A DNA stretch of 64,000 bases from positions 248,001 through 312,000 of the forward strand of contig NZ_JAAIVF010000002.1 in the NCBI RefSeq assembly GCF_029589495.1. The letters are read 5' to 3'. Positions 1 through 64,000 of this stretch are shown piece by piece. The stretch comes from Speluncibacter jeojiensis (GTDB taxonomy: Bacteria > Actinomycetota > Actinomycetes > Mycobacteriales > Mycobacteriaceae). Position 1 is the stretch's first letter; each line of letters starts with the position of its first letter. Below the pieces are notes generated by a model. It was not told the DNA's origin. It saw only the letters and a program-made list of their open reading frames with translations, and did not search any database. Made by a program: the position numbers and the translations under genes.

Positions 1-241
1 CGCGGTACTCGCGCGCCATGTCATGGGCAGAAGGCGTCAGACCGGCCAGCGGCGGCCGCCGGAGGACCCAGGCGCCGTCGCCGTCGTCGGTGAGGCGGAA
101 GGTCAGGTTGGACTTTCCGCCCGACAATCGAGTGGCATGCAGGTTTCCGTCGAACACCACTCCCTGCTCGCGCAGGTATCCGCCCAGAGCCTCCAGATCA
201 ACAGCGGCGTCGACGCCGGGAACGGAGTCAGCGCCGGTCAT
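1..241 (-). CDS. Phosphotransferase family protein (ACAD10/11-type APH-like kinase), N-terminal part
   Basis: This gene runs off the left edge; about 80 N-terminal residues are visible. They include LSGGKSNLTFRL followed by WVLRRPPL, the usual N-lobe of the aminoglycoside-phosphotransferase-like kinases found fused to, or next to, ACAD10/11-type acyl-CoA dehydrogenases (FadE36-like proteins in mycobacteria). The ATG at 241 overlaps the stop of the upstream dehydrogenase (ATGA), so the two are translationally coupled. Known members phosphorylate 4-hydroxyacyl-CoAs so that the partner dehydrogenase can remove the phosphate. That function is inferred here, because the catalytic loop lies outside the window. 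Confidence 0.8.
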   Translation of the reverse strand, partial: MTGADSVPGVDAAVDLEALGGYLREQGVVFDGNLHATRLSGGKSNLTFRLTDDGDGAWVLRRPPLAGLTPSAHDMAREYR

Positions 242-1449
242 CGCTGCTGCTCCCGTGCCTCGGTGACCGCGCGGCGAACCGCGCGTTTGGCGATGGACCA
301 CCGATGCACCTCGGTGGGCCCGTCGTAGATCCGGAACGGGCGCACCTCGGCGAGCAGACGGCTCAACGGCAGATCCTCAGACACGCCCAGGCCGCCACAC
401 AACTGGATGCTCCGGTCGATGACCCGGAAGATGGCCTCCGCGCCGAACGCCTTGGCGATCGAGGTGGCGTCGGTGCCGAGGTCGCCCGCGTCGAGGTCGG
501 CGCAGGCCTTGAGCAGCAGGGCGCGGGTGGCCGCCAGGTCGATCTCGTTGTCGGCGATCATCTGCTGTGCCATGCCGAGGTCGCCCAGGCGCTCACCGAA
601 CAGGTGGCGCTCTGCGGCCCGCGCAAGGGTGATGTCCTGAGCTCGACGCGCCGACCCGAGCCAGCGCATGACGTGGGTCATCCGCGCCGGTCCGAGCCGT
701 ACCTGCGCGTACCGGTAGCCCCCGTCGACCTCGCCGAGGACCGCGGCGTCCGGCAGCGTCACCCCGTCGAAGACGACCTCGCAGTGTCCACCGACCATCG
801 ACCGATCGCTGGTGCGGATGTGGCGCCGCACCTCGATGCCCGGCGTACCGGCCGGGGCGAGGAACATCGTGGCCCCACCTCGATCGCCAGGCGAACCGGA
901 GGTCCGCGTCATGATGATGAAGAAACCCGCGCCGTCGGCGCCGGTGATGAAGACCTTTCGGCCGTCGATACGCCAGTTCCCGCCGGAGCGGGTCGCGGTG
1001 GTCGACAGTGCCGCGGGGTCGGCGCCGGCGCCGGGGGCGGGTTCCGTCATCGCGAAGGCCGATCGGATCTCGCCGCGGCACAGCGGTGCGAGGTAGCGCT
1101 CCTTCTGCTCCGGCGACGCGATGTGCGCGAGCATGTGCATGTTGCCCTCGTCGGGTGCGGCGATGTTCAGCGCCGTGGGCCCGAACACCGAATACCCGGC
1201 TTCCTCGAAAACAGCGGCGCGGTCGCGCATGTCGAGCCCGTGGCCGCCGAACTCGGTCGGCGCATGGGGAGCGAACACACCGGCTTCGCGTGCCTGCTGC
1301 TGGATGCGTTCACGGAACACATCGCCGCCGGCAGCGTTGATGTCGCCTCCGTGGGCGTCCTCCAATTGCAGGATCGCGCCTCGGATGAACTCTCGCGTGC
1401 GCTCGGCCAGCCGCGCGGCACCGGGGGTGGGCGTGAAATCGATCGGCAT
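238..1449 (-). CDS. Acyl-CoA dehydrogenase, ACAD10/11-like
   Basis: 403-residue FAD-dependent acyl-CoA dehydrogenase with the usual N-terminal helical, beta-barrel and C-terminal helical domains. The middle holds AFAMTEPAPGAGADP (flavin/substrate region) and RLGPARMTHVMR, which is typical of the ACAD10/11 branch. Near the C-terminus, RIYDGPTEVHR has Asp where medium-chain enzymes have the catalytic Glu, again as in ACAD10/11. The start at 1449 is preferred over an in-frame ATG at 1458 because GGAG lies at useful spacing only for the former. A perfect palindrome sits just upstream, and the next gene is the cognate phosphotransferase. Substrate range is not visible; a 4-hydroxyacyl-CoA or medium/long-chain role is inferred. 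Confidence 0.85.
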   Translation of the reverse strand: MPIDFTPTPGAARLAERTREFIRGAILQLEDAHGGDINAAGGDVFRERIQQQAREAGVFAPHAPTEFGGHGLDMRDRAAVFEEAGYSVFGPTALNIAAPDEGNMHMLAHIASPEQKERYLAPLCRGEIRSAFAMTEPAPGAGADPAALSTTATRSGGNWRIDGRKVFITGADGAGFFIIMTRTSGSPGDRGGATMFLAPAGTPGIEVRRHIRTSDRSMVGGHCEVVFDGVTLPDAAVLGEVDGGYRYAQVRLGPARMTHVMRWLGSARRAQDITLARAAERHLFGERLGDLGMAQQMIADNEIDLAATRALLLKACADLDAGDLGTDATSIAKAFGAEAIFRVIDRSIQLCGGLGVSEDLPLSRLLAEVRPFRIYDGPTEVHRWSIAKRAVRRAVTEAREQQR

Positions 1450-1462
1450 AGGCTCCATCTCC

Positions 1463-1492
1463 AGACCGACCGAGCGATCGCTCGGTCGGTCT
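1463..1492. promoter_or_regulatory. Perfect 30-bp palindrome, probable TetR operator
   Basis: AGACCGACCGAGCGA is followed directly by its exact reverse complement. The centre AGCGATCGCT and the flanking ACCGACCG/CGGTCGGT arms resemble operators of TetR-family fatty-acid regulators. It ends about 13 bp before the acyl-CoA dehydrogenase start, so a bound repressor would cover the promoter or leader. The TetR gene ending at 1574 is the obvious candidate ligand-responsive repressor; this link is inferred from position. Confidence 0.75.
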
Positions 1493-1573
1493 GAAGATGT
1501 CAGAAGGTCGCCGTGGTGTCAACCGCCGGGACTCGTCTGGTTGCGGGCTGTGTAGTCCAGCCGTGTTGCGGTG

Positions 1574-2194
1574 CTACTCGGGCCGTGGAGCGATGCCGTC
1601 GACATCGGCGCCGATGATCCGGCGCGCGAACTCTCCGTAGCGATCGACGATCTGTTCTGCGGAGAGCGGACCGTCGGGCCGATACCAGTCGGCCACCGAA
1701 ACGCAGAGGGACGCCACCGCGCGCGCCGCCTCGGTGGGGTGTCGGCAAGCGAAAGCCCCTGTCGCCGCACCCTGTTCGATGATCTCTCGAACCAGCCTCT
1801 GCTGCATATCACGCTGTGCTACATGAGCTTTCAGGACCGGCTCGTCCATGCTTCGCATTTCGGTCGACGCGACGAACGCGTCGTCGCGCCGCTCCATGTG
1901 AAAGCGCAGCAGAGCTTCGACGACGTTGCCGAATCGGCCGTCGGGGCTGCCATCGGAGGCGGCATCGGCGGCGCGGGTGTGCGTGAGCATCTGATTCATC
2001 GCGTGGGTAACCAGCGCGTCGAGGATGACCTGTTTGGAGGGATAGTGGTGATAGAGCCCCGGTACCGACAGGCCGGCACTGTCCGCGATGGCCCGAATGG
2101 ATGTGCCGTGGTAGCCGTGAATGGCGAAAAGTTCCCGGGCGGCGCGCAGCGGTGCCGCGAGATCGTCGCACGAGAAGTCTCGCCAGTCCTGCAC
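1574..2194 (-). CDS. TetR/AcrR family transcriptional regulator
   Basis: About 206 residues. The N-terminal helix-turn-helix is clear (FAIHGYHGTSIRAIADSAG, then LSVPGLYHHYPSKQVIL), followed by a variable helical ligand domain of normal length. A GTG at 2194 is chosen because GGAGGG lies six bases upstream; an ATG at 2209 in the same frame has no such site. It is transcribed in the same direction as the acyl-CoA dehydrogenase and ends 125 bp before that start, where the 30-bp palindrome lies. It most likely represses that pair in response to an acyl-CoA. The ligand is unknown. Confidence 0.85.
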   Translation of the reverse strand: MQDWRDFSCDDLAAPLRAARELFAIHGYHGTSIRAIADSAGLSVPGLYHHYPSKQVILDALVTHAMNQMLTHTRAADAASDGSPDGRFGNVVEALLRFHMERRDDAFVASTEMRSMDEPVLKAHVAQRDMQQRLVREIIEQGAATGAFACRHPTEAARAVASLCVSVADWYRPDGPLSAEQIVDRYGEFARRIIGADVDGIAPRPE

Positions 2195-2520
2195 TGTCAC
2201 CCTCCGCATGCCAAATAGACGCTTGCGCAGCGTACCCGCGTCGAGGCAGGCCGGGGAGAGTCCCTGGGGTGGCGGGCTTCGGCTCAGCTGCGACACCGCG
2301 GCGTCAGCTATCTGTCATCTCGTCTGCAGAGATCTCCAGCATCGCTCGACAGCGGCACGGCTTCTCCCTCGAGTTCCAGTGGGCCTCGGGCGGTGAAGGT
2401 CTCAATCACCGTGACCACCACGGCCATCGCCCAACCAATCGGCTTGACAAGGATTCTGGATATCACTGTGCTCTCCATACCTGAGGGTTCCTGTGCATTG
2501 GAACGCGCTGGTGATTGCGC
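2195..2520. other. Intergenic region between thiolase and TetR genes
   Basis: About 325 bases with no convincing gene. It should hold the TetR promoter and the end of the thiolase operon. I see a TTGACA at 2444-2449 on the plus strand but no matching -10 at proper spacing, and no strong terminator hairpin. Confidence 0.4.
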
Positions 2521-3681
2521 TTATGCATTCGGAGCAAGATTTTCGAACACCGTGGCATTGGCCATGCCCCCGCCCTCACACATGGTTTGCAGCCCGTATC
2601 GGATGCCTTCCGCACGCAGGTGGTGGACAAGTGTGGCGGCCAGTCGTGCGCCCGATCCACCGAGCGGATGGCCGAGCGCGATCGCGCCACCGAGGGGGTT
2701 CACCCGTTGCTCGTCGACGCCGGTCGTCCTCAGCCAGGCCCCCACCACGCTCGCGAACGCCTCGTTGACCTCGAACGCGCCGATGTCCTCGAGAGTCAGG
2801 CCGGCACGCTCGAGCACCCGCTCGGTCGCGGGAATGGGGCCGCCGAGCATTTCAACAGGATCGGATCCGACCACTGTCGCGGTGTGCACCCGCGCGAGCG
2901 GTGTCAGCCCCAGCTGCCGGGCCCGCTCCCCCGACATCACCAGCAGCGCAGCAGCACCGTCGGAGATCTGCGACGCGTTGCCCGCGGTGATGCGGCCGCC
3001 CGGGAAAACCGGGTCCAACTGGCCGAGCTTCTCGAAGGTCGAGGAGCGGCGAACGCCCTCGTCTGCCTCCAACTTCGTCCCGTCGGGCAGCGTGACGGGG
3101 ACGACCTCGCCGGTGAATCGGCCCTCGTCGACCGCCTGGGCGGCTCGCTGGTGCGAGCGCAGGGCGTACTCGTCGAGCCAGGTGCGGTTCAGCTCGTACT
3201 TGGTGGCGAGGGATTCGGCACCGCGAATCTGGTTGAACTCGATGCCGTCGTAACGCTGCTTGATCGCATCGCTGTACGCGTCGCCGAGGCCGACACGCCG
3301 CGCCGATCCCATCGGGATCCGGGTCATCGACTCGACGCCGCCGGCGACCGCGATCTCGTACTGGCCGGAGATCACGCCCGCGGCTGCGAAGTGCAATGCC
3401 TGCTGGCTTGATCCGCACTGACGCTCGACCGTCGTGCCGGGCACAGACTCCGGCCAACCCGCGGCGAGGACGGCATTGCGGGCGATGTTGCCGGCCTGCT
3501 CGCCGACCTGGCCGACGCAACCCCATACAACGTCGTCGACCAGGCCTGCGTCGATGCCCGTCCGGTCGAGCAGTGCCATCAGGACGGTGGCGGACAGGTC
3601 GACGGGGTGAACCTCCGCCAGACCGCCCTTGCGGCGCCCGACCGGGCTCCGGACGGCGTCGACGATGACTGCATCACGCAT
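2521..3681 (-). CDS. Thiolase family protein (acetyl-CoA C-acyltransferase)
   Basis: 386 residues, full thiolase length. The acyl-accepting cysteine is in ERQCGSSQQ (Cys89); the C-terminal catalytic motifs GHPLGGSGAR (His) and CEGGGMANA (Cys) are both present. It would catalyse the last step of beta-oxidation, splitting 3-ketoacyl-CoA with CoA. It is the final gene of the minus-strand operon that begins at the MFS transporter near 8982. Chain-length preference cannot be read from sequence. This gene may also serve the operon at 29950, whose own thiolase is destroyed. Confidence 0.92.
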   Translation of the reverse strand: MRDAVIVDAVRSPVGRRKGGLAEVHPVDLSATVLMALLDRTGIDAGLVDDVVWGCVGQVGEQAGNIARNAVLAAGWPESVPGTTVERQCGSSQQALHFAAAGVISGQYEIAVAGGVESMTRIPMGSARRVGLGDAYSDAIKQRYDGIEFNQIRGAESLATKYELNRTWLDEYALRSHQRAAQAVDEGRFTGEVVPVTLPDGTKLEADEGVRRSSTFEKLGQLDPVFPGGRITAGNASQISDGAAALLVMSGERARQLGLTPLARVHTATVVGSDPVEMLGGPIPATERVLERAGLTLEDIGAFEVNEAFASVVGAWLRTTGVDEQRVNPLGGAIALGHPLGGSGARLAATLVHHLRAEGIRYGLQTMCEGGGMANATVFENLAPNA

Positions 3682-3711
3682 GGTGTGTTCCTGTTCTGTC
3701 GTTCTCGGTGC

Positions 3712-4491
3712 TCACGTCGCGGTCCAGACCGGGGTGCGGCGCTCGGTGAACGCGGCCGCACCCTCACGGGCATCGTTCGAGCCGAACACCGGCATCACGA
3801 TCTCCCGGGTCCGGTCGAAGGTCTCGTCGGCCGCCCAGCCGGGGGATTCGTCGACGACCTTCTTGCTGGCCCGCACCGCGAGCGGGCCGTTGGCGGCGAT
3901 CTCCTCGGCGAGGTCGAGGGCGGCGGCGAGTACCTCGCCTTCGGGTGCAAGCCGGTTCACCAGGCCGTGTGGGTGCAACTGCTCGGCCGTCTTCGATGCG
4001 CCGGTGAGGATCATCTCCAGCGCGATCGCGCGCGGTAGTCGCGCCGGCAGCCGGAACAACCCGCCCGCGGCGGCGACCAGGCCACGCCGCACCTCCGGCA
4101 GCCCGAATGTGGCCGTCCTGGCGGCGACGACGAGGTCGGCCGCCAGGACGATCTCGAACCCGCCGGCGAGGGCGGGGCCGTCGACGGCGGCGATCAGAGG
4201 CTTGGCCGGTGTCGTCTCGACCAACCCGGCGAACCCGCGACCCTCGACGCGAGGGCTCTCACCCCGCAGAAAGGCCTTGAGATCCATTCCGGCGCAGAAG
4301 AACCCACCGGAACCGGCGAGCACACCCACGCTGAGCTCGGGATCGCCGTCGAGCAGGTCCATCGCCGCGGCGATCGCGGCGGCGACCGCGCCGTTGACCG
4401 CGTTGCGGGCCTGCGGACGGTTCAGCGTCACCACCAGCACGCGGCCGCGCCGCTCCGTCAGGACGACCGGAGTCGTGGCCTCGTCGGTCAT
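3712..4491 (-). CDS. Enoyl-CoA hydratase/isomerase (crotonase) family protein
   Basis: 259 residues with the crotonase fold. LVVTLNRPQARNAVN opens the domain, FFCAGMDLKAF forms the CoA/oxyanion site, and ALAGGFEIVLAADLVVAA with FGLPEVRRGL carries the region of the catalytic glutamates. It probably hydrates the 2-enoyl-CoA made by the dehydrogenase encoded upstream. The start overlaps the end of the preceding SDR gene by four bases (ATGA), indicating coupling in one operon. Some crotonases are isomerases or hydrolases, so the exact reaction is inferred from context. Confidence 0.88.
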   Translation of the reverse strand: MTDEATTPVVLTERRGRVLVVTLNRPQARNAVNGAVAAAIAAAMDLLDGDPELSVGVLAGSGGFFCAGMDLKAFLRGESPRVEGRGFAGLVETTPAKPLIAAVDGPALAGGFEIVLAADLVVAARTATFGLPEVRRGLVAAAGGLFRLPARLPRAIALEMILTGASKTAEQLHPHGLVNRLAPEGEVLAAALDLAEEIAANGPLAVRASKKVVDESPGWAADETFDRTREIVMPVFGSNDAREGAAAFTERRTPVWTAT

Positions 4492-5252
4492 CGGGGCGCC
4501 ATCCGGATCGCGCCGTCGAGACGGATGGTCTCGCCGTTGAGCATGCCGTTGGAGACGATGTGCTCGGCCAGCGCGGCGAACTCGGACGGCTCGCCGAGTC
4601 GCTGCGGGTGCGGGACCGCCGCGGCCAGCGCGTCGCGGATGTCGTCGCGGGCATTGAGCAGCAGCGGCGTGGCGAACACGCCCGGCGCGATCGTGTTGAC
4701 CCGGATCCCGACGCTGGCGAGGTCGCGCGCGGCGGGAAGCGTCATGCCGACGACGCCGGCCTTGGAGGTGGCGTAGTTGATCTGCCCGATCTGCCCCTCG
4801 TAGGCGGCCACGGAGGCGGTGAGCACGATCGCGCCGCGGTCGCCGTCGAGAATCTCGTTGACGGCCATCGTCTGGGCCGCGTAGCGCAGCACGTTGAACG
4901 TGCCGATCACGTTGAGCCGGATCACCGACTCGAACGGTTCGAGGTCGGTGGCCTTGCCGGCCTTGTCGAGGATGCGCATCGGCTTGCCGCGTCCGGCGCA
5001 GTGCACGACTGCACGCACCGGGCCGCGCTCGGCGGCGGCGGCGAACGCGGCGGCGACCGCCTCGGAGTCGGTCACGTCGGTGGGTACGAAGGTGGCGGCC
5101 GGGCCCAGCGCCTCGGCCTGCTCGGCGCCGGGGGAGCCGGGCAGGTCGAGCAGGGTGACGGTGGCGCCGGACTCGACCAGTCGGGTGGCGGTGGCCAGGC
5201 CGAGGCCGGAGGCGCCTCCGGTGACGACGGCGCCCAAGTCCTTGATCTGCAT
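4488..5252 (-). CDS. SDR family oxidoreductase, HSD17B10-like 3-hydroxyacyl-CoA dehydrogenase
   Basis: 254 residues. TGGASGLGLAT near the N-terminus is the Rossmann nucleotide motif, DLPG after beta-2 suggests NAD preference, and YATSKAG is the catalytic YxxxK. The C-terminal end resembles type-10 17-beta-hydroxysteroid/2-methyl-3-hydroxybutyryl-CoA dehydrogenases, which oxidise 3-hydroxyacyl-CoAs. The ATG at 5252 is taken as start; the longer upstream open frame only shadows the dehydrogenase gene. It sits between the acyl-CoA dehydrogenase and crotonase genes and fits the third step of beta-oxidation, possibly of a 2-methyl-branched substrate. Confidence 0.87.
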   Translation of the reverse strand: MQIKDLGAVVTGGASGLGLATATRLVESGATVTLLDLPGSPGAEQAEALGPAATFVPTDVTDSEAVAAAFAAAAERGPVRAVVHCAGRGKPMRILDKAGKATDLEPFESVIRLNVIGTFNVLRYAAQTMAVNEILDGDRGAIVLTASVAAYEGQIGQINYATSKAGVVGMTLPAARDLASVGIRVNTIAPGVFATPLLLNARDDIRDALAAAVPHPQRLGEPSEFAALAEHIVSNGMLNGETIRLDGAIRMAPR

Positions 5253-5287
5253 GGTGATTCGTCCTTCGGTGTTTTTCGAGTACGGGT

Positions 5288-6436
5288 CTAGATTCCGAGC
5301 GACTTCGAGATGACGCTCTTCATGACCTCGCTGGTGCCGCCGTAGATTCGGGTGACGCGGGCGTCGGCGTAGAGGCGGGCGATCGGGTACTCGGTCATGT
5401 AGCCGTAGCCGCCGTGCAGCTGCAGGCACTTGTCGATGACCCGGGCCTGCATCTCGGTGCAGAACAGCTTCACCTTCGCGGCGTCGGCCGCGGTGAGGGT
5501 GCCGTTGTCGAGAGCGATCAGCGCCTGGTCGACCATAGACTGCGCGGCCTGTAGCTCCGTCGCACACTCGGCGAGCACGAACTTGGTGTTCTGGAAGCTG
5601 GCCAGTGGCTTTCCGAACACCAGACGTTCCTGCGTGTACTCGACGGCCAGGTTCACGGCGGCGGTCGCCGTGGCCAGGCCGGTGATCGCGATCGACAGCC
5701 GTTCCTGCGGCAGGTTGTGGCCGAGCATGCCGAACGCCTTGCCCTCCTCGCCGAGCAGGTTCTGCGCCGGCACGCGGACGTTGTCGAACGTCAGCTCCGC
5801 GGTGTCGGACGACTTGATCCCGATCTTGTGCAGGTTCCGGCCGCGGATGAAGCCGGGCATGTCGCCCTCGACGACCAGCAGCGACAGGCCGTTGCGGCGG
5901 TTCTCGGCGTCCTTGGAGGTGCGCGCGACCACGATCACCAGGTCGGCGTTGATGCCGCCGGTGATGAACGTCTTGTTGCCGTTGAGGATGTAGTCGTCGC
6001 CGTCACGGACCGCGGTGGTGGCGACGCCCGCGAGGTCGGAGCCGATGCCGGGTTCGGTCATCGCGATCGAGCTCACCAGGGAGCCGTCGGCGAAGCCGGG
6101 GAACCAGCGCTCGCGCTGCTCCTCGTTGGCGTACTCCAGGAAGTACGGCAGCACCGTGTTCAGGTGCACCTGGAATCCGCCGAGAGACGCTGCCGCGTAA
6201 CCGATCTCCTCGTAGACCACGGTATTGAACAGGAAGCTGTCGATGCCGCCGCCGCCATACTGCTCGGGCACCTGCAGGCCGTTGATGCCGATCTCCGCGG
6301 TCTTGTAGTAGAAGTCGCGGGGGATGCAGCCGGCGTCCTCCCACTCGGGCATGTTCGGGGTGATCTCCTTGGCGACGAACTGCCGGACGGAGTCGCGGAA
6401 GGCTTCGTGGTCCTCGGTGAAAATGGTGCGCTGCAT
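5288..6436 (-). CDS. Acyl-CoA dehydrogenase family protein
   Basis: 382 residues, the standard acyl-CoA dehydrogenase length. SIAMTEPGIGSDLAG and FITGGINADLVIVVART mark the flavin-binding middle domain; the C-terminus has QLHGGYGYMTEYP and RIYGGTSEVMK. The last motif has Gly where medium-chain enzymes carry the catalytic Glu, so the base is probably elsewhere, as in long-chain and isovaleryl-CoA enzymes. GAAGGAA precedes the ATG at 6436. It would make the 2-enoyl-CoA in this operon. Confidence 0.9.
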   Translation of the reverse strand: MQRTIFTEDHEAFRDSVRQFVAKEITPNMPEWEDAGCIPRDFYYKTAEIGINGLQVPEQYGGGGIDSFLFNTVVYEEIGYAAASLGGFQVHLNTVLPYFLEYANEEQRERWFPGFADGSLVSSIAMTEPGIGSDLAGVATTAVRDGDDYILNGNKTFITGGINADLVIVVARTSKDAENRRNGLSLLVVEGDMPGFIRGRNLHKIGIKSSDTAELTFDNVRVPAQNLLGEEGKAFGMLGHNLPQERLSIAITGLATATAAVNLAVEYTQERLVFGKPLASFQNTKFVLAECATELQAAQSMVDQALIALDNGTLTAADAAKVKLFCTEMQARVIDKCLQLHGGYGYMTEYPIARLYADARVTRIYGGTSEVMKSVISKSLGI

Positions 6437-6487
6437 GATGATTCCTTCAAAGATGGTGGTGCGGGTGGTGAGGTGACGGGGCGTGCC

Positions 6488-7675
6488 CTAGCGCTGAACG
6501 ACGACACCGTCGGCGGCGAGGGCGTCGATCGCCTCGCCGGGGTAGCCGAGCTCGTTGAGCAGTTCGGCGGTGTGCTGACCCAGGTCGGGCGCACCCACCG
6601 TGGGCAGCTTCGGGATGCTCTCGAGGTGCCACGGCGCGCCCAGGGCGGTCGCGGGCATGCCGTCGGGGCGGCTGACCTCGATGAAGAGTCCGGCGGCCTC
6701 GACGTCGGGGCTGCGCAGCACCTCGGGATAGGTGTTGATGCGACCGGCGACGACGCCGTTGCCGGTCAGCATGCTCATCGCCTCGTCGCTGGTCATAGTC
6801 GCGAATGCGGAGTGCAACTCGACGAGCAGGGCGGGCTTGTTGCGAACCCGGGACGCGTTGTCGGCGAAGCGCGGGTCCTCGGCGAGCTCGGGCCTGCCCA
6901 GCAACCGGCACAGCCGGCTGAAGTGAACCTCGGAGTAGGCGGAGACCACCACGTTGCCGTCGCGGGTCGGCATGATGTCGGCCGCAGGCGCCACCGTCGG
7001 CTGCCCGTTGCCCATCCGCTTCGGCTCGACCCCGGTGACGAGGTACGCACCCCAGTTGGGCGTCTGCAGGTGCAGCGCAACCTCGAGCAGCGAGACCTCG
7101 ACGGTGTCGCCCTCCCCGGTGCGCAGGCGCCGGATGTAGGCAGCGAGAATGGCCTGGGCGCAGACGTAACCGGTTGCGGCGTCCACGATCTGGGCGCCGA
7201 CCTTCTGCGGCTCCCCGTCCCGCTCTCCGGTCACCCACATCAGGCCGCTCTCCGCCTGTGCGGCGATGTCGAGGCCGGCCCGGTTGCGGGACGGCCCGTG
7301 CAGGCCGAATCCGCTGACGGTGGCGTAGACCAGACGCGGGTGTGCGGTCCGCATGGCCGCGGCGCCGAGGCCGAGCGAGTCCATCACGCCGGGGCGCAGG
7401 TTCTGCACGACGATGTCGGCGTCGGCGATCAGCTGGCGGGCGATCTCCTGTCCGCGCGGATCCTTGAGGTCCAGCGCGATGGCGCGCTTGCCGCGGTTGT
7501 AGTTCTGGACCATGGCCTCGCCGTGCGGGCCGATCCCGCGGGCCGACTCTCCGTGCACCGGTTCGATCTTGATCACGTCGGCGCCGAGATCCACGAGGAC
7601 CTGGGTGGCGGCGGGGGCCGCGATGAACTGTCCGAAGTCGACGACGCGGACGCCGTCCAGGGGCTTGTCGATCAT
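6488..7675 (-). CDS. CaiB/BaiF family CoA-transferase (class III)
   Basis: 395 residues. LDGVRVVDFGQFIAAPAATQ and LGADVIKIEP are the family's N-terminal signature; NRAGLDIAAQAES carries the expected catalytic aspartate that forms the acyl-anhydride with the substrate. Class III transferases move CoA between carboxylic acids, for example from succinyl-CoA. It follows the MFS gene with an ATGA overlap, so an imported acid is probably activated here and passed to the acyl-CoA dehydrogenase. The donor and acceptor acids are not identifiable. Confidence 0.9.
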   Translation of the reverse strand: MIDKPLDGVRVVDFGQFIAAPAATQVLVDLGADVIKIEPVHGESARGIGPHGEAMVQNYNRGKRAIALDLKDPRGQEIARQLIADADIVVQNLRPGVMDSLGLGAAAMRTAHPRLVYATVSGFGLHGPSRNRAGLDIAAQAESGLMWVTGERDGEPQKVGAQIVDAATGYVCAQAILAAYIRRLRTGEGDTVEVSLLEVALHLQTPNWGAYLVTGVEPKRMGNGQPTVAPAADIMPTRDGNVVVSAYSEVHFSRLCRLLGRPELAEDPRFADNASRVRNKPALLVELHSAFATMTSDEAMSMLTGNGVVAGRINTYPEVLRSPDVEAAGLFIEVSRPDGMPATALGAPWHLESIPKLPTVGAPDLGQHTAELLNELGYPGEAIDALAADGVVVQR

Positions 7676-8982
7676 GCTGTCTCCTCGACTCGACGGCGGA
7701 TGAGTGTGATGTCACGCTCGGGGTTGATCAGTAACAACGCGATCGCACTGCCGACCACCATCAGGACGCCGCTGATGACGAAGCCGGTGCCGTAACCCGT
7801 GGCACCGTGCGCGGCGTCACCCACGCAGAACCCGAGCAGCAGCGGGGCGACCATCCCGGCCACGCTTGCCACGGCGCCGAGACCGCTGAGGATCATTCCT
7901 CGCTTACGTGACTGGACGACATCGGCGACGGCAGACAGAGCGACGCCATAGGCGGCCGTGTTCAGTGAGAAGGCCAGCGAGATCAAGATGATCTGCAGCG
8001 CACCTCCGTGCAGTGCGGTGAACGCCGCCATGCAGACCCCGGCGGCGGCAACGAGCGCCGTTGACAGGTAACCGCGGGCGATCCGGCGCGAGATTCCCCG
8101 CGCAAGCATCCGGTTCGACGCCCAACCGGCAGCGATGGCACCCACCGCGGCGAGCCCGTAAGGGAGCATGACCAGCCGGCCGGTCGTGATGGTGCTGTAG
8201 TGGAGGCCATCCGTCAGATAGACCGGCAGCCATGCCACCTTCAACGCTGTCGACCAGTACGAACAGAACAGCAGCAGCCCGATCCCGATGACGGTTCCGG
8301 TTTTCAGGATCGTCCGGTACGGCGCATCGATCGTCTGCAGAGCTTCGACCGGCGCTGCCTGTGCAGTCTCGTCCGGTGCGCCCTTGCCCAGAACGAACCA
8401 GGCGACGGTCCACGCGAGACCCAATGCGATCAACGCGTAGAAGGCAGCGTGCCAGGTCCAGGTCACGATGATCCAGGTGATGACGGGCGCAGCGATCAGG
8501 GTTCCTATCGAAGCGCCCGCGGAGACGACTCCGCCGGCCAACGCCCGCTTCTCAGCCGGAAACCAGGAATGCACTGCGTGGTTGGCCAGCGCAAATGCCG
8601 GCCCCTCAGCGAATCCGAGAATCACCCGGCACGTCAACAAGGCGCCGAATCCGACAGTGCCCAGCAGAGGCACCATGGTGGCCACCCAGGTCAGCATCAG
8701 TCCGCCCAGTAGCCACCGGCTGCTCACGCGTGAGGAAAGGGCGCCGAAGATCAGCGCACCGGCAGCGAACAGCCAGAAGAAGCCGCTCTGGATCACGCCG
8801 AACTCCTGCGGCGAGAGGCCGAGATCCTTTTGGATCTGGACGCCACCGAAGGCGATGACGGTCTTGTCTGCATTGTTGACGAGCATGAACACAACAAGCA
8901 GTCCGGTGACCAGCCAGGCTCGTCTCATGATCTTGGGCCTCGGCAACCTGGCCGGCGTAGGCGTGGACAGCGTTTGAGTCAT
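7672..8982 (-). CDS. MFS transporter, probable organic-acid importer
   Basis: About 436 residues with a dozen hydrophobic segments. The start at 8982 is preferred: AAGGGGA lies upstream and the first membrane segment (RRAWLVTGLLVVFMLVNN) follows about 25 residues later. NADKTVIAFGGVQ in the first loop, with a charged residue after TM1, is the pattern of the anion:cation/aromatic-acid symporter branch. First gene of an operon continuing with a CoA-transferase and beta-oxidation enzymes, so its cargo is probably a carboxylic acid. A LysR gene lies directly upstream. Confidence 0.85.
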   Translation of the reverse strand: MTQTLSTPTPARLPRPKIMRRAWLVTGLLVVFMLVNNADKTVIAFGGVQIQKDLGLSPQEFGVIQSGFFWLFAAGALIFGALSSRVSSRWLLGGLMLTWVATMVPLLGTVGFGALLTCRVILGFAEGPAFALANHAVHSWFPAEKRALAGGVVSAGASIGTLIAAPVITWIIVTWTWHAAFYALIALGLAWTVAWFVLGKGAPDETAQAAPVEALQTIDAPYRTILKTGTVIGIGLLLFCSYWSTALKVAWLPVYLTDGLHYSTITTGRLVMLPYGLAAVGAIAAGWASNRMLARGISRRIARGYLSTALVAAAGVCMAAFTALHGGALQIILISLAFSLNTAAYGVALSAVADVVQSRKRGMILSGLGAVASVAGMVAPLLLGFCVGDAAHGATGYGTGFVISGVLMVVGSAIALLLINPERDITLIRRRVEETA

Positions 8983-9131
8983 GGGGGTCCCCTTCGGAAG
9001 GCGCCACTGAGGGTGGTCACACGCGTGACGGCGCGACCATCCCGACCGTTCCGAACGACCGCTGGCAAGTTGCTTGTGGCCTGCGCCAGCCCGTGTGAGC
9101 TGATACACACAATTGAAGGCGAACTCACCGA

Positions 9132-9148
9132 TTGCGTCAAAGACGCAA
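9132..9148. promoter_or_regulatory. Inverted repeat TTGCGTC-AAA-GACGCAA upstream of the MFS operon
   Basis: Seven-base arms pair perfectly around AAA, in an unusually AT-rich stretch between the LysR gene (ends 9174) and the MFS start (8982). It lacks a T-run on either strand, so an operator for the LysR protein is more likely than a terminator. Confidence 0.4.
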
Positions 9149-9173
9149 AAGGTAGCAAAAATATTGCGATTGC

Positions 9174-10181
9174 CTATGAATTGCCGCTTCGAGCGGCGCG
9201 GTTGGTCTCGCGCATCCGCCTGTCTCCCGCCTGGCGGGCCCGGGCGGCAGCATCGACAAGTGAGTTTCCTTCTGCCATAAGGCCGTTGACCTCTTTGGCA
9301 AATTTGGTGAGCGACTCGCGAGACGACGCTACGAACTGACTCGCCGCATCCGTGATCCGCCCGGGTCGGTGGACCACCCCCATCTTTCGCGTCAAGGGTG
9401 GCGTGAGTTGTCGTACGACACCGCCACGCACCAGGGCGTCGAGCCCGCTGCGCAGCGGCATGATGGCGACTCCGCCCCCGGCGAGGACTATCGGCAGCAC
9501 CGCACCGCGATGGCGGACCTCGACCGCGACATCAGGTTCGACGCCGTGACTGCGCAGCGCGTTCTCGATGAACTCCCTTGTCGCCGTGCCTCTTTCACTC
9601 ATCACGAATGACACAGCGGACAACTGGCTGATCGGGACCGGATCCGGCCATTGCGCTTCGGTGCCGGGTGGACACACGAGCACCAGATGTTGGTCGATGA
9701 GTTCCTCACCGACCAGGTTCTCCGTAGGCATCGGCAGTGAGAGGATGCCGAGCTCACAGGCCCCCGAGACGACGAGACCTACCACGTCGGCGGCTTCGTC
9801 ACGTTCCTCGACGCGGAACCGGACCTGCGGATGCGACACACGGAACTTTGCCACCCAAACTGACAGCGGATCGGAAGACAAGTCCGAGAGCGATGCGATA
9901 TCGATCCGCCCGCTGCGCACCGCTCCGACATCATGCACCGCGCTCCGTGCGGACTCGACCTCCCGCAAGATCATTCGCGCAGGACCGACCAATGCCTCGC
10001 CGGCCGGAGCGAGGACCAGTCCCCTCCCGACGCGATGAAAAAGCTCGGTTCCAAGGTCGTTCTCGAGCTTGCGGATCGTCTGTGAAAGGGACGGCTGCGC
10101 AACGTGCAACTGCGCGGCGGCCCGGGTCACCCCGCCGCAATCAACTACGGCGAGAAAGTACTCCATCTGTCGTAGGTCCAT
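9174..10181 (-). CDS. LysR family transcriptional regulator
   Basis: 335 residues. The first 65 form the winged helix-turn-helix (MDLRQMEYFLAVVDCGGVTRAAAQLHVAQPSLSQTIRKLE, read in two parts), followed by a periplasmic-binding-like effector domain with the usual two lobes. It lies 34 bp downstream of the kinase-LuxR gene and about 190 bp upstream of the MFS operon in the same orientation, and probably activates that operon. The C-terminus runs on beyond the effector domain in a basic tail (RMRETNRAARSGNS). Confidence 0.88.
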   Translation of the reverse strand: MDLRQMEYFLAVVDCGGVTRAAAQLHVAQPSLSQTIRKLENDLGTELFHRVGRGLVLAPAGEALVGPARMILREVESARSAVHDVGAVRSGRIDIASLSDLSSDPLSVWVAKFRVSHPQVRFRVEERDEAADVVGLVVSGACELGILSLPMPTENLVGEELIDQHLVLVCPPGTEAQWPDPVPISQLSAVSFVMSERGTATREFIENALRSHGVEPDVAVEVRHRGAVLPIVLAGGGVAIMPLRSGLDALVRGGVVRQLTPPLTRKMGVVHRPGRITDAASQFVASSRESLTKFAKEVNGLMAEGNSLVDAAARARQAGDRRMRETNRAARSGNS

Positions 10182-10215
10182 GGCTCGAACTTAGAACTCA
10201 CTCTGCATGTTGTCG

Positions 10216-13200
10216 TCACCGTGCACCCTGCTCGGTGGCCCAGGCTGCGATCTGCGCTCGGGAAGTGAATCCCAGCTTCGTCAGTATGTGTTCGACATGC
10301 CCTTCTGCGGTGCGCCTGGAAATGACGAGTCGGGAGGCGATGGCCTTGTTGGTCAGGCCTTCGGCGACGAGACTTGCGATCTGACGTTCACGCTTGGTCA
10401 GGTGAGCCGATTTGGATTCCACCGCAGCGTGTCCCGGCGCCTGTTCGCCGAGCGCAAAGGCGATCGCCGCGTCGTCGCTCAACGCTCCCCCCTCGCGTTG
10501 CGATGCCTCGAACTTCGAAGGTCCCAGCTCCTGGCGCACGATCTCCTCGGATCGCTGTTGATGGACAAGCAAGGCGGGATAGAGGACCGAATTGCTGCCG
10601 ATCAGTCGTCGACGCGCCTCGGCCGCACCCATCAATACGGCGGCACGACGGGGCTCGTGTCGTTCCGCGGCGATCCAGGACAACGCCAACAGACATTGAA
10701 AGATCAGGAACTGGTCATCGGTGCGCCGAGTCAGCCGTAGGCCGGCCTCCAGACGCTGCACGACCCGGTCGTGATCTCCGGCACGAAATGCATCGATCCC
10801 GATGGCCCACAGCGCATATCCGCGATGGAGGAATTCGCCGTAGGATTCCGAGAGAGCAAGAGCCTTCTCGTGATACGCGAGCGCGCGCGTCGGGTCGTCA
10901 CTCATATGTGCCCATCCGAGGAACCGTAGTGCGGTGAGCTGCAACGCGCGCTCGGTCGATGCGCACGGCGCATCAACCGCATCCGTCAAACGTGCCCGCG
11001 CCCTGACCGGATCTCCGCTGCACAACGCGACAAACCCGTCCGCAGCCGCGACGAAGGCATACGTCGTCGGGTCGGTCGAGCCCGTGTCGAGAGCGCGCGC
11101 CCGGTCGAGGCGAGCGGTTGCCGCCTCCAGGTCCCCCTGGAGTCCGCCCAGTACGCAGGCGGCGTACAGCGCCTTGGCGAGTTGCCGTGCCGATTGGTCA
11201 CCGGGTCGGTCGAGTGCGCGGTTGAGCCACCGAAGGCCCTCGCCGAACAATCCGCGGGATACCCAAAATGGGTACAGGGCGACGGCGATTCTCGTTGCAT
11301 TGTCTCCGGGTTCAGCAAGGCTGAACTCGAGCGCATCGCGCAGGTTCGGCAGCTCCCTCCTCAGCCGGGCGATCCAGTCGAGCTGGAGGGGACCGATCCA
11401 CCCGGCCTCGGCCTCCAGGGCCAACCGTTGGTACCAGTCACGTTGTCGCCGACGAAGATCCGCATACTCATCGGTGTGCTCGACCTTCTCGCGGCCATAG
11501 TCCCGCACCGTGTCGAGGAGCCGGAAGCGGACCCATCCGTCCACCTCGTCGCGGATCAGGATCGACTTGTCCACCAGCGCCGAGACAGTGTCGATCACGT
11601 CGGGAATTTCTGCTCCGCACACATTTTCGACGTCGTCGATATCGAAACTGCCGACGAACAAGGACAATCGGCCCCAGAGCTGCTGCTCCTCGGGTGTGCA
11701 GAGGTCGTAGCTCCACCCGATCGACCAGCGCAGGGTTTGCTGCCGGATCGGGACGCCGCGGCCGCCTCGGGTGAGCAGTGCGTAGCGGTCGGTGAGCCGC
11801 TCGAGGATCTGCTCGGGCGAGAGCGCACGCAACCTCGCCGTGGCCAGTTCGATCGCCAACGGCAGTCCGTCGAGCCGCCGGCAGATCGCGGCGACCGTGA
11901 CCATGTTGCGCTCGGTCAGTTCGAAGCCCTGTACCGCCGTGGCGGCACGCTGGACGAACAACGCGATCGAGTCGATTCGGGAGAGTACGCGCAGCGAGGC
12001 TGCGGTGCCCAGCCGTGGCGTGGTCAACGGTGCCACCTGCACGAGCACCTCGCCGCCGAGTCCGAACGGTTCCCGACTGGTGGCCAGAATCCGCAGATCC
12101 AGGCACCGCTCCAGCAACACCTGTACCAGTTCGGCGACCGCATCGATCACCTGCTCGCAGTTGTCGATCACCAACAGAGCCGAGCGCGTGGACATCACCT
12201 CTACCAGCAAGTCGCGCAGGGGCCCGCCCGCGTAGTCACGCACCCCGACAGCCGCGGCCACCTGGTCGACCACCAACGCCGGATCGCGGACTTCGCCGAG
12301 TTCGACCAGCCAGACGCCGTCCGCATACGTGCGTTGCACCGAGGCCGCCGCGCGCAGCGCGAGTCGCGTCTTGCCTACCCCGCCGAGGCCCACCAGGGTC
12401 ACCAGGCGAGAGGTGGACAGTGCGTTGCAGATCTCGGTGAGTTCGGCGCGGCGGCCGACGAAGCTGGTCAGCTCCGCCGGGAGCTTTCCGTGGCCGGCGA
12501 AAGCCTCCTGTAGGTCTGGTCTTGCCACGGTCTCGGCGAATCCTCCTCGAACTCTCTTGAGCTGCTCGCTCAATGCTGCAGCCGAGGGCCGTTCGCGTGG
12601 GTCGCGGGCCATGGCGTGTTCGATGATTGTCGACACCTGGTCGGGAATACCGCGTTCGCGCAGGTCGGGCACCGGCGCGGTGGTGATGCGCAGGAACTGT
12701 GCGATGACCTGCTCGCCGCTGCGTCGTTCGTAGGCGGCATGCCCGGTCAGGGCACTGAACAGGGTGGCGCCGAGTCCATAGATGTCGGAGGCGGGGGTCG
12801 GCGGGTCGCCGCCGAGGACCTCGGGGGCGGTGAAGGCAGGGGATCCGGTGACGGTGCCGGTGGCCGTCATGTAGCCGCCGGCGATGTGCGCGATGCCGAA
12901 GTCCGTCAGGGCGGGTTCGTCGTAGTCGGTGTACAGGATGTTGGCGGGTTTGAGGTCGCGATGCACGATGCCGAGGCCGTGTACCACCTCGAGGGCTCCG
13001 GCCATCGTGACCCCGAGATCGAGTACCTGGCTGATGGGAAGTGGCCCGTCGTGGTGGATACGTGCCGCCAGGCTTCCGCGAGAGTGGTACGGCATTACCA
13101 GATAGGGTCGGCCAGATCGGGTTTCCCCGATCTGCAGAACAGTGACGATGCCGGGCCGGCCGGTCAGCCGGCCCATCGCGCGTTGCTCGCGCAGAAACCG

Positions 13201-13401
13201 TGCCCGGTTGGGTTCGTCGAGTTCGGCGGTGAGCACCTTCACCGCGACGATGCGGTCCAACTCGGGCTGGGCGCAGCGGTAGACGGTACCGAAACCACCC
13301 TGACCGATCTCCTCGGCGTCCTCGAACCCGGCGGTGTCCAATTCCGCAGCAAGCACCGACCCCACATCACATTGTGTCTTGAAAGGGTCACACTCGACCA
13401 T
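10216..13401 (-). CDS. PknK-like Ser/Thr protein kinase - STAND ATPase - LuxR regulator
   Basis: 1061 residues with three parts. Residues 1-290 are an STPK: GQGGFGTVY (33-41), Lys55, HRDLKPAN (147-154) and DFG (167-169) are intact, so it should be active. Residues 310-620 carry a STAND ATPase with GLGGVGKT (338-345). A helical-repeat stretch follows, then a C-terminal LuxR helix-turn-helix (LTKREREIASLVAEGLTNKA). M. tuberculosis PknK (about 1110 aa) has the same plan without an obvious shared locus. It probably senses a signal through the ATPase/repeat region and autophosphorylates to control its DNA binding. It shares direction with the LysR gene 34 bp downstream. Confidence 0.9.
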   Translation of the reverse strand: MVECDPFKTQCDVGSVLAAELDTAGFEDAEEIGQGGFGTVYRCAQPELDRIVAVKVLTAELDEPNRARFLREQRAMGRLTGRPGIVTVLQIGETRSGRPYLVMPYHSRGSLAARIHHDGPLPISQVLDLGVTMAGALEVVHGLGIVHRDLKPANILYTDYDEPALTDFGIAHIAGGYMTATGTVTGSPAFTAPEVLGGDPPTPASDIYGLGATLFSALTGHAAYERRSGEQVIAQFLRITTAPVPDLRERGIPDQVSTIIEHAMARDPRERPSAAALSEQLKRVRGGFAETVARPDLQEAFAGHGKLPAELTSFVGRRAELTEICNALSTSRLVTLVGLGGVGKTRLALRAAASVQRTYADGVWLVELGEVRDPALVVDQVAAAVGVRDYAGGPLRDLLVEVMSTRSALLVIDNCEQVIDAVAELVQVLLERCLDLRILATSREPFGLGGEVLVQVAPLTTPRLGTAASLRVLSRIDSIALFVQRAATAVQGFELTERNMVTVAAICRRLDGLPLAIELATARLRALSPEQILERLTDRYALLTRGGRGVPIRQQTLRWSIGWSYDLCTPEEQQLWGRLSLFVGSFDIDDVENVCGAEIPDVIDTVSALVDKSILIRDEVDGWVRFRLLDTVRDYGREKVEHTDEYADLRRRQRDWYQRLALEAEAGWIGPLQLDWIARLRRELPNLRDALEFSLAEPGDNATRIAVALYPFWVSRGLFGEGLRWLNRALDRPGDQSARQLAKALYAACVLGGLQGDLEAATARLDRARALDTGSTDPTTYAFVAAADGFVALCSGDPVRARARLTDAVDAPCASTERALQLTALRFLGWAHMSDDPTRALAYHEKALALSESYGEFLHRGYALWAIGIDAFRAGDHDRVVQRLEAGLRLTRRTDDQFLIFQCLLALSWIAAERHEPRRAAVLMGAAEARRRLIGSNSVLYPALLVHQQRSEEIVRQELGPSKFEASQREGGALSDDAAIAFALGEQAPGHAAVESKSAHLTKRERQIASLVAEGLTNKAIASRLVISRRTAEGHVEHILTKLGFTSRAQIAAWATEQGAR

Positions 13402-13512
13402 CTGGTCACCTGCGATTCACCGGCGAAGCCAAGCCTACGCCCGCGGTGCACCGCGATCACCCGGACCGAATTGGTAAGCGCGACGTGTCGAGCCTGATCG
13501 GCGGCAGACAAA

Positions 13513-14484
13513 CTACCGCACGAGGGAGTATCCCGATCCCGAGGGTTCGTTGCCGCCCGGACCCGGAGGCGTTCGGCAGATGGTGCGTGTCGCTATGGCC
13601 AGGATGTCGCCCGCAGGTCCCCGCCAGCGGGTACCCCGCCGCCACACCGCATGCAGAACCCGTGTCAGATCGATCTCGGCCAGGGGCACCTCGACCAGTC
13701 TGCCGTCGTGCAGCTCCTGGCGGACGGTCAGCTCGCTGAGCACGGCTGCGCACTCGCCCGCACTCACCGTCACCTTCACTGCGGTATTCGAATACAGCTC
13801 GATCGCCGGTTCGACCAGAGATTCGCCGACAGCCTGCTGCAGCGTCTCGCGCGTTCCGGACCCACCCTCTCTGGATGCCAGCGGCAGCGTGGCCAGTTCC
13901 TGACGTGACACAGGTCTGCGACGCCGTGCCAGGCGGTGCGATGGCGCAACCACAAGCACGAGCCGATCCTGGGCCACTTGCCGGCTGCGTAAATCGCTGG
14001 GCACGGTGGGTGATTCGATGAAGCCGAGGTCGATCTCCCGCGCGCGGAGTGCCGCAACCACCTCACGCGAGTTGGCCACCCGCAGGTGCACCTGGGGCTG
14101 ACCTTCCCCGCAACGCCTGAACGTGGAAATCCACGCCGGAACGAGGTACTCCGCCACAGTTTGACTTGCCCCGATGGTCACGTTGTCAGCAGCGTGCGCC
14201 GTCAGCGCCCTGGCGCCGACCAACAACGCGTCGGCGGCATCGACGACGCCCCTGGACCAGTCGGTCACCATCCTGCCGTGCACTGTCAATTTCGCCCCGT
14301 GGCTGAGACGGTCCAGCAATTCCAAACGCAGTTGGCCTTCGAGGACCTTGATCCGTCTGCTTGCCGCGGGCTGGCTGATCCGTTCCGCTCGCGCGGCAGC
14401 AGAAATGCTGCCGCGATCGGCTACCAACACCAGCAGTCGCAACGCGCCGAGATCAATTTCCGGACGGAAGTCTTCCCTCATCAT
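13513..14484 (-). CDS. LysR family transcriptional regulator, divergent from YeiH-type exporter
   Basis: About 323 residues: N-terminal helix-turn-helix (LVLVADRGSISAAARAERIS, then QPAASRRIKVLEGQLRL) and a two-lobed effector domain. The reading frame opens at an ATG at 14511, but an ATAAC-N5-GTTAT box covers that codon, so I prefer the adjacent ATGs at 14484/14481, preceded by AGGTG. It is divergent from the YeiH-family exporter at 14583; such exporters are commonly paired with LysR (YeiE/CysB-like) regulators. Probably activates that gene. Confidence 0.85.
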   Translation of the reverse strand: MMREDFRPEIDLGALRLLVLVADRGSISAAARAERISQPAASRRIKVLEGQLRLELLDRLSHGAKLTVHGRMVTDWSRGVVDAADALLVGARALTAHAADNVTIGASQTVAEYLVPAWISTFRRCGEGQPQVHLRVANSREVVAALRAREIDLGFIESPTVPSDLRSRQVAQDRLVLVVAPSHRLARRRRPVSRQELATLPLASREGGSGTRETLQQAVGESLVEPAIELYSNTAVKVTVSAGECAAVLSELTVRQELHDGRLVEVPLAEIDLTRVLHAVWRRGTRWRGPAGDILAIATRTICRTPPGPGGNEPSGSGYSLVR

Positions 14485-14509
14485 GGGCACCTGATACCTG
14501 TCTATTGTC

Positions 14510-14524
14510 ATAACAGTTGGTTAT
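14510..14524. promoter_or_regulatory. LysR box ATAAC-N5-GTTAT
   Basis: A dyad with arms ATAAC and GTTAT fits the T-N11-A LysR-binding pattern. It sits in the roughly 100-bp divergent gap between the LysR gene and the exporter gene, 59 bp before the exporter start, where a LysR activator would act on both promoters. Confidence 0.5.
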
Positions 14525-14582
14525 GGGCCTGCAATCGATATGTGGCTACCGCAAGCCGTAATTCCGATCGAGGGTGGAAATC

Positions 14583-15680
14583 ATGCACCCGAACATCACA
14601 CCTTCGCGACATTCAGCAGCGGCAAGGCGGCCCCCCGCAACAGCCCCAACCCCGATGTCCGCACTCGCGAAGCTGACCGCGCACCTGCCGGGTGTGACGG
14701 TTGCAGTCGTGATCGCTGTGGGCGCGACCCTCGTCGGAAAGGCATTTCCACTGGTTGGCGGGCCGGTGACAGGCATCGTCGCCGGTGTTGTGATCGCGGC
14801 GCTGGTCAAGCCAGGACCCCGGTTCCAACCAGGCATCAAGACGGCCGGCAAGTTCATCCTGCAGGTGTCGGTAGTGATTCTCGGAACCCAACTCTCACTG
14901 CTCCAGGTGATCCGTGTCGGCGTCAGCTCGCTGCCGGTGATGCTCGGCACGTTGCTCGTATGCTTGGTGGCCACCTATCTCATCGGCAGATGGCTGGGGA
15001 TCGTCGGTGACCTGCGCACGCTCATCGGGGTGGGTACCGGCATCTGCGGCGCATCGGCGATCGCCGCCGTGACCCCGGTGATCGGCGCCGCCGAGGTGGC
15101 GGTGACCTATGCCATCTCGACCATCTTCCTGTTCAACATTGCAGCGGTGCTCGCGTTCCCGATGATCGGACACGCACTCGGGATGGGCCAGCACAGTTTC
15201 GGCCTGTTCGCCGGCACCGCGGTCAACGACATGTCGTCGGTCGTCGCGGCCTCGACGACGTACGGCTCCGCCGCCGCCAACTACGCCGTCGTGGTCAAAC
15301 TGACCCGAACCCTGTTGATCATCCCGATCTGCCTGGGGCTCGCCGCGATCACCGGGCGCAAAGCGCGCACCGACGCCACCGCAACAGAGCAGCCGGCGAA
15401 GTCCCGGGTTCAAATCCACCGCCTGGTGCCCTGGTTCCTCATCGGGTTTCTGATCCTTGCCGCCGCCAACACCGTCGGACTCGTCCCTGCCTCGACCCAC
15501 CGCGGCCTGGCCGAGGCGTCGGTCTTCCTGATCACCGTCGCCCTGTCCGCCATCGGTCTGTCCACCGACCTGCCCGGGCTGCGTCGCACCGGACACCGCC
15601 CGCTCATCCTCGGCGCCGCCCTATGGGTGATCGTCACGCTCACCTCCCTCGGCCTCCAGGCCGTCTCCGGGATGCTGTAA
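14583..15680 (+). CDS. YeiH/YadS-family putative sulfate exporter
   Basis: About 365 residues with ten or so hydrophobic segments. The order VGGPVTGIVAGVVIA, VILGTQLSLLQVI, GVGTGICGASAIAAVTPVIGA and GTAVNDMSSVVAAS is characteristic of the conserved YeiH (PF03601) membrane family, often labelled putative sulfate exporters. The ATG at 14583 has GAGGGTGG five bases upstream; a GTG at 14574 does not have room for a ribosome site. Paired with the divergent LysR gene and ended by a strong hairpin. The transported species is not experimentally settled for most of the family. Confidence 0.85.
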   Translation: MHPNITPSRHSAAARRPPATAPTPMSALAKLTAHLPGVTVAVVIAVGATLVGKAFPLVGGPVTGIVAGVVIAALVKPGPRFQPGIKTAGKFILQVSVVILGTQLSLLQVIRVGVSSLPVMLGTLLVCLVATYLIGRWLGIVGDLRTLIGVGTGICGASAIAAVTPVIGAAEVAVTYAISTIFLFNIAAVLAFPMIGHALGMGQHSFGLFAGTAVNDMSSVVAASTTYGSAAANYAVVVKLTRTLLIIPICLGLAAITGRKARTDATATEQPAKSRVQIHRLVPWFLIGFLILAAANTVGLVPASTHRGLAEASVFLITVALSAIGLSTDLPGLRRTGHRPLILGAALWVIVTLTSLGLQAVSGML

Positions 15681-15703
15681 CACACCCGGACATCCTGGCC
15701 CTG

Positions 15704-15736
15704 CGAGGCCCGACCACATCGTGGACGGGCCTCGCG
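15704..15736. terminator. Bidirectional terminator hairpin
   Basis: GCGAGGCCCG pairs with CGGGCCTCGC (10 bp), and the loop contains a further CCAC/GTGG pairing. It lies between the convergent exporter (ends 15680) and LLM oxidoreductase (ends 15793) genes and can serve both. There is no T-run, which is common in actinobacteria. Confidence 0.75.
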
Positions 15737-15792
15737 TAGGTGTGAGCCCGACGCCGGAGTCAGCTGAAGCCTGGCCTCGCCCTGACCCTGCC

Positions 15793-16638
15793 TCAGCAGA
15801 GACCCAGTGCGGCGGCCAGCGCCCCCAGAGTCGGCAGTGGGTCATCCTGAACCGGAAGTGCTTGAACTGCAACGTGATCGGCTCCAGCCGCACGATGGTC
15901 CCGGAGTCGCCCCGCGAGGTGGTCGGCGTCGCCGTGGGCGACGAGGGCGTCGACGACCCGATCCGTGCCGTCACTATCCAGTTCTTCCGCGGCGAAACCG
16001 GTCCGCTCCAGGTTCGCTCGGTAGTTGCGCCGCTTGAGGTACGGGTTGGCGACCGTCGCGCGGGCGATCGCGCGCGCCGCATCGACATCGGTGGAGAGCA
16101 CGACCTTCTGTTGGGGGGCGAGCAACGCGTCCGAGCCGAGAGTCTCCCGCGCCGACCGTGTGTGCTCCGGAGTCGTCAGGTACGGGTGCGCGCCGGCGGC
16201 CCGAGCCGCTGACAGTGTGAGCACCTTCGGTCCCAGCGCCGCCAGCACGCGTCGGTTCACCGGGACGCCCTCGCGGTCGAGCACGTCGAGATACTCGACC
16301 AGAGCGCTGTAGGGCCTTCGGTACCTGTCCCCGGCCATCTCGGGATGGCCGACTCCCACGCCCAGAAGGAAGCGTCCGGGATACCGCTCCTCGAGTCTCC
16401 GGTAGGACGCCGCAATCGCCTCGGCGTCGGCTGCCCAGATGTTGACGACGCCGGTCGCGACGATTATGCGCTCCGTCGCGTCGAGCAGGCGTTCCGCCAG
16501 TTCTAGATCTGCCGGCGGCGATACACCGACCCAGAGTGTGCCGTAGCCGAGTCTCTCGATCGCCGCTGCCAGATCTGGGAAAAGCCCCTCTGCGTGGCGC
16601 CAGACACCGTACTCGCCCAGCGGCGAAGTGTTCTTCAC
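15793..16638 (-). CDS. LLM class F420-dependent oxidoreductase
   Basis: 281 residues of the luciferase-like monooxygenase TIM-barrel family, in the TIGR03620-like F420-associated branch: GYGTLWVGVSP, RIIVATGVVNIWAADAEAIA and RFLLGVGVGHPE are recognisable. Such enzymes use reduced F420 or FMN to reduce or oxidise small organic molecules. It is the last gene of the long minus-strand cluster, but a 16-bp perfect hairpin separates it from the gene before, so its expression may be partly independent. Substrate unknown. Confidence 0.85.
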   Translation of the reverse strand: MKNTSPLGEYGVWRHAEGLFPDLAAAIERLGYGTLWVGVSPPADLELAERLLDATERIIVATGVVNIWAADAEAIAASYRRLEERYPGRFLLGVGVGHPEMAGDRYRRPYSALVEYLDVLDREGVPVNRRVLAALGPKVLTLSAARAAGAHPYLTTPEHTRSARETLGSDALLAPQQKVVLSTDVDAARAIARATVANPYLKRRNYRANLERTGFAAEELDSDGTDRVVDALVAHGDADHLAGRLRDHRAAGADHVAVQALPVQDDPLPTLGALAAALGLC

Positions 16639-16691
16639 GTCTTCACGCCTCCTTCTCGTGTCGTCGACTGCCGAGTGCAGATGCTGGAACG

Positions 16692-16729
16692 CGACTCAGC
16701 TCCGGTCCGTACAGACCGGAGCTGAGTCG
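16692..16729 (-). terminator. 16-bp perfect stem-loop after the 36-aa microprotein gene
   Basis: CGACTCAGCTCCGGTC and its exact complement flank the six-base loop CGTACA. It lies nine bases past the microprotein stop and 54 bp before the LLM gene start. It should end or attenuate transcription and protect the short message. Confidence 0.8.
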
Positions 16730-16737
16730 AGCATGTG

Positions 16738-16848
16738 TCAGGCAGACAGTGCCGCGAGACCGACGATGGCGGCCGTTCCACTGAGCAGGCCTGCGCCGAG
16801 GGCGATGTACTTCTGGTAGCTACCGAGCTCGGCGGCGGTGGATCCCAT
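16738..16848 (-). CDS. 36-aa single-span membrane microprotein
   Basis: A small frame with ATG at 16848 and AGGAG seven bases upstream. The peptide begins MGSTAAELGSYQKY and then has a roughly 22-residue hydrophobic stretch from YIALGAGLLSG to the end, enough for one membrane helix with a short charged N-terminus. No cysteine or signal cleavage site. It sits between the CMD protein gene (starts at 17340, ends 16960) and the LLM gene, and is followed at once by a perfect 16-bp hairpin. I do not recognise the family. The good ribosome site, membrane segment and dedicated hairpin argue for a real gene. Confidence 0.65.
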   Translation of the reverse strand: MGSTAAELGSYQKYIALGAGLLSGTAAIVGLAALSA

Positions 16849-16959
16849 GTTTCACTCCTGATTGATAGATGTTGTTGTGCATGCGATTGCATGCGTTGTG
16901 TCGGGCGCGAGACGCGCTGGCGGCGCTCGGGTCCGACCGGTTGTGATCGACATGTGCGG

Positions 16960-17340
16960 CTACCCCTGGCGCTGCGCGGCGAGTTCCTCGACGAGAATCG
17001 GAACGCCGATGTTGCAGGAATGGATTCCGACGACGGTGGCCAGCTTGAGCACCTCGAGGATTTCCTCCGCGGTGACGCCCAGCTCGAGTGCCGCCCGGAT
17101 GTGCCGACGCACACCCGGTGCGTACATGTGGGTACAGGAGGCGTCGACCGCGATGCACAGCAATTCGATGGTCTTCGGCGAGAGGACACCGCTGCGCCAC
17201 GATTGGGTTGCCGTCGCCAGGTACTGCTCGGTCCACTCCGGATCCATCTCCGCGAGCCCGTCCCACAGCGAGTTCCATGAACCTGCAGCACGCATCGTGT
17301 CCACCAGCGTGTCGCGGTGGTTGTCACCGGTTCCAGTCAT
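16960..17340 (-). CDS. Carboxymuconolactone decarboxylase (AhpD-like) family protein
   Basis: 126 residues. The CMD domain is clear: LSPKTIELLCIAVDASCTHM, GVRRHIRAALELGVTAEEIL and VLKLATVVGIHSCNIG. Cysteines are present at LLCIAVDASC and HSCN, but the CxxC of AhpD peroxidases is not, so a decarboxylase or structural role is as likely as redox chemistry. It follows the AMP-ligase gene by 25 bp in the same operon. These proteins often accompany aromatic or beta-keto-acid catabolism; its job here is not defined. Confidence 0.8.
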   Translation of the reverse strand: MTGTGDNHRDTLVDTMRAAGSWNSLWDGLAEMDPEWTEQYLATATQSWRSGVLSPKTIELLCIAVDASCTHMYAPGVRRHIRAALELGVTAEEILEVLKLATVVGIHSCNIGVPILVEELAAQRQG

Positions 17341-17365
17341 CGTCCCACTCCTTACAAACCCAGTC

Positions 17366-18925
17366 TTATGCTGTCTCCCTTGCCAATTCGCGCTTCAGAA
17401 TCTTCCCTGTCGCGGTCATCGGAAGGGTCGTGGTGAACTCGATCGTGCGCGGGTACTTGTAGCCCGCCATCTGCTTACGGCACCAGTCGATCAGCTCGTC
17501 CTCGGTGAGCTGTGCGTTCTGCCGGAGAATGACAAAAGCCTTGATCTCCTCGCCATGACTTTCGTCGGGCACACCGACCACAGCGACGAGCGAGACGGCT
17601 TCGTGAGTCAGCAACACTTCCTCGACTTCGCGCGGATAGACGTTGAATCCGCCACGGACGATCATGTCCTTGGCCCGGTCCACGATGTAGTAGAAGCCGT
17701 CCTCGTCGACTCGGGCGAGGTCTCCGGTGCGAAGCCACCCGTCGCGCAGCACCTCCGCGGTGGCATCGGGACGGTTGTGATAGCCCTTCATCACGTTGTG
17801 GCCGCGTAGTACGAGCTCCCCGACCTGGCCCACCAGGTCGATTGTATTGCCCTGCTTGTCAACGAGTTTGGCATCGATGCCCCAGACCGGGATACCGATG
17901 GAGCCAGGGCGTGAGGGCCGCTCTGGGTCGCTGAAGACGGCCAGCGGCGAGGTTTCGGAGAGCCCGTATCCTTCGAGGATCTGGACGCCGAACCTCTCTG
18001 CGAACCGAGTGTGGATCTCCACCGGAAGTGCGGCCCCTCCGGAAATGGCTCGCCGCAGCGTGCGGGCGATCCACTCTGCCTCGACGACGTCGTCGACGGC
18101 ACCCAGCAGCGCCCAGTACATCGTCGGCACACCCGCGAACACCGTAATGCTCTCGTCGATCATCAGCCGTAGCGCCGACTTCGCATCGAAGCGAGCCATC
18201 ATCACCAGAGTCGCTCCAACGGACAGCCCGGCGTTCATGGTCACTGTCTGGCCGAAGGAGTGGAACAGCGGCAGGGTGAGCAGGTAGGTGTCGTGGCGGA
18301 CAGGGTTGCTGTCGAAGAGCCGATTGGCTGTCAGCGCATTGAGCACCATGTTCGCGTGGGTGAGTTCCGCACCCTTGGGATATCCGGTGGTGCCGCTCGT
18401 GTAGAGGATGACAGCGACTTCGTCGGGGCCGCGCACCGCGGACTCGAAGCGGTCGGGAAGGTCCTCGAGCGCTGCGGCGAGATCCTGTGCCCGGGCGGCC
18501 GTTGAGACGGCGGAATCGGCCGGGAGGAGAAAGAACTCACGGCACCCGGTGGCTTGTTCATACGCATCTCGCCCGTACTCGCCGATCGGGAGGTCCTCGG
18601 TGCCCTCGAAGCAGAAGTAGGCCTTGGCTTCCGAATCCTTCAGGTGGTAGGCGATTTCGCGCGCCTTGAGCAGGATGTTGAGCGGCACGACGACGGCGCC
18701 GGCCTTGAGGATTCCGTAGTAGATGATGGGGAATTCCGGAAGATTCGGGCAGGAGAGCGCGACCTTGTCGCCAGGTTCGACGCCCCGCGAGGCGAGGAGG
18801 TTCGCGACCTGGTTCGACCGCGCGTCGAGTTGCGCATAGGTCAGCCGTCGCTCACCGTGCACCACGGCGATCTGATCGGGATACCTGCGGACGGAATCTT
18901 CCAGCAGCACTGACAGGTTGAGCAC
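17366..18925 (-). CDS. AMP-dependent acyl-CoA ligase (FadD-like)
   Basis: About 519 residues from a GTG at 18925. ANL-family motifs are intact: VILYTSGTTGYPKGAEL (P-loop-like), EGYGLSETSP, WLRTGDLARVDEDGFYYIVDR with the hinge after it, and TATGKILKREL holding the catalytic lysine. It would activate a carboxylic acid to its CoA thioester through an acyl-AMP. It lies 35 bp after the CoA-transferase beta gene and before the CMD gene in one direction. The rest of the long frame upstream of 18925 shadows the CoA-transferase gene. Substrate chain length unknown. Confidence 0.88.
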   Translation of the reverse strand: MLNLSVLLEDSVRRYPDQIAVVHGERRLTYAQLDARSNQVANLLASRGVEPGDKVALSCPNLPEFPIIYYGILKAGAVVVPLNILLKAREIAYHLKDSEAKAYFCFEGTEDLPIGEYGRDAYEQATGCREFFLLPADSAVSTAARAQDLAAALEDLPDRFESAVRGPDEVAVILYTSGTTGYPKGAELTHANMVLNALTANRLFDSNPVRHDTYLLTLPLFHSFGQTVTMNAGLSVGATLVMMARFDAKSALRLMIDESITVFAGVPTMYWALLGAVDDVVEAEWIARTLRRAISGGAALPVEIHTRFAERFGVQILEGYGLSETSPLAVFSDPERPSRPGSIGIPVWGIDAKLVDKQGNTIDLVGQVGELVLRGHNVMKGYHNRPDATAEVLRDGWLRTGDLARVDEDGFYYIVDRAKDMIVRGGFNVYPREVEEVLLTHEAVSLVAVVGVPDESHGEEIKAFVILRQNAQLTEDELIDWCRKQMAGYKYPRTIEFTTTLPMTATGKILKRELARETA

Positions 18926-18960
18926 GTTGAACTCGTCTTTCGTCGTGTGATCGCGAGTGG

Positions 18961-19611
18961 CTATGCCAGCGACGCGTCGGTTGCGGACCGGACCTGCGCG
19001 GCGTCCACGCCCGGTGCGCATTCGCGCAGAACCAGTCCGGACTCGGTGACGTCGATGACGCCGAGGTTGGTGATGATCCGGTTCACCACCTGCTGCCCGG
19101 TGAGCGGCAACGTGCATTCCCGAAGAATCTTCGAGCCGCCGGACCGGTCGGTGTGCTCCATGAGGACGATGACGCGGCGGGCGCCGTGGACGAGGTCCAT
19201 CGCCCCGCCCATACCCTTGACCATCGCCCCGGGAACCATCCAGTTGGCCAGGTCTCCGGCCTCGGAGACCTGCATGCCACCGAGGACAGCGACGTCGATG
19301 TGTCCGCCTCGGATCATTCCGAAGCTGGTACTCGAGTCGAAGAACGAGGCGCCCGGGTTGACGGTGACGGTCTCCTTGCCGGCGTTGATGAGATCCGCGT
19401 CGACGAGGTCCTCGATCGGGTAGGGACCGGTTCCGAGGATCCCGTTCTCGCTGTGCAGCGTGACCGCCACATCGTCGGCCAGATGGTTGGGGATCAGCGT
19501 CGGCAGCCCGATACCCAGGTTGACGTACTGTCCCGGACAGAGTTCGGCGGCGGCCCTCGCAGCCATCTGCTGCCGTGTCCAGCCGACAGTCTCGACAATG
19601 GTCGTGGTCAT
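18961..19611 (-). CDS. 3-oxoacid CoA-transferase subunit B
   Basis: 216 residues of the class I CoA-transferase beta subunit. [17 protein letters not shown] and HSENGILG are present; the Glu in SENG is the residue that forms the covalent glutamyl-CoA intermediate. [14 protein letters not shown] and [14 protein letters not shown] are also typical. The ATG at 19611 overlaps the alpha subunit stop (ATGA). With the alpha subunit it should transfer CoA from succinyl-CoA to a 3-oxoacid, best explained here as acetoacetate released by the BKACE enzyme encoded nearby. Confidence 0.92.
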
Positions 19612-20384
19612 GCGGCCGTCTCCTTCGCCGTCGCGGTCGTACGCCTTTCGATCTGTTTTTTCTGCTTCCCGGTGTGCACGATGCGATCGACGAATATCCC
19701 GGGCAGGTGGACCTGGGCGGGATCCAGTTCGCCCGGCTCCACCAAGTTCTCGACCTGCGCGATGCAGATCCGGCCGGCCATCGCGGCCAACGGGTTGAAG
19801 TTCATCGCGGCCTTGTTGAACACCAGGTTGCCCTCGGTGTCGCCGGCGTGGGCGTGGACCAGCGCGAAGTCGGCGGTGATTGCGCGTTCGAGCACGTAAC
19901 GACGGTCTGCCCACACTCCGTCGAACTCGCGGACCTCCTTTCGCGGCGACGCCACAGCGACCGTTCCGTCACTGCCGTAGCGCCACGGGAGCCCGCCCTC
20001 GGAGATGAGGGTGCCGACCCCCGTGGGCGTGAAGAACGCCGGGATGCCGGCGCCCCCGGCGCGCAGCTTCTCAGCGAGGGTGCCCTGCGGCGTCAACTCC
20101 ACCTCGAGCTCTCCGGACAGGTACTGACGGGCGAACTCTGCGTTCTCCCCCACGTACGACGCCGTCACCCGTCGTATCCTTCTCTTGGCCAACAGGATTC
20201 CGAGCCCGTGCCCGTCGGTTCCGCAGTTGTTGGAGAACACCTCGAGGTCGGTGGCATCCCCATCGGCGATTGCCGCGATCAACACATCGGGGATTCCGCA
20301 CAGCCCGAACCCGCCCACCGCAAGTGAGGCGCCCGATGCGATGTCTGCCACGGCCTCGTCTGCGAAGCCACACACCTTGGTCAC
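19608..20384 (-). CDS. 3-oxoacid CoA-transferase subunit A
   Basis: 258 residues, slightly longer than usual. [19 protein letters not shown] is the alpha-subunit glycine-rich CoA site, followed by [38 protein letters not shown] (in two parts) and [13 protein letters not shown] near the C-terminus. Translationally coupled at both ends: it overlaps the hydrolase stop upstream and the beta start downstream by four bases. It supplies half of the heteromeric transferase. Confidence 0.92.
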
Positions 20385-20968
20385 GACGCGATCTCCCCGC
20401 GTGCACCGACCAGCTCCGCAACGAGCTCTTCGGCCTGTGGCCAGTACCCGTAGCCGGAGGCCGGATTGAGATGCCCGACCTCACCGAGATCGACCAGACG
20501 GCTGCCCCACGCCTCGGCCATTCCCGTCACGCGCCGGAAGCCGGCGAGTGGATCGTTGGTGCTGGCCGCCACGATGCTCGGGAACGGTAGGCGGCGCCGG
20601 GGAATGGGGTTCCACGCGCCCGCTTCGATCTCGTCGAAGCTCGGGTGTCCCTCTGGCAGCGGAAGTTCCATGTCGGGCGGAGTCGCCAGCAGCGCACCGC
20701 GCACCTGCCGGGTCGGCCGCTGCGCCCAGTGGACGGTGGTGATCACGCCGGCGCTGTGCGCGACCAACACGATCGGTCCGTCGATCGAGGTGATGACCTC
20801 GTCGAGCGCAGCGACTCGTGCGGCGCGACTGAGCCGGTCACGCTCGAGCGGAGGTACCGTCCGCACGTTGTCGAGGCGGTCGGCGAGCAGGGTCTGCCAG
20901 TGTTCGGCGACGTGATCGCGCAGTCCGGGCACGATCACCACGGTCGGCGAAGTCGAAGCGGTGGTCAT
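20381..20968 (-). CDS. RBBP9/YdeN-family alpha/beta hydrolase
   Basis: About 195 residues. VVIVPGLRDHVAEHWQ opens the fold; VLVAHSAGVITTVHW gives the nucleophile elbow (AHSAG variant), GALLATPPDME follows, and a C-terminal VGHLNPASGYG supplies the histidine. These features match the RBBP9/YdeN serine hydrolases, whose substrates are mostly unknown. An ATG at 20968 with AAGGA upstream is taken as start. It overlaps the CoA-transferase alpha gene by four bases, so it belongs to the same message; it might open a lactone or ester intermediate. Confidence 0.85.
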   Translation of the reverse strand: MTTASTSPTVVIVPGLRDHVAEHWQTLLADRLDNVRTVPPLERDRLSRAARVAALDEVITSIDGPIVLVAHSAGVITTVHWAQRPTRQVRGALLATPPDMELPLPEGHPSFDEIEAGAWNPIPRRRLPFPSIVAASTNDPLAGFRRVTGMAEAWGSRLVDLGEVGHLNPASGYGYWPQAEELVAELVGARGEIAS

Positions 20969-20999
20969 TCTCAATTCCTTGCTTTTGATCGAAGGTTGT

Positions 21000-22331
21000 T
21001 CATCGAAGGCTGTACGCCGCGGACTCGTTGAGGGCGTTGAATCGGCGCACGCCGGCGGGATAGAGGCGCTTGCCGATGACGAGCGCGACGATCGCGGCCA
21101 CGTACGTCAGCGGGGCGAGCTCCAATGCCCTCAGCAGCCCGAAGTGGTCGGCGAGGATTCCGACGACGAAGGGGCCGAGCGCCAGCCCGAGCAGATTGTT
21201 GGCCACCGTGAGAGTCCCCATCGCGGAAGCTCGCACCGTGGTGTGGGTGAGATTGGCGACCATCGCGGCGGTGGGCCCGGATGAGCCGGCGGAGAAGAAC
21301 GCGCCCAACCCGATGAGCACCATCGAGAGCGCCCCGGATGCCAGCCAGAAGCCGACGGGCAGGCAAACCAGCGAGATCGCGCAGAACACCACCGCCGTGG
21401 TCCACTTTCGCGACATGTCGGCCCGACCGATGCGGTCGGTGATGATGCCGCAGACCACCATGCCACTGCCTACGAGCAAGACGAAGATTGCGGCGACGCC
21501 GGCCGCCTTCGCCGTACCGAGGTGGTGGTAGCGGTTGAAGTAGCTCGGCATCCAGGCGAGCAGCACGGCCGCGGTGAACATCTGCAGACCGCCGCCGATG
21601 TAGGCACACAGGACCGAGGGGTTTGTGTACAGACTTGACAGGGGTGCTCGGAGCCTGCGGGGGGCGTCGACGCAAGCGGCGGAGGGCTGATTCTGGTCGA
21701 CTGCATACCGGGCCAGCCTGCGCTCGTTGACAACTGCGCGGAACAGTGCGACGAGGATCAGGCCGAAGACCGCCATGGCCGCGAACGACCACCGCCAGCC
21801 GAGGTGCACGGCGAGCAGCCCGCCGAGAGCGACGCCGACCACCGAGCCGAATGATCCGCCGGCCATGAAGGAGGCGCCCATGGCGGCATGCACGCGGGGT
21901 GCGAAAACACTCAAGACCACCGCGATGCCGACGCTACCGTATGCAGCCTCACCGACACCGACAAGGAACCGCGCCCACAACATCTGGTCGAAACTTGCGG
22001 CCACGGCGCAGGCCAGAGTCGCCAGGCTCCACAACACCGCCATCAGGGTCAGGCTTCGCACGCGACCCCACCGGTCCGCGACCAGCGACAGCGGCAGGGT
22101 GAGCAGGCCGACCATCAACGCCACGATGCTGTTCAGGGACGCGAGATGCGAGTCTGACAACGACCATTCGGATTTGAGAATTGGGAACACGGCGCTGAGC
22201 ACCTGCCGAGACATGTAGTCCGACAGCAACAACGCGAAGGTCAGTGCGAACACGAGCCAGGGATAGAGCCTGGACTTCCGTGATCGGGTGGACGGCATGC
22301 GGTTTGCGTCCACGGTAACGTGCATTGCCAC
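21000..22331 (-). CDS. MFS transporter
   Basis: 443 residues with twelve predicted membrane segments. LLLSDYMSRQVLSAVFPILK in the first segment is the organic-acid/aromatic symporter-like pattern, and LVADRWGRVRSL is the MFS loop 2-3 motif. The GTG at 22331 has GAGGAG five bases upstream; an ATG two codons later is possible. It lies between BKACE and hydrolase genes and probably imports the substrate for this cluster. Confidence 0.87.
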   Translation of the reverse strand: MAMHVTVDANRMPSTRSRKSRLYPWLVFALTFALLLSDYMSRQVLSAVFPILKSEWSLSDSHLASLNSIVALMVGLLTLPLSLVADRWGRVRSLTLMAVLWSLATLACAVAASFDQMLWARFLVGVGEAAYGSVGIAVVLSVFAPRVHAAMGASFMAGGSFGSVVGVALGGLLAVHLGWRWSFAAMAVFGLILVALFRAVVNERRLARYAVDQNQPSAACVDAPRRLRAPLSSLYTNPSVLCAYIGGGLQMFTAAVLLAWMPSYFNRYHHLGTAKAAGVAAIFVLLVGSGMVVCGIITDRIGRADMSRKWTTAVVFCAISLVCLPVGFWLASGALSMVLIGLGAFFSAGSSGPTAAMVANLTHTTVRASAMGTLTVANNLLGLALGPFVVGILADHFGLLRALELAPLTYVAAIVALVIGKRLYPAGVRRFNALNESAAYSLR

Positions 22332-22441
22332 GGTGTCTCCTCGTAGGTGGCGGACTGACGACGATCGACCCGATGGGCCGGCGGGATGGGGCGGGCCGGG
22401 ACGCGCGATGGGGTCGCGTCCCGGCCCGGGTAGGGAGACGA

Positions 22442-23494
22442 TCAGGCGTGCTGGGTGAAGCCGACCTGGCCGGGCTTACGGTTCGGCGCGTAGCCGAGCT
22501 TGGCCAACGTCTCGTCGGCGTCGGCATAGGTGGTGCCGATCCGATAGATGTCGCGGGCCTCCTTGCCGGTCGCGACCTCGCGGCCGAGTTCGCCGGCGAT
22601 CCGCACGAGCTGCTGAATCTGCTGAACCGAGGTGAACTTCTGGCCCTTACGGCCCCAGATGGTGTCCTCGTTGCCGCAGCGGGTGTGCAGACCCATCGCG
22701 ATGGCCATCGCGTTGACGGGGAGCACGCTGCGCATGAGCGTCTCGAGGGTCAGGCACGCGCCGTCAGGAACACGCTGGATGAAGTTCATGATGTTGTACG
22801 GGTTCGGTCCGTCGAAGCCGCCGCCGATGCCGACCCAGGTCAGATTCAGCGGGCCTGTGTAGACGCCGCGGCGGATGAGTCGCTCGACGGTCTCGAGCTG
22901 CGGGATCGACGAAAGCTGGAAGTGCGGCTGGATTCCCGCGGCCTGCAGCCTGCGCAGGTGCTCGGCGACCCACTCCGGACCCGCGGGCACGGTCATCTCC
23001 CGATATGCCGCCGCAAGTTCCGGCCGTTCCATCGACGTGCCGGCGATGTCGTCGGCGGTCATCAGCTCCATGATGTTCATCTGGCTGGTGTTGATCGCGA
23101 TGGTGACCTGGTCGGGCTTCGGGTCGAGCTCGGCGAGCATGTGCCGGGTGTCATCGGAGAGCCATTTGGCATCCGCGCCTTCACCTTCCGGTGCAAACGA
23201 GATCGAACCACCGACCTGCAAGATCATGTCCGGGACGGCTTCCCGCAACCCGGCGAGGAGCTCGTTGAACTTCGACAGGCGCTTGCTGCCCTTGCCGTCG
23301 AGCTCGCGGACGTGGATGTGCAGCACGGTCGCGCCAGCCTCGTAGCAGTCGACCGCCTGCTGCACGTGCTGCTCCATCGTCAGCGGCAGGTCCTCGCGGA
23401 AGTCGTCCGGCTCCCACTCGGGGCCGTAGGGCGCACAGGTGATGACCAGCTTGTCCTGGGTCTCGGGGAAGAGCGCGTCGTCATGGAAATGCAT
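22442..23494 (-). CDS. BKACE family beta-keto acid cleavage enzyme (DUF849)
   Basis: 350 residues. KLVITCAPYGPEWEP, GATVLHIHVRELDGKGS and GLHTRCGNEDTIWG are the conserved active-site and zinc-ligand regions (HIH, and the Glu of GNED) of the BKACE/3-keto-5-aminohexanoate cleavage family. These TIM-barrel enzymes condense a beta-keto acid with acetyl-CoA and release acetoacetate plus a shortened acyl-CoA. The neighbouring 3-oxoacid CoA-transferase could activate that acetoacetate. The keto-acid substrate is not predictable; the family is known for uncharacterised specificities. Confidence 0.88.
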   Translation of the reverse strand: MHFHDDALFPETQDKLVITCAPYGPEWEPDDFREDLPLTMEQHVQQAVDCYEAGATVLHIHVRELDGKGSKRLSKFNELLAGLREAVPDMILQVGGSISFAPEGEGADAKWLSDDTRHMLAELDPKPDQVTIAINTSQMNIMELMTADDIAGTSMERPELAAAYREMTVPAGPEWVAEHLRRLQAAGIQPHFQLSSIPQLETVERLIRRGVYTGPLNLTWVGIGGGFDGPNPYNIMNFIQRVPDGACLTLETLMRSVLPVNAMAIAMGLHTRCGNEDTIWGRKGQKFTSVQQIQQLVRIAGELGREVATGKEARDIYRIGTTYADADETLAKLGYAPNRKPGQVGFTQHA

Positions 23495-23542
23495 TGTCTT
23501 ACTCCACTTCTGAGGTGAGGTGTTGGATGAACAAGGAAGGGC

Positions 23543-24445
23543 TCAGAATGGGCGGTCGCCGATGATGCCGGCCCGTTCCATCTTTCGGACCGCCGGCCAG
23601 TAGTCCTGGACCGCGTAGTGCTGCGTGGAGCGGTTGTCCCAGATCGCCACACTGTTCTCCGACCAGCGCCAGCGCACCTGATAGTCGGGAATCGAGGCCT
23701 GACTGATCAGATGGTTCAGCAGGTTCGAGGCGCCGGGCGCGAAGTCGATTCCATGGCGCACGTTCTCATCAGTGTGGTAGTTGACGAAATGCGTGGTGAA
23801 GGAGTTGACGAACAGAACCTTCTCGCCGGTCTCAGGGTGAGTGCGCACCACCGGGTGCTCGGCGTCGGGATAGGTCTCCTTGAGCGCGTGGCGATCTTGG
23901 ATCGGCAGCCGGGCACCGAAGGTGGCCTCGATGCTGTGCCGGGCCCGCAGACCGTCGATCTGGTCCTTGACCTTCTGAGGGAGATTCGCGTACGCAGCCG
24001 CCATGTTCACCCAGATCGTGTCGCCACCGATCGGCGGTGCCTCGACGCAACGCAGTATCGCGCCCATCGGCGGGGTCTCGCGCCAGGTGCCGTCGCAGTG
24101 GAAGGCGTTCTCGAAGTGCTCCGGCGCACTATCGAGATCTTTGTAGATCCGCACCAGCCCCGGATACTCGGGATCACTGCCGAGCCTCGGGTGATCCTCC
24201 AGCGGCCCGAACCGCTCGGCGAGGGCCACGTGTTGGGCCTGGCTCATGTCCTGATCCCGCAGGAAGAGGACCTTGTACTTCAGCAACAGCGACTTCAGCT
24301 CCGCGAACAGCGCATCGTCACGCGAAACCTCACCGAGGTCAACGCCGAACAGTTCCGCACCGATGTTGCAGGTCAGTGGTTGCGCCCTCATCGGCGATCG
24401 AAACGTGGAGGGCCGATCCGAGGCGGTGTAAGTGGTCGTACTCAT
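23543..24445 (-). CDS. TauD/TfdA family Fe(II)/2-oxoglutarate dioxygenase
   Basis: 300 residues. The metal-binding HxD is in AFHCDGTWRE and the distal His in NRSTQHYAVQDYW; the Arg for 2-oxoglutarate is expected in the following RKMERAGI. Members hydroxylate taurine, alkyl sulfates, phenoxyacetates or carnitine-like compounds next to a carboxylate or sulfonate. It sits between the quinone oxidoreductase and BKACE genes, so it probably performs an early oxidation of the cluster substrate. Length and motifs are normal for the family. Confidence 0.9.
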   Translation of the reverse strand: MSTTTYTASDRPSTFRSPMRAQPLTCNIGAELFGVDLGEVSRDDALFAELKSLLLKYKVLFLRDQDMSQAQHVALAERFGPLEDHPRLGSDPEYPGLVRIYKDLDSAPEHFENAFHCDGTWRETPPMGAILRCVEAPPIGGDTIWVNMAAAYANLPQKVKDQIDGLRARHSIEATFGARLPIQDRHALKETYPDAEHPVVRTHPETGEKVLFVNSFTTHFVNYHTDENVRHGIDFAPGASNLLNHLISQASIPDYQVRWRWSENSVAIWDNRSTQHYAVQDYWPAVRKMERAGIIGDRPF

Positions 24446-24478
24446 TGCGCTCCCCTATCGTGACAAGATTTCCGAACT

Positions 24479-25453
24479 TCAAACCGAGAAGACCGAGGAG
24501 CCGACACTGCGGCCGGATTCCAGGTCACGATGGGCCTGCACCGAGTCCGCGAGCTCGTACCGCTGGTTGATCTGGATGCGGATGCGCCCGGATCCCACGT
24601 GATCGAACAGCTCGCCGGACAGTTCTGCACGCTCGGCTGGGTCGGCGATGTAATCAGCCAGGGCCGGTCGGGTGACGAACAGCGAGCCCTTCACGGCGAG
24701 CTGCATGGCGTTGATCGGCGGGATCGGTCCGGACGCGGTTCCGAAGCACACGAGCAGCCCGCGTCGCGAGAGGCAGTCCAGTGAGGTCTCATAGGTCGTC
24801 GCCCCGATGCTGTCGTACACGACGGGGACGCCCTCGCCGTCCGTCAGCTCACGGACGCGGGCGGCCACATCCTCGTGGCGGTACAGGATGACCTCGTCGC
24901 AACCGTATGCGCGAGCGGTCTCGGCCTTCTGCTCGGTCGAGACCGTGCCGATCACCTTGACACCCAACAGCTTTGCCCACTGGCAGAAGATCAGTCCCAC
25001 GCCACCGGCCGCGGCGTGCAGCAGCACGGTGTCGCCGGCCCTCAGCGGATGGATGCGTCGCAGCAGATAGGAGGTGGTCAGCCCGCGCATCGTCATCGCC
25101 GCGGCGGTGTCGAAGGGGATGTTCTCCGGCAGCTTGATCAACGACTCGATGGGCATCACGCGCTCGGTGCTGTAGGCGCCCAGGGGGCTGCCGGTGTAGG
25201 TGACCCGGTCGCCCTCCGCGAACTCTGAGACCCCCGGTCCGACCGCCTCGACGATCCCGGCGCCCTCGACGCCCATGCCGGCCGGCAACGGGGCCGGATA
25301 CATTCCGGTGCGGAAGTAGGTGTCCGCAAAGTTCAGGCCGACCGCCTCGTGACGGACCCTGACCTCGCCCGGGCCGGGGGCGCCGACCTCGACGGACTCC
25401 CAGCGCATGACCTCCGGACCGCCGGGTTCATAGAAGCGGATGGCGTGTGCCAC
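24479..25453 (-). CDS. Quinone oxidoreductase (zeta-crystallin-like, MDR family)
   Basis: About 324 residues from a GTG at 25453 with GAGGAG six bases upstream. HEAVGLNFADTYFRTGMYP and GMGVEGAGIVEAVGPGV are the N-terminal MDR signature without the zinc-ligand pattern, and VLLHAAAGGVGLIFCQWAKLLG is the NADPH-binding site. It reduces quinones or enones with NADPH. It is the first gene of the long minus-strand cluster and is divergent from the AraC regulator at 25695. Role in the pathway is unclear: it could reduce an enone intermediate. Confidence 0.88.
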   Translation of the reverse strand: MAHAIRFYEPGGPEVMRWESVEVGAPGPGEVRVRHEAVGLNFADTYFRTGMYPAPLPAGMGVEGAGIVEAVGPGVSEFAEGDRVTYTGSPLGAYSTERVMPIESLIKLPENIPFDTAAAMTMRGLTTSYLLRRIHPLRAGDTVLLHAAAGGVGLIFCQWAKLLGVKVIGTVSTEQKAETARAYGCDEVILYRHEDVAARVRELTDGEGVPVVYDSIGATTYETSLDCLSRRGLLVCFGTASGPIPPINAMQLAVKGSLFVTRPALADYIADPAERAELSGELFDHVGSGRIRIQINQRYELADSVQAHRDLESGRSVGSSVFSV

Positions 25454-25652
25454 TGTGATCTCCTCGTGTTCTGAACAGGTGCGGCACCGCGTGGCACGCA
25501 CCTGGGTGAATTCCGTTGCTGTCGTGTTGCTTTGCCACCGTGCGGGTGGCGGCGCCGATCGGCCGGACGCTCTTCGCTCCCTCGCCCTGTAGGACTCTCG
25601 GGATGTGATGCAGGCAACAGTAAGTGACGCGGACCACGTATGCTTATCCTTA

Positions 25653-25682
25653 CGGGACACCTCAGATGTCATTTCGGGACAC
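25653..25682. promoter_or_regulatory. Direct repeats CGGGACAC, 22-bp period
   Basis: CGGGACAC occurs at 25653-25660 and again at 25675-25682, two helical turns apart, in the 241-bp gap between the quinone oxidoreductase and AraC genes. Direct repeats at this spacing are typical AraC-family operators. The second copy abuts the ribosome site of the AraC gene, suggesting autoregulation. Confidence 0.45.
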
Positions 25683-25694
25683 AGGAGAGACGCC

Positions 25695-26729
25695 ATGAAA
25701 CCTCTGGCCCGCTATGCGGCGCTGAACGGCTACGTCGACCTGAGCCGGTCGCTCGGGCTCGATCCGGGCCCGCTGATGAGGCAAATGGGATTGGACCCCG
25801 CGGGTCTGAGCGTGCAGGATCGCTGGATTCCCGCCGCAGCGGTCGCGCGACTGCTCGAGAGGTCGGCGGCAATTTCGGGGCACGAGGACTTCGGACTGCG
25901 GCTGGCGGAATTTCGTCGCCTCTCCAACCTCGGGCCGTTGAGCCTGGTCATCCGGGAAGAGCCCGATGTGCGCAGCGCACTGCGAGTGCTTGGCCGGTAC
26001 GAACACACATACAACGAGGCCCTGCGGACACGGCTGTCCGAAGCTGACGGAACGGCGACCATCCGGGTAGTCCTGGAACTCGGGGAGCAAGTGGACGTCC
26101 GACAGTCCGAGGAGTTGGCCGTGGCCGTAGTGCACCGCCTCCTGTGCGGCTTTCTCGGACCAAGGTGGAAGCCGATGGCCGTCTGCTTTGCGCACCGGCC
26201 GCCGGCAGACCCGGCCACCCATCGGAAGGCCTTCGGATCGGCACTGATCTTCGATCATCAGTTCACCGGGATCACCTTCCCGGCAAACGATCTCGATGCC
26301 CCGAACAAGATGTCCGATCCGCTGCTGCGGCCCTACACCCAGCAGGTACTCGATTCCCTCGAGCCACCGAAAGATGCGACCACGGCAGATCGGGTCCGCG
26401 AAGTGATCGAACTGCTGCTGCCCACCGGACGGTGCTCGATCGAACAAGTCGCCCGGAGCCTCGGCGTCGACCGCAGAACCATCCACCGACGGCTGACCGA
26501 CTCGGCCGAGTCCTACTCCTCGATCCTCAACGACACCCGCGTCGACCTCGCCCGGCGGATGGTGGAAAATCGAAGATACTCACTGACCGAGATCGCCGAC
26601 CTGTTGTCCTTCTCGGCGCCCAGCAACTTCTCGCGATGGTTTCGCGCGCAATTCGGATGCAGCCCCCAAGTTTGGCGAAACGCGCGACAGCAGCGGCACC
26701 GGACCCAGGTGATATCGAGCGGTCCCTGA
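25695..26729 (+). CDS. AraC family transcriptional regulator (arabinose-bd N-domain)
   Basis: About 344 residues. The N-terminal two-thirds match the OruR/ArgR-like ligand domain of AraC regulators (LARYAALNGYVDLSRSLGLD; FGLRLAEFRRLSNLGPLSLV). The C-terminal 100 residues carry two helix-turn-helices: SIEQVARSLGVDRRTIHRRL and YSLTEIADLLSFSAPSNFSR. ATG at 25695 is preceded by AGGAGAG. It is divergent from the 15.8-25.5 kb catabolic cluster and is its likely activator. Confidence 0.88.
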   Translation: MKPLARYAALNGYVDLSRSLGLDPGPLMRQMGLDPAGLSVQDRWIPAAAVARLLERSAAISGHEDFGLRLAEFRRLSNLGPLSLVIREEPDVRSALRVLGRYEHTYNEALRTRLSEADGTATIRVVLELGEQVDVRQSEELAVAVVHRLLCGFLGPRWKPMAVCFAHRPPADPATHRKAFGSALIFDHQFTGITFPANDLDAPNKMSDPLLRPYTQQVLDSLEPPKDATTADRVREVIELLLPTGRCSIEQVARSLGVDRRTIHRRLTDSAESYSSILNDTRVDLARRMVENRRYSLTEIADLLSFSAPSNFSRWFRAQFGCSPQVWRNARQQRHRTQVISSGP

Positions 26730-26851
26730 GACTGCTGCACGGGTACGCGACATCGTGACCTTCCCCGATTTGCGGCGGCCCCTCATCGCGGCCGTCGGTG
26801 AGATCACACAGTTGGGAAAATCCGGCACGGCGCTCTTGGATGGGATGAATC

Positions 26852-27793
26852 ATGCCGCTGAGTTCTCACATGCCAGGGATTGCCGCGTTCGAAGTTCTTC
26901 TTGCGGTCGCCAGAACCGGCAGCCTCGGCGCCGCGGGCCGGGAACTGGGACTGACACAGCAGGCGGTGTCGGCGCGACTGAACTCGATCGAAGCCCAGAC
27001 CGGCGTCCAGCTTGTGGTCCGCACCGTGCGCGGCTCGACCCTCACTCCCTCAGGGGCCGTCGTTGCGCAGTGGGCAGCCCAACTACTGGAAGTCGCCGAG
27101 CACGTGGACGCCGGACTTGCGTCGCTTCGAACCGAAAGCCGCAAACGGGTGAAGGTGGTGGCCAGCCTGACCATAGCCGAACAGCTCATGCCTCGATGGC
27201 TGGTGTCCTGGCAAGCTGCAGCAACACGTCTCGGCCACAATGCCCCTGAGGTGATCCTCACGGCCGAGAACAGCGAACACGCATTACTGGACATCTGCAA
27301 CGGCGTTGCGGACCTCGGGTTCATCGAAAGCCCTGTCATACCCAGGGCTCTGCACAGCCGCGTTGTCGCCCATGACGAACTCGTGCTGATCGTCTCGCCC
27401 GACCACAAGTGGGCTCGCCGGTCGAAGGGCGTGAGCGCTTCCGAACTCAGCCAGACCCCACTTGTCGCACGTGAGCGGGGATCCGGAACCCGCGATTCAC
27501 TGACCGCAGCTCTGCGCAGCCGTCTCGGCGAGGCGATGGAACAAGCAAACCCGGTGCTGGAATTGTCCTCGGCGGCGGCCGTACGCGGCGCGGTCCTCGC
27601 CGACGCCGGGCCTGCGGTGATGAGTAAGTTGGCGGTGACAGACGATCTCGCGGTCGGAAGGCTCTGTGTCGTCGCGGTGCCAGAGCTGAATCTCAGCCGC
27701 GAACTGCGGGCTGTCTGGCAAGGCGGGCGCACGCCGCCCGCCGGCCCGGCACGTGACCTGCTCAGTCACATCGGGCAACACCGTCGCACGTAA
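26852..27793 (+). CDS. LysR family transcriptional regulator
   Basis: 313 residues with the winged helix-turn-helix in the first 65 (FEVLLAVARTGSLGAAGREL, then LTQQAVSARLNSIEAQTG) and a LysR effector domain after it. Its gene follows the AraC gene by about 120 bp and converges on the FAD oxidoreductase gene, with only 11 bp between their stops. It resembles the LysR at 13513 in effector-domain sequence (both have ARERGSGTRDSL/SREGGSGTRETL-type stretches). Target not evident; no divergent partner. Confidence 0.85.
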   Translation: MPLSSHMPGIAAFEVLLAVARTGSLGAAGRELGLTQQAVSARLNSIEAQTGVQLVVRTVRGSTLTPSGAVVAQWAAQLLEVAEHVDAGLASLRTESRKRVKVVASLTIAEQLMPRWLVSWQAAATRLGHNAPEVILTAENSEHALLDICNGVADLGFIESPVIPRALHSRVVAHDELVLIVSPDHKWARRSKGVSASELSQTPLVARERGSGTRDSLTAALRSRLGEAMEQANPVLELSSAAAVRGAVLADAGPAVMSKLAVTDDLAVGRLCVVAVPELNLSRELRAVWQGGRTPPAGPARDLLSHIGQHRRT

Positions 27794-27804
27794 GACCGAT
27801 CCGG

Positions 27805-28842
27805 CTATGCGCTGTATTGCAGCCACAGCGGAAGAACATCATCCAGCCGCTGCATGAACTTCTGCATTCCAACACGATACTGGCCGCATCCCATCGGATC
27901 GATCTTATACTCGGGAAACGCGATCCCTATCCCGAAGAGCCCTGCTGCAAGAATCCCGTTGGCGGCATTATGTTCCAGCGTCCCCCACCCAGGGGTCACC
28001 CGGAGTTGCCTGCGTTCGAATCCGACGGTGTAGACAACGTGATCACACTCCTGAAGCCTGACGTCGAATTCCGGATCGCCTACCCAGCACCTCTCGAGGC
28101 GTTCCGGGTAGGTTCCATCGATGTTCTCTCGCGCCCAACGAGCGGCTTGACCTTTCAGGCCAGTGTCGTCGTGTAACGTCCAACCATCGAGGTGGACGGC
28201 ATATTTGAGTGGGCTGCGATAGAAGTTGATCACTTTCTTGGCCGGGCTTTCCAGGAGATTCGGCAACGCGATCATAGTCGAGTGAGAAGAGCCGAATACG
28301 GCAACCGTAGCGCCTTCCAGAGGCAACTGTGCCAGCTTGCAGGGGTCAAGTGCAGCCTCGACCGACACCTCTTCCAGATTGGAGTACGGAAGCGTCTTGG
28401 GAACCGATCCGATGGCAAGGACAACGTTCTTCGAGGTGACCGGATCGTGTTCTGTCTGCACAGCCCACTGCCTGTTTCGCAGCGAAAGCTCCGTTGCCGT
28501 CGTTCGAAACGTTCGTACCCGCTCACCGAGATGTTTCGAGATCCACTCAAGAGGTTCCGCGACCACGCCGAGCGGGCAGGTCTGCTGGGGGTCGATGTTG
28601 TTTATATCGAATTGAGATGCTTCACCGAACCGAAAGGACGGAGATGCTGTCAAGTAGTCGAGAAAAAGTTCAACCTTGGTGTTGCTCGGTACAGCACACC
28701 ATTTCGTACCGAAATCACCCACCGAGAACTCGGGGTCGATCCAGGCGATTTCTTCTGCGGCGATGCCGCGGTCGAGCAACCTGCCGACTGCGGCAATGCC
28801 AGCAGGCCCCGCTCCAATCACGGTCCAGGCGTACTGAGTCAT
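27805..28842 (-). CDS. FAD/NAD(P)-binding oxidoreductase
   Basis: 345 residues. WTVIGAGPAGIAAVGRLLDRG is the N-terminal FAD-binding Rossmann motif, split here after 20 residues by WTV; a second nucleotide site is VAVFGSSHSTMIALP. KNVVLAIGSVPK precedes it. The fold suggests a flavin-dependent pyridine-nucleotide oxidoreductase or monooxygenase, but no CxxC redox pair is visible. Base and codon use look less GC-rich than the neighbours, and the protein has fewer Ala/Arg residues, hinting at acquisition. It faces an upstream TetR-type operator (29158-29171) that may control it. Confidence 0.75.
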   Translation of the reverse strand: MTQYAWTVIGAGPAGIAAVGRLLDRGIAAEEIAWIDPEFSVGDFGTKWCAVPSNTKVELFLDYLTASPSFRFGEASQFDINNIDPQQTCPLGVVAEPLEWISKHLGERVRTFRTTATELSLRNRQWAVQTEHDPVTSKNVVLAIGSVPKTLPYSNLEEVSVEAALDPCKLAQLPLEGATVAVFGSSHSTMIALPNLLESPAKKVINFYRSPLKYAVHLDGWTLHDDTGLKGQAARWARENIDGTYPERLERCWVGDPEFDVRLQECDHVVYTVGFERRQLRVTPGWGTLEHNAANGILAAGLFGIGIAFPEYKIDPMGCGQYRVGMQKFMQRLDDVLPLWLQYSA

Positions 28843-29210
28843 TTTCTTCCTTTCCGAGGGCCGGCGGTGACGCCGTTGAGGTCAGGTCGATCGAACGAAA
28901 AGCGTGACTTCCGACCACCGGTTGCAATGATTCACGGACTGCGGGCCCGGGAGTAGGGGTGCACTCTTTGTCGACTCACAAACCCATCTTGTGAGGTCGG
29001 AAGTCGTGCGCCGGGCGCCTCGGCACAAGAGAGCAACTCTTCTGGGCTGCGTCCGGGGCGGACAGAACATGCACAAGCGGTCAGCAGTGTGGCCCGAGGA
29101 ACAAGCCTGGAGATCACCCAACGTACGTCGACATCGCCGACCAGCAGCCGCCGATCATGAGCGATCGCTTAGCTATGCGCGTTCGACCGGTGCGCAGAAC
29201 TCTCGCTCGA
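28843..29210. other. Intergenic region upstream of the FAD oxidoreductase
   Basis: About 370 bases with no gene. It contains an inverted repeat CTCACAA-N7-TTGTGAG at 28975-28995, likely an operator or small hairpin, and a TGAGCGATCGCTTA element at 29158-29171. The oxidoreductase promoter must lie here. Confidence 0.5.
29158..29171. promoter_or_regulatory. TetR-type operator TNAGCGNNCGCTNA, copy 1
   Basis: TGAGCGATCGCTTA matches the 14-bp palindromic pattern TNAGCG-NN-CGCTNA also found at 29911. It lies 40 bp beyond the TetR stop, within the upstream region of the FAD oxidoreductase. Confidence 0.55.
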
Positions 29211-29846
29211 TCACCGTTCGACTGACTTGACCATCCGCTCGGCGAGACTTGCGTAGGCCGCGCCCACCGCCTGAGGCGTGGGCAGTTCGCGCGAGGGAAA
29301 CCAGCGAACGGTGTCGATGCAGAGCGAGAGGATCGCGAGTGCGGTGGCGTCGACGTTGTCGACGGCGAACTCGCCGCCGCGGACTCCGTCGGCGATGATC
29401 CCGCGCAGCACGCGCACAACCTGGCGTCTCAGCGGAACCACCCGCGCGAGATTCTCGCTGGTCAGCGCCTGCAACTCGTATTGCACGATTCGTCCGGTGG
29501 TGTGGTGCTCGCCATGCCATTCAGCAAAGGCATACACCGCTGCACGCAGGCGTTTTGTCGCCGACCCCGTGGTGGCTGCGCCCGTTTCGAGCGAGGCGAG
29601 TGCTGATGTGTGGCCCGTGATGCTCAGCCGAAGCAACACGTCTTGCTTGGAACGGAAGTGGATGTACATGGCCGCGGGACTCATCCCGGCCCCCGCTGCA
29701 ATCTCGCGTGTACTGGTGCCGAAGTAGCCCTTTGCCGCAAAGGCGTCACGTGCCGCATCGAGTAAGCGCTGCTCCGCGCCGCTGCCGTGGCCACCCCTCG
29801 GCGCCCGCGTACCGGCCGGCGCCTCGGCCGCGACCGGATCCGACAT
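29211..29846 (-). CDS. TetR family transcriptional regulator
   Basis: About 211 residues from the ATG at 29846 (GAGGTGAG upstream; an earlier in-frame ATG at 29879 lacks one). The helix-turn-helix is AFAAKGYFGTSTREIAAGAG followed by MSPAAMYIHFRSKQDVLLRL. The C-terminal helical domain is of normal size. It is divergent from the acyl-CoA dehydrogenase operon starting at 29950, and a TNAGCGNNCGCTNA palindrome lies in the gap and another behind the gene. It should repress both neighbours, with an acyl-CoA as the probable inducer. Confidence 0.9.
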   Translation of the reverse strand: MSDPVAAEAPAGTRAPRGGHGSGAEQRLLDAARDAFAAKGYFGTSTREIAAGAGMSPAAMYIHFRSKQDVLLRLSITGHTSALASLETGAATTGSATKRLRAAVYAFAEWHGEHHTTGRIVQYELQALTSENLARVVPLRRQVVRVLRGIIADGVRGGEFAVDNVDATALAILSLCIDTVRWFPSRELPTPQAVGAAYASLAERMVKSVER

Positions 29847-29910
29847 CGTCTCACCTCGAGGCTGCTCATCTCGTTGCACATATTGACTTTCTCACATCAC
29901 GACCACACAC

Positions 29911-29924
29911 TAAGCGAACGCTTA
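29911..29924. promoter_or_regulatory. TetR-type operator TNAGCGNNCGCTNA, copy 2
   Basis: TAAGCGAACGCTTA, arms perfectly complementary around AA. It lies in the 103-bp gap between the divergent TetR and acyl-CoA dehydrogenase genes, 26 bp before the latter's start, so binding would block both. Confidence 0.7.
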
Positions 29925-29949
29925 ATCGAGGCGAATGAGAGGGCACCAA

Positions 29950-31095
29950 GTGGACAGGTCCGTGTACACCGACGATCACGAGCAGTTCCGCAAGTCGGTA
30001 CACGACTTCCTCGAGCGGCAGGTGGCGCCGCGAGTCGAGGAGTTCGCCGAACACAAGCTCATCGCCCGTGACGTGTGGCGTGCAGCGGGTGAGCAGGGCG
30101 TGCTCGGGCTCGAGATCCCGGAGGGGTACGGCGGCGGCGAGGCGGGCGACTACCGATTCAATGCGGTCGCGACCGAAGAACTCGCCGCCGTGAACGCGGC
30201 TTTGGCCTCCGCATTCGGAATTCACTTCGACATCGCGACACCGTATGTCGTCGACCTCGCCGCCGAGAGCCAAAAGCAGCAGTGGCTGCCCCGGATGGCG
30301 GCCGGTGAGGCGGTCGCCGCCATCGCCATGACCGAACCGTCCGGTGGTTCGGACCTGGCGAATCTCAAGTCGACCGCTGTACGAGACGGGTCGGACTGGA
30401 TCCTGAACGGCGCCAAGACATTCATCACGAACGGCTACACCGCCGACATCGTGGTCGTGGCCGCTCGCACCGACCCGGAGAAGCGGTCGAAGGGCATCAG
30501 TCTCTTCCTCGTCGACTCCTCGCTGCCCGGCTTCGAACGAGGACGCAAGCTCGACAAGGTCGGCCAGCCGGAGGCCGACACCGCCGAGCTGTTCTTCGAC
30601 GATGTGCGGCTTCCTGCCGACGCGCTACTCGGCGAGCCCGGCATGGGATTCGTGGCGATGATGGAGCGCCTCCCGCAGGAGCGGGTCGGTGCGGCGGTCG
30701 CGAACATCGCGCACGCGAAGCAGATCCTGCACGAGACGATCGAATATGCCAAGGAGCGCAAGGCTTTCGGGAACTCGATCGGATCCTTCCAGCACAACAA
30801 GTTCCTGTTGGCCGAGCTGGTCACCAAAATCGAGGTTGCCCAGGCCTACGTCGACGCCGCCGTGGTCGAGCACGCCGGGGCCGGGCTCAGCGCGGTCGAC
30901 GCCGCGAAAGCCAAGTGGTGGTCGGCGCAGGTGCAGAACGAGGTGCTCGACCACTGCGTGCAACTGCACGGCGGCTACGGATATATGCGCGAATACCGTG
31001 CCGCCCGCGCCTGGATGGACGCCCGCGTGACCAAGATCTGGGCCGGCTCCAACGAAATCATGAAGGAAATCATCGGCCGCGACCTCGCACTCTGA
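29950..31095 (+). CDS. Acyl-CoA dehydrogenase family protein
   Basis: About 381 residues. AIAMTEPSGGSDLAN and FITNGYTADIVVVAART mark the flavin/substrate domain; QLHGGYGYMREYRAARAW and KIWAGSNEIMKEIIG close the C-terminal domain. As in the dehydrogenase at 5288, the usual catalytic Glu position (YEGT) is not Glu here, pointing to the long-chain/isovaleryl type. The GTG at 29950 with AGAGGG six bases before it is preferred to an ATG at 29935. First gene of a TetR-controlled operon. Confidence 0.9.
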   Translation: MDRSVYTDDHEQFRKSVHDFLERQVAPRVEEFAEHKLIARDVWRAAGEQGVLGLEIPEGYGGGEAGDYRFNAVATEELAAVNAALASAFGIHFDIATPYVVDLAAESQKQQWLPRMAAGEAVAAIAMTEPSGGSDLANLKSTAVRDGSDWILNGAKTFITNGYTADIVVVAARTDPEKRSKGISLFLVDSSLPGFERGRKLDKVGQPEADTAELFFDDVRLPADALLGEPGMGFVAMMERLPQERVGAAVANIAHAKQILHETIEYAKERKAFGNSIGSFQHNKFLLAELVTKIEVAQAYVDAAVVEHAGAGLSAVDAAKAKWWSAQVQNEVLDHCVQLHGGYGYMREYRAARAWMDARVTKIWAGSNEIMKEIIGRDLAL

Positions 31096-31127
31096 TCCAC
31101 CATCGACGAACTGAAAGCAGACGTTCC

Positions 31128-31239
31128 GTGACAGAAGCCGTCATCGTCTCCACCACCGGCTCGCCGATCGGCCGGGCCGGCAAGGGAGTGCATCGGCGGT
31201 GGCCAAGGCATGGCTGCCATCTTCGAAAGGCTCACCTGA
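31128..31239 (+). pseudogene. Collapsed thiolase (acetyl-CoA acetyltransferase) remnant
   Basis: A GTG at 31128 starts a thiolase N-terminus (VTEAVIVSTTGSPIGRAGKG). The next bases switch frame to a thiolase C-terminus, CIGGGQGMAAIFERLT, ending in TGA at 31237-31239. About 360 codons between are missing and the two ends are out of frame, so this is a large internal deletion of a normal fadA-like gene. It sits between the acyl-CoA dehydrogenase and SDR genes, exactly where a beta-oxidation operon would carry one. The remnant can still be translated as a short nonsense peptide, keeping coupling to the next gene. Confidence 0.85.
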
Positions 31240-31240
31240 T

Positions 31241-32011
31241 ATGACCAGCATCGAAACCGACGCGGCGACAACCACGTCAAATGTCACCTTCGACTTCAAC
31301 GGCCAGACGGTGATCGTCACCGGCGCTGCCCGCGGCATCGGCCTCGAACTTGGCCGGTTCTTCTGTCGGTCCGGCGCGACCGTGTACCTGGTCGACTTCG
31401 ACGCCGACGCCCTCGACACGGCGACCGCTGAGGTCGGCTGCCGCGGCGCTGTCGCCGACGTCAGCGACACCAGATCGGTGCGGGCCGTCATCGACAGGGC
31501 CATCGCAGAGACCGACCGGATCGACGTGCTGGTCAACAATGCCGGGATCCTGCGCGACCGGATGCTGTGGAAACTCACCGACGAGGACTACGAGCAAGTG
31601 ATGGCCGTACACGCGGGCGGCACCTTCCGGTTCACCCGGGCGTGTGTTCCGCACTTCCGCGAGCGCGGGTACGGGCGCGTCGTCAATGTCACCTCGTACA
31701 CGGGGCTGCACGGGAACCCCGGCCAGGCGAACTACGCGATGGCCAAGGCCGGCGTCATCGGCTTCACGAAGACTGCCGCCAAGGAACTGGCACGCTTCGG
31801 CGTCACCGTGAACGCGATCTCACCGAACGCAGAGACACGCATGATCGCCTCCATACCCGACGACAAGCGCGCGGAGCTGACCGCGCAGATACCCTTGGGC
31901 CGCTTCGCCGATCCACGTGAGATGGCTGCCGCCGTCGCGTTCCTCGCCTCCGCCGACGCCGGCTACATCACCGGCGTGGTGGTCCCCGTGGACGGGGGGA
32001 TCTCGATATGA
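31241..32011 (+). CDS. SDR family oxidoreductase (FabG-like)
   Basis: About 256 residues. TGAARGIGLELGRFF is the nucleotide-binding motif, NNAGILRD follows, and YAMAKAGVIGFTK carries the YxxxK. The C-terminal GVVVPVDGGISI is typical of FabG-type 3-oxoacyl reductases. Asp in VDFDAD after beta-2 suggests NAD(H). ATG at 31241 is one base after the thiolase remnant stop. It overlaps the MaoC gene by four bases (ATGA). Likely oxidises a 3-hydroxyacyl-CoA. Confidence 0.88.
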   Translation: MTSIETDAATTTSNVTFDFNGQTVIVTGAARGIGLELGRFFCRSGATVYLVDFDADALDTATAEVGCRGAVADVSDTRSVRAVIDRAIAETDRIDVLVNNAGILRDRMLWKLTDEDYEQVMAVHAGGTFRFTRACVPHFRERGYGRVVNVTSYTGLHGNPGQANYAMAKAGVIGFTKTAAKELARFGVTVNAISPNAETRMIASIPDDKRAELTAQIPLGRFADPREMAAAVAFLASADAGYITGVVVPVDGGISI

Positions 32012-32472
32012 CGACCTTCGCGGGGCTGCAGGCCGTGCGCGTTTCTGCGGGCACCGAGCTGGGCGTCAGTTCCTGGATCGAATTGCCCCAGAACCGGATC
32101 GACACGTTCGCCGAGGTCACCGAGGACCGGCAGTGGATCCACACAGATCCGATCGCGGCTGCTTCCGGACCGTTCGGCGTACCGATCGCGCACGGCTACC
32201 TCACGCTCTCGCTGCTCTCGGCGTTCCTTGGGGACCTCCTGGTCATCGACGGAGTCACGGTGGCTGTCAACTACGGGCTCAACAAGGTCCGCTTCCCTGC
32301 CCCGGTTCCCGCCGGATCCCGCATCCGCGGCCACGGGCGGCTGGATCAGGTCACGGAGATCCCCGGAGGGATCCAGACCACAACCGTGGTGACCGTCGAA
32401 TGCGAGGGCGTACCCAAGCCTGTGTGTGTCGCCGAAGTCGTCACCCGTTTCCATGAAGGAGTATCACGATGA
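32008..32472 (+). CDS. MaoC family dehydratase
   Basis: 154 residues with a single hot-dog fold. FAEVTEDRQWIHTDPIAAAS contains the hydratase-2 motif with the catalytic Asp and His (D-x4-IHTD), and GVPIAHGYLTLSLLS follows. It would hydrate 2-enoyl-CoA with R stereochemistry, replacing a crotonase in this operon. ATGA overlaps with both the preceding and following SDR genes show a tightly coupled message. Confidence 0.9.
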   Translation: MTTFAGLQAVRVSAGTELGVSSWIELPQNRIDTFAEVTEDRQWIHTDPIAAASGPFGVPIAHGYLTLSLLSAFLGDLLVIDGVTVAVNYGLNKVRFPAPVPAGSRIRGHGRLDQVTEIPGGIQTTTVVTVECEGVPKPVCVAEVVTRFHEGVSR

Positions 32473-33230
32473 ACATCCTCGACCGATTCCGGCTCGACGA
32501 CCGGGTTGCCGTCGTCACCGGCGCCTCCTCGGGGCTCGGCGTCGCCTTCGCCGAGGCACTCGCCGAGTCCGGAGCCCACATCGTCCTCGCCGCGCGAAGA
32601 CTGGACAAGATGAACCAGACGGCAGAGCTGGTCCGACGCGCCGGAAGGCAAGCGTTGTGCGTGCCGACCGACGTAGCCGACCCCGAGCAGGCCCAGCAGC
32701 TGGTCGACGCCGCCATGGACACGTTCGGCCACGTCGACGTCCTGATCAACAACGCCGGCATCGGCACCGCACACCCCGCCACTCGGGAAACCCCGGAACA
32801 ATTCCGCGAGGTCATCGACGTCAACCTCAACGGTGCCTACTGGGCCGCACAGGCCTGCGGGCGGGTCATGCGCCCCGGGTCCGCGATCGTCAACATTTCC
32901 AGCATCATCGGCCTGACCACAGCGGCACTGCCCCAAGCCGCCTATAGCGCCAGCAAGGCCGGACTGATCGGACTGACTCGAGACCTCGCCCAGCAGTGGG
33001 GCACCCGCAAAGGCATCCGGGTCAACGCGATCGCGCCCGGGTTCTTCGAGTCCGAGATGACCGACCAGTATCACGACGGGTACCTCGACAGCATGGCGCC
33101 CCGGTTGGTACTCGGCCGGATTGGGGATCCCGCCGAACTCGCGGCGACCGTGGTCTGGCTGGCCTCGGATGCGGCGGGCTATGTCACCGGGCAGACCATC
33201 GCCGTCGACGGCGGGATCACGATCACATGA
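32469..33230 (+). CDS. SDR family oxidoreductase
   Basis: 253 residues. VVTGASSGLGVAFAEALAES, NNAGIGTAHPA, SSIIGLTTAALPQAAYSASK (Tyr/Lys of YxxxK at its end) and GQTIAVDGGIT are all present, so it is a complete classical SDR, more like gluconate/3-oxoacyl reductases than the neighbour at 31241. ATGA overlap with MaoC. Two SDRs in one operon suggest two hydroxyl oxidations, for example on an oxygenated or branched acyl chain. Confidence 0.88.
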   Translation: MNILDRFRLDDRVAVVTGASSGLGVAFAEALAESGAHIVLAARRLDKMNQTAELVRRAGRQALCVPTDVADPEQAQQLVDAAMDTFGHVDVLINNAGIGTAHPATRETPEQFREVIDVNLNGAYWAAQACGRVMRPGSAIVNISSIIGLTTAALPQAAYSASKAGLIGLTRDLAQQWGTRKGIRVNAIAPGFFESEMTDQYHDGYLDSMAPRLVLGRIGDPAELAATVVWLASDAAGYVTGQTIAVDGGITIT

Positions 33231-33339
33231 TCTCCCCCGATGTCTGTGCCCGAACGACCTTACGTGGACGAGTGTCGAACTCGTTCGGTGCGTGTCTGAA
33301 TGTGGCGGTCTGACTATGGAGATCGGAGAGGAGCCAAGG

Positions 33340-34191
33340 ATGGCCGGCGCACATGTGGGTACACGCCGGGATTTGCCGTCGTCGATGTTGGAGCGGGTGA
33401 CGTTGATTCTCGATGCGTTCGAGCAACCGTCAACCCTGTTGAACTTCGAGGAGGTGACCAGCCGCACCGGACTGCCGCGGTCGACGGTGCACAGGATCCT
33501 CGACCAACTCGCGCAGCTGCACTGGCTCGACCACGGCAGGGAAGGTTACCGCCTGGGCCGACGTGCACTCCGCCACTGCACCGACGGAATTCACGGAGAG
33601 ATCCGTCGAGCTGCCGCACCGCACATGCATGAACTTCACGTGCGTACCGGCATGGTGGTGGACCTGGCTGTCCTCGATGGCTCCAAGGAGGTCATTATCG
33701 ACAGACTCGGCCGCCAGTCCGCTGGCACGCCAGTGTCGACAGTCGGCGCACGTTACCCTGCCTACCTCACCGCCGGTGGCCGCGCACTGCTCGCATGGCT
33801 CGAACCCGAACGCGCTGACGCGCTGATACAGGACGAGCGACATGGAAAGGCCAGCGGAAGCAACTGGACGCCGCCCGTGCTGCGCCAGGAACTCCACTGG
33901 ATCCGGCACCGCAGGGGCCTGTCGATCGACCCCACCGGTACTAAAGGCGCGGGCACGAGCTTCACCTGCGTCGCCCTCGCCATCCGCGGACCGCACGGCC
34001 CGGTCGCGGCCATCACGCTGCATCCGCAATCGCGCCCGGGGGCGCGCCGGGCATCAGTCGAACACATCGCACAACTACTGGCCGAAACAGTACGCCGCAC
34101 CGCCATAGACCTATTCCCCCCAAGGTGGCACTGCAGCGACAAATGGCCGCGTCATCCACATGAGCACGCTCGGACTAACCTCCGGATATAG
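33340..34191 (+). CDS. IclR family transcriptional regulator
   Basis: About 283 residues. The N-terminal winged helix (LNFEEVTSRTGLPRSTVHRI) is followed by the IclR effector domain, with LDGSKEVIIDRLG, RYPAYLTAGGRALLAWL and GTSFTCVALAIRG. The ATG at 33340 is chosen because GGAGAGGAG lies six bases upstream; another in-frame ATG at 33316 lacks a site. It follows the beta-oxidation operon in the same direction and may regulate it together with the TetR protein. C-terminus ends with a basic, less conserved tail. Confidence 0.87.
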   Translation: MAGAHVGTRRDLPSSMLERVTLILDAFEQPSTLLNFEEVTSRTGLPRSTVHRILDQLAQLHWLDHGREGYRLGRRALRHCTDGIHGEIRRAAAPHMHELHVRTGMVVDLAVLDGSKEVIIDRLGRQSAGTPVSTVGARYPAYLTAGGRALLAWLEPERADALIQDERHGKASGSNWTPPVLRQELHWIRHRRGLSIDPTGTKGAGTSFTCVALAIRGPHGPVAAITLHPQSRPGARRASVEHIAQLLAETVRRTAIDLFPPRWHCSDKWPRHPHEHARTNLRI

Positions 34192-34531
34192 ACGCTGCTT
34201 GCGCCACCGAACAGCAACGACGGAATTGCCCTTTCCAGGCGGCGCCCTGCTACCTGCTCCGGACGTCGGGTGCGGTCGCGTCGACGGGTTGGTTCTGGTC
34301 TGTGGAGAGCGCCTCGGGCCGCACTGCCCCGCCGGTGCCTGACGTTGATCGACGCTGTCGCGTTGTGTTGCTACACACCTGATCTCGGGGTCGAAGCCGA
34401 GGAACGGGACAACTCGCTCCTGGCGCTGCGCCACGGCCGAACGATCGCCAAATACCGCCTGACATGCGGTTATACGACTTTACCGGGCCCCTGGCCAAGG
34501 CTCACCGCAACCGCGCTCACTGCAACCGCGC
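34192..34531. other. Intergenic region between IclR and iniC-like genes
   Basis: About 340 bases between convergent genes. No gene, strong hairpin or promoter is evident. A tandem 15-bp repeat begins at its right end and continues into the iniC-like gene. Confidence 0.4.
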
Positions 34532-34545
34532 TCACTGCAACCGCG
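34501..34545. repeat. Three tandem 15-bp repeats at the iniC-like stop
   Basis: CTCAYTGCAACCGCG-type units occur at 34501, 34516 and 34531 (the first has CTCACC). The stop codon of the iniC-like gene (34534-34532) lies in the third copy, and readthrough frames would add AVAVS repeats, so slippage would shift the end of the protein. Confidence 0.7.
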
Positions 34546-36001
34546 CCACGATGCCCTCCGCGCTGCGTGCGGCGGTGCGCGCGCACCGGGTGGTGAACGC
34601 ATCGTTGAGCGGGTGCGCGGACCGCGCCCGCCACCGCTGCACCTGCGCCACCGCCGCCGCCCGCTGCTCGGCGGCCGAGGCGTGCGGGCCCAGACCCAGC
34701 CGGACCCGCGCATCGACACCGACGCCGCCGAGCAGCCGCTGCAGGTCCACCGACTCGTCGGCACCGAAACCCGTTGCCGTCGAGCGCAGCCGGCCGAGCA
34801 TCCGCATCTCCTCGAATCCGTGAGTGTCCGAGAGCAACCGGTCCGCCGACCGGATCAGCGCGGCGGAGTCGGCGCCGGGGTGCGCGATCAGCACGCGCTT
34901 GAGCGCCAGCAGCGCCGAGTGCGCCTTGAGGTCGCCCGCGCGCTGCCCGAACTGTGTCTCGAGCACGTCGCGCAGTTCGTCGAGTCCGCTGCGTTCGAGC
35001 AGCCCCCGGCACAGGCTCGGCGCATCGGTGGTGCCCATTCGCAGCAACGTGACCGCCATCCGGATGCCGTACAGCCCGAGGCGGCGCACCAGCCGCCGGT
35101 GCGCCTCGGGGTCGGCGCCGGGGATGATGCCCGAGGCGGCGAAGCGGTCCGCCGAGAGCATCGCCAGCTGGAAGTCCTCGGCCGAGACCGCAGCCAGCAC
35201 GCGCAGCGCGTGGAACTCGTCCTGCCGCAACGTGCGTGCGCCCAAGGCGAGCAGCCCGGCGACCGGCACCACCGACTGGCACAGCCCTGTGTTCTCCAGT
35301 TCTCCGGCGAAGCGCGCGGCGACGTCGCGGGCGGAGAGCATCGCGTCGAGCCGGCCCGCGCCGATCTCGTCGGCCCGCGACACCACCCCGACCACGCCGA
35401 GCGGCCCGGACTCGCCGCCGACTCGGTTGCCGATCCGTTCCAGGAACGCGATGTCGGTCGCGGCGAGCGTGCGCAGCAGGTACACGACCGCGTCCGCGCC
35501 GGACCCGCCCTCGTCGGGGGTGAGGAAGCCGAGGGTGCGGTCGGAGACGTCCTTCGACAGCGACGACGTGCCGGGCGTGTCGATGATCGTGGTGCGGTCC
35601 AGATCCCCGGCGGGCCACTGCACCTCGATCCGGTCGACGCGGTCCGCGGTGAGCGCGCCGAGGTCAAAGCTCAGTCGTCCACCGGTGCGCTGCACCAGCA
35701 CGTTCGCGGACCGCTCTCCGTCGTAGCGCGCGGTTACCGTCGGCGTCGGCCCGCCGCGGTACCACGTGACCACCCGGGTGCACTCTGTGGCGTCGGTCGG
35801 CGCAATCTCCTGTCCCACGATCGCGTTGAGCAGCGTGGACTTGCCCGCCTTGAGTGAGCCGGCCAGTGCCACCCGCAGTGGCTGGTCGATACGGCGACGG
35901 CAGTCCGCCAGCTGTTCGGTCGCCGCACGGTCGCCGGCGTAGGCCCGCTGCGCCGTGTGGACCAGATCGTTCGCGCGCGCCAGCGCGGTGACCTCCCTCA
36001 C
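34532..36001 (-). CDS. iniC: IniC-like dynamin-family GTPase
   Basis: 489 residues. GSLKAGKS (48-55) is the P-loop, a Thr in ATECTRVV (about 75) the G2, DTPG (141-144) the G3, and VVSRADEIG the G4-like element. The rest is helical. M. tuberculosis IniC is a bacterial dynamin-like protein of similar size that acts in membrane remodelling with IniA. The gene overlaps the iniA-like gene by four bases, conserving the iniA-iniC pair. No membrane segment is obvious. Expression is expected from the iniB promoter region and possibly from a separate iniA start. Confidence 0.82.
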   Translation of the reverse strand: MREVTALARANDLVHTAQRAYAGDRAATEQLADCRRRIDQPLRVALAGSLKAGKSTLLNAIVGQEIAPTDATECTRVVTWYRGGPTPTVTARYDGERSANVLVQRTGGRLSFDLGALTADRVDRIEVQWPAGDLDRTTIIDTPGTSSLSKDVSDRTLGFLTPDEGGSGADAVVYLLRTLAATDIAFLERIGNRVGGESGPLGVVGVVSRADEIGAGRLDAMLSARDVAARFAGELENTGLCQSVVPVAGLLALGARTLRQDEFHALRVLAAVSAEDFQLAMLSADRFAASGIIPGADPEAHRRLVRRLGLYGIRMAVTLLRMGTTDAPSLCRGLLERSGLDELRDVLETQFGQRAGDLKAHSALLALKRVLIAHPGADSAALIRSADRLLSDTHGFEEMRMLGRLRSTATGFGADESVDLQRLLGGVGVDARVRLGLGPHASAAEQRAAAVAQVQRWRARSAHPLNDAFTTRCARTAARSAEGIVARLQ

Positions 36002-37851
36002 CGGGCGACTGCCGTCGGCGCGGCCGGCAGCTCGACCGAACCGATCTGCATCGCATAGTGTTTCATCTCGCCGAGCACCTGCAGCTGGCGGTCGATCTGT
36101 GACATGCGCGCTTCACGGTCCTGCGCGTCCAGCGCGACCGCCTCCTGCGCAGCGCGCACCGACTCGCTCAACGACCGCAGCGTCTGCTCGGCGACCGACT
36201 GGAAGTGGTCGCGCAGCGCGCGCTGCACCAGCCGCAACCGGTCCTTGGACTCCTTGTTCACCTGGAAGCTGACCTCGTCGGTGTAGCGGCGGATCGCGTT
36301 CTTCGCCTCGATCCGGCGGCGCTCCACCCGGTTGGCCTTGTCCTCGCGATACGCCTTGGTGCCCAACAGGACTCCCGCGCCGAGCGAGATCGGGTTGACC
36401 AGCGCCATGCCCATCAGCGTGGTGACCAGGCCGAACATCAGCACGCCGCCGTAAGAACCGCGCATGCCGATGAGGACCTTCTGGGTGATGCCGACGCGAC
36501 CGGCCTCGAGGTCGGCGAGGTGGGCCAGGTGCACCGAGTCGCTCTCGGCGCCGCTGCCGTCGACGTGCGGCAGATCCACCGCACCGGCGTCGGCGAAGTG
36601 CTCGGCGACCTTCTGCGCCAACCACACCGACCGCTCGTGCGCCCACACGAAGTTGTCGCCTACCGCCGTGGCGATCTGGTCCTCGAGCCACGCGCCGAGC
36701 TCGGTCCACTCCTTCTCCGGGTCGCCCTCGTCGACGGCCGCCTCCGCCTCGCGGGTCACCCGCCGCAGCCGGTCGCGCAGGTCGTGGTCGATGTCCGTCG
36801 CCAGGTCCGCGATGCCGTCGGCCAGCGTCTGCTGCCACAGCGACGACTTGCGTTGCAGCTGTTCGGCGACGACGCGGGTGCGTTCGAGGTCGCCGATCCG
36901 CTGGGCCGCACGGTCGGGGTCGCGCAGGGTGGCCAGCTCGGTGGTGAGCCCGAGCGCCACGTGGTCGGCGACGGCCTCCACGTCCAGCGCGACCGACTTG
37001 CGGGTGTTCACATCGGAGTTCGCGACGCTCGCGCGCAGGAAGGCGAACAGGTCGAGGAAGCCGGACTCCGCGTTGAGGCTCTCGTCGCCGAGCCGCACCG
37101 CGTGCTCACGCAGCAGCGACGACACCGGCAGCAGCGGCACCGCCAGCCGTCCGCGTTGCAGGTGCTCGTGGTCGGCGCCCACCACCGCGCGCCAGTCCGG
37201 ATACAGGTCGGTCTTGGTCACCACACAAGCGACCGATGGGCAGATGCCGAGCACCTGGCGGACGAACCGCACCTCGGGCTCGGTGTACTCCTGGCTGGCG
37301 TCGCAAACCCACAGCACCGCGTCGGCCGTCGGCAGCAGGTTCAGCGTGCTCGCCGCGTAGGGGTTGCCCTTGCCGCCGACACCCGGGGTGTCGACGAGCA
37401 CGAGCCCCTCGGCGAGCACCGGGCTGGGCACCGAGACCTCCACGCGCAGCACCCGCCGGCCCTCGGCGCGCGGCGTGTCCGGGGTGATGCCGACGACCTC
37501 GTCGAGCGGCAACGGCACCCGCAGCGGCTCGGCCTCCGGCCCTGCCTCGAGCACGAGTTCTGCGGAGGCCTGCGGACCGTACTGGATGACGGTGATGACC
37601 GCGGTCGTCTCGTCGTCGCCGACCGAGCAGACCTGCACGCCGAGCAGCGAGTTGACCAGCTGGCTCTTGCCCTGCTTGAGCGCGCCGACGATCACCACCC
37701 GCAGCCGCGGATCGGTCACCCGCGTCTTGGCCGCCTCCAGCCGGTCGACCAGGTCGGATCGGTCGGCGACCCTGGCCACCTGGCCGGTCTGGTCCAGCAA
37801 CTGCACCATCGCCTGCAGTTGCTGGGCCTTCGGGTCGGTGGGGCCCGTCAT
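35998..37851 (-). CDS. iniA: IniA-like dynamin-family GTPase with membrane segment
   Basis: 617 residues. GALKQGKS (56-63), DTPG (154-157) and TKTD (212-215) form an intact GTPase head. Further on, GVLMFGLVTTLMGMALVNPI is a hydrophobic paddle-like segment (around residues 470-495), and coiled helices follow. This matches IniA of mycobacteria, a dynamin-like GTPase that binds and fissions membranes and is induced by cell-wall inhibitors. It lies 147 bp after the iniB stop, with a hairpin between them, and is coupled to the iniC-like gene by ATGA. Confidence 0.85.
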   Translation of the reverse strand: MTGPTDPKAQQLQAMVQLLDQTGQVARVADRSDLVDRLEAAKTRVTDPRLRVVIVGALKQGKSQLVNSLLGVQVCSVGDDETTAVITVIQYGPQASAELVLEAGPEAEPLRVPLPLDEVVGITPDTPRAEGRRVLRVEVSVPSPVLAEGLVLVDTPGVGGKGNPYAASTLNLLPTADAVLWVCDASQEYTEPEVRFVRQVLGICPSVACVVTKTDLYPDWRAVVGADHEHLQRGRLAVPLLPVSSLLREHAVRLGDESLNAESGFLDLFAFLRASVANSDVNTRKSVALDVEAVADHVALGLTTELATLRDPDRAAQRIGDLERTRVVAEQLQRKSSLWQQTLADGIADLATDIDHDLRDRLRRVTREAEAAVDEGDPEKEWTELGAWLEDQIATAVGDNFVWAHERSVWLAQKVAEHFADAGAVDLPHVDGSGAESDSVHLAHLADLEAGRVGITQKVLIGMRGSYGGVLMFGLVTTLMGMALVNPISLGAGVLLGTKAYREDKANRVERRRIEAKNAIRRYTDEVSFQVNKESKDRLRLVQRALRDHFQSVAEQTLRSLSESVRAAQEAVALDAQDREARMSQIDRQLQVLGEMKHYAMQIGSVELPAAPTAVAR

Positions 37852-37933
37852 CGATCACTGCCTGTCATCGAATCCCTACCTCGTCTCCGAGCCGGCCATC
37901 TGGTCCGAACTGTGTCTGTCACCGTATACAGCC

Positions 37934-37974
37934 GGGACTGCCTCCGTCCGCAGCGCGCGTTCGGAGGCAGTCCC
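37934..37974 (-). terminator. Hairpin between iniB and iniA genes
   Basis: GGGACTGCCTCCG pairs perfectly with CGGAGGCAGTCCC around a 15-base loop. It is 25 bp past the iniB stop and 83 bp before the iniA start, so it could terminate most iniB transcripts and set the iniB : iniAC ratio. Confidence 0.7.
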
Positions 37975-37998
37975 GTCACCGTGGGGTCGCGGCACCCG

Positions 37999-40900
37999 TC
38001 ACTGCAGCGGCAGGTGGTGGGTGTCGATGGTGCCCGCATCGGTGGTGTGTGTGTCCAGCGGCGTGGCGGCGTCGCTGTGGAACAGCGTGCCGGCGTCGCC
38101 GGCCAGACCGCCGTCGTGCAGGGCGGTCGAATCGGTCGCACCGGTGTGCAGCGCGGCCGAGTCGGTCGTGCCCACGGCGGCTCCGCTGTCGCCGGCGACG
38201 GCCCCGGCCAGGTGCGAGCCACTGTCGAACGCGCCCTGCACCGAGCTCCAGATGTTGTGGCCGGCATCCGCGGTCCCGGCGGTGCTCGCCCCGCCGCCGA
38301 TCGTGCCGGAGGTCGCCGCGTGCCCGGCGGCGTCGCCGGTGCTGGTCAGTCCGGCGCCCATGTGGCTCGCGTCGGAGATGGTGCTGCTCAAGTGGCTCGC
38401 GCCGCTCGCGTCCGCGGCCGCCGAGCCCGCGCCCGACGCCGCCGTGGACGCATCGCCGCTGCCCGCCGCGACGAAATTGCTCGCCGCGTTGGCCGCTCCG
38501 GTCAGTGCGTTGGCGACGTGTCCGCCCAGCGAACCGGATGCATCGCCGGAAGCCGTTGCGCCGGTGTGCACGTCCGCAGAACCGCCCGCACTTGCACCTG
38601 CGCCTGCACCGGCAGTTGCACCGCCCGAGAGTCCCGCGCCACCGGACAATCCGCCGCCGAGCGTGCCGGCAGTGTCCGCGCCGAGGTGTGCGGCGTCATT
38701 CGCGACGCCGGTCAGTGCTCCGCCCAGGTTCGCGCCACCGGTCGCGGCGCTGCCGAGCACGCTGCTGAGGTTCCCGGCAGCGCCCGCGCCGCCACCGAAG
38801 GCGCTGCTGATCAGCCCGCCCAGTCCGGTGGTCGCACCCGCCGCCGCGGTACCGGCGGCGTGCGAGTCGACACCCGCGTTCAGTCCGAGGTTCACGCCCG
38901 AGTTCGCTGCTCCTGCAACGGTTCCACCCAGCCCTGCGGCGGTGTTCGCGAGCCCGCCGAGCGCGCCACCCGCGTGCGCGCCGAGCCCGGTCGCCGCGTT
39001 CGTGGCTCCGTTCAGTCCTGCCCCGAGGTCACCGCCGGCGTTCGCCAGACCGCTCAGTGCACCGCCCAGGTTCGCACCGAGGTCACCGCCCGCGTTGGCC
39101 AAACCACTCAACGCGCCGCCGAGTCCGGCACCCGCATTCGCGGCACCGCCGAGGTCGGCTCCGGCGTCCGCAGCCCCTCCGAGGTCGCCGGCAGCGTTGG
39201 CCAAACCACTGAGCGCACCACCGAGATCCGCGCCGCCGTGCGCAGCACCGCCGAGGTTCGCACCGAGGTTGCCTCCGGCGTTCGCCAGGCCACTCAGCGC
39301 ACCACCCAGATTCGCGCCGAGGTCACCGCCCGCGTTCGCCAAACCACTGAGCGCGCCGCCAAGCCCGGCACCCAGGTCCGCCGCTCCCCCGAGGTCCGCA
39401 CCCAGGTTCGCGCCGACATTCGCGGCACCGCCGAGATCGCCGGCCGCGTTCGCCAAGCCGCTCAGTGCGCCGCCAAGCCCGGCACCCGCATCCGCCGCAC
39501 CACCAAGCGCTCCACCCAGATTCGCGCCGAGGTCACCGCCCGCGTTCGCCAAACCACTGAGCGCGCCGCCAAGCCCGGCACCCAGGTCGCCGCCCACATT
39601 GGCCAGACCACTGAGCGCACCACCCAGGTTCGCTGCGCCACCGAGGTCTGCACCGAGGTTCGCGCCGACATTCGCGGCACCACCGAGAGCACCGGCCGCG
39701 TTGGCCAAACCTCCCAGCGCACCACCCAGATCCGCACCCAGGTTGCCGCCCACATTCGCCAGACCACCCAGCGCGCCACCGAGATCGCCACCCAGGTTCG
39801 CGGCACCACCGAGAGCACCGCCCAAATCCGCGCCGAGGTTCGTCGCCGCGTTCAGGGCGCCGCCGAGCGTGCCGCCCGCGTCGACCAACCCGTTCAGCGA
39901 ACCGCCCAGAGCACCACCAAGATCAGAGACAGCACCGAGAGCACCCCCGAGATCCGCTCCCAATCCGGCCGCGGTGTCGACCACGCCACCCAGCGCACCG
40001 CCGAGGTCGCCGGCGGTGTCGGCGATGGCACCGAGGTTCGCGCCGAGGTCGCCGCCCGCACCCAGTGCGGTGCCCAGTGCGCCGCCGAGGTCACCGACGA
40101 TCCCGGTCGTCGCGCCGAGTCCGAGCCCGGCTCCCAGCGACCCCGACAGCGCGGTCGCGACATTGGAGACGAGGTCCCCGCCGAGCTGACCGTTCAGCAG
40201 TCCCGCGAGATCGCCGTTCAGTGCGCCGCCCGCGCCGAAGGCACCGCCGAGCAGGCCGCCGAGGCTCGCCCCCAGGTTGGCACCGAGGTCGCCGCCCACA
40301 CCGAGCGCGCTGCTGAGCAGTCCGGTCAGGTTTGCGCCTGCCGATCCGGCCGTGTCGACCAGTCCGTTCAGCACGCCCGAGCCGGACAGCGCGGCGTTCA
40401 GCGCCGTACCGAAGTCGCCGGCCAGGTTTCCGCCGACGCCCAGCGCGCCGCCGAGGGCACCGGCGATCTGCGAGCCGAGGTCACCGCCCAGGTCCAGGTT
40501 GACCCCGCCGTTGGCACCACCGTTGAGCCCGCCGCCCAACAGTCCGCCGAGCGCGGCACCGAGGTCGGCACCGAGCGCGCCGCCCGCACCGAGCGCTGTG
40601 CTGAGGGCCGCGCCGAGCATCGGGCCGATGTCCGCGGACAGGTCCAGTCCGGTGGTGCCGCCGATGAGTCCGCCGGGCAGCGAACCGCCGCCGGCCAGTC
40701 CCGCGCCGAGACCGAGGCCGGCGCCGAGTCCCAGCCCGCCCAGGCCCAGTCCACCCAGGCCCAGTCCGCCGAGCCCGGCACCACCGAGGTCGGCACCTCC
40801 GCCCGCGCCGCCACCGGCACCGACCGTGCCGCCGAGCCCGGGCGCGCCCGCGTCGACGCCTGGAGTCCCCCCGTCGACGCCGGGGCCGGCGGGACCGAGG

Positions 40901-41109
40901 CCGGTCAGGAAGCTGGTGAGCTCGGTGGGGCTGCCCGCGAACAGGCCGGACTCGCAGACCAGCGGGGCGACCGCCGAGATCGCGTCCGGGCCGACGTCGC
41001 CGAGGCCGGCGTTCGCCAGGCACTGCTGCGGGTCGGCGAGGAAGGCCTCGCGGGCCGCCCCGTCACGCAGAAGGTTGAGGATGAACTCGAGTACTGCGTT
41101 GGTGGCCAT
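37999..41109 (-). CDS. iniB: IniB-like glycine/alanine repeat protein
   Basis: 1036 residues. The N-terminal 60 (MATNAVLEFILNLLRDGAA; DPQQCLANAGLGDV) match the IniB N-terminal domain. The remainder is Gly/Ala/Leu/Asn/Asp-rich with units of about 18 residues such as LGGALSGLANAGGDLGAN, particularly from 38990 to 39930. There is no signal peptide or membrane helix. ATG at 41109 has AAGGAG six bases upstream. M. tuberculosis IniB is roughly half this length; the expansion is notable. Its function is unknown, but it is induced by cell-wall stress in mycobacteria. It is the lead gene of iniBAC. Confidence 0.85.
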   Translation of the reverse strand: MATNAVLEFILNLLRDGAAREAFLADPQQCLANAGLGDVGPDAISAVAPLVCESGLFAGSPTELTSFLTGLGPAGPGVDGGTPGVDAGAPGLGGTVGAGGGAGGGADLGGAGLGGLGLGGLGLGGLGLGAGLGLGAGLAGGGSLPGGLIGGTTGLDLSADIGPMLGAALSTALGAGGALGADLGAALGGLLGGGLNGGANGGVNLDLGGDLGSQIAGALGGALGVGGNLAGDFGTALNAALSGSGVLNGLVDTAGSAGANLTGLLSSALGVGGDLGANLGASLGGLLGGAFGAGGALNGDLAGLLNGQLGGDLVSNVATALSGSLGAGLGLGATTGIVGDLGGALGTALGAGGDLGANLGAIADTAGDLGGALGGVVDTAAGLGADLGGALGAVSDLGGALGGSLNGLVDAGGTLGGALNAATNLGADLGGALGGAANLGGDLGGALGGLANVGGNLGADLGGALGGLANAAGALGGAANVGANLGADLGGAANLGGALSGLANVGGDLGAGLGGALSGLANAGGDLGANLGGALGGAADAGAGLGGALSGLANAAGDLGGAANVGANLGADLGGAADLGAGLGGALSGLANAGGDLGANLGGALSGLANAGGNLGANLGGAAHGGADLGGALSGLANAAGDLGGAADAGADLGGAANAGAGLGGALSGLANAGGDLGANLGGALSGLANAGGDLGAGLNGATNAATGLGAHAGGALGGLANTAAGLGGTVAGAANSGVNLGLNAGVDSHAAGTAAAGATTGLGGLISSAFGGGAGAAGNLSSVLGSAATGGANLGGALTGVANDAAHLGADTAGTLGGGLSGGAGLSGGATAGAGAGASAGGSADVHTGATASGDASGSLGGHVANALTGAANAASNFVAAGSGDASTAASGAGSAAADASGASHLSSTISDASHMGAGLTSTGDAAGHAATSGTIGGGASTAGTADAGHNIWSSVQGAFDSGSHLAGAVAGDSGAAVGTTDSAALHTGATDSTALHDGGLAGDAGTLFHSDAATPLDTHTTDAGTIDTHHLPLQ
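38990..39930 (-). repeat. Tandem ~54-bp repeat tract within iniB
   Basis: The core of iniB is built from 18-residue (54-bp) units like LGGALSGLANAGGDLGAN, interspersed with shorter LGGAANVGAN-type modules. Units differ mostly at GAN/GAG/GAD and ALSG/ALGG positions. Near-identical DNA units make length variation by recombination likely. Confidence 0.8.
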
Positions 41110-41389
41110 TGCATTCTCCTTAAGACTGCAGTCACACGCGGTGCGACCGGACGGTCCCGACGCTGGCCTGATCAGGCCGATGTACTCCAAGCTAGGCATC
41201 CTCGGCGCGGCCGCCAACGGGGTCAATCCCCCTCCCCGCCGGAGCGCCGGATTAGGGGATCGACTCCCCCTGGGGGATACCTCCCCAACCAGCAACCCCA
41301 CAGGGTCATCTGGGTAACGGCAAAGCCTCTGCCAGCGACAATAGCTGGTGTAGACGGCGGCTACCGCCCACAAACGACGGGAGCAGACG
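41110..41389. promoter_or_regulatory. Divergent iniB / Hsp70-like promoter region
   Basis: 280 bp between divergent starts. It contains a perfect GGCCTGATCAGGCC palindrome at 41165-41178 and, from 41219 to 41286, four overlapping dyads with G4/C4 arms (described separately). The -10/-35 boxes are not clear on either strand. This should be the stress-responsive control region of the locus. Confidence 0.6.
41219..41286. promoter_or_regulatory. Array of GGGG-N5-6-CCCC dyads
   Basis: GGGGTCAATCCCC (41219-41231), GGGGATCGACTCCCC (41255-41269), TCCCCCTGGGGGA (41265-41277) and GGGGATACCTCCCC (41273-41286) are inverted repeats with nearly the same arms. The last three overlap. They may be binding sites for the IniR-like LuxR protein encoded at 43394; this is inferred from position. 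Confidence 0.5.
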
Positions 41390-43384
41390 ATGGCGACAGG
41401 CCTCGGACTGAGCATCGGCACGGTCAATTCGACAGCGGTGATGCACACCGATCACACCGACCCGACCGCACCGGCGGACGACTTCGGGGTGAGCCACGCC
41501 AGCACCCTCAAGATCAACGGCGACGAGCGACCGGAACTGGGTGCGACGCCCGGCGACGGCACCGTCATCACCGACTTCGCCACCCGCGTCGGCGACCCGG
41601 TACCGCTGATCGCCGACGACGGCACCCAGTATTCGGGTGAGGACCTCGTCGCGACCTCGATGCACTGCCTGGTCGCCGAGGCCACCGCCTACGCGCACGA
41701 GGACGCGGTCCCGGCCACGGTCGCGACCTACCCGGCCGTGTACTCGGACTTCGCGGTGGACGCGCTGCGCGGCGCGCTCGACGACATCGGCCTGGGCACG
41801 GTCGGGTTGATCTCCGAGCCGGCGGCCGCCGCGGCCTGGCTCGAGGCCGATCGCGGCCCCCTCGACGACACCAGCGTGCTGGTCTACGACCTCGGCGGTT
41901 CGACGCTGGACGTGGCGGTGGTCCGCACCGGTGCCGCCGCCGCGGCCGATCCGATCGTGGGGACGCCGCTGCGCTCCGAGGAGGTCGGCGGCACCCAGTT
42001 CGACCAGCTGATCCTCGGATATGTGATGTCCGGGCTGGCCGGCCAGTTCGGCGACCTCGACCTGACCGGTCCCGAGTCGGTCGCGGCGCTGACCGCGCTG
42101 CGCGACCGCTGCAGGGTCGCCAAGGAGACGCTGTCGGCGCAGACCGAGGCCGTCATCCCGATCGACCTTCCCGGCGTCCGCACCGAGGGCCGCATCGTCC
42201 GCGCCGAGTTCGAGGACCTGGTCCACGGCCCGCTGATCGCCTCGCTGGATCTGGTGCACGAGTGCTTGCGCACCGCCGGGGTCACGGTCGGCGACCTCAG
42301 CGGCGTGTTGCTGGTCGGCGGCAGCGCGGCCATCCCGCTGCTCACCGAGGTGATCGCGGACAACCTGCAGCTTCCGGTGATCGTCGGGCCGATGTCCGGG
42401 ACGATCGCCGCCCAGGGCGCCGCATCGTTGGGCGCCGCCCGCGCGGCCGCCGAGCGCGCCGCACTGCTGGCCGCCTCCGGCGCCGGGGCCGTCGGGTCGG
42501 TCGCGGCGGCCGAGGCCACGGCAGCGTCGGTCCCGCTGGTGCCGGTGGCGCCGAAGGTGCGACGACTGCCTCCCGCCGTGTGGTGGAAGCGCCGCGCGGT
42601 GCTGATCGCCGCCGCCGCGGCCGCCGTCGTGGTCCTGTCGGCGGGCGGGTTGTCGTTCGGCACCGGCCTGTACCCGTCGGTGTTCAAGCCGGCGTCCGAC
42701 ACCACCCAGGTCACCCCCGCCGGGTCGACCACCGGCACGACCGGCCACGCGGGCTCGACCACCGGGACCGACACGGTCGCCGGCACCACCCACCAGGGCG
42801 GCACCGCACCCGCCGCGAACGGCACGACCGCGGCGACCCAGCCCGGGCAGGCGACACAACCCGGCCAGACCGGCCAGGTCACCCAGTCCGGCTCCCCCGG
42901 CGCCGCCGGCACCGCGGCGACACCGGCCGTCCCGGGCCAGCTGACGGCACCGGCCGCACCGGGTGCGCCGGGTGCGGGCGTGGGCCAGGCCGCGAACGGC
43001 ATCGGCACCGGGGCCGGGCAGGCCGCCAACGGGGTCGGCAATGCGGTCGGAAACGCCGCCAACGGGGTCGGCAACGGGGCCGGACAGGCCATCAACGGCG
43101 TCGGCAGCGGCGCGGGTCAGGCCGCGAACGGCATCGGCAGCGGCGCCGGGCAGGTCGCCAACGGGGTCGGCAGCGGCGTGGGCCAGGCCGCGAACGGTGT
43201 CGGCACCGGGGCCGGTCAGGTCGTCGGCGGAGCGGGCGACGCCACGGGCCAGGTCCTGAACGGTGCCGGCAACGCAACCGGCAAGGTGCTCGACGGCACC
43301 GGCCAGGTCGTCGGCGGTGTCGGCAACGCGGTCGGCGGGCTGGTGGGCGGCGTGGTCGGCGGCCTCACCGGCGCCAACAACTAG
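41390..43384 (+). CDS. Hsp70-like ATPase with C-terminal membrane helix and repeat tail
   Basis: 664 residues. Residues 1-350 are an actin/Hsp70 nucleotide-binding domain: LGLSIGTVNS (5-14, phosphate-1), ISEPAAAAAW (141-150), VLVYDLGGSTLDVAVV (163-178, phosphate-2) and VLLVGGSAAIP (307-317). There is no substrate-binding domain; instead one membrane helix follows (about 403-423, AVLIAAAAAAVVVLSAGG). The tail is Thr/Gly-rich, then about ten 11-residue units such as AANGVGNGAGQ. ATPase in the cytoplasm and tail outside is the likely topology. It is divergent from iniB and nine bp upstream of the regulator, so it probably works with the ini system. Confidence 0.85.
   Translation: MATGLGLSIGTVNSTAVMHTDHTDPTAPADDFGVSHASTLKINGDERPELGATPGDGTVITDFATRVGDPVPLIADDGTQYSGEDLVATSMHCLVAEATAYAHEDAVPATVATYPAVYSDFAVDALRGALDDIGLGTVGLISEPAAAAAWLEADRGPLDDTSVLVYDLGGSTLDVAVVRTGAAAAADPIVGTPLRSEEVGGTQFDQLILGYVMSGLAGQFGDLDLTGPESVAALTALRDRCRVAKETLSAQTEAVIPIDLPGVRTEGRIVRAEFEDLVHGPLIASLDLVHECLRTAGVTVGDLSGVLLVGGSAAIPLLTEVIADNLQLPVIVGPMSGTIAAQGAASLGAARAAAERAALLAASGAGAVGSVAAAEATAASVPLVPVAPKVRRLPPAVWWKRRAVLIAAAAAAVVVLSAGGLSFGTGLYPSVFKPASDTTQVTPAGSTTGTTGHAGSTTGTDTVAGTTHQGGTAPAANGTTAATQPGQATQPGQTGQVTQSGSPGAAGTAATPAVPGQLTAPAAPGAPGAGVGQAANGIGTGAGQAANGVGNAVGNAANGVGNGAGQAINGVGSGAGQAANGIGSGAGQVANGVGSGVGQAANGVGTGAGQVVGGAGDATGQVLNGAGNATGKVLDGTGQVVGGVGNAVGGLVGGVVGGLTGANN
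43010..43381 (+). repeat. Tandem 33-bp repeat tract in the Hsp70-like tail
   Basis: The C-terminal part consists of 11-residue units, AANGIGTGAGQ, AANGVGNAVGN, AANGVGNGAGQ, AINGVGSGAGQ and so on, degenerating to VVGGAGDATGQ. The regular G-x-G-x-G spacing suggests an extended or beta-helical structure, comparable in style to the IniB repeats. Confidence 0.75.
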
Positions 43385-43393
43385 GCCGCGCCG

Positions 43394-45934
43394 ATGCCAG
43401 GACCTCACGACCTGCTGCCCCGCTATGCCCTCGCCGGACTCCCGGCCGCGGCGGACCTGTACAACCGGATCAGCGCCGAGCCGACTCGCCCGGCGCGCCG
43501 CCTGGTCGTCGGCGTCGCCGGCAGTGGAAAATCGATGCTGCTCACGCTGATTCGCGAGATTCTCCGCGCTGCCGACGTGCCGCTCGCCGACCCCTTCGCC
43601 GAGCTGGTCCCGGCAGGCTCGGCGGTCATCGTCGACGACGCCCAGGAGCTCTCGACCGAACGGCTGACCGCACTCGCGCAGTTGGCCCGGCGCGTCGACC
43701 TCACGGTCCTGGTGGCCGTCCGTCCACGCTCCTCCGATGCGCGGCTCTCCGCCCTCGGGCGTGCCTTCGCCGACGGCCATCCGCATCTGGTGCTGACCAA
43801 GCTCTCCCGCACCCACGCGACCGAGCGCGCCCGGGTGCGACTCGGCGCCGACGCCCTGTCGCCGGCGTTGGTCGAGCTGATCGGCCGGTACAGCGGCGGC
43901 GTGGTCGGCACTTTCGACGCCGCACTCGCCGCGCTCGAGGACCTCACCGGCACCGAACTGCGCAGCCGCGCACAGGTCGAGGCCACCCTCGCCGAGGCGG
44001 TCCGGTCGCGGATCATCCAGACGCTGCGGGCGACGCCCGCTGACGTGCGCGCCGCACTCGTGGTCGCGGGGCTGGGTGTGCACCTCAACGCACCCGAGCT
44101 GGCCCACACCCTCGGCGTCGACGAGGACGCCGCATTGATGCTGATCGATCGCGCGAGATGCACTGGGCTGCTGACGGATACGGATGGCCTGCTCCCCGCC
44201 TCCGCGCCGGCGCTCACCGCGGTCGTCGGCGAGTCGGCCATCGGCGCCATCCAGCAACGTGTGCTCTCCGCCCGGCTCGAGCTGGGCACGCTGTCCCTGG
44301 CGACCGCGCGCGCGTTGGCCGCCGTGCCCGTGCGCGACCAGCGCCTGGCCGACCACCTGACCGCCGCCGCCGCCGCGGTCGCGGACGCCGACCCCGCACA
44401 GGCCGCCGATCTCTACGAGGCGGCGCTGCGCACCGGGAATGTCGACGCCGCCGCCAGCATTCGCCATGCCGAATCCGCCGGGCGCAGCGGAAGTTTCGAC
44501 CGCGCACTGCAGATCATCGACTCGACCTGGGAGGGTTCGTCGGCGGGGGCGATCCCCGACGAGGACCTGCGGTCGGCCACACGGATCTCCGCCAGCGTGG
44601 CGGCCTACCGCGGGCTGACCGCGCGCAGCGCCGAACTGTACGGCTGGCTCGGTCCCGACCGCGCCGGCCTGGACGCGCCGATCGGCGCGGCGGTCCTCAT
44701 CGCGGAGGGACGGATCGAGCAGGCCCAGGCCATGCTCGACGCCCGCGCCGACCGCCCGCAGACCTCCCTGTCCGCCGCCTGGTCGCTGCTGGCGAATGCT
44801 CTGCTGCAATCGCTTTCGTCACCGACCGCCCAGTCTCTGGGCGCGATGATGCGCGCTGTGTCGATGCTGAGCACCGGCCGCAGCGACCGCATGCTGCCGG
44901 ACACCGTCACCGCGGTCGCCGCCACCGCTGCGGTGCACGCCGGCGAACTGGACCGCGCCGAGTCGCTGCTGCGCCGGGCTCTCGGCGACGCCGATCCGAT
45001 CGCCGGCCCACGCCACGCGCTGCTGCTGGCGTGGATAGCGATGCTCCGCGGCGACCTCGACGCCGCGCAGTCGCAGCTCGATGCCGTCGGCTCGGCCCTG
45101 GTCCAGCGGGATCTGCTGTTCGCGCACGGGCTGCGGCTCGGGCTGGCCCGCCGGCGCGGTGATCTCGGCGCGGTCACCCAGGCCTGGGAGCAGGCCCAGG
45201 ACGCGGTAGCCGAGGCACGGGCCGACCTGTTCAACCTGCTGCCGTTGGGCGAGCTGTGGGTGGCCGCGGCCCGGCTGCGGGCGTTGCCCCGCATCCTGTT
45301 GCTGATCGACGAGGCCCGAGATCTGTTGCGCCGCCTGGGCGAGCCGCCACTATGGTCCGCGGCCGTGCACTGGTACGGCGTGCAGGCAGCCATCCTTTCC
45401 GAGCGCCCCGAGGACCTGGTCCCGCACGCCAACTCGCTGTCCGCGGCCGCGGAGTCCGACCCCTATGCGGCGTGTCTGGCCGACGCGGGCCGGGCCTGGA
45501 TGAAGGTGCTCACCGATCAGGTCGACCTGGCCGAGGTCAGTGCCGCCGCGACCGGACTCGACCGGGTCGGGCTGTCGTGGGACGGCGCGCGGCTCGCCGG
45601 CGAGGCCGCGCTGCACGCCGGGTCGACGCAGGACGCGACCGCACTCTTGCAGACCGCGCGCTCGCTCACGCTCGCGCGCACCGCCGAACCCTCCCCAGAC
45701 GCCGCGGCCAAACCGGCGCTCAGCGGCCCGCTGACGGACCGCGAGGGCGACGTGGCGAACCTGCTGGTGCTGGGCATGCCGTACCGGGAGATCGGGTCGC
45801 GGTTGTTCATCTCCGCGAAGACCGTCGAGCATCATGTGGCGCGCATCCGCAACCGACTCGGGGCGCAGTCGCGCAGCGAGATGCTCTCGATGCTCCGGAC
45901 GATGGGATACGGCGCTCAGCCTGCCGCGACCTGA
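43394..45934 (+). CDS. iniR: IniR-like STAND/LuxR transcriptional regulator
   Basis: 846 residues. GVAGSGKS (40-47) is a Walker A and AVIVDDAQ (about 76-83) a Walker B; a long helical-repeat region follows, and the C-terminus has a LuxR helix-turn-helix (PLTDREGDVANLLVLGMPYR, then SAKTVEHHVARIRNRLGAQS). M. tuberculosis IniR (Rv0339c, about 830 aa) has the same layout and lies at the same position relative to iniBAC and to the Rv0338c-type reductase. It should activate the ini genes on a cell-envelope signal. A clear ribosome site is lacking; translation is probably coupled to the Hsp70-like gene nine bases upstream. Confidence 0.8.
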   Translation: MPGPHDLLPRYALAGLPAAADLYNRISAEPTRPARRLVVGVAGSGKSMLLTLIREILRAADVPLADPFAELVPAGSAVIVDDAQELSTERLTALAQLARRVDLTVLVAVRPRSSDARLSALGRAFADGHPHLVLTKLSRTHATERARVRLGADALSPALVELIGRYSGGVVGTFDAALAALEDLTGTELRSRAQVEATLAEAVRSRIIQTLRATPADVRAALVVAGLGVHLNAPELAHTLGVDEDAALMLIDRARCTGLLTDTDGLLPASAPALTAVVGESAIGAIQQRVLSARLELGTLSLATARALAAVPVRDQRLADHLTAAAAAVADADPAQAADLYEAALRTGNVDAAASIRHAESAGRSGSFDRALQIIDSTWEGSSAGAIPDEDLRSATRISASVAAYRGLTARSAELYGWLGPDRAGLDAPIGAAVLIAEGRIEQAQAMLDARADRPQTSLSAAWSLLANALLQSLSSPTAQSLGAMMRAVSMLSTGRSDRMLPDTVTAVAATAAVHAGELDRAESLLRRALGDADPIAGPRHALLLAWIAMLRGDLDAAQSQLDAVGSALVQRDLLFAHGLRLGLARRRGDLGAVTQAWEQAQDAVAEARADLFNLLPLGELWVAAARLRALPRILLLIDEARDLLRRLGEPPLWSAAVHWYGVQAAILSERPEDLVPHANSLSAAAESDPYAACLADAGRAWMKVLTDQVDLAEVSAAATGLDRVGLSWDGARLAGEAALHAGSTQDATALLQTARSLTLARTAEPSPDAAAKPALSGPLTDREGDVANLLVLGMPYREIGSRLFISAKTVEHHVARIRNRLGAQSRSEMLSMLRTMGYGAQPAAT

Positions 45935-46120
45935 CCTCGCCATTGTTGGATGCCACACTTTTCGATGGCGCAATTGGGGTCGGGCACAGGCATCTTCGGG
46001 CCGCCTACCTGCTCAGGTGTTCCTCAGGCGGATGTCGTATGGTAGGCGCGCCGCTCGCGATGTTCGGAGAACCTTCAAGTGGGCGCGGTCTGAACCGACA
46101 GCACCTACCGAAGGGACGAC

Positions 46121-47461
46121 ATGCGTATCTCGCCTGCGCGGCGCGCAGCGATCATCGGTGCCGCCGTGATCACGGCCCTGATCCCACTGTCAGGCACGGC
46201 GCAGGCGGCCCCGACGCCGGCACAGCCGTCGTTGCCGGCGGCGCTGAGCACCGCGGTCGAACGAGATCTGCACATGTCGGTCCCGCAGTATCTCGACCGA
46301 GCGGCGTTGGCGCAGAAGCTCGGCCGGTACGCCGACCAGTTACACAAGTCCGATCCGCACGCCTACGCGGGCGCCTGGCTCGACACCAACGGCACCCCGA
46401 TCGTCGCGGTCACCACCGACGCGGCCGCGCGGAAGGTCGTCGCCGCCGGGTTCCAGCCCAAGCGGGCGCAGTTCTCCGCCGACACGCTCAACGAGTCGCT
46501 CGGACAGCTGAACCAGTGGGTCGCGGCGCTGCCGGACAGCATCTCGCGGCAGATCAAGTCCGCCGCGGTCGACATGCTGAACAACCAGATCGTGCTCACC
46601 GTCATCAACAGCGACCTCGGCCGGGCGATCAGCCTGCCGGACCTGGCCGCGAAGCTGAAGGTCGACCTGGCCCCGGGCGGTCCCGGGCGCATCGAGTCCG
46701 CACCGATCGGCGGCGACACCTATGTGACGACGGCGAAGCCGCTGAACCGATCGATCTCGGCGAACCAGATCACCGTGTGCTCCTTCGGTTTCAGTGCCAC
46801 CGACGCCGCGGGCAACCCGCTGGCGATCAGCGCGGGCCACTGCGACCCGAACCCGTCTGCGGCCGGCACCTCTGGCGCGGCGCGGGTCTACCTGCCGAAC
46901 GTGTCGGACATCTACGCGAGCACCCAGGTCGGCAGCTTCGCGCGTTCAGGCCTGGGCAACAAGGCCGACGGCCTCGACTACTCGGTGATCAAGCTCGACT
47001 CTTCCGCTGCCACAAAGGGACTGGATCAGCCCGTCGTCCGAGGCGCCCGCGGGACCACCATCACGATCACCGGCACCGCGGCCCCGGTCGTCGGCGCACC
47101 GGTGTGCAAGTCCGGGCAGACATCCGGCTACACCTGCGGGGTCGTGCTGGCCGCCAACGTGTCGACCAAGCTGTACGCCTCGGACGGCTCGAGCCGGACC
47201 GTGCACGGATTCGCCGACAGCGCCTGCACTCTCAGCGGCGACAGCGGCGGCGCGATCGTCTCCGGCACCCTGGCCATGGGCATCACCAGCGGGTCCAACA
47301 GCGACAGCGCGCCAGACTGCCGCACCGCCAACCTCTCGTTGGCCGCGGACGGCGGCACCGTCGGCTTCGGAATGTCGGTGCAGAGCATCGTGAACGAGGT
47401 CGGCGCCAAGGCCCCGCAGGGCTCGGTCGGGTCCGGTCTGCGGATCCGCACCGCGCAGTAG
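46121..47461 (+). CDS. Secreted S1 family serine protease (alpha-lytic/streptogrisin-like)
   Basis: 446 residues. A signal peptide (arginine-rich start, hydrophobic core IIGAAVITALIPL, then GTAQAAP) is followed by a pro-region to about residue 205 and a chymotrypsin-fold domain. The triad is His240 in ISAGHC, Asp286 in DGLDYSVI and Ser375 in LSGDSGGAI. Two disulfides are plausible (C220/C241, C329/C339). The long pro-region suggests folding-assisted secretion, as in alpha-lytic protease. It follows the IniR-like gene by 186 bp and is bounded by a strong hairpin. Role could be envelope turnover or nutrient use. Confidence 0.88.
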   Translation: MRISPARRAAIIGAAVITALIPLSGTAQAAPTPAQPSLPAALSTAVERDLHMSVPQYLDRAALAQKLGRYADQLHKSDPHAYAGAWLDTNGTPIVAVTTDAAARKVVAAGFQPKRAQFSADTLNESLGQLNQWVAALPDSISRQIKSAAVDMLNNQIVLTVINSDLGRAISLPDLAAKLKVDLAPGGPGRIESAPIGGDTYVTTAKPLNRSISANQITVCSFGFSATDAAGNPLAISAGHCDPNPSAAGTSGAARVYLPNVSDIYASTQVGSFARSGLGNKADGLDYSVIKLDSSAATKGLDQPVVRGARGTTITITGTAAPVVGAPVCKSGQTSGYTCGVVLAANVSTKLYASDGSSRTVHGFADSACTLSGDSGGAIVSGTLAMGITSGSNSDSAPDCRTANLSLAADGGTVGFGMSVQSIVNEVGAKAPQGSVGSGLRIRTAQ

Positions 47462-47478
47462 CGCACCACTCGCAGCAG

Positions 47479-47527
47479 AACGGGCGCCCCGGCCGGTCGG
47501 ATTCCGACGGCCGGGGCGCCCGTTTTG
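47479..47527. terminator. Strong bidirectional terminator
   Basis: AACGGGCGCCCCGGCCG pairs with CGGCCGGGGCGCCCGTT, with further pairing (GTCGG/CCGAC) inside the loop and TTTT at the right edge. It lies between the convergent protease and exported-protein genes. Confidence 0.85.
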
Positions 47528-47538
47528 CTCTGCTGCGA

Positions 47539-48006
47539 TCAGGCCTTCGGCGACGCGGGCGCCGGGGCGGACGCGGGCATCGGAGAATTGATCGTGTTCA
47601 TGTAGTTCATGGTCGCGCCGATGAACGTCGGGCCACCGGCAATGGCCGCGCCGGCCACTCCGCCGAGGAGGCCGCCGGTGATGAAGCCGGGGACACACCC
47701 CACACCCGCGCCCATCGCGGCACCGACGACGCACCCCACCGGCGCGCCGACGATCGTTCCGACCAAGCTGCCGACGGTCACGGCGGCGCTGATCTGGTTG
47801 GACAGGTATTCCTGCGCCAACTTGTCGCGTTCCTGCTTGGCCTCGGAATCCTGCTGGTTCGCCGGCGCCGGCGCGGCGGCCAGATGCACGTGTGCGGCGG
47901 CCGGGACCGGCTGGGCGGCAACGGGGGCCGCGACTGCGGTGCCCGCCCCGAGCACGAGCATGCCGCCGACGGCGACCGCGGCGGCAGAAGTCTTCCAGAT
48001 TCGCAT
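47539..48006 (-). CDS. Exported glycine-zipper protein, paralogue A
   Basis: 155 residues. A signal peptide (MRIWKTSAAAVAVGG, cleavage near TAVAAP) is followed by an Ala/Pro linker, an acidic/basic helix (SEAKQERDKLAQEY) and a hydrophobic Gly-zipper, GSLVGTIVGAPVGCVVGAAM then GVGCVPGFITGGLLGGVAGA, with two Cys. It lacks the extra N-terminal domain of its two paralogues at 48225 and 49299. Glycine zippers usually pack helices in membrane oligomers or channels. Function unknown. It is transcribed separately from the next paralogue by a 218-bp gap. Confidence 0.72.
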   Translation of the reverse strand: MRIWKTSAAAVAVGGMLVLGAGTAVAAPVAAQPVPAAAHVHLAAAPAPANQQDSEAKQERDKLAQEYLSNQISAAVTVGSLVGTIVGAPVGCVVGAAMGAGVGCVPGFITGGLLGGVAGAAIAGGPTFIGATMNYMNTINSPMPASAPAPASPKA

Positions 48007-48157
48007 TCCTGGCCAGTCTTTCTCGTAGGAGACACATCCGAACTACAGGGAGTGTCGCCTACCCCAACCCACGCGTTACCTGCGGCAATCCCCTCGGCGA
48101 TCTTAGACCTGCAACGTGACCCAGCCCACGTCAGGGCCGGTTTCCGCGCGCACGAAA

Positions 48158-48193
48158 GCGGCCCGGCCCCACATCATCGGGGGGTCGGGCCGC
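48158..48193 (-). terminator. Hairpin after paralogue B
   Basis: GCGGCCCG pairs with CGGGCCGC, and GCCCC/GGGGG add to the stem. It lies 31 bp past the stop of the gene at 48225-48923, with TTTC following on the minus strand. Confidence 0.7.
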
Positions 48194-48224
48194 CGCGCCG
48201 TCGTGGATCGGGCGCCGTACCGGC

Positions 48225-48923
48225 TCAGGCGCCTGCCTTCACCGGGGCCGGCGGGGTGTTGATGTCGTTCATGAACTGGATGCCCGAGGCGACAGCGACC
48301 GGACCACCGATGAGGATGGTGCCGGCGAGTGCGCCGATGGGAGCACCGATGACGGCGCCGCCGATGCAGGTTCCGACTGCGGCCGGCAGTGCGACGATGG
48401 TGAACGCGGGAATCGCCCCACCGAGCAGGCATCCGCCGCCGGCCCCGACGATGGTGCCGATCAGGGTGCCCGTGGCCACACCGAGCGTCAGTTCGCTGTT
48501 CAGGTTGCTCAGCGCCTGGTTGAAGTTCGGGTTGGCGGTGGCGTCCACCTGGTGCAGGGGCAGCCCGGCCGCCCGGACAGGTCCGCCGGGGGTCAGGGTC
48601 GCGGTGTTGCCCTGGATCTTGGCGGCGATCGGCCAGCTCTTACCGTCCATGTTGTAGGTCAGTGGGACTCCGGCGACCAGCTTGCCCGAGGCGTCCAGTA
48701 CCTGGAACTGGTTGCCGCGGGTGGTGAGCGAGCCGGCGTCGGTGGTCAGCACCACCGAGTGGTCCACGACGCTGGCCTTGTAGTGGATGCCCGGCAACAC
48801 CTGGGTGCTGACGGTGCTGTTGTCCGGCGCCTGCGCTGCCGGCGCCGCATTCGCGGTGCCGTAGGTGATGCTCATGGCGGCGATGACCAGTGCGGAGGTC
48901 GCGGCGATCTTGCTGAACTTCAT
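48225..48923 (-). CDS. Exported glycine-zipper protein, paralogue B
   Basis: 232 residues from the ATG at 48923. Signal peptide (MKFSKIAATSALVIAAM, cleavage after NAAP), then a beta-rich domain of about 85 residues (STQVLPGIHYKASVVDHSVV; GNQFQVLDASGKLVAG; PLHQVDAT) and a C-terminal glycine zipper (GTLIGTIVGAGGGCLLGGAI; GTCIGGAVIGAPIGALAG). The beta domain and the phrase LPLHQVDA recur in paralogue C at 49299. Probably a small envelope-exported protein that oligomerises in a membrane. I do not recognise a characterised homologue; a DUF8020-type domain is possible. Confidence 0.75.
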   Translation of the reverse strand: MKFSKIAATSALVIAAMSITYGTANAAPAAQAPDNSTVSTQVLPGIHYKASVVDHSVVLTTDAGSLTTRGNQFQVLDASGKLVAGVPLTYNMDGKSWPIAAKIQGNTATLTPGGPVRAAGLPLHQVDATANPNFNQALSNLNSELTLGVATGTLIGTIVGAGGGCLLGGAIPAFTIVALPAAVGTCIGGAVIGAPIGALAGTILIGGPVAVASGIQFMNDINTPPAPVKAGA

Positions 48924-49298
48924 GGGCGGTCTCCCGATTCTCGTGTCTGCAGACCCACGCCCCGGCACGCCGACTCGCGTCGAGGGCCGCCATGGGTTCT
49001 GAACTGCGCAAAGCCCGGTGGAACCGGGCCGGCGAGAAGGAACATTAACCGCAAGATCGGGGCCGAAACCGCCCCAGCGCACGTCTTAATGACTTCGAAA
49101 CGGCGTGCGCGGAATTGTTAATGTGACGGCAATGTACGAGTGACGCCGCGCTAACCGAGCCGCCGGGCCGGGTGGCTCACATCACATGAAACCGCTTGCG
49201 GGACACAGCTGTCGATCGGTACCGGCCCGTCTGACTCCAGACACGGCTGTGGCCCGCCTCCCTGTCGGAAGACGGGCCACAGCCGAGAACGTGTGGGA
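48924..49298. other. Intergenic region between paralogues B and C
   Basis: About 375 bases. It holds the terminator of paralogue C (49244-49285) and the promoter of paralogue B. Several TTAA-rich words (CATTAACC, TCTTAATGAC, TGTTAATGTGAC) stand out from the GC-rich background near 49045-49125 and may be the B promoter or a regulator site. No gene seen. Confidence 0.5.
49244..49285 (-). terminator. Hairpin after paralogue C
   Basis: CGGCTGTGGCCCG and CGGGCCACAGCCG pair perfectly (13 bp) around 16 bases, 14 bp past the stop at 49299. Confidence 0.78.
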
Positions 49299-49952
49299 CT
49301 AGCCCATCGTCTGGAAGTACTGAACCGCGCTCGCGATGAGGGCGGGGCCACCGACGATGATGGTGCCCGCGACGCCGCCGATGCCGGCGAGCGTGACCAT
49401 GCCGGCCGGTCCGAGGGCAAGGCCGATCAGACCGCCGACGATGGTGCCGAGCAACCCGCCGACCGCGCTCGCCGCGCCGATCTGAGTCGTCAGCGTGGAC
49501 AGCGCACTGTTCTGCTTCTGCTGCTGTTGCTGCTGCTGAGTCAGCTGCGCGTCGACCTGGTGAAGCGGCAGTGCCACCGGCTTGATCGGCGTTGCCGCCG
49601 CCTTGTTGAGGTTCGGCGTCAACGTCGCCTTGAGACCGTCAACCTTCGCGGAGATGGGGTACGCCAGGTCACCCTTGCGAATCGACAGCGGCACGGATTC
49701 GGTGACACGCTTCTGCGCATCGAGGATCTGCAGCTGCCCGTCCTTGACTGCCAGCGAGCCGGAGCTGGTGCGCAGCACCACCGAGCCGTTCTCGATGTTC
49801 GCGGTGTAGTAGATGCCCGGCAGCACCTGCGTCGCAGGCGGAGTGTGGCCCGGGGCATCGGTGTGGACCGGCGCGGCATTCGCGGTACCGGCGGCGACCC
49901 CGAGCGAGGCGATGGTCAGGACCGCAGTCGCGGCGAACTTCTTCAGCTTCAT
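49299..49952 (-). CDS. Exported glycine-zipper protein, paralogue C
   Basis: 217 residues from the ATG at 49952. Signal peptide (MKLKKFAATAVLTIASLGVA, cleavage after NAAP), the same beta domain as paralogue B (TQVLPGIYYTANIENGSVV; DGQLQILDAQKRV; ALPLHQVDAQ), then a Gln-rich stretch (seven Gln in a row, about residue 140) and a glycine zipper (GGLLGTIVGGLIGLALGPAG). No Cys in the zipper, unlike A and B. Divergent from the iron-sulfur reductase gene over a 521-bp gap. Confidence 0.75.
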   Translation of the reverse strand: MKLKKFAATAVLTIASLGVAAGTANAAPVHTDAPGHTPPATQVLPGIYYTANIENGSVVLRTSSGSLAVKDGQLQILDAQKRVTESVPLSIRKGDLAYPISAKVDGLKATLTPNLNKAAATPIKPVALPLHQVDAQLTQQQQQQQKQNSALSTLTTQIGAASAVGGLLGTIVGGLIGLALGPAGMVTLAGIGGVAGTIIVGGPALIASAVQYFQTMG

Positions 49953-50473
49953 CGGTAGTACGTCCCGTTCCTGAGCGAGTGTGTCGATCGAACAGTGCAT
50001 GCGCCCCCCCGGCTACCCGACTGTGACTCCGACCACCGGTTGTCGCGGTGAAGATGATAACGCAGCCATCTGACGTGGGTTACGTCCCGGTGAACTCTGT
50101 GAGAAGCCTGCCGGTATAAGCGCGGCCCGCCCGTCGGCAGCCGATGAACGCGATCAACGCGGATGCGCTGGGAATATCGGACGAAGTGCAGCCCCGGGTG
50201 CGGCAACGGCGCTCACCGCCCTTGTCCGACGAACGAAGGACAGGTCCCGAGTCGACTTAGGTTTGCCTATGCCTGCATTCGCGTAGGGCGGCCAATAAGG
50301 TGTGCCGGAGGGTGGGGACCCGCATGTCGCCATACAAGTGGCAAGATGAGCCCCAACCTGGACAGACGAGGAAGTTACCCGTCAGTAACCAATCGCTTGT
50401 TACCAGCGAGTAACATGGTACGACCGTCGCGACCGCTCGCGACCCGACAGCAGCCCCCAGGAAGGGGACCGAC
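49953..50473. other. 521-bp divergent regulatory region
   Basis: It separates paralogue C from the iron-sulfur reductase. Two GTTAC-N6-GTAAC dyads lie at 50374-50389 and 50399-50414, about 60-100 bp before the reductase start, and GGGTTACGTC occurs at 50083-50092. I see no gene and no clear RNA element in the rest. Confidence 0.6.
50374..50414. promoter_or_regulatory. Two GTTAC-N6-GTAAC dyads, 25 bp apart
   Basis: The first is at 50374-50389, the second at 50399-50414; both have identical five-base arms and a six-base spacer. The arms resemble GlnR half-sites and MtrA-type GTAAC words, but the nine-base gap between dyads does not fit the usual GlnR tandem. A dedicated regulator of the reductase gene is likely. 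Confidence 0.6.
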
Positions 50474-53400
50474 ATGAATGCCACAACGATCACGTTGGGC
50501 ACGATCGGCGTACTCATCAGCTTGGTGTGTTGGGCCGTGTTCTTCAGCGGGGTCTGGCGGATCATCGCGTCGATCCGCCTCGGCCAACGCGACGGAACCC
50601 GCAACGGGCCGTTCGTCCCGCGGCTGAGCCAGATGATCGTCGAGTTCCTCGGCCACACCAAGATGGTCAAGTTCCGCACGGTCGGCTGGGCGCACTGGCT
50701 GGTCATGATCGGCTTCATCCTCGGCTCACTGCTGTGGTTCGAGGCCTACGGCGAGACGTTCGACCCGCACTTCCACTGGCCGCTGTTCGGCGCCACCCAT
50801 GTCTGGCTGTTCATCGCCGAACTGCTCGGCTGGGGCACCGTCATCGGCATCCTCGTGCTGATGGTGATCCGGCAGCTGAACCACCCGCGGGTCCCGGGCC
50901 GGATGTCGCGGTTCAGCGGATCCGTCTTCAGCGCCGCCTACTTCGTCGAGTGGGTCGTGCTGATCGAGGGCCTCGGCATGATCATGGTCAAGGCCGGCAA
51001 GATCTCCTCGGGCGTCGAGGAGCCGCCGATCTGGACCTCGTTCGGCACCCACTTCGTCGCCAAGGCACTGCCGGCGAGCCTGCTGATGGTCTCGATCTTC
51101 GCGCTGATCAAGCTGCTCTCCGGCATGATCTGGCTGTTCATGGTGGGCCGCAAGGTCACCTGGGGTGTCGCGTGGCACCGTCTGTCCGCGTTCTTCAACA
51201 TCTACTTCAAGCGTGAGCTGGGCTCCAAGCGTGCGCTGGGTGCCGCCAAGCCGATGATGTCCGGCGGCAAGGTACTGGAGATGGAGGACGCCGACCCCGA
51301 CGTCGACGCGTTCGGCGCCGGCAAGATCGAGGACTTCTCCTGGAAGGGCTGGCTGGACTTCACCACCTGCACCGAGTGCGGCCGCTGCCAGTCCCAGTGC
51401 CCCGCCTGGAACACCGGCAAGCCACTGTCGCCGAAGCTGCTGATCATGTCGCTGCGCGACCACGGCTTCGCCAAGGCCCCCTACCTGCTCGCCGGGGGCA
51501 AGACCGACATGGCCGGCGACGAGGTCGGATTGGTCGGCGCCGACGGCAAACCCGACGAAGCCGCTCTGGCGAAGATCCCCGCCGCCGCCCGCGCCGAGGC
51601 CGGTCGCAAGATGGTCGGCGAGTCCACCGAGATGGTCGACGGCGGCGAGCTGGCCCCGGTCATCGACTACGAGACCCTGTGGAGCTGCACCTCCTGCGGC
51701 GCATGCGTCGAGCAGTGCCCCGTCGACATCGAACACGTTGACCACATCATCGACATGCGCCGCTACCAGGTGCTCATCGAGTCGGAGTTCCCGTCCGAGC
51801 TCGCCGGACTGTTCAAGAACCTCGAGAACAAGGGCAACCCGTGGGGCCAGAACTCCAAGGACCGCATCAACTGGGTCAACGAGGTCGAGTTCGAGGTCCC
51901 CGTCTACGGCCGTGACGCCGACTCGTTCGACGGCTACGAGTACCTGTTCTGGGTCGGCTGCGCCGGCGCCTACGAGGACCGCGCCAAGAAGACCACCAAG
52001 GCGGTCGCCGAACTGCTCAACGTGGCCGCGGTGGACTACCTCGTGCTCGGCGAGGGCGAGACCTGCACCGGCGACTCGGCCCGCCGCGCGGGCAACGAGT
52101 TCCTGTTCCAGCAGCTCGCGATGCAGAACATCGAGACGTTCAACGATCTGTTCGACGGTGTCCCGCAGGAACGCCGCAAGATCGTGGTGACCTGTGCGCA
52201 CTGCTTCAACGCCCTGTCGAACGAGTATCCGCAGGTCGGCGGCCACTACGAGGTCGTGCACCACACCCAGCTGCTCAACAAGCTGGTGCGCGACAAGCGG
52301 CTGATCCCCGTCGCCCCGGTCGAGGGCAGCGAACAGATCACCTACCACGACCCGTGCTTCCTGGGCCGGCACAACCAGGTCTACGACGCACCGCGTGAGC
52401 TGATCGGCGCCTCGGCGGCGACGCTGACCGAGATGCCCCGGCACGGCGAACGCTCCCTGTGCTGTGGTGCCGGTGGCGCACGCATGTGGATGGAAGAGAA
52501 CATCGGCAAGCGCATCAACATCGAGCGGGTCGACGAGGCCCTCGACACGCTCGGCTCGGGCGCCACGACGCAGAAGATCGCCACCGGTTGCCCGTTCTGC
52601 CGCGTCATGCTCACCGACGGTGTGACCGCACGCCAGGAATCCGGTCAGGGCGAGGGTGTCGAGGTCGTCGACGTCGCCCAGCTGATCCTCGACGGAGTGC
52701 GCCGCGGCGGCGCTGTTCCGACCAAGGAACTCAAGAAGCAGCCCGCCAAACCGGCCGCCGAGCCCGCCGCCGCAGCGGCGACCGCGGTCGTCGAGACTGC
52801 GCCCGCCGCGACGCCCGCCGAGGAGGCACCGAAGGCGGCGGCCCCCAAGCCCGCCGTCAAGGGCCTGGGCATGGCCGGGGCCGCCAAGGCACCCGGCGGC
52901 GCGAAGGCGCCCGGTAAGGGCCTCGGTATGGCCGGCGGCGCCAAGGCACCCGGCGCCAAGGGTCTCGGGCTTGCGGGCGGCGCCAAGGCACCCGGCGCCA
53001 AGAAGGCGGCACCCGCAGCGCAGGCCCCCGCCGAGGCTCCCGCGACGGAAGCGCCGGCAGCCGAGACCCCGGCCAAGCCCGCGGGCCTGAGCGTCAAGGC
53101 CAAGGGCCTGGGCATGGCCGGCGGCGCCAAGGCACCCGGCGCGAAGAAGCCCGGTGCGCCGAAGACCGCGGCTCCGGCTGCTGAGCCCGCCCCGGAGGCA
53201 ACTCCGGCAACCGAGGCACCCGCTGCCGAAGCTCCGGCCAAGCCCGCCGGATTGAGCGTCAAGGCCAAGGGCCTCGGCATGGCCGGCGGCGCCAAGGCGC
53301 CGGGCGCCCGGCGCTCGGCTCCGGCCGCGCCGAAGTCGGAGCCGGCACCGGAGGCTCCTGCAGCCGAGACGCCGGCGGCCGAGGCTCCGGAAGCCCCGAC

Positions 53401-53497
53401 GACCGCGACACCGCAGGCCGACGACAAGCCGGCGCTGAGTGTCAAGCCGAAGGGGTTGGGCATGCGCGGTGGGGCGAAGCCCCCGGGCAAGCGCTGA
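50474..53497 (+). CDS. Iron-sulfur (heterodisulfide reductase-like) membrane protein, Rv0338c-like
   Basis: 1007 residues. About six membrane segments occupy residues 10-235. Two 4Fe-4S ferredoxin motifs follow (CTECGRCQSQCP at 299-310 and CTSCGACVEQCP at 405-416), then two CCG domains, with HDPCFLGRHN and CCGAGGARMW. This matches Rv0338c-type (Fe-S)-binding reductases, which probably move electrons between a membrane quinone pool and a thiol or disulfide partner. From about residue 755 a low-complexity tail with repeated KGLGMAGGAKAPG adds some 250 residues. GGAAGGGG precedes the ATG. Preserves the order seen next to iniR in M. tuberculosis. Confidence 0.87.
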   Translation: MNATTITLGTIGVLISLVCWAVFFSGVWRIIASIRLGQRDGTRNGPFVPRLSQMIVEFLGHTKMVKFRTVGWAHWLVMIGFILGSLLWFEAYGETFDPHFHWPLFGATHVWLFIAELLGWGTVIGILVLMVIRQLNHPRVPGRMSRFSGSVFSAAYFVEWVVLIEGLGMIMVKAGKISSGVEEPPIWTSFGTHFVAKALPASLLMVSIFALIKLLSGMIWLFMVGRKVTWGVAWHRLSAFFNIYFKRELGSKRALGAAKPMMSGGKVLEMEDADPDVDAFGAGKIEDFSWKGWLDFTTCTECGRCQSQCPAWNTGKPLSPKLLIMSLRDHGFAKAPYLLAGGKTDMAGDEVGLVGADGKPDEAALAKIPAAARAEAGRKMVGESTEMVDGGELAPVIDYETLWSCTSCGACVEQCPVDIEHVDHIIDMRRYQVLIESEFPSELAGLFKNLENKGNPWGQNSKDRINWVNEVEFEVPVYGRDADSFDGYEYLFWVGCAGAYEDRAKKTTKAVAELLNVAAVDYLVLGEGETCTGDSARRAGNEFLFQQLAMQNIETFNDLFDGVPQERRKIVVTCAHCFNALSNEYPQVGGHYEVVHHTQLLNKLVRDKRLIPVAPVEGSEQITYHDPCFLGRHNQVYDAPRELIGASAATLTEMPRHGERSLCCGAGGARMWMEENIGKRINIERVDEALDTLGSGATTQKIATGCPFCRVMLTDGVTARQESGQGEGVEVVDVAQLILDGVRRGGAVPTKELKKQPAKPAAEPAAAAATAVVETAPAATPAEEAPKAAAPKPAVKGLGMAGAAKAPGGAKAPGKGLGMAGGAKAPGAKGLGLAGGAKAPGAKKAAPAAQAPAEAPATEAPAAETPAKPAGLSVKAKGLGMAGGAKAPGAKKPGAPKTAAPAAEPAPEATPATEAPAAEAPAKPAGLSVKAKGLGMAGGAKAPGARRSAPAAPKSEPAPEAPAAETPAAEAPEAPTTATPQADDKPALSVKPKGLGMRGGAKPPGKR
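52855..53490 (+). repeat. KGLGMAGGAKAPG repeat tail of the iron-sulfur reductase
   Basis: Copies of KGLGMAGGAKAPGAK (some GLGMRGGAKPPG or GLGLAGGAKAPG) recur six or more times, separated by acidic/Ala/Pro linkers such as PAAEAPAK. The tract is lysine-rich and would be positively charged. It is not part of the family's usual length. Confidence 0.8.
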
Positions 53498-53516
53498 CGC
53501 CGAAGGTAGTGAGTCC

Positions 53517-53554
53517 GATGGCCCGTGCCGACCAGATGGTCGGCACGGGCCATC
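53517..53554 (+). terminator. 17-bp hairpin terminator after the reductase
   Basis: GATGGCCCGTGCCGACC and its complement close on the loop AGAT, with TTTT seven bases later: a strong intrinsic terminator. Confidence 0.88.
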
Positions 53555-53635
53555 GGTCCGTTTTGCCCCGATTTCCTGTCAGTCGAGCAAAGGACAGTAC
53601 ACGGGGAGGGCTAACGGTCCGTCGGGCAGACCTGA

Positions 53636-53641
53636 TATACA
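53636..53641 (+). promoter_or_regulatory. Candidate -10 (TATACA) of microprotein cassette 1
   Basis: TATACA followed by ACGTGTG resembles the TATACA plus CCGTGCG of cassette 3. No good -35 is seen at 16-18 bp, so this rests on the similarity between cassettes. Confidence 0.4.
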
Positions 53642-53715
53642 ACGTGTGTCCGTTGGACGCGCCGTCGCGGCATTCGCCGCGCGGCACTTGCACACTGAGT
53701 GAAAAGGGGATTCCT

Positions 53716-53823
53716 GTGCTGCACCTCGTTGACGCCACCGACCCGTACGCCACCTGGCCCGCACTGCTGGCTGCGCTCGCCGCTGGCTCGAGCCAGAACG
53801 GCAGCAGCACCACCAAGGGCTGA
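53716..53823 (+). CDS. Microprotein 1, 35 aa (MLHLVD family)
   Basis: Translated from a GTG at 53716 with AAAAGGGG six bases upstream. It begins MLHLVDATDPYATWPALLAA (GTG read as Met) and ends in a Ser/Gly/Thr/Lys-rich tail (GSSQNGSSTTKG). The centre can form one short amphipathic helix; no signal peptide, no Cys. The first six residues equal those of microprotein 3 at 54473. A perfect 15-bp hairpin follows 13 bp after the stop. Unknown family. Short helical, Ser-rich peptides without signal sequences recall corynebacterial PorA/PorH porins, but I see no sequence match. Confidence 0.65.
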   Translation: MLHLVDATDPYATWPALLAALAAGSSQNGSSTTKG

Positions 53824-53836
53824 GCAAGCGATCTCT

Positions 53837-53871
53837 TATGGCTCGCGACGGCACGTCCGTCGCGAGCCATA
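53837..53871 (+). terminator. Cassette 1 hairpin
   Basis: TATGGCTCGCGACGG and its exact complement, loop CACGT. The inner CGCGACGG/CCGTCGCG is repeated in the hairpin of cassette 2 and, slightly altered, in cassette 3. Confidence 0.88.
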
Positions 53872-54010
53872 GTCGTTCCTACAGGCCGGCACCAGCGCCG
53901 ACAGTCCGTCCCGTCTAATCTGATCCCTCGGGTCGGTTTCGAGATACCGGACATGTCGGCCGATCAGCGGACACCTGACACTGTGGACTGGCGCACGGAC
54001 CGAGGCGTCT

Positions 54011-54024
54011 GTTAGATATCTAAC
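54011..54024. promoter_or_regulatory. Palindrome GTTAGATATCTAAC upstream of microprotein 2
   Basis: A perfect 14-bp, AT-rich palindrome 69 bp before the microprotein 2 start, standing out from the GC-rich flanks. It is in operator position. It is not repeated before cassettes 1 and 3. Confidence 0.65.
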
Positions 54025-54092
54025 GACCGCACGGACATCCTCGCAGCCATCACAGCGAGGTATGCACTCCTCACCCCCAGAAAGGGACTCAC

Positions 54093-54215
54093 GTGTTCCA
54101 ACTCTTCGCCGCCGCCCTCCCCACCAACGACGCCCAGGCCGCGCAGGCCGACCTTGCGATCCTGCTCGGGATGCTCACCTCCGGTTCGACCGCCGGTTCG
54201 AGCGCGTCGGCCTAG
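54093..54215 (+). CDS. Microprotein 2, 40 aa
   Basis: Translated from a GTG at 54093 with AAAGGGA upstream. It begins MFQLFAAALPTNDAQ, continues with a helix ADLAILLGMLTSG, and ends Ser/Ala-rich (GSTAGSSASA). No Cys, no signal peptide. It shares layout, Ser-rich tail and terminator core with microproteins 1 and 3 but not their MLHLVD start. Unknown family. The start is inferred from the ribosome site and the hairpin 21 bp after the stop. Confidence 0.6.
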   Translation: MFQLFAAALPTNDAQAAQADLAILLGMLTSGSTAGSSASA

Positions 54216-54235
54216 CAGCCACGACAGGCCAGCGC

Positions 54236-54264
54236 GGCCCGCGACGGAATCTCCGTCGCGGGCC
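54236..54264 (+). terminator. Cassette 2 hairpin
   Basis: GGCCCGCGACGG pairs with CCGTCGCGGGCC, loop AATCT: a 12-bp perfect stem 21 bp after the stop. Confidence 0.88.
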
Positions 54265-54350
54265 GTCGTCGTATCCGGACTCTCTACCCACCGGCACCCG
54301 GCCCCCACATTGTGCGGACTGACGAAATCGATTCCGTATCCTCACAATTG

Positions 54351-54393
54351 ACAGGCCTTTGCCTGTTGCAACAAGTCGGTGCGCTGCTATACA
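54351..54393 (+). promoter_or_regulatory. Promoter of microprotein cassette 3
   Basis: TTGCAA (54366-54371) and TATACA (54388-54393) are 16 bp apart, a plausible sigma-A promoter. Immediately before the -35 is a dyad ACAGGC-N4-GCCTGT (54351-54366), a possible operator. The start codon is 80 bp downstream. Confidence 0.6.
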
Positions 54394-54472
54394 CGACCGT
54401 GCGCTCGAACGGGGCGCGCCCGCGCGGCACTCGCCGTCCGGATATCGCACTCGACACGATTTGGGGAAGCCC

Positions 54473-54604
54473 GTGTTGCACCTCGTTGACACCACCACGA
54501 CCACCACGACCGACTCGTCGCCGCTGGATCAGCTCGTGAAGATGATCTCCTCGGCCTCGGCCGGCGCCACCACCGGCCCGAACTTCACCGCCACCCAGGG
54601 CTGA
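54473..54604 (+). CDS. Microprotein 3, 43 aa (MLHLVD family)
   Basis: Translated from a GTG at 54473 with TTGGGG six bases upstream. It begins MLHLVDTTTTTTTDSS, which is nearly the start of microprotein 1, followed by a helix (LDQLVKMISSASAG) and a tail TTGPNFTATQG. The Thr-run after MLHLVD is unusual. No Cys or signal. The leader also resembles that of cassette 1 (CGCGCGGCACTCGCC-type words before the ribosome site), so the two cassettes are duplicates. Ends 16 bp before a 14-bp hairpin. Function unknown. Confidence 0.65.
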   Translation: MLHLVDTTTTTTTDSSPLDQLVKMISSASAGATTGPNFTATQG

Positions 54605-54620
54605 CGCCCGGGTTCCCCGC

Positions 54621-54654
54621 GTGGCCCACGACGGTTCTGTCCGTCGTGGGCCAC
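54621..54654 (+). terminator. Cassette 3 hairpin
   Basis: GTGGCCCACGACGG pairs with CCGTCGTGGGCCAC around TTCTGT. The CACGACGG/CCGTCGTG core is a close variant of that in cassettes 1 and 2. Confidence 0.88.
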
Positions 54655-54709
54655 TGCCATCTCTGCCATAGGCTCACCCCGTACTGCCCTTTGCCGAACG
54701 GGCACTAGC

Positions 54710-55096
54710 TCAATGCGCCGCGAGGTACTCCCGGGCCAGCCGCTTCGGCGCCCGGCACAGCCACGCCTCGACGATGACCTCCTCGAGCTCGTCGACCTCG
54801 ATCTCGTCCAGCAGCACCAGCACCGCCGGATAGCCGTCGAAGTGCGGGACCGTGAAGTACACCCGCGGCGAGTCGGCGATCAGCGCCTCTTTCGCCCCGA
54901 CATCGGGCACCCGCACCCCGAGGATCGGTCCGTCCGGCGCGGCGTCGCCCAGCGCCTCGAGGTCGGGCCGGTGCAGCGGCCGCTCCCATACGAACATCGC
55001 CTTGCGGACCCGCCAGGCGGTGTTCCCCCACGCGGTGCCCTCCTGCGCCTCCGGCAGCGCCAGCGCGATGCGTCGCACGTCGTCCCAGGTCGCCAT
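54710..55096 (-). CDS. MmcQ/YjbR family protein
   Basis: 128 residues, the family's usual size. MATWDDVRRIALALPEAQEG, GNTAWRVRKAMFVWERP and DGYPAVLVLLDEIEVDEL are characteristic of the YjbR fold, a small double-stranded nucleic-acid-binding-like domain of unknown precise role. The ATG at 55096 is the only good start. It is convergent with the microprotein cassettes and followed at 55147 by the DinB gene in the same direction, with about 50 bp between them. Confidence 0.85.
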   Translation of the reverse strand: MATWDDVRRIALALPEAQEGTAWGNTAWRVRKAMFVWERPLHRPDLEALGDAAPDGPILGVRVPDVGAKEALIADSPRVYFTVPHFDGYPAVLVLLDEIEVDELEEVIVEAWLCRAPKRLAREYLAAH

Positions 55097-55146
55097 CGCC
55101 CGAACCTAACGTGAGTCGGCCGTCGGCGCTGCCCACTCGGGGCGGT

Positions 55147-55656
55147 TCACCCCATCGTCTTCTGGCCGTCGATGGCCTCGCGGATGATGTCGGCGTGCCC
55201 GGCGTGCTGCGCGGTCTCGGCCAGAATGTGCAGCAACACCTTCCGCGCGGACCATTCGACGCCCTTCTCGAACCACGGCGCCTCGGGAAGCGGTTGCACC
55301 ACATCGAGGCTCGGGAGCCCGTGCACCAGCTCCTCGGTCTCGCGGGCCGCCGCCGCGTAGTCGTCGAGCAGGTCGGCCAGCGTCTCGCCGTCGCCCATGT
55401 GGAAGTCGGCCATGTGCTGATTCATGGATTCCTCGTCGAACGGCATCGCCGAGGGCCCCTCCACGATGAACCGCGCCCAGCTCCGTTCGACCGCGGTGAC
55501 GTGCTTGATCAGTCCGCCGATGGTCAGTTCGCTGGTGGTGCTGCGCGTGGTCGCCTGCTCGTCGGTGAGGCCTTGGGCGGTGTACCGCAGGAACCGGCGG
55601 CTGCCGGCGATGCTCGCGAGGAGGTCGGTGCGCTCGTCGATCGTCGTCGTGGTCAT
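55147..55656 (-). CDS. DinB family protein (DUF664)
   Basis: About 169 residues of a four-helix bundle. His in LIKHVTAVERSW and HxxxH in ETAQHAGHADIIRE are the metal ligands expected in DinB/mycothiol-transferase-like proteins. Such proteins in actinobacteria are often thiol-S-transferases using mycothiol or bacillithiol, though many are uncharacterised. The ATG at 55656 has GGAG upstream. Divergent from the WYL regulator, which probably controls it. Confidence 0.88.
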   Translation of the reverse strand: MTTTTIDERTDLLASIAGSRRFLRYTAQGLTDEQATTRSTTSELTIGGLIKHVTAVERSWARFIVEGPSAMPFDEESMNQHMADFHMGDGETLADLLDDYAAAARETEELVHGLPSLDVVQPLPEAPWFEKGVEWSARKVLLHILAETAQHAGHADIIREAIDGQKTMG

Positions 55657-55752
55657 GCTGGGCTCCTTCTCGGACCGGGAATCACTGTCGAGAACCACGC
55701 TAGAAGGCAATGGTGTCAGTTTCTGTCCTCAATGTGCGGCAAACTCGAAATC

Positions 55753-56709
55753 ATGGCGAACACGAGCTCGCGCACGCTCCGGCTGCTGTCGCTGCTACAG
55801 ACCCACCGGTACTGGCCGGGAGCGGAGCTGGCCGAGCGCCTCGAGGTGTCGGTGCGCACGCTGCGCCGCGACGTCGACCGGCTGCGCGAGCTCGGCTACC
55901 CGGTGCAGGCCCAGCCCGGCGTCGACGGCGGATACCAGTTGGCGCCCGGCGCCGCGCTGCCGCCGCTGGTGCTCGACGACGACGAGGCGGTCGCGCTGGC
56001 CGTCGGACTGCTCACCGCCGCGCAGAGTCCGGTCGCCGGCACCGCCGAGTCGTCGGTGCGCGCGCTCGCGAAAGTCGTTGCGGTGATGCCGAAACGCCTG
56101 CGGCGACGGGTCGACGCGCTGCGGTCGTCGACCGAATCCACGTGGAGCGGACCCGGCCCGACCGTCGATCCCGGCGTGCTGACCACCGTCGCCCAGGCCT
56201 GCCGCGACACCGAGCGGGTCGAGTTCGACTACACCGCAGCGGACGGGACCGCGCTGCGCCGGAAGGTCGAGCCGCTGCGCCTGGTCTCGCTGGGCCGGCG
56301 CTGGTATCTGGTCGGCTACGACCTGATTCGAAACGATTGGCGCACTTTCCGTCTGGACAGGCTGACTGCACCCTCACCGACCGGTGCCCGGTTCGCCCCG
56401 CGCCGCCTGCCCGCCGCCGATGCCGCCGCGTTCGTCCGTTCGCGGTTCGCGACGATGCCCCGCGCGCACCTGGTGACGGCCTGGGTGGAGGCACCCGCCG
56501 AGCAGGTGCGCGCGAAGCTCGGCCGTTGGGCGACCGTCGACGACGGCGAGCGGCGGTGCCGCGTGCGCATCGACGCCGACTCGTTCGACTGGGCAGCCCT
56601 GGCGCTCGGCACCGTCGGCGCGCCCTTCCGCGTCGAGGGGCCACCCGAGTTCGTCGCCCTGCTGCGCGACTGGTCCGCGCGCTTCGCCGACGCCGCGGGT
56701 GATGCCTGA
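55753..56709 (+). CDS. HTH/WYL-domain transcriptional regulator
   Basis: About 318 residues. The N-terminal DeoR/HTH_11 winged helix (RTLRLLSLLQTHRYWPGAEL, then AERLEVSVRTLRRDVDRLRE) is followed by a WYL domain with its signature RRWYLVGYDLIRNDWRTFRL and a C-terminal extension. WYL proteins sense nucleic acid or small ligands. No strong ribosome site precedes the ATG at 55753; an ATG at 55732 is an alternative. Divergent from DinB with a 96-bp gap. Confidence 0.87.
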   Translation: MANTSSRTLRLLSLLQTHRYWPGAELAERLEVSVRTLRRDVDRLRELGYPVQAQPGVDGGYQLAPGAALPPLVLDDDEAVALAVGLLTAAQSPVAGTAESSVRALAKVVAVMPKRLRRRVDALRSSTESTWSGPGPTVDPGVLTTVAQACRDTERVEFDYTAADGTALRRKVEPLRLVSLGRRWYLVGYDLIRNDWRTFRLDRLTAPSPTGARFAPRRLPAADAAAFVRSRFATMPRAHLVTAWVEAPAEQVRAKLGRWATVDDGERRCRVRIDADSFDWAALALGTVGAPFRVEGPPEFVALLRDWSARFADAAGDA

Positions 56710-56760
56710 AGCTGCCGCTGCGGCGCTGTCCCCACTTCCCGCGGCCCGCGCCGTCCGTCT

Positions 56761-56794
56761 CCCGACCTCGCACAGCCCGCGTGCACCTCGCACA
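56761..56794. repeat. Flanking repeat, left copy
   Basis: A 34-bp sequence starting CCCGACCTCGCACA matches the right copy at 57874 in about 28 of 34 positions. Inside it ACCTCGCACAGCCC occurs twice with 20-bp period. Word GTGCGAAG follows within 60 bp in both places. Confidence 0.55.
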
Positions 56795-56952
56795 GCCCCG
56801 GCATCGTGCGAAGCGCACCCGCGGCATGCGAAGTCGCGGCACAGCGTGGGGTCGGACAGGCCTGCCGCCGCATCTGTCCACACCCTCTTCGCTTCTCCAC
56901 AGAGTGCCGTTACGCCACCGGCCGAACCGGTCCGCCCCTGCACACTCGCATC

Positions 56953-57924
56953 ATGTCGACCGACCGCGTCATCCACCGCGCCGAGGCACTGCGCCGTGGG
57001 CACACCGACGAGGAGATCCGCCGCCTCTGCACCACGGGAGCCTGGACCCGGCTTCGCAGGGGTGTCTACCTGCTGGGCGAGGACTCGGCCGAGGACCGCA
57101 GCGCACGACACCGCCATCTGATCCAGGCCACCGCCGAATGCGTCTGCGACCGCACCGTCATCAGCCACGCCTCAGCTGCGATACTGCACGGATTCGATCT
57201 GTGGGCCACAGACTTACGCCGCGTGCACCTGACCCGCGACCGCACCCATGGAGCGCGGACGAACCCGCTGGTCCACGTGCACTCCGCGCCTATCGATGCC
57301 GACGAGATCTGCGAGGTCGGCGGCCTGCGGGTGACGACGCCGGCCCGCACCCTCGCCGACCTGTCCCGCACGCTGTCGTTCGAACAGGCGGTGGTCGTAG
57401 GGGACAGCGCACTGCATCGCACGAAACTGACGAAGGACGAAGCCCGGCAGGCACTGCGGGCGCGACCGCGCCGACCCGGCAACGTGCGGGCCGCGCGTGC
57501 AATCGAGTTCCTGGACGACCGCAGCGAGGGTGTCGGCGAGTCGCGCAGCCGGGTCCGACTGCACCTCAGCGGCATCACCGACCTGGAACTGCAGCAGAAT
57601 TTCCTCTCGCCGGATGGCATCTACCTGGGGCGCACGGACTTCTTCGACCCCACGCACGGCGTCATCGGCGAGTTCGACGGCAAGGTCAAGTACGGCAAGT
57701 ACCTCAAGCCCGGCCAGGACCCCGGCGACGCGGTGTTCCTGGAGAAGCAGCGCGAGGACGCCCTGCGCGACGCGGGTTTCGAGGTCGTGCGCTGGATCTG
57801 GCGCGAACTCGACGACATGGCGGCGGTGGCGCTGCGCTTCCGGCGCGCTCGGGCTCGCGCGCACGCCCATCGTCCCGACCTCACACATTGCGCGTGCACC
57901 TCACGCACCAACGGGGTCATGTGA
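56953..57924 (+). CDS. AbiEi-like N-domain / DUF559-type nuclease-fold protein
   Basis: About 323 residues. The N-terminus (MSTDRVIHRAEALRRGHTDEE; GAWTRLRRGVYLLG) resembles the winged-helix AbiEi antitoxin domain of type IV toxin-antitoxin systems. The C-terminal third (GRTDFFDPTHGVIGEFDGKV; then KQREDALRDAGFEVVRW) has the Vsr/DUF559 PD-(D/E)xK pattern with candidate D, E-x-D and K residues. Such two-domain proteins are frequent in actinobacteria without a paired toxin, and none is seen here. The last residues (TSRTNGVM) are encoded by a flanking repeat. Function unknown; a nuclease is plausible. Confidence 0.75.
   Translation: MSTDRVIHRAEALRRGHTDEEIRRLCTTGAWTRLRRGVYLLGEDSAEDRSARHRHLIQATAECVCDRTVISHASAAILHGFDLWATDLRRVHLTRDRTHGARTNPLVHVHSAPIDADEICEVGGLRVTTPARTLADLSRTLSFEQAVVVGDSALHRTKLTKDEARQALRARPRRPGNVRAARAIEFLDDRSEGVGESRSRVRLHLSGITDLELQQNFLSPDGIYLGRTDFFDPTHGVIGEFDGKVKYGKYLKPGQDPGDAVFLEKQREDALRDAGFEVVRWIWRELDDMAAVALRFRRARARAHAHRPDLTHCACTSRTNGVM
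57874..57907. repeat. Flanking repeat, right copy
   Basis: CCCGACCTCACACA... is the counterpart of the left repeat, lying in the last codons of the AbiEi/DUF559 gene. The pair brackets the gene at about 1.1 kb distance in direct orientation. Confidence 0.55.
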
Positions 57925-57960
57925 GATGCACGCGCGCTGTGCGAAGTGCGGATTCGGGCG

Positions 57961-57990
57961 ATCGCGGGCGATCGCGGGCGATCGCGGGCG
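57961..57990. repeat. Three tandem ATCGCGGGCG units
   Basis: A 10-bp unit is repeated exactly three times, giving three GCGATCGC words. It lies between the AbiEi/DUF559 gene and the sulfate-binding protein gene. Short, probably slippage-derived. Confidence 0.75.
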
Positions 57991-58014
57991 GCCGACGCGA
58001 CCGCACCGCACCCG

Positions 58015-59043
58015 CTACCCCGTCGCGCCGGAGTAGATGCGGCTGATCGTGCCGTTGGCCTTGTCGAACAGTTCGGCGTCGACGCGCTGCCACCCGCCCA
58101 GGTCGGCGACAGTCCAGAGCTTCTGCGCCGCCGGGAAGACGTCGGTGAACTCCCCCGCGACCGCCGGGTCGACGGGCCGGAACCCGTTCTGCGCCCACAA
58201 CCGCTGGGCGTCCGGCGTGTAGAGGTAGTCGACGAACGATCTCGCCTGCGCCAGGACCGCCGACTTCTTCAGCACCGCAACGGGATTCTCGATCTTGAAG
58301 TTGACCGGCGGGTCGACGTAGTCGACGTCCTTGCCCGCCCGGACCGTGAACAGCGCCTCGTTCTCGTAGCTGATCAGCACGTCGCCGGAGCCCTGCAGGA
58401 ACAGGTCGGTCGCGTCCCGACCGGACGTCGGCCGGGTCTTGATGTGCTCGGTGACCAGCTTGCGCACGAAGTCCAGCCCCGCCTGCGGGTCCGCTCCGCC
58501 GTCGCTCTTGGCGGCATACGGCGCCAGCAGGTTCCACTTCGCCGATCCGGAGCTGAGCGGGTTCGGACTGATCACCTCGACGCCCGGCTTGAGCAGATCG
58601 TCCCAATCGTGGATGTTCTTCGGGTTGCCCTTGCGGACCACCAGCGACACCACCGAGCCGAACGGGATGCCCTGGTGCGCATCCTTGTTCCACGCGGGAT
58701 CGACCAGACCGGCCTTGACCAGCCGGGTCACGTCGGGCTCGACGGAGAACGACACCACGTCCGCCTCCAGGCCCTGCGTGACCTTGCGGGACTGGTCGCC
58801 GGAGGCGCCGTAGGACGTGGTGAAGTCGACGCCGCGGCCCGCATCGGTGCCGCCGAACGCCTTGATGACGTCGGCGAATCCCTGCTGTGGCACCGAATAA
58901 CCGACCAGCGCCACCTCGTTCGCGCCGCCCCCGGACGAGCCGCAGGCGCCGAGCGTGAGCGTCGCGGCGAGCGCGGCCGATCCGAGAGCGAGTGCGCGGC
59001 GGAGGCCGGGGCGTCGGCGAACGGGTGGGCGGTCGGCAGTCAT
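58015..59043 (-). CDS. Sulfate/thiosulfate ABC transporter substrate-binding lipoprotein (SubI-like)
   Basis: 342 residues. LTLGACGSS is a lipobox with the modified Cys near residue 34. The mature part has NEVALVGYSVPQQGFADVIK, TSYGASGDQSRKVTQGLEAD and SPNPLSSGSAKWNLLAPYAA, the signature of sulfate-binding proteins. ATG at 59043 is preceded by GAGGGGAAG. It captures sulfate outside the membrane for an ABC importer, whose permease and ATPase genes are not adjacent, so it depends on subunits encoded elsewhere. Confidence 0.9.
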   Translation of the reverse strand: MTADRPPVRRRPGLRRALALGSAALAATLTLGACGSSGGGANEVALVGYSVPQQGFADVIKAFGGTDAGRGVDFTTSYGASGDQSRKVTQGLEADVVSFSVEPDVTRLVKAGLVDPAWNKDAHQGIPFGSVVSLVVRKGNPKNIHDWDDLLKPGVEVISPNPLSSGSAKWNLLAPYAAKSDGGADPQAGLDFVRKLVTEHIKTRPTSGRDATDLFLQGSGDVLISYENEALFTVRAGKDVDYVDPPVNFKIENPVAVLKKSAVLAQARSFVDYLYTPDAQRLWAQNGFRPVDPAVAGEFTDVFPAAQKLWTVADLGGWQRVDAELFDKANGTISRIYSGATG

Positions 59044-59140
59044 GGTCTTCCCCTCGATGCGGGACACACGTCGTGTGTCGGTCGCTCGAAAGTGTGCCCA
59101 CCGAAACGCCGGTCGCCCAGGGTTTGGCTCGCGACGATTC

Positions 59141-60157
59141 TCAGTCCCGCTCGGCGTCCCTCGGCTTCGGTGGGAGTCCGTGCATGGCGGCCAGTCTCGC
59201 GTTGTAGGCGTCGAGCGCGGACTGCTCGTCGTCGATATCCATGTCGGCGTCACCGCCCGCCGCATCCCCGACTGCCGTGTCCCCCAGCGTCGCCTGCCGC
59301 CGGATGCCGTCGAGCCACGGTCCGAGGCTGTGCATACCGTTTCCGGAGCGGATCATCTGGAAGCCGACGACCACCATCAGCACCATCATCAGGCCGTCGC
59401 CCGCAAACCACATGATCGCGCCCGCCGCGCTCTGATCGGACAGCGGCGACGGCCCCCAGCCCATCATCCGGCCCTCCGCGAACGCCGGGGCCAGTACCTT
59501 GTCGGTCATCATCAGCGTGACGCCGACGAGTGTGTCCGGCCCCATGGTCAGGCCCAGCACGCCGATCCGCAGCGGGTACGCGAGCGTGCGTCCGATCAAC
59601 TCGTCGCCGATCAGCGGCAGGAACAGCAGGTAGCCGCTGACCAGGTACAGCACCAACTCGAGGTCGTGCAGCCACATGTTCTGCAGCATCGCCTGCTGGA
59701 ACCCGGTCAGGTGGGTCGTCACGATCACCGCCGTGTACAGCGGGACAGTCAGCGCCGGCGACGTCAGGTAGCGCCACACCTTGCTGCCGACCACGCGGTC
59801 GACGGCCGACCGCATGCGCGCGCCGCCGCCGTCGCGTAGCAGCCGGATCGGCTGTGCCGCAACGAGGAACGCCGGAGCGACCATGATCATCAGCAGGTGC
59901 ACGATCATATGAACCCAGAACAGCACCATCGAATACCGCGCCAGCGCGCTGTTGAGCGCGAGCACCAGCACGACCATCGCGGCGACCCAGCACAGCGTGC
60001 GCCAGATCGACCAGTGCCCGCCCGACCGCCGCAGCCGCACCACCAGCACCGCATAGCCGATGGTCGCGAGGGCCATCAGCACCCCCGGAATCGGGGTCGC
60101 CGTCCACGAGGTCGGCACCGACGACCAGGTCGGAGCCGGTATGCCCGTCATGTTCAC
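59141..60157 (-). CDS. Cytochrome c oxidase assembly (CtaG-like) membrane protein
   Basis: About 338 residues with seven to nine membrane segments: LMALATIGYAVLVV, MVVLVLALNSALARYSMV, HMIVHLLMIMVAPAFLV and MMVLMVVVGFQMI. The pattern WVHMIVHLLMIMVAPAFLV and GPDTLVGVTLMMTDKVLAP fits the CtaG/caa3 assembly family. GTG at 60157 (GGAGG five bases upstream) or ATG at 60151 are the possible starts. It is divergent from the MarR operon. The C-terminal tail is hydrophilic and acidic. It likely helps copper loading of a terminal oxidase, by family. Confidence 0.82.
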   Translation of the reverse strand: MNMTGIPAPTWSSVPTSWTATPIPGVLMALATIGYAVLVVRLRRSGGHWSIWRTLCWVAAMVVLVLALNSALARYSMVLFWVHMIVHLLMIMVAPAFLVAAQPIRLLRDGGGARMRSAVDRVVGSKVWRYLTSPALTVPLYTAVIVTTHLTGFQQAMLQNMWLHDLELVLYLVSGYLLFLPLIGDELIGRTLAYPLRIGVLGLTMGPDTLVGVTLMMTDKVLAPAFAEGRMMGWGPSPLSDQSAAGAIMWFAGDGLMMVLMVVVGFQMIRSGNGMHSLGPWLDGIRRQATLGDTAVGDAAGGDADMDIDDEQSALDAYNARLAAMHGLPPKPRDAERD

Positions 60158-60217
60158 GCTGACCTCCAGGTGCCGCGTCGCCGGCCGGGCAGCCGACGAA
60201 CCTCGCCTTGGCAGTAT

Positions 60218-60228
60218 GCAATAGTTGC
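60218..60228. promoter_or_regulatory. GCAA-TAG-TTGC dyad in the MarR/CtaG gap
   Basis: GCAATAGTTGC is an 11-bp inverted repeat in the 110-bp gap between the divergent genes. MarR operators are commonly this kind of short AT-cored dyad. Weak evidence by itself. Confidence 0.35.
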
Positions 60229-60267
60229 CGTGGCGTTGATTATCCAGCACGCCCGGAAGGATCCGCA

Positions 60268-60756
60268 GTGAGTGCCACCGAAGCCCAGGCCGAGGACACC
60301 GTCGACGCGATCGCCGACGCCCTGCTCACCGCGTCGCGACTGCTGGTGTCGATCTCCGCGCGGTCCATCACCGAGGTCGACGACGCGTTGACCATCGCGC
60401 AGTTCCGCACCCTCGTGCTGCTGGACAGTCGCGGCCCCACGAACCTGGCCACCCTGGCCCAGCGTCTGGACGTGCGTCCGTCGACGATCACCCGCATGGT
60501 CGACCGGTTGGTCGCCGCGGGACTGGTCGACCGCACCCGCAGCGAGCGGTCCCGGCGCGAACTGACGGTCGCGCTCACCCGCCGCGGCCTGGCCGTCGTC
60601 CGTGAGGCCACCGAACGCAGGCGCGTGCAGATCGGCGCGGTGGTTGCGCAGATGCCGCCCGAGCAACGCGTCGGGCTGATCCGCGCGCTGACGGCCTTCA
60701 CGGCGGCGGGCGGCGAACCCGCCGCGGCGCGCAGCGAGGAGGAGTCGTGGTCGTGA
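60268..60756 (+). CDS. MarR family transcriptional regulator
   Basis: About 162 residues from a GTG at 60268 with GGAAGG upstream. The winged helix is clear: LDSRGPTNLATLAQRLDVRP, STITRMVDRLVAAGLVDR and SRRELTVALTRRG. MarR proteins usually repress their own operon and respond to oxidants or phenolic ligands. GTGA overlap couples it to the lipoprotein gene. Divergent from the CtaG-like gene, so it may also regulate that. Confidence 0.88.
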   Translation: MSATEAQAEDTVDAIADALLTASRLLVSISARSITEVDDALTIAQFRTLVLLDSRGPTNLATLAQRLDVRPSTITRMVDRLVAAGLVDRTRSERSRRELTVALTRRGLAVVREATERRRVQIGAVVAQMPPEQRVGLIRALTAFTAAGGEPAAARSEEESWS

Positions 60757-61361
60757 ACATCGCCCGCCGGCGCCGGACCGCCGGTGCGGCGTTCGCCGCG
60801 CTGGCCGCGGCGACCGCGGTGGCCGGTTGCGCGGGCAACTCATCCGCGACGGGCGGCCAACCGATGCCGTTGGTGCCGCCGAAGGCCGGACCGGTCACCG
60901 TCGACGCCCACACCGTCCCGGGACTGGGCCCGATCCTGGTCGACGCCAACGGCTACACGCTCTACACCTTCCCGCCCGACGACCGGCAGATCGTCAGCTG
61001 CACCGGGGCCTGCCAGGGCAGCTGGCCGCCGGTCCGGCTGACCGGAAGTGTTGCGCCGCAGTCGGGTCACGGCGTCAACCCGGCGCTGCTCGGGTCACTG
61101 CCCGACCCCACCGACGGCGGCCGGGTCGCGACCTACAACGGCTGGCCGCTGTACGCCTATGCCGGCGATGTCGAGCCCGGACAGCTCAACGGCCAGGGCC
61201 TGAACCTCAACGGCGACGAGTGGTACGTCATCGGCACGGACGGCGTGGTCATCGTGCCGCCGGGCCAGGTCGGCCACGACACCGCGACCGGCGACGCCGG
61301 ACCACAGGGCGACGCGATGGCCGGTCCCGGCATGTCGGCGATGACGGGAGGCAAGCCGTGA
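60753..61361 (+). CDS. Lipoprotein with Yx(F/W/Y)xxD repeats (COG4315)
   Basis: About 202 residues. ATAVAGCAGN is the lipobox (Cys near residue 26). The mature part contains two or three secreted-repeat units: GYTLYTFPPDDRQIVSCTGA with WPPV, and GWPLYAYAGDVEPGQLNG. These are the conserved Yx(FWY)xxD motifs of COG4315/Lipoprotein_15. Role is unknown, possibly in redox or copper handling. The GTG at 60753 overlaps the MarR stop; a GTG at 60747 is an alternative. Coupled to the Tat-exported hemerythrin gene downstream. Confidence 0.85.
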   Translation: MNIARRRRTAGAAFAALAAATAVAGCAGNSSATGGQPMPLVPPKAGPVTVDAHTVPGLGPILVDANGYTLYTFPPDDRQIVSCTGACQGSWPPVRLTGSVAPQSGHGVNPALLGSLPDPTDGGRVATYNGWPLYAYAGDVEPGQLNGQGLNLNGDEWYVIGTDGVVIVPPGQVGHDTATGDAGPQGDAMAGPGMSAMTGGKP

Positions 61362-62104
61362 ACGAGGGGTTCAGCCGGCGGGCGCTGCTGCTCGGCGGCA
61401 TGGGGGTCGCCGGCCTGGCCGTCGGCGCCGGCACCGCGGAGGCGATCGACCGGTCGACGACAAGTGAACCTGCGCCGGAACAGATTCCGGTCACCGAGGA
61501 CCTGATGACCGACCACGGGATGCTCAAGCGGATCCTGCTGGTCTACCGCGAATGCGTGCGCCGACTCGGCAGCGGTGAGGACCTCGACCCGGCGCCGCTG
61601 TTCCACTCCGCCCAGGTGGTGCACGACTACATCGAGGGCTTCCACGAGGGCGTCGAGGAGGGCTACGTGTTCCCGCGCCTGCTGCGTGCGCACACGCTCA
61701 CCAGCACAGTGGAAACGCTTCTGACCCAGCATGATCGAGGACGAAAGCTGACGATCCAGATCATCGACGCCTCGACGCTGATGAAGATGAACGGCATGCC
61801 CGCGGCGCCGGGCTTCGCCACCGCCCAGGCGCGTACTGCGCTCGCGACCACGTTGACCCGGTTCATCGACATGTACGAGCCGCACGAGGCCCGCGAGGAC
61901 ACCGAGATCTTCCCCGCACTGCGCCGCGTCACCTCACCGGGCGAGTTCGCCGCGATCTCCCGCGCGGTCGCCGACGACGAGCGCCGACGTTACGGCAGCG
62001 ACCCGTTGTCGGCGTTCCTCGGCGAGATCGGCGGCATCGAAACACAACTCGGAATCCACGACCTCGCCAAGTTCACCCCGCCGGACCCCGATCCCCGTCC
62101 CTGA
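61358..62104 (+). CDS. Tat-exported hemerythrin HHE-domain protein
   Basis: About 248 residues from a GTG at 61358 (GGGAGG upstream). SRRALLLGGMGVAGLAVGAG is a twin-arginine signal. The HHE domain has metal-binding candidates in DLMTDHGMLKR, VVHDYIEGFHEGVEEGY, LTQHDRGRK and PHEAREDTEIFP, giving a di-iron four-helix bundle. Such proteins bind oxygen or NO, or protect from oxidants. Twin-arginine export of a folded di-iron protein fits. Overlaps the lipoprotein stop by four bases; ends 16 bp before the convergent CobW gene. Confidence 0.85.
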   Translation: MNEGFSRRALLLGGMGVAGLAVGAGTAEAIDRSTTSEPAPEQIPVTEDLMTDHGMLKRILLVYRECVRRLGSGEDLDPAPLFHSAQVVHDYIEGFHEGVEEGYVFPRLLRAHTLTSTVETLLTQHDRGRKLTIQIIDASTLMKMNGMPAAPGFATAQARTALATTLTRFIDMYEPHEAREDTEIFPALRRVTSPGEFAAISRAVADDERRRYGSDPLSAFLGEIGGIETQLGIHDLAKFTPPDPDPRP

Positions 62105-62120
62105 CGTCCCCGTCCCCTGC

Positions 62121-63257
62121 TCAGAGGTGGTCGTGCGCGGCGTTGCCCTCGGGGAAGGGGTGAGGCCAGGTGCGCCAGAGCTCCGGGCCGGCGGCGTACT
62201 CGTCGTCGGTGACCAGCGCGGCATCGAGCTCGGACCGCAGTGCGTCGGCGTCGAGCCTGACGCCGATGAACACAACCTCCTGGCCCGGCGTGACGCCGTC
62301 CGGCAGTGGCGGGGCGGGTTCGAAGGTGAGGGTCGGGCCGGCCTGTGACCAGATGACCGGCTGCTCAGGACGGCTCGCGATCCAGCAGAAGCCCTTGCTG
62401 CGCAACAAGCTCCGAAGCGAGTCCAGGGCGTCTTCGAGCCGATCGGGATGGAAGGGCCGGTCGGCGCGGTAGGTGAAACTCGCGATGCCGTACTCCTCGG
62501 TCTCGGGGGTGTGGCCACCGGCGAGCTCCTGGTCCCAGCCTGGGCTGGACGAGGCGGTGAGCGGATCGTAGCGGCCGGTGTCGAGCACCTCCCCCAGGTC
62601 GACCGCACCCTGGGCGACGCGCAGCAGTCGGGCGCTCGGATTGAGCCGTCGCAGTGTCGTTTCGACCGCACCGGCGGCCGAGGAACTGACCAGATCGGTC
62701 TTGCTCACCAGAATCACGTCGGCGAACTCGACCTGGTCGACGATCAGATCGGAGATCGTGCGGTGGTCGCCGGCGCCGGCCTCGAGTCGCCGCTCGGCGA
62801 GGGACTGCCCGGCGACGAGTTCCCGCAGGAACGTCGAGGCGTCGACGACGGTGACCGTTGTGTCGAGCCGCGCAACCTGGCTCAGGCTGAACCCGTCGTC
62901 GAACTCCCAGTCGAAGGTCGCCGCCACCGGCATCGGCTCGGAGATGCCGGTCGATTCGATGACGAGCAGGTCGAATCGTCCTGCAGCGGCGAGCTTTGCG
63001 ACCGATTCGATCAGATCCTCACGCAGCGTGCAGCAGATGCAACCGTTGGTCAGTTCGACCAGCCGCTCCTCGGTGCGGTCGAGGTGGCCCTGGCCCGCCA
63101 CCAGCGCCGCATCGATGTTGACCTCGCTCATGTCGTTGACGATCACGGCCACCCGCAGCCCATCCCGATTGGCCAGGATGTGGTTGAGCAGGGTCGTCTT
63201 GCCGGCGCCGAGGAACCCGGACAGCACCGTCACCGGCAGCAGGTCGGCGGCGGTCAT
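62121..63257 (-). CDS. CobW/COG0523-family zinc GTPase
   Basis: About 378 residues. GFLGAGKT (14-21) is the P-loop and [10 protein letters not shown] contains the CxCC metal motif; [12 protein letters not shown] follows, and the CobW C-terminal domain occupies the last third. These G3E GTPases deliver zinc to client proteins when it is scarce. The ATG at 63257 overlaps the bL32 stop by four bases. Neighbours (cysteine-free bL32 and a second COG0523 protein) point to a Zur-controlled zinc-limitation cassette. Confidence 0.9.
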
Positions 63258-63427
63258 CGACGGCCCACCTGGACCAGCCCGCGTCGCACGGCGGGGACCA
63301 GATACGGCGGCACGTGGTGCACCTCTCCGTCGACGACGACGCGCACCAACTGGGGTACCTCGGCTTTCCACTGAGCTCGGCGGTGCCGGGTGCGGGCGCG
63401 GGACTTGCGGCGCTTGGGAACTGCCAT
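63254..63427 (-). CDS. rpmF: bL32 ribosomal protein, cysteine-free (zinc-independent) paralogue
   Basis: 57 residues: [20 protein letters not shown] matches the bL32 N-terminus, followed by [20 protein letters not shown]. No Cys is present, whereas zinc-binding bL32 has four. C-minus paralogues replace the zinc form on ribosomes under zinc starvation and are Zur-regulated. Too short for routine gene finding, but flanked by two COG0523 genes. Coupled to the CobW gene. Confidence 0.88.
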
Positions 63428-63464
63428 CGTCAGGCTCCGTTCGGGCGGCGTCGGATTGCGGTCG

Positions 63465-64000
63465 TCATGCGTGTTGTTCTCCTTCTCCCCGCTGCGGGGC
63501 ATGGGGTGTTGCGGGGTTCTCGCAGGGGTCGGTGTGCCAGTTGCCGAACGGGTCCGACCACGACTGCCACGATTCGGGCGCGGCCCACTCCTCGTCGGTG
63601 ACCAGTGCCCACCGCAGTGCGCGGCTGATCTCGTCGGGGTCCGCGGCATGGACGAGGACCACCATCGCGCAGTGCCGGTCGCCGAAGTCGGGATCCCACC
63701 GCAGCGACGCAAAGGCCAGACGGTCGGGATCGACGTCGGCGCGCTCATGCTCGGTCATCGCGGCGATCCACTTGTCGGACAGCCCGATTCCCAGGCCCTC
63801 GCCCGCCGATTCGAGCCAGAGCACGTGGTCTGGCTCGGTGGCTAGCCAGATGCGTCCGCGGGCGGTGATGACGCCGTCGAGCAGCGTGTCGATGGCCTCG
63901 TGCAGCCGTTGCGGATGGAAGGGCCGTTCGGCGTCGAACTCGACCACGACCACACCGGCATCCGCCTCCAGCGGCGGGCACCCGCGCAGCAACGAGGCGT
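63465..64000 (-). CDS. COG0523 GTPase, Mrf-like, C-terminal part
   Basis: The gene runs off the right edge; about 178 C-terminal residues are visible. [20 protein letters not shown] is the start of the CobW C-terminal domain, followed by [20 protein letters not shown] and a long tail with [20 protein letters not shown]. The size and arrangement match the mycobacterial ribosome-hibernation-factor-recruiting GTPase Mrf. The stop is 37 bp before the bL32 start, so it leads the zinc cassette. Confidence 0.78.

Follow-up and report, generated by a model that had tools for sequence, protein, structure and literature searches.

A recurrent operon joining a TauD-type dioxygenase to a distinct BKACE (DUF849) subfamily: a proposed organosulfonate pathway in Actinomycetota and Pseudomonadota

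In a 64,000-nt window of the Speluncibacter jeojiensis genome (NZ_JAAIVF010000002.1, positions 248,001 to 312,000; all coordinates below are window positions), a BKACE (DUF849) gene lies in a recurrent operon in which it is grouped with a TauD-type dioxygenase gene far beyond chance. The two occur together in 104 of the 115 loci tallied (73 of 80 in the genome_contigs set of related loci, 18 of 20 in a further genomic set, and 13 of 15 on plasmids), and the remaining 11 of the 115 carry the BKACE without TauD. The 80 related loci come from close relatives (BKACE identity, 85 to 95%) and are not independent; the core is shared by Actinomycetota and by alpha- and betaproteobacteria (Pseudomonadota). 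The genome-neighbourhood comparison suggested in the initial annotation therefore bears out the grouping, although the combination, once thought unusual, is a recurrent operon that is not confined to this genome. We give an even chance to the reading that the operon converts a sulfonate to sulfite and acetoacetate, preferably with the TauD-type enzyme acting first. We infer the sulfonate nature of the substrate, every reaction, the order of the steps, and any role of the quinone-reductase-type protein (QOR).

It is a more tentative proposal, rather more likely to fail than to hold, that this constitutes an undescribed organosulfonate pathway of both phyla: a new DUF849 subfamily, coupled to oxygenolytic desulfonation, would cleave the desulfonated or still-sulfonated beta-keto acid, so that a sulfonate of a secondary or carnitine-like type would end up as sulfite, acyl-CoA, and acetoacetate. 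The rival readings partly overlap, and the probabilities that we attach to them do not have to add up to one. Organosulfonates make up a large pool of soil sulfur and carbon and figure prominently among surfactants and wastes, and the proposal, if true, would give the BKACE family an additional functional group. Neither a description of this operon nor a pathway joining TauD-type desulfonation to beta-keto acid cleavage was found in the open-licence literature searched; the available portions of PMC11961710 and PMC8963497 hold nothing bearing on this DUF849 subfamily. The genome paper on C. metallidurans, in its accessible part, reports at least six tauD copies and a species that thrives on many sulfonates.

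Every gene named in the initial annotation of positions 15793 to 25453 was found on the minus strand by open reading frames (ORFs) and Pfam/NCBIfam profiles, in the order QOR, TauD, BKACE, MFS, serine hydrolase, CoA-transferase A/B, AMP-ligase, and CMD, with the AraC gene divergent (Table 1). Three starts allow alternatives: the QOR ORF extends to 25696 with its likely start at the GTG at 25453, TauD could possibly begin at 24391, and the AMP-ligase, whose ORF extends to 19117, begins at 18925 or 18946. Subunit B of the CoA-transferase contains what we take to be the SENG motif.

Table 1. Features of the locus and its neighbors, in window positions
Feature	Position	Strand	Evidence or remark
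AraC-family regulator (Arabinose_bd + HTH_18), divergent	25695..26729	+	just beyond the range of the initial annotation
Putative operator, direct repeat TGTCCCG-N15-TGTCCCG, 22-bp period	25653..25681	-	sequence repeat
QOR: MDR / NADPH:quinone-reductase-type oxidoreductase, first operon gene	24479..25453	-	NF008024, 363 bits, over cut-off
TauD: 2-oxoglutarate/Fe(II) dioxygenase, proposed desulfonating enzyme	23543..24445	-	PF02668, 226 bits
BKACE (DUF849), distinct subfamily	22442..23494	-	PF05853, 211 bits
MFS transporter, presumed importer	21000..22331	-	PF07690
Serine hydrolase, proposed thioesterase or esterase	20381..20974	-	PF06821
3-Oxoacid CoA-transferase subunit A	19608..20384	-	TIGR02429, 222 bits vs cut-off 128.5
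3-Oxoacid CoA-transferase subunit B	18961..19611	-	TIGR02428, 321 bits vs cut-off 243.6
AMP-forming acyl-CoA ligase, optional member	17366..about 18946	-	PF00501; NF004837 over cut-off
CMD: carboxymuconolactone-decarboxylase/AhpD-family protein, optional member	16960..17340	-	PF02627
YeiH-type transporter, proposed sulfite exporter	14655..15680	+	PF03601, 223 bits vs 24.5
YeiE-like LysR regulator, divergent from YeiH gene	13513..14511	-	best NCBIfam model YeiE

Among the 73 TauD-type genome_contigs loci, the QOR, MFS, and AraC genes each occur in 72 and the PF06821 serine hydrolase in 69. The AMP-ligase (35 of 73) and CMD (31 of 73) are only optional members. The LLM/F420 oxidoreductase gene at 15793 to 16638 has no match in the compared loci (0 of 80) and is separated from CMD by a gap of approximately 320 bp, and it is therefore probably outside the system. 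The 22-bp direct repeat recurs at 66 of 73 AraC/operon junctions (its shuffle control relied on a half-site derived from the same sequences). A single AraC-regulated catabolic unit is supported. Because the operator is conserved, independent induction of the genes appears less likely. In a Pfam scan of 106 of the 163 listed flanking proteins (52 loci, with YeiH excluded and counted separately), LysR proteins (6) were the commonest among the 25 of 166 families listed, followed by acyl-CoA dehydrogenases (4) and, at 3 each, porins, MarR proteins, and PBP-like proteins. One Caballeronia cluster, a single locus, is adjoined by the propionate metabolism genes prpB/C/acnD/prpF.

The case for a sulfonate draws on the YeiH and YeiE-like pair just downstream of the operon (13513 to 15680). 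The YeiH ORF begins at 14574, and its product scores 128.1 bits against the TIGR00698 subfamily, short of the 232.6 cut-off; for the LysR protein, the best model is the YeiE equivalog NF040889 (144.9 bits, under the 480 cut-off), and solved relatives include 8sbf, 8sbh, and 7erp. Both LysR proteins encoded in the window have a Glu aligned with the YeiE Glu145 site (sulfite versus sulfate), a single residue numbered by counting. YeiH relatives adjoin 15 of 73, 3 of 18, and 3 of 13 TauD-type loci in the three sets (21 of 104, one match, in L155, being a fragment) and none of the 11 TauD-less loci. These were counted with a profile built from the loci's own sequences, and the background was counted with PF03601: 26 genes in the genomes of 61 relatives, about 286 Mb, of which 3 (G000, G015, and G025) themselves adjoin the BKACE. 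The linkage is far above background and spans several gene orders, two diverged groups, and two phyla; in Novosphingobium ES2-1, the run's next gene encodes a "putative sulfate exporter". Of 37 same-family genomes, 10 contain this BKACE and 27 do not; YeiH is present in 8 of the former and 9 of the latter (one-sided Fisher test, P of about 0.015, uncorrected for relatedness). The accessible parts of two papers state that YeiE/YeiH give Salmonella sulfite resistance (PMC12880088) and term a Hyphomicrobium YeiH a sulfite exporter (PMC12423496). Since YeiE and YeiH handle sulfite, the TauD-type enzyme probably desulfonates its substrate, and the sulfonate is the favored member of the candidate compounds listed originally.

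This linkage also bears on an unlikely reading that dispenses with a sulfonate: the TauD-family enzyme would act on an ether, an amine, or a carboxylate, by hydroxylation or cleavage, and YeiH would adjoin for other reasons. TauD-family enzymes have many non-sulfonate substrates, and most TauD-type loci (83 of 104) have no YeiH nearby. In addition, the acidic residues E112 and E290 are invariant across all 104 distinct TauD-type sequences and could face a cationic substrate, and TauD relatives that lack a BKACE adjoin a Cupin_7 protein whose annotation reads 2,4'-dihydroxyacetophenone-dioxygenase-like, a setting of C-C cleavage. Against these stand the YeiH linkage, which is far above background and is seen in several gene arrangements across two phyla, and the YeiE-like LysR beside the window YeiH.

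The dioxygenase, whose nearest solved structure is 5vn6, retains its catalytic residues. The triad H116/D118/H276 and R287, which we take to be the Fe ligands and the 2-oxoglutarate Arg, occur in 104 of 104 distinct sequences, as do H85 and R291, the equivalents of TauD His70 and Arg270, presumably sulfonate binding. These last two are not diagnostic for sulfonates, because PlaO1, which we take not to be a sulfonate enzyme, has both; RdpA lacks the His equivalent to His70. At the position of Tyr73, presumably on the amine side of taurine, there is Leu (44), Ala (40), or Val (20) and never Tyr. This loss weighs against the reading, prompted by the TauD family name and by the best NCBIfam model, taurine dioxygenase NF007104, that the cell draws sulfur from taurine or some other ordinary C2 sulfonate and that the accompanying genes are unrelated. 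The score against that model (232.1 bits) is below the 313 cut-off, no ABC-transporter domain was detected by Pfam among the ten operon genes, and the co-conserved carbon-catabolic genes would be left unexplained, so that we consider this reading very improbable. Taurine itself was disfavored as the substrate, given the lost Tyr73 and the missed cut-off.

The BKACE passes the PF05853 gathering score (211 versus 24.8 bits) and reaches none of the NCBIfam equivalogs for characterised members (Kce, dioxohexanoate, and oxoadipate: 132/382, 96/430, and 76/350 bits/cut-off). Identity to the window protein among the 40 plasmid records listed is 48 to 94% and then 30% or lower, by which the subfamily is sharply separated in these records. 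A predicted model (mean pLDDT, 64) has a Kce-type fold, with Kce entries as the top Foldseek matches and cis-epoxysuccinate hydrolases and ObcA among the structural relatives; it is too weak for pocket claims at loops 23-36, 97-111 (pLDDT below 50), 222-231, and 250-280. By what we take to be the Kce numbering (His46, His48, and Glu230 as Zn ligands, with Arg226 and Asp231), the corresponding H59, H61, E276, R272, and D277 are identical in all 114 distinct BKACE sequences, survey loci included as they are for TauD. The position of Kce Glu143 is Q193 in the window (Gln in 108 of 114, Glu in none), that of Tyr145 is S195 (Ser 66, Ala 32, Thr 8, Gly 4, Tyr 3, Val 1), and the Ser82-Thr83 pair falls in an alignment gap. 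Thus, a substituted active site, which had been named as grounds for refutation, is found at Glu143 and Tyr145 and not at the metal ligands, including Glu230, or at Arg226 and Asp231. Given these pocket changes, the reaction catalyzed by the enzyme is uncertain. A departure from BKACE chemistry is nevertheless unlikely, as the metal ligands, Arg, and Asp are invariant and genes for acetoacetate activation lie in the same operon. Other DUF849 proteins (22 rows, 16 distinct) have Phe (10), Tyr (5), or Asp (1) at the Tyr site and keep Glu143 in 15 cases; the accessible part of PMC12871164 states, in contrast, that every BKACE sequence has the Tyr. Carnitine-type quaternary amines were disfavored by the change of Glu143 to Gln.

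The altered pocket could also reflect the reverse order of steps, which we regard as quite unlikely: the DUF849 enzyme would act first, on a beta-keto acid with the sulfonate on its acyl side, yielding sulfoacyl-CoA and acetoacetate, the serine hydrolase would free the sulfo acid, and TauD would then desulfonate it. This is carnitine-type logic with sulfonate replacing trimethylammonium. It would suit the Gln in place of the otherwise near-constant Glu143 and an insertion after strand 3 whose position 110 is basic in 110 of 114 sequences (Lys 107, Arg 3), and SDR-type clusters (L045, L047, L057, and L062) are in keeping with a beta-hydroxy precursor. BsfD, a DUF849 enzyme that acts on a phosphonate, likewise has an insertion of about 20 residues at this site, with a basic residue positioned close to the phosphonate, according to the available part of PMC12871164. 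However, Lys110, constant in a smaller alignment (101 of 101), is not required throughout once survey loci are added, three sequences having Glu and one having Val at position 110; its placement relative to the substrate depends on the model segment with pLDDT below 50; and in the 11 of 115 loci without TauD, a sulfoacyl product would have to be handled in some other way.

The pathway probably does yield acetoacetate, because an acetoacetate-CoA ligase replaces the CoA-transferase elsewhere and the two never occur in the same TauD-type locus. CoA-transferase A is found in 33 of 73 genome_contigs, 1 of 18 further genomic, and 0 of 13 plasmid TauD-type loci, and the ligase relative in 3, 11, and 2, respectively; both ligases tested exceed the TIGR01217 equivalog cut-off, and either gene usually comes after the serine hydrolase. 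The exclusion tracks lineage. This replacement in other lineages supports the activation of acetoacetate by the CoA-transferase, as originally suggested. Neither activating gene is nearby in 37 of the 73 genome_contigs loci or in any of the 11 TauD-less loci, which might weakly suggest, from few independent types, that acetoacetate stems from the TauD arm instead of the BKACE.

In the preferred TauD-first order, the MFS protein would import the organosulfonate, and AraC would sense it, or an intermediate common to TauD-less clusters, at the 22-bp direct-repeat operator. The TauD-type enzyme would hydroxylate the sulfonate-bearing carbon, with subsequent loss of sulfite. The substrate is best read as a sulfocarboxylate, probably with the sulfonate beta to the carboxylate; in that case a beta-keto acid would form directly, which would explain why no aldehyde dehydrogenase is found among the ten operon genes. 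The DUF849 enzyme would then carry the acetyl unit over to acetyl-CoA, with acyl-CoA and acetoacetate as products, the latter converted by the CoA-transferase (or, in other lineages, the ligase) to acetoacetyl-CoA for thiolysis; the serine hydrolase would release the acyl group or remove an ester, and YeiH, controlled by the YeiE-like LysR, would export toxic sulfite. QOR has no clear step in the proposed pathway. By reasoning only, sulfosuccinate and 3-sulfopropionate were set aside, since their products, oxaloacetate and malonate semialdehyde, are ordinary metabolites needing no BKACE. Of the initial interpretation, the AraC unit, acetoacetate activation, and the sulfonate option are supported; no evidence was gained for quaternary-ammonium or ether substrates, the AMP-ligase and CMD proved optional, and the LLM gene showed no linkage. 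The proposal lends itself to direct testing through its defined putative operator, its sharply separated DUF849 subfamily, and its interchangeable enzymes of acetoacetate activation.

One close parallel is the L-carnitine cluster of Pseudomonas (CdhA/B/C and DhcAB), in which a BKACE splits a beta-keto acid into acyl-CoA and acetoacetate; a 3-oxoacid CoA-transferase and a thioesterase-like step accompany it. The proposed system shares these elements, but a 2-oxoglutarate dioxygenase and an MDR protein take the place of carnitine dehydrogenase (no 3-hydroxyacyl-CoA-dehydrogenase-type domain was detected by Pfam among the ten operon genes), the BKACE is of a separate subfamily with an altered pocket, and the YeiH linkage suggests sulfite. 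The enzymes of TauD-type desulfonation (taurine and alkylsulfate dioxygenases) share the family, Fe ligands, and anion-binding His/Arg positions, whereas Tyr73 of the taurine pocket is not conserved here; we know of no such desulfonation that is followed by a BKACE. Deoxyribonate catabolism in Pseudomonas simiae, as described in the accessible part of PMC6365646, proceeds from an SDR-generated beta-keto acid through BKACE cleavage to separate activation of acetoacetate, with MFS transporters in a putative operon, and resembles the present system in its BKACE, separate activation, and MFS genes. That part names no TauD, QOR, or sulfite exporter, and the candidate CoA-transferase, unlike the operon-borne one here, is encoded elsewhere and dispensable for growth. 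Finally, BsfD of flavophos biosynthesis is, in the available part of PMC12871164, another DUF849 protein that has lost the Tyr and gained an insertion after strand 3, but it is biosynthetic and acts on a phosphonate, with chemistry divergent from that of BKACEs, whereas the subfamily described here occurs in a catabolic setting with acetoacetate-activating enzymes.

According to domain and family models, the operon region contains every gene that the initial annotation had named there. On the minus strand, the operon runs from a QOR-type MDR through a TauD-family dioxygenase, BKACE (DUF849), an MFS transporter, a PF06821 serine hydrolase, 3-oxoacid CoA-transferases A and B, an AMP-forming ligase and a CMD-family protein. 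These genes are tightly spaced, with overlaps at the serine hydrolase/CoA-transferase A and CoA-transferase A/B boundaries. An LLM/F420 oxidoreductase gene lies ~320 bp past the operon end, and none of the 80 genome_contigs loci carries one. The simplest scheme is a route in which TauD acts before BKACE: a sulfonate would enter the cell, TauD would free sulfite and yield a ketone beta to the carboxylate, BKACE would cleave the resulting beta-keto acid into an acyl-CoA and acetoacetate, a CoA-transferase or ligase would activate the acetoacetate, and the transporter YeiH would carry sulfite out.

Coordinates of features in the window and in compared loci (L numbers)
Feature	Position	Strand
LLM/F420 oxidoreductase	15793-16638	
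Operon, beginning with QOR	25453 downward	-
22-bp direct repeat, TGTCCCG-N15-TGTCCCG, between AraC gene and operon	25653-25681	
AraC gene, divergent from operon	25695-26729	
Second YeiE-like LysR	26852-27793	+
FAD/NAD(P)-binding protein	27805-28842	-
Acyl-CoA dehydrogenase, SDR, MaoC, SDR	29950-33230	
Two adjacent dynamin-family GTPases	34532-37851	-
1036-aa protein	37999-41109	-
Hsp70-like protein	41390-43384	+
TauD relative, Cupin_7 protein, alpha/beta hydrolase	L125:9010-11714	
TauD relative, Cupin_7 protein, alpha/beta hydrolase	L126:7389-9858	
Duplicated ligase run, Rhodococcus tukisamuensis	L032:169-4379, 10938-15218	
Rieske protein and prp genes, Caballeronia grimmiae	L114:5641-11998	

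Upstream of AraC are a second YeiE-like LysR and an FAD/NAD(P)-binding protein, both of which L038 keeps at its cluster (75% and 68% identity). Beyond these, four consecutive genes form a separate fatty-acid-like cluster adjoining a TetR regulator, and dynamin-family GTPases are followed by a 1036-aa protein with no Pfam match at E<=1e-6 and an Hsp70-like protein. PADLOC at E<=1e-8 returned no matches for the latter two or for the products of 43394-45934 and 50474-53497.

A genome_contigs scan with the window BKACE gave 246 relatives, the best 80 of which (85-95% identical) were compared, their neighborhoods being read by custom ORF calling and tblastn. TauD is present in 73 of these 80 loci, and these 73 TauD-type loci also contain QOR (72), AraC (72), MFS (72), serine hydrolase (69), AMP-ligase (35), CoA-transferase A (33) and B (32), and CMD (31). 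The distribution of the cluster is patchy, since BKACE occurs at E<=1e-60 in 9 of 394 genomes of the class, Speluncibacter jeojiensis included, and in 20 of 249 genomes of the family of G436, one of those nine. The survey set of 20 loci (18 from that family, plus G164 and G391 from the class scan) has TauD in 18. Among the 40 plasmid matches listed, BKACE identity is at least 60% in 23 records, 48% in one and 30% in the next; 15 of those 24 records, including Azoarcus, Cupriavidus metallidurans, Paraburkholderia, Caballeronia, Novosphingobium and Streptomyces, were compared, and 13 have TauD nearby.

The residues of the TauD-type enzyme are compatible with a sulfonate substrate. The Fe triad, the 2OG arginine, the equivalents of TauD His70 and Arg270, and E112 and E290 are identical in all 104 distinct sequences, and Tyr73 of TauD is missing from all 104. 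Conservation of His70 and Arg270 is no proof of a sulfonate, because RdpA lacks His70 but PlaO1 has it. The nearest solved structure, 5vn6, was deposited as a taurine dioxygenase. A second, distant TauD-family dioxygenase is part of the cluster in L041, L042, L056, L059, L065, L077, L078, L149, L150, L157, L158, L160, L161 and L131. Its gene either precedes QOR or neighbors the AMP-ligase gene, and the single example scanned matches PF02668.

Just past the operon in the window is a PF03601 (YeiH family) transporter gene (223 bits). The best NCBIfam model for the LysR divergent from it is YeiE, with a score under the cut-off, and its best solved relatives include structures deposited as YeiE. 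YeiE/YeiH are reported to confer sulfite resistance in Salmonella (PMC12880088), and for Hyphomicrobium YeiH is described as exporting sulfite (PMC12423496). Searches with a profile built from the loci themselves found YeiH relatives near 15 of 73, 3 of 18 (including a fragment in L155) and 3 of 13 TauD-type loci in the genome_contigs, survey and plasmid sets, and near none of 11 TauD-less loci. The background of 26 PF03601 genes across 61 relatives' genomes (about 0.09 per Mb) predicts about 0.15 across the 80 loci, which total 1.61 Mb; in G436's family, 48 of 101 genomes have a match. The YeiH genes form at least two diverged groups: one is that of the window gene, which L040, L131 and L157 share at 56-64% likeness, and the other is about 30% alike to it. 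They also occur in several gene orders. Repeated origin of the association is therefore probable, although the loci are not independent.

That two different enzymes appear to serve one job argues for acetoacetate as one product of the pathway. In other lineages, a long AMP-ligase occupies the usual CoA-transferase place after the serine hydrolase, and the two such ligases tested (L039 and L131) exceed the equivalog cut-off for acetoacetate-CoA ligase. By similarity, relatives of this ligase occur in 3/73, 11/18 and 2/13 TauD-type loci (genome_contigs, survey, plasmid), CoA-transferase A occurs in 33/73, 1/18 and 0/13, and no locus has both. In L050, L069 and L073, it is instead the opposite strand that carries the CoA-transferase genes, grouped with that for MFS. 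Against acetoacetate, however, 37 of the 73 TauD-type genome_contigs loci and all 11 TauD-less loci lack both activating genes, and the split between transferase and ligase tracks lineage. In R. tukisamuensis, a serine hydrolase, acetoacetate-CoA ligase and AMP-ligase run is duplicated, flanking AraC. In C. grimmiae, a Rieske protein and prpB/prpC/acnD/prpF directly follow the cluster, an arrangement that may point to propionyl-CoA formation in this case.

The direct repeat is a candidate operator, present with at most two mismatches in total at 66 of 73 AraC/operon junctions, the window among them; shuffled sequences gave a mean of 0.26 matches (maximum 2), the half-site having been derived from these same junctions. 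When spacing was free from 15 to 34, 22 was obtained in 64 of the 66 junctions having a pair. The operon junction is probably its sole target in its own genome, which has a single perfect copy and 68 copies with at most two mismatches vs 48 for the reversed pattern. The repeat also precedes TauD-less clusters L016, L022, L026, L047 and L057 and is absent from L045. Some match occurs in 14 of 20 survey loci, commonly between AraC and an AMP-ligase/second-dioxygenase unit; L149 and L153 carry it ahead of BKACE too. This unit is therefore probably co-regulated. Ten proteobacterial loci examined (L111-L114, L116, L120, L125, L126, L129, L130) lack the repeat, and the sole match in L119 is of low complexity.

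Some loci vary the presumed feeder module of BKACE. An SDR replaces TauD/QOR in L045, L047, L057 and L062, and five others (L016, L022, L026, L164, L165) have AraC, MFS, CMD and BKACE without TauD or QOR, the MFS of L164 and L165 being only 35-37% alike. L022 and L026 may be reduced versions of the full cluster, because a partial, broken serine-hydrolase match persists after BKACE. In L125 and L126, TauD relatives (57-61% identical) that have no BKACE are accompanied by a Cupin_7 protein plus an alpha/beta hydrolase, perhaps an alternative route to a similar product; another, in L124, is beside an AMP-ligase, an alpha/beta hydrolase and an MFS gene.

Among 114 distinct BKACE sequences, the metal ligands, Arg and Asp are identical in all and Glu26 in 110. 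The Glu143 site (Kce numbering; 193 in the window protein) is Gln in 108; at the Tyr145 site, 66 sequences have Ser, 32 Ala, 8 Thr, 4 Gly, 3 Tyr and 1 Val. All six BKACEs without Gln at 193 (L045, L047, L057, L117, L164, L165) are in TauD-less loci, as if this residue followed the feeder module. Of 16 other distinct DUF849 proteins (22 rows), 15 keep the Glu and 15 an aromatic residue (10 Phe, 5 Tyr), so losing both marks the window BKACE subfamily; the statement in an excerpt of PMC12871164 that Tyr is in all BKACE sequences fails for these 16. The altered pocket suggested a reverse order, in which BKACE acts first, on a sulfonated beta-keto acid, but this reading is weakened by a recount in which position 110 is not invariant (Lys in 107 of 114, Arg in 3, Glu in 3, Val in 1). 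The enzyme families are all known; what looks new is the way they are combined, along with the DUF849 subfamily. The predicted structure of this DUF849 protein is of low quality around the pocket. The insertion after strand 3 of BKACE, which contains position 110 and has Trp111 in all 114 sequences, resembles one reported for BsfD, where the same excerpt of PMC12871164 places a basic residue near the phosphonate.
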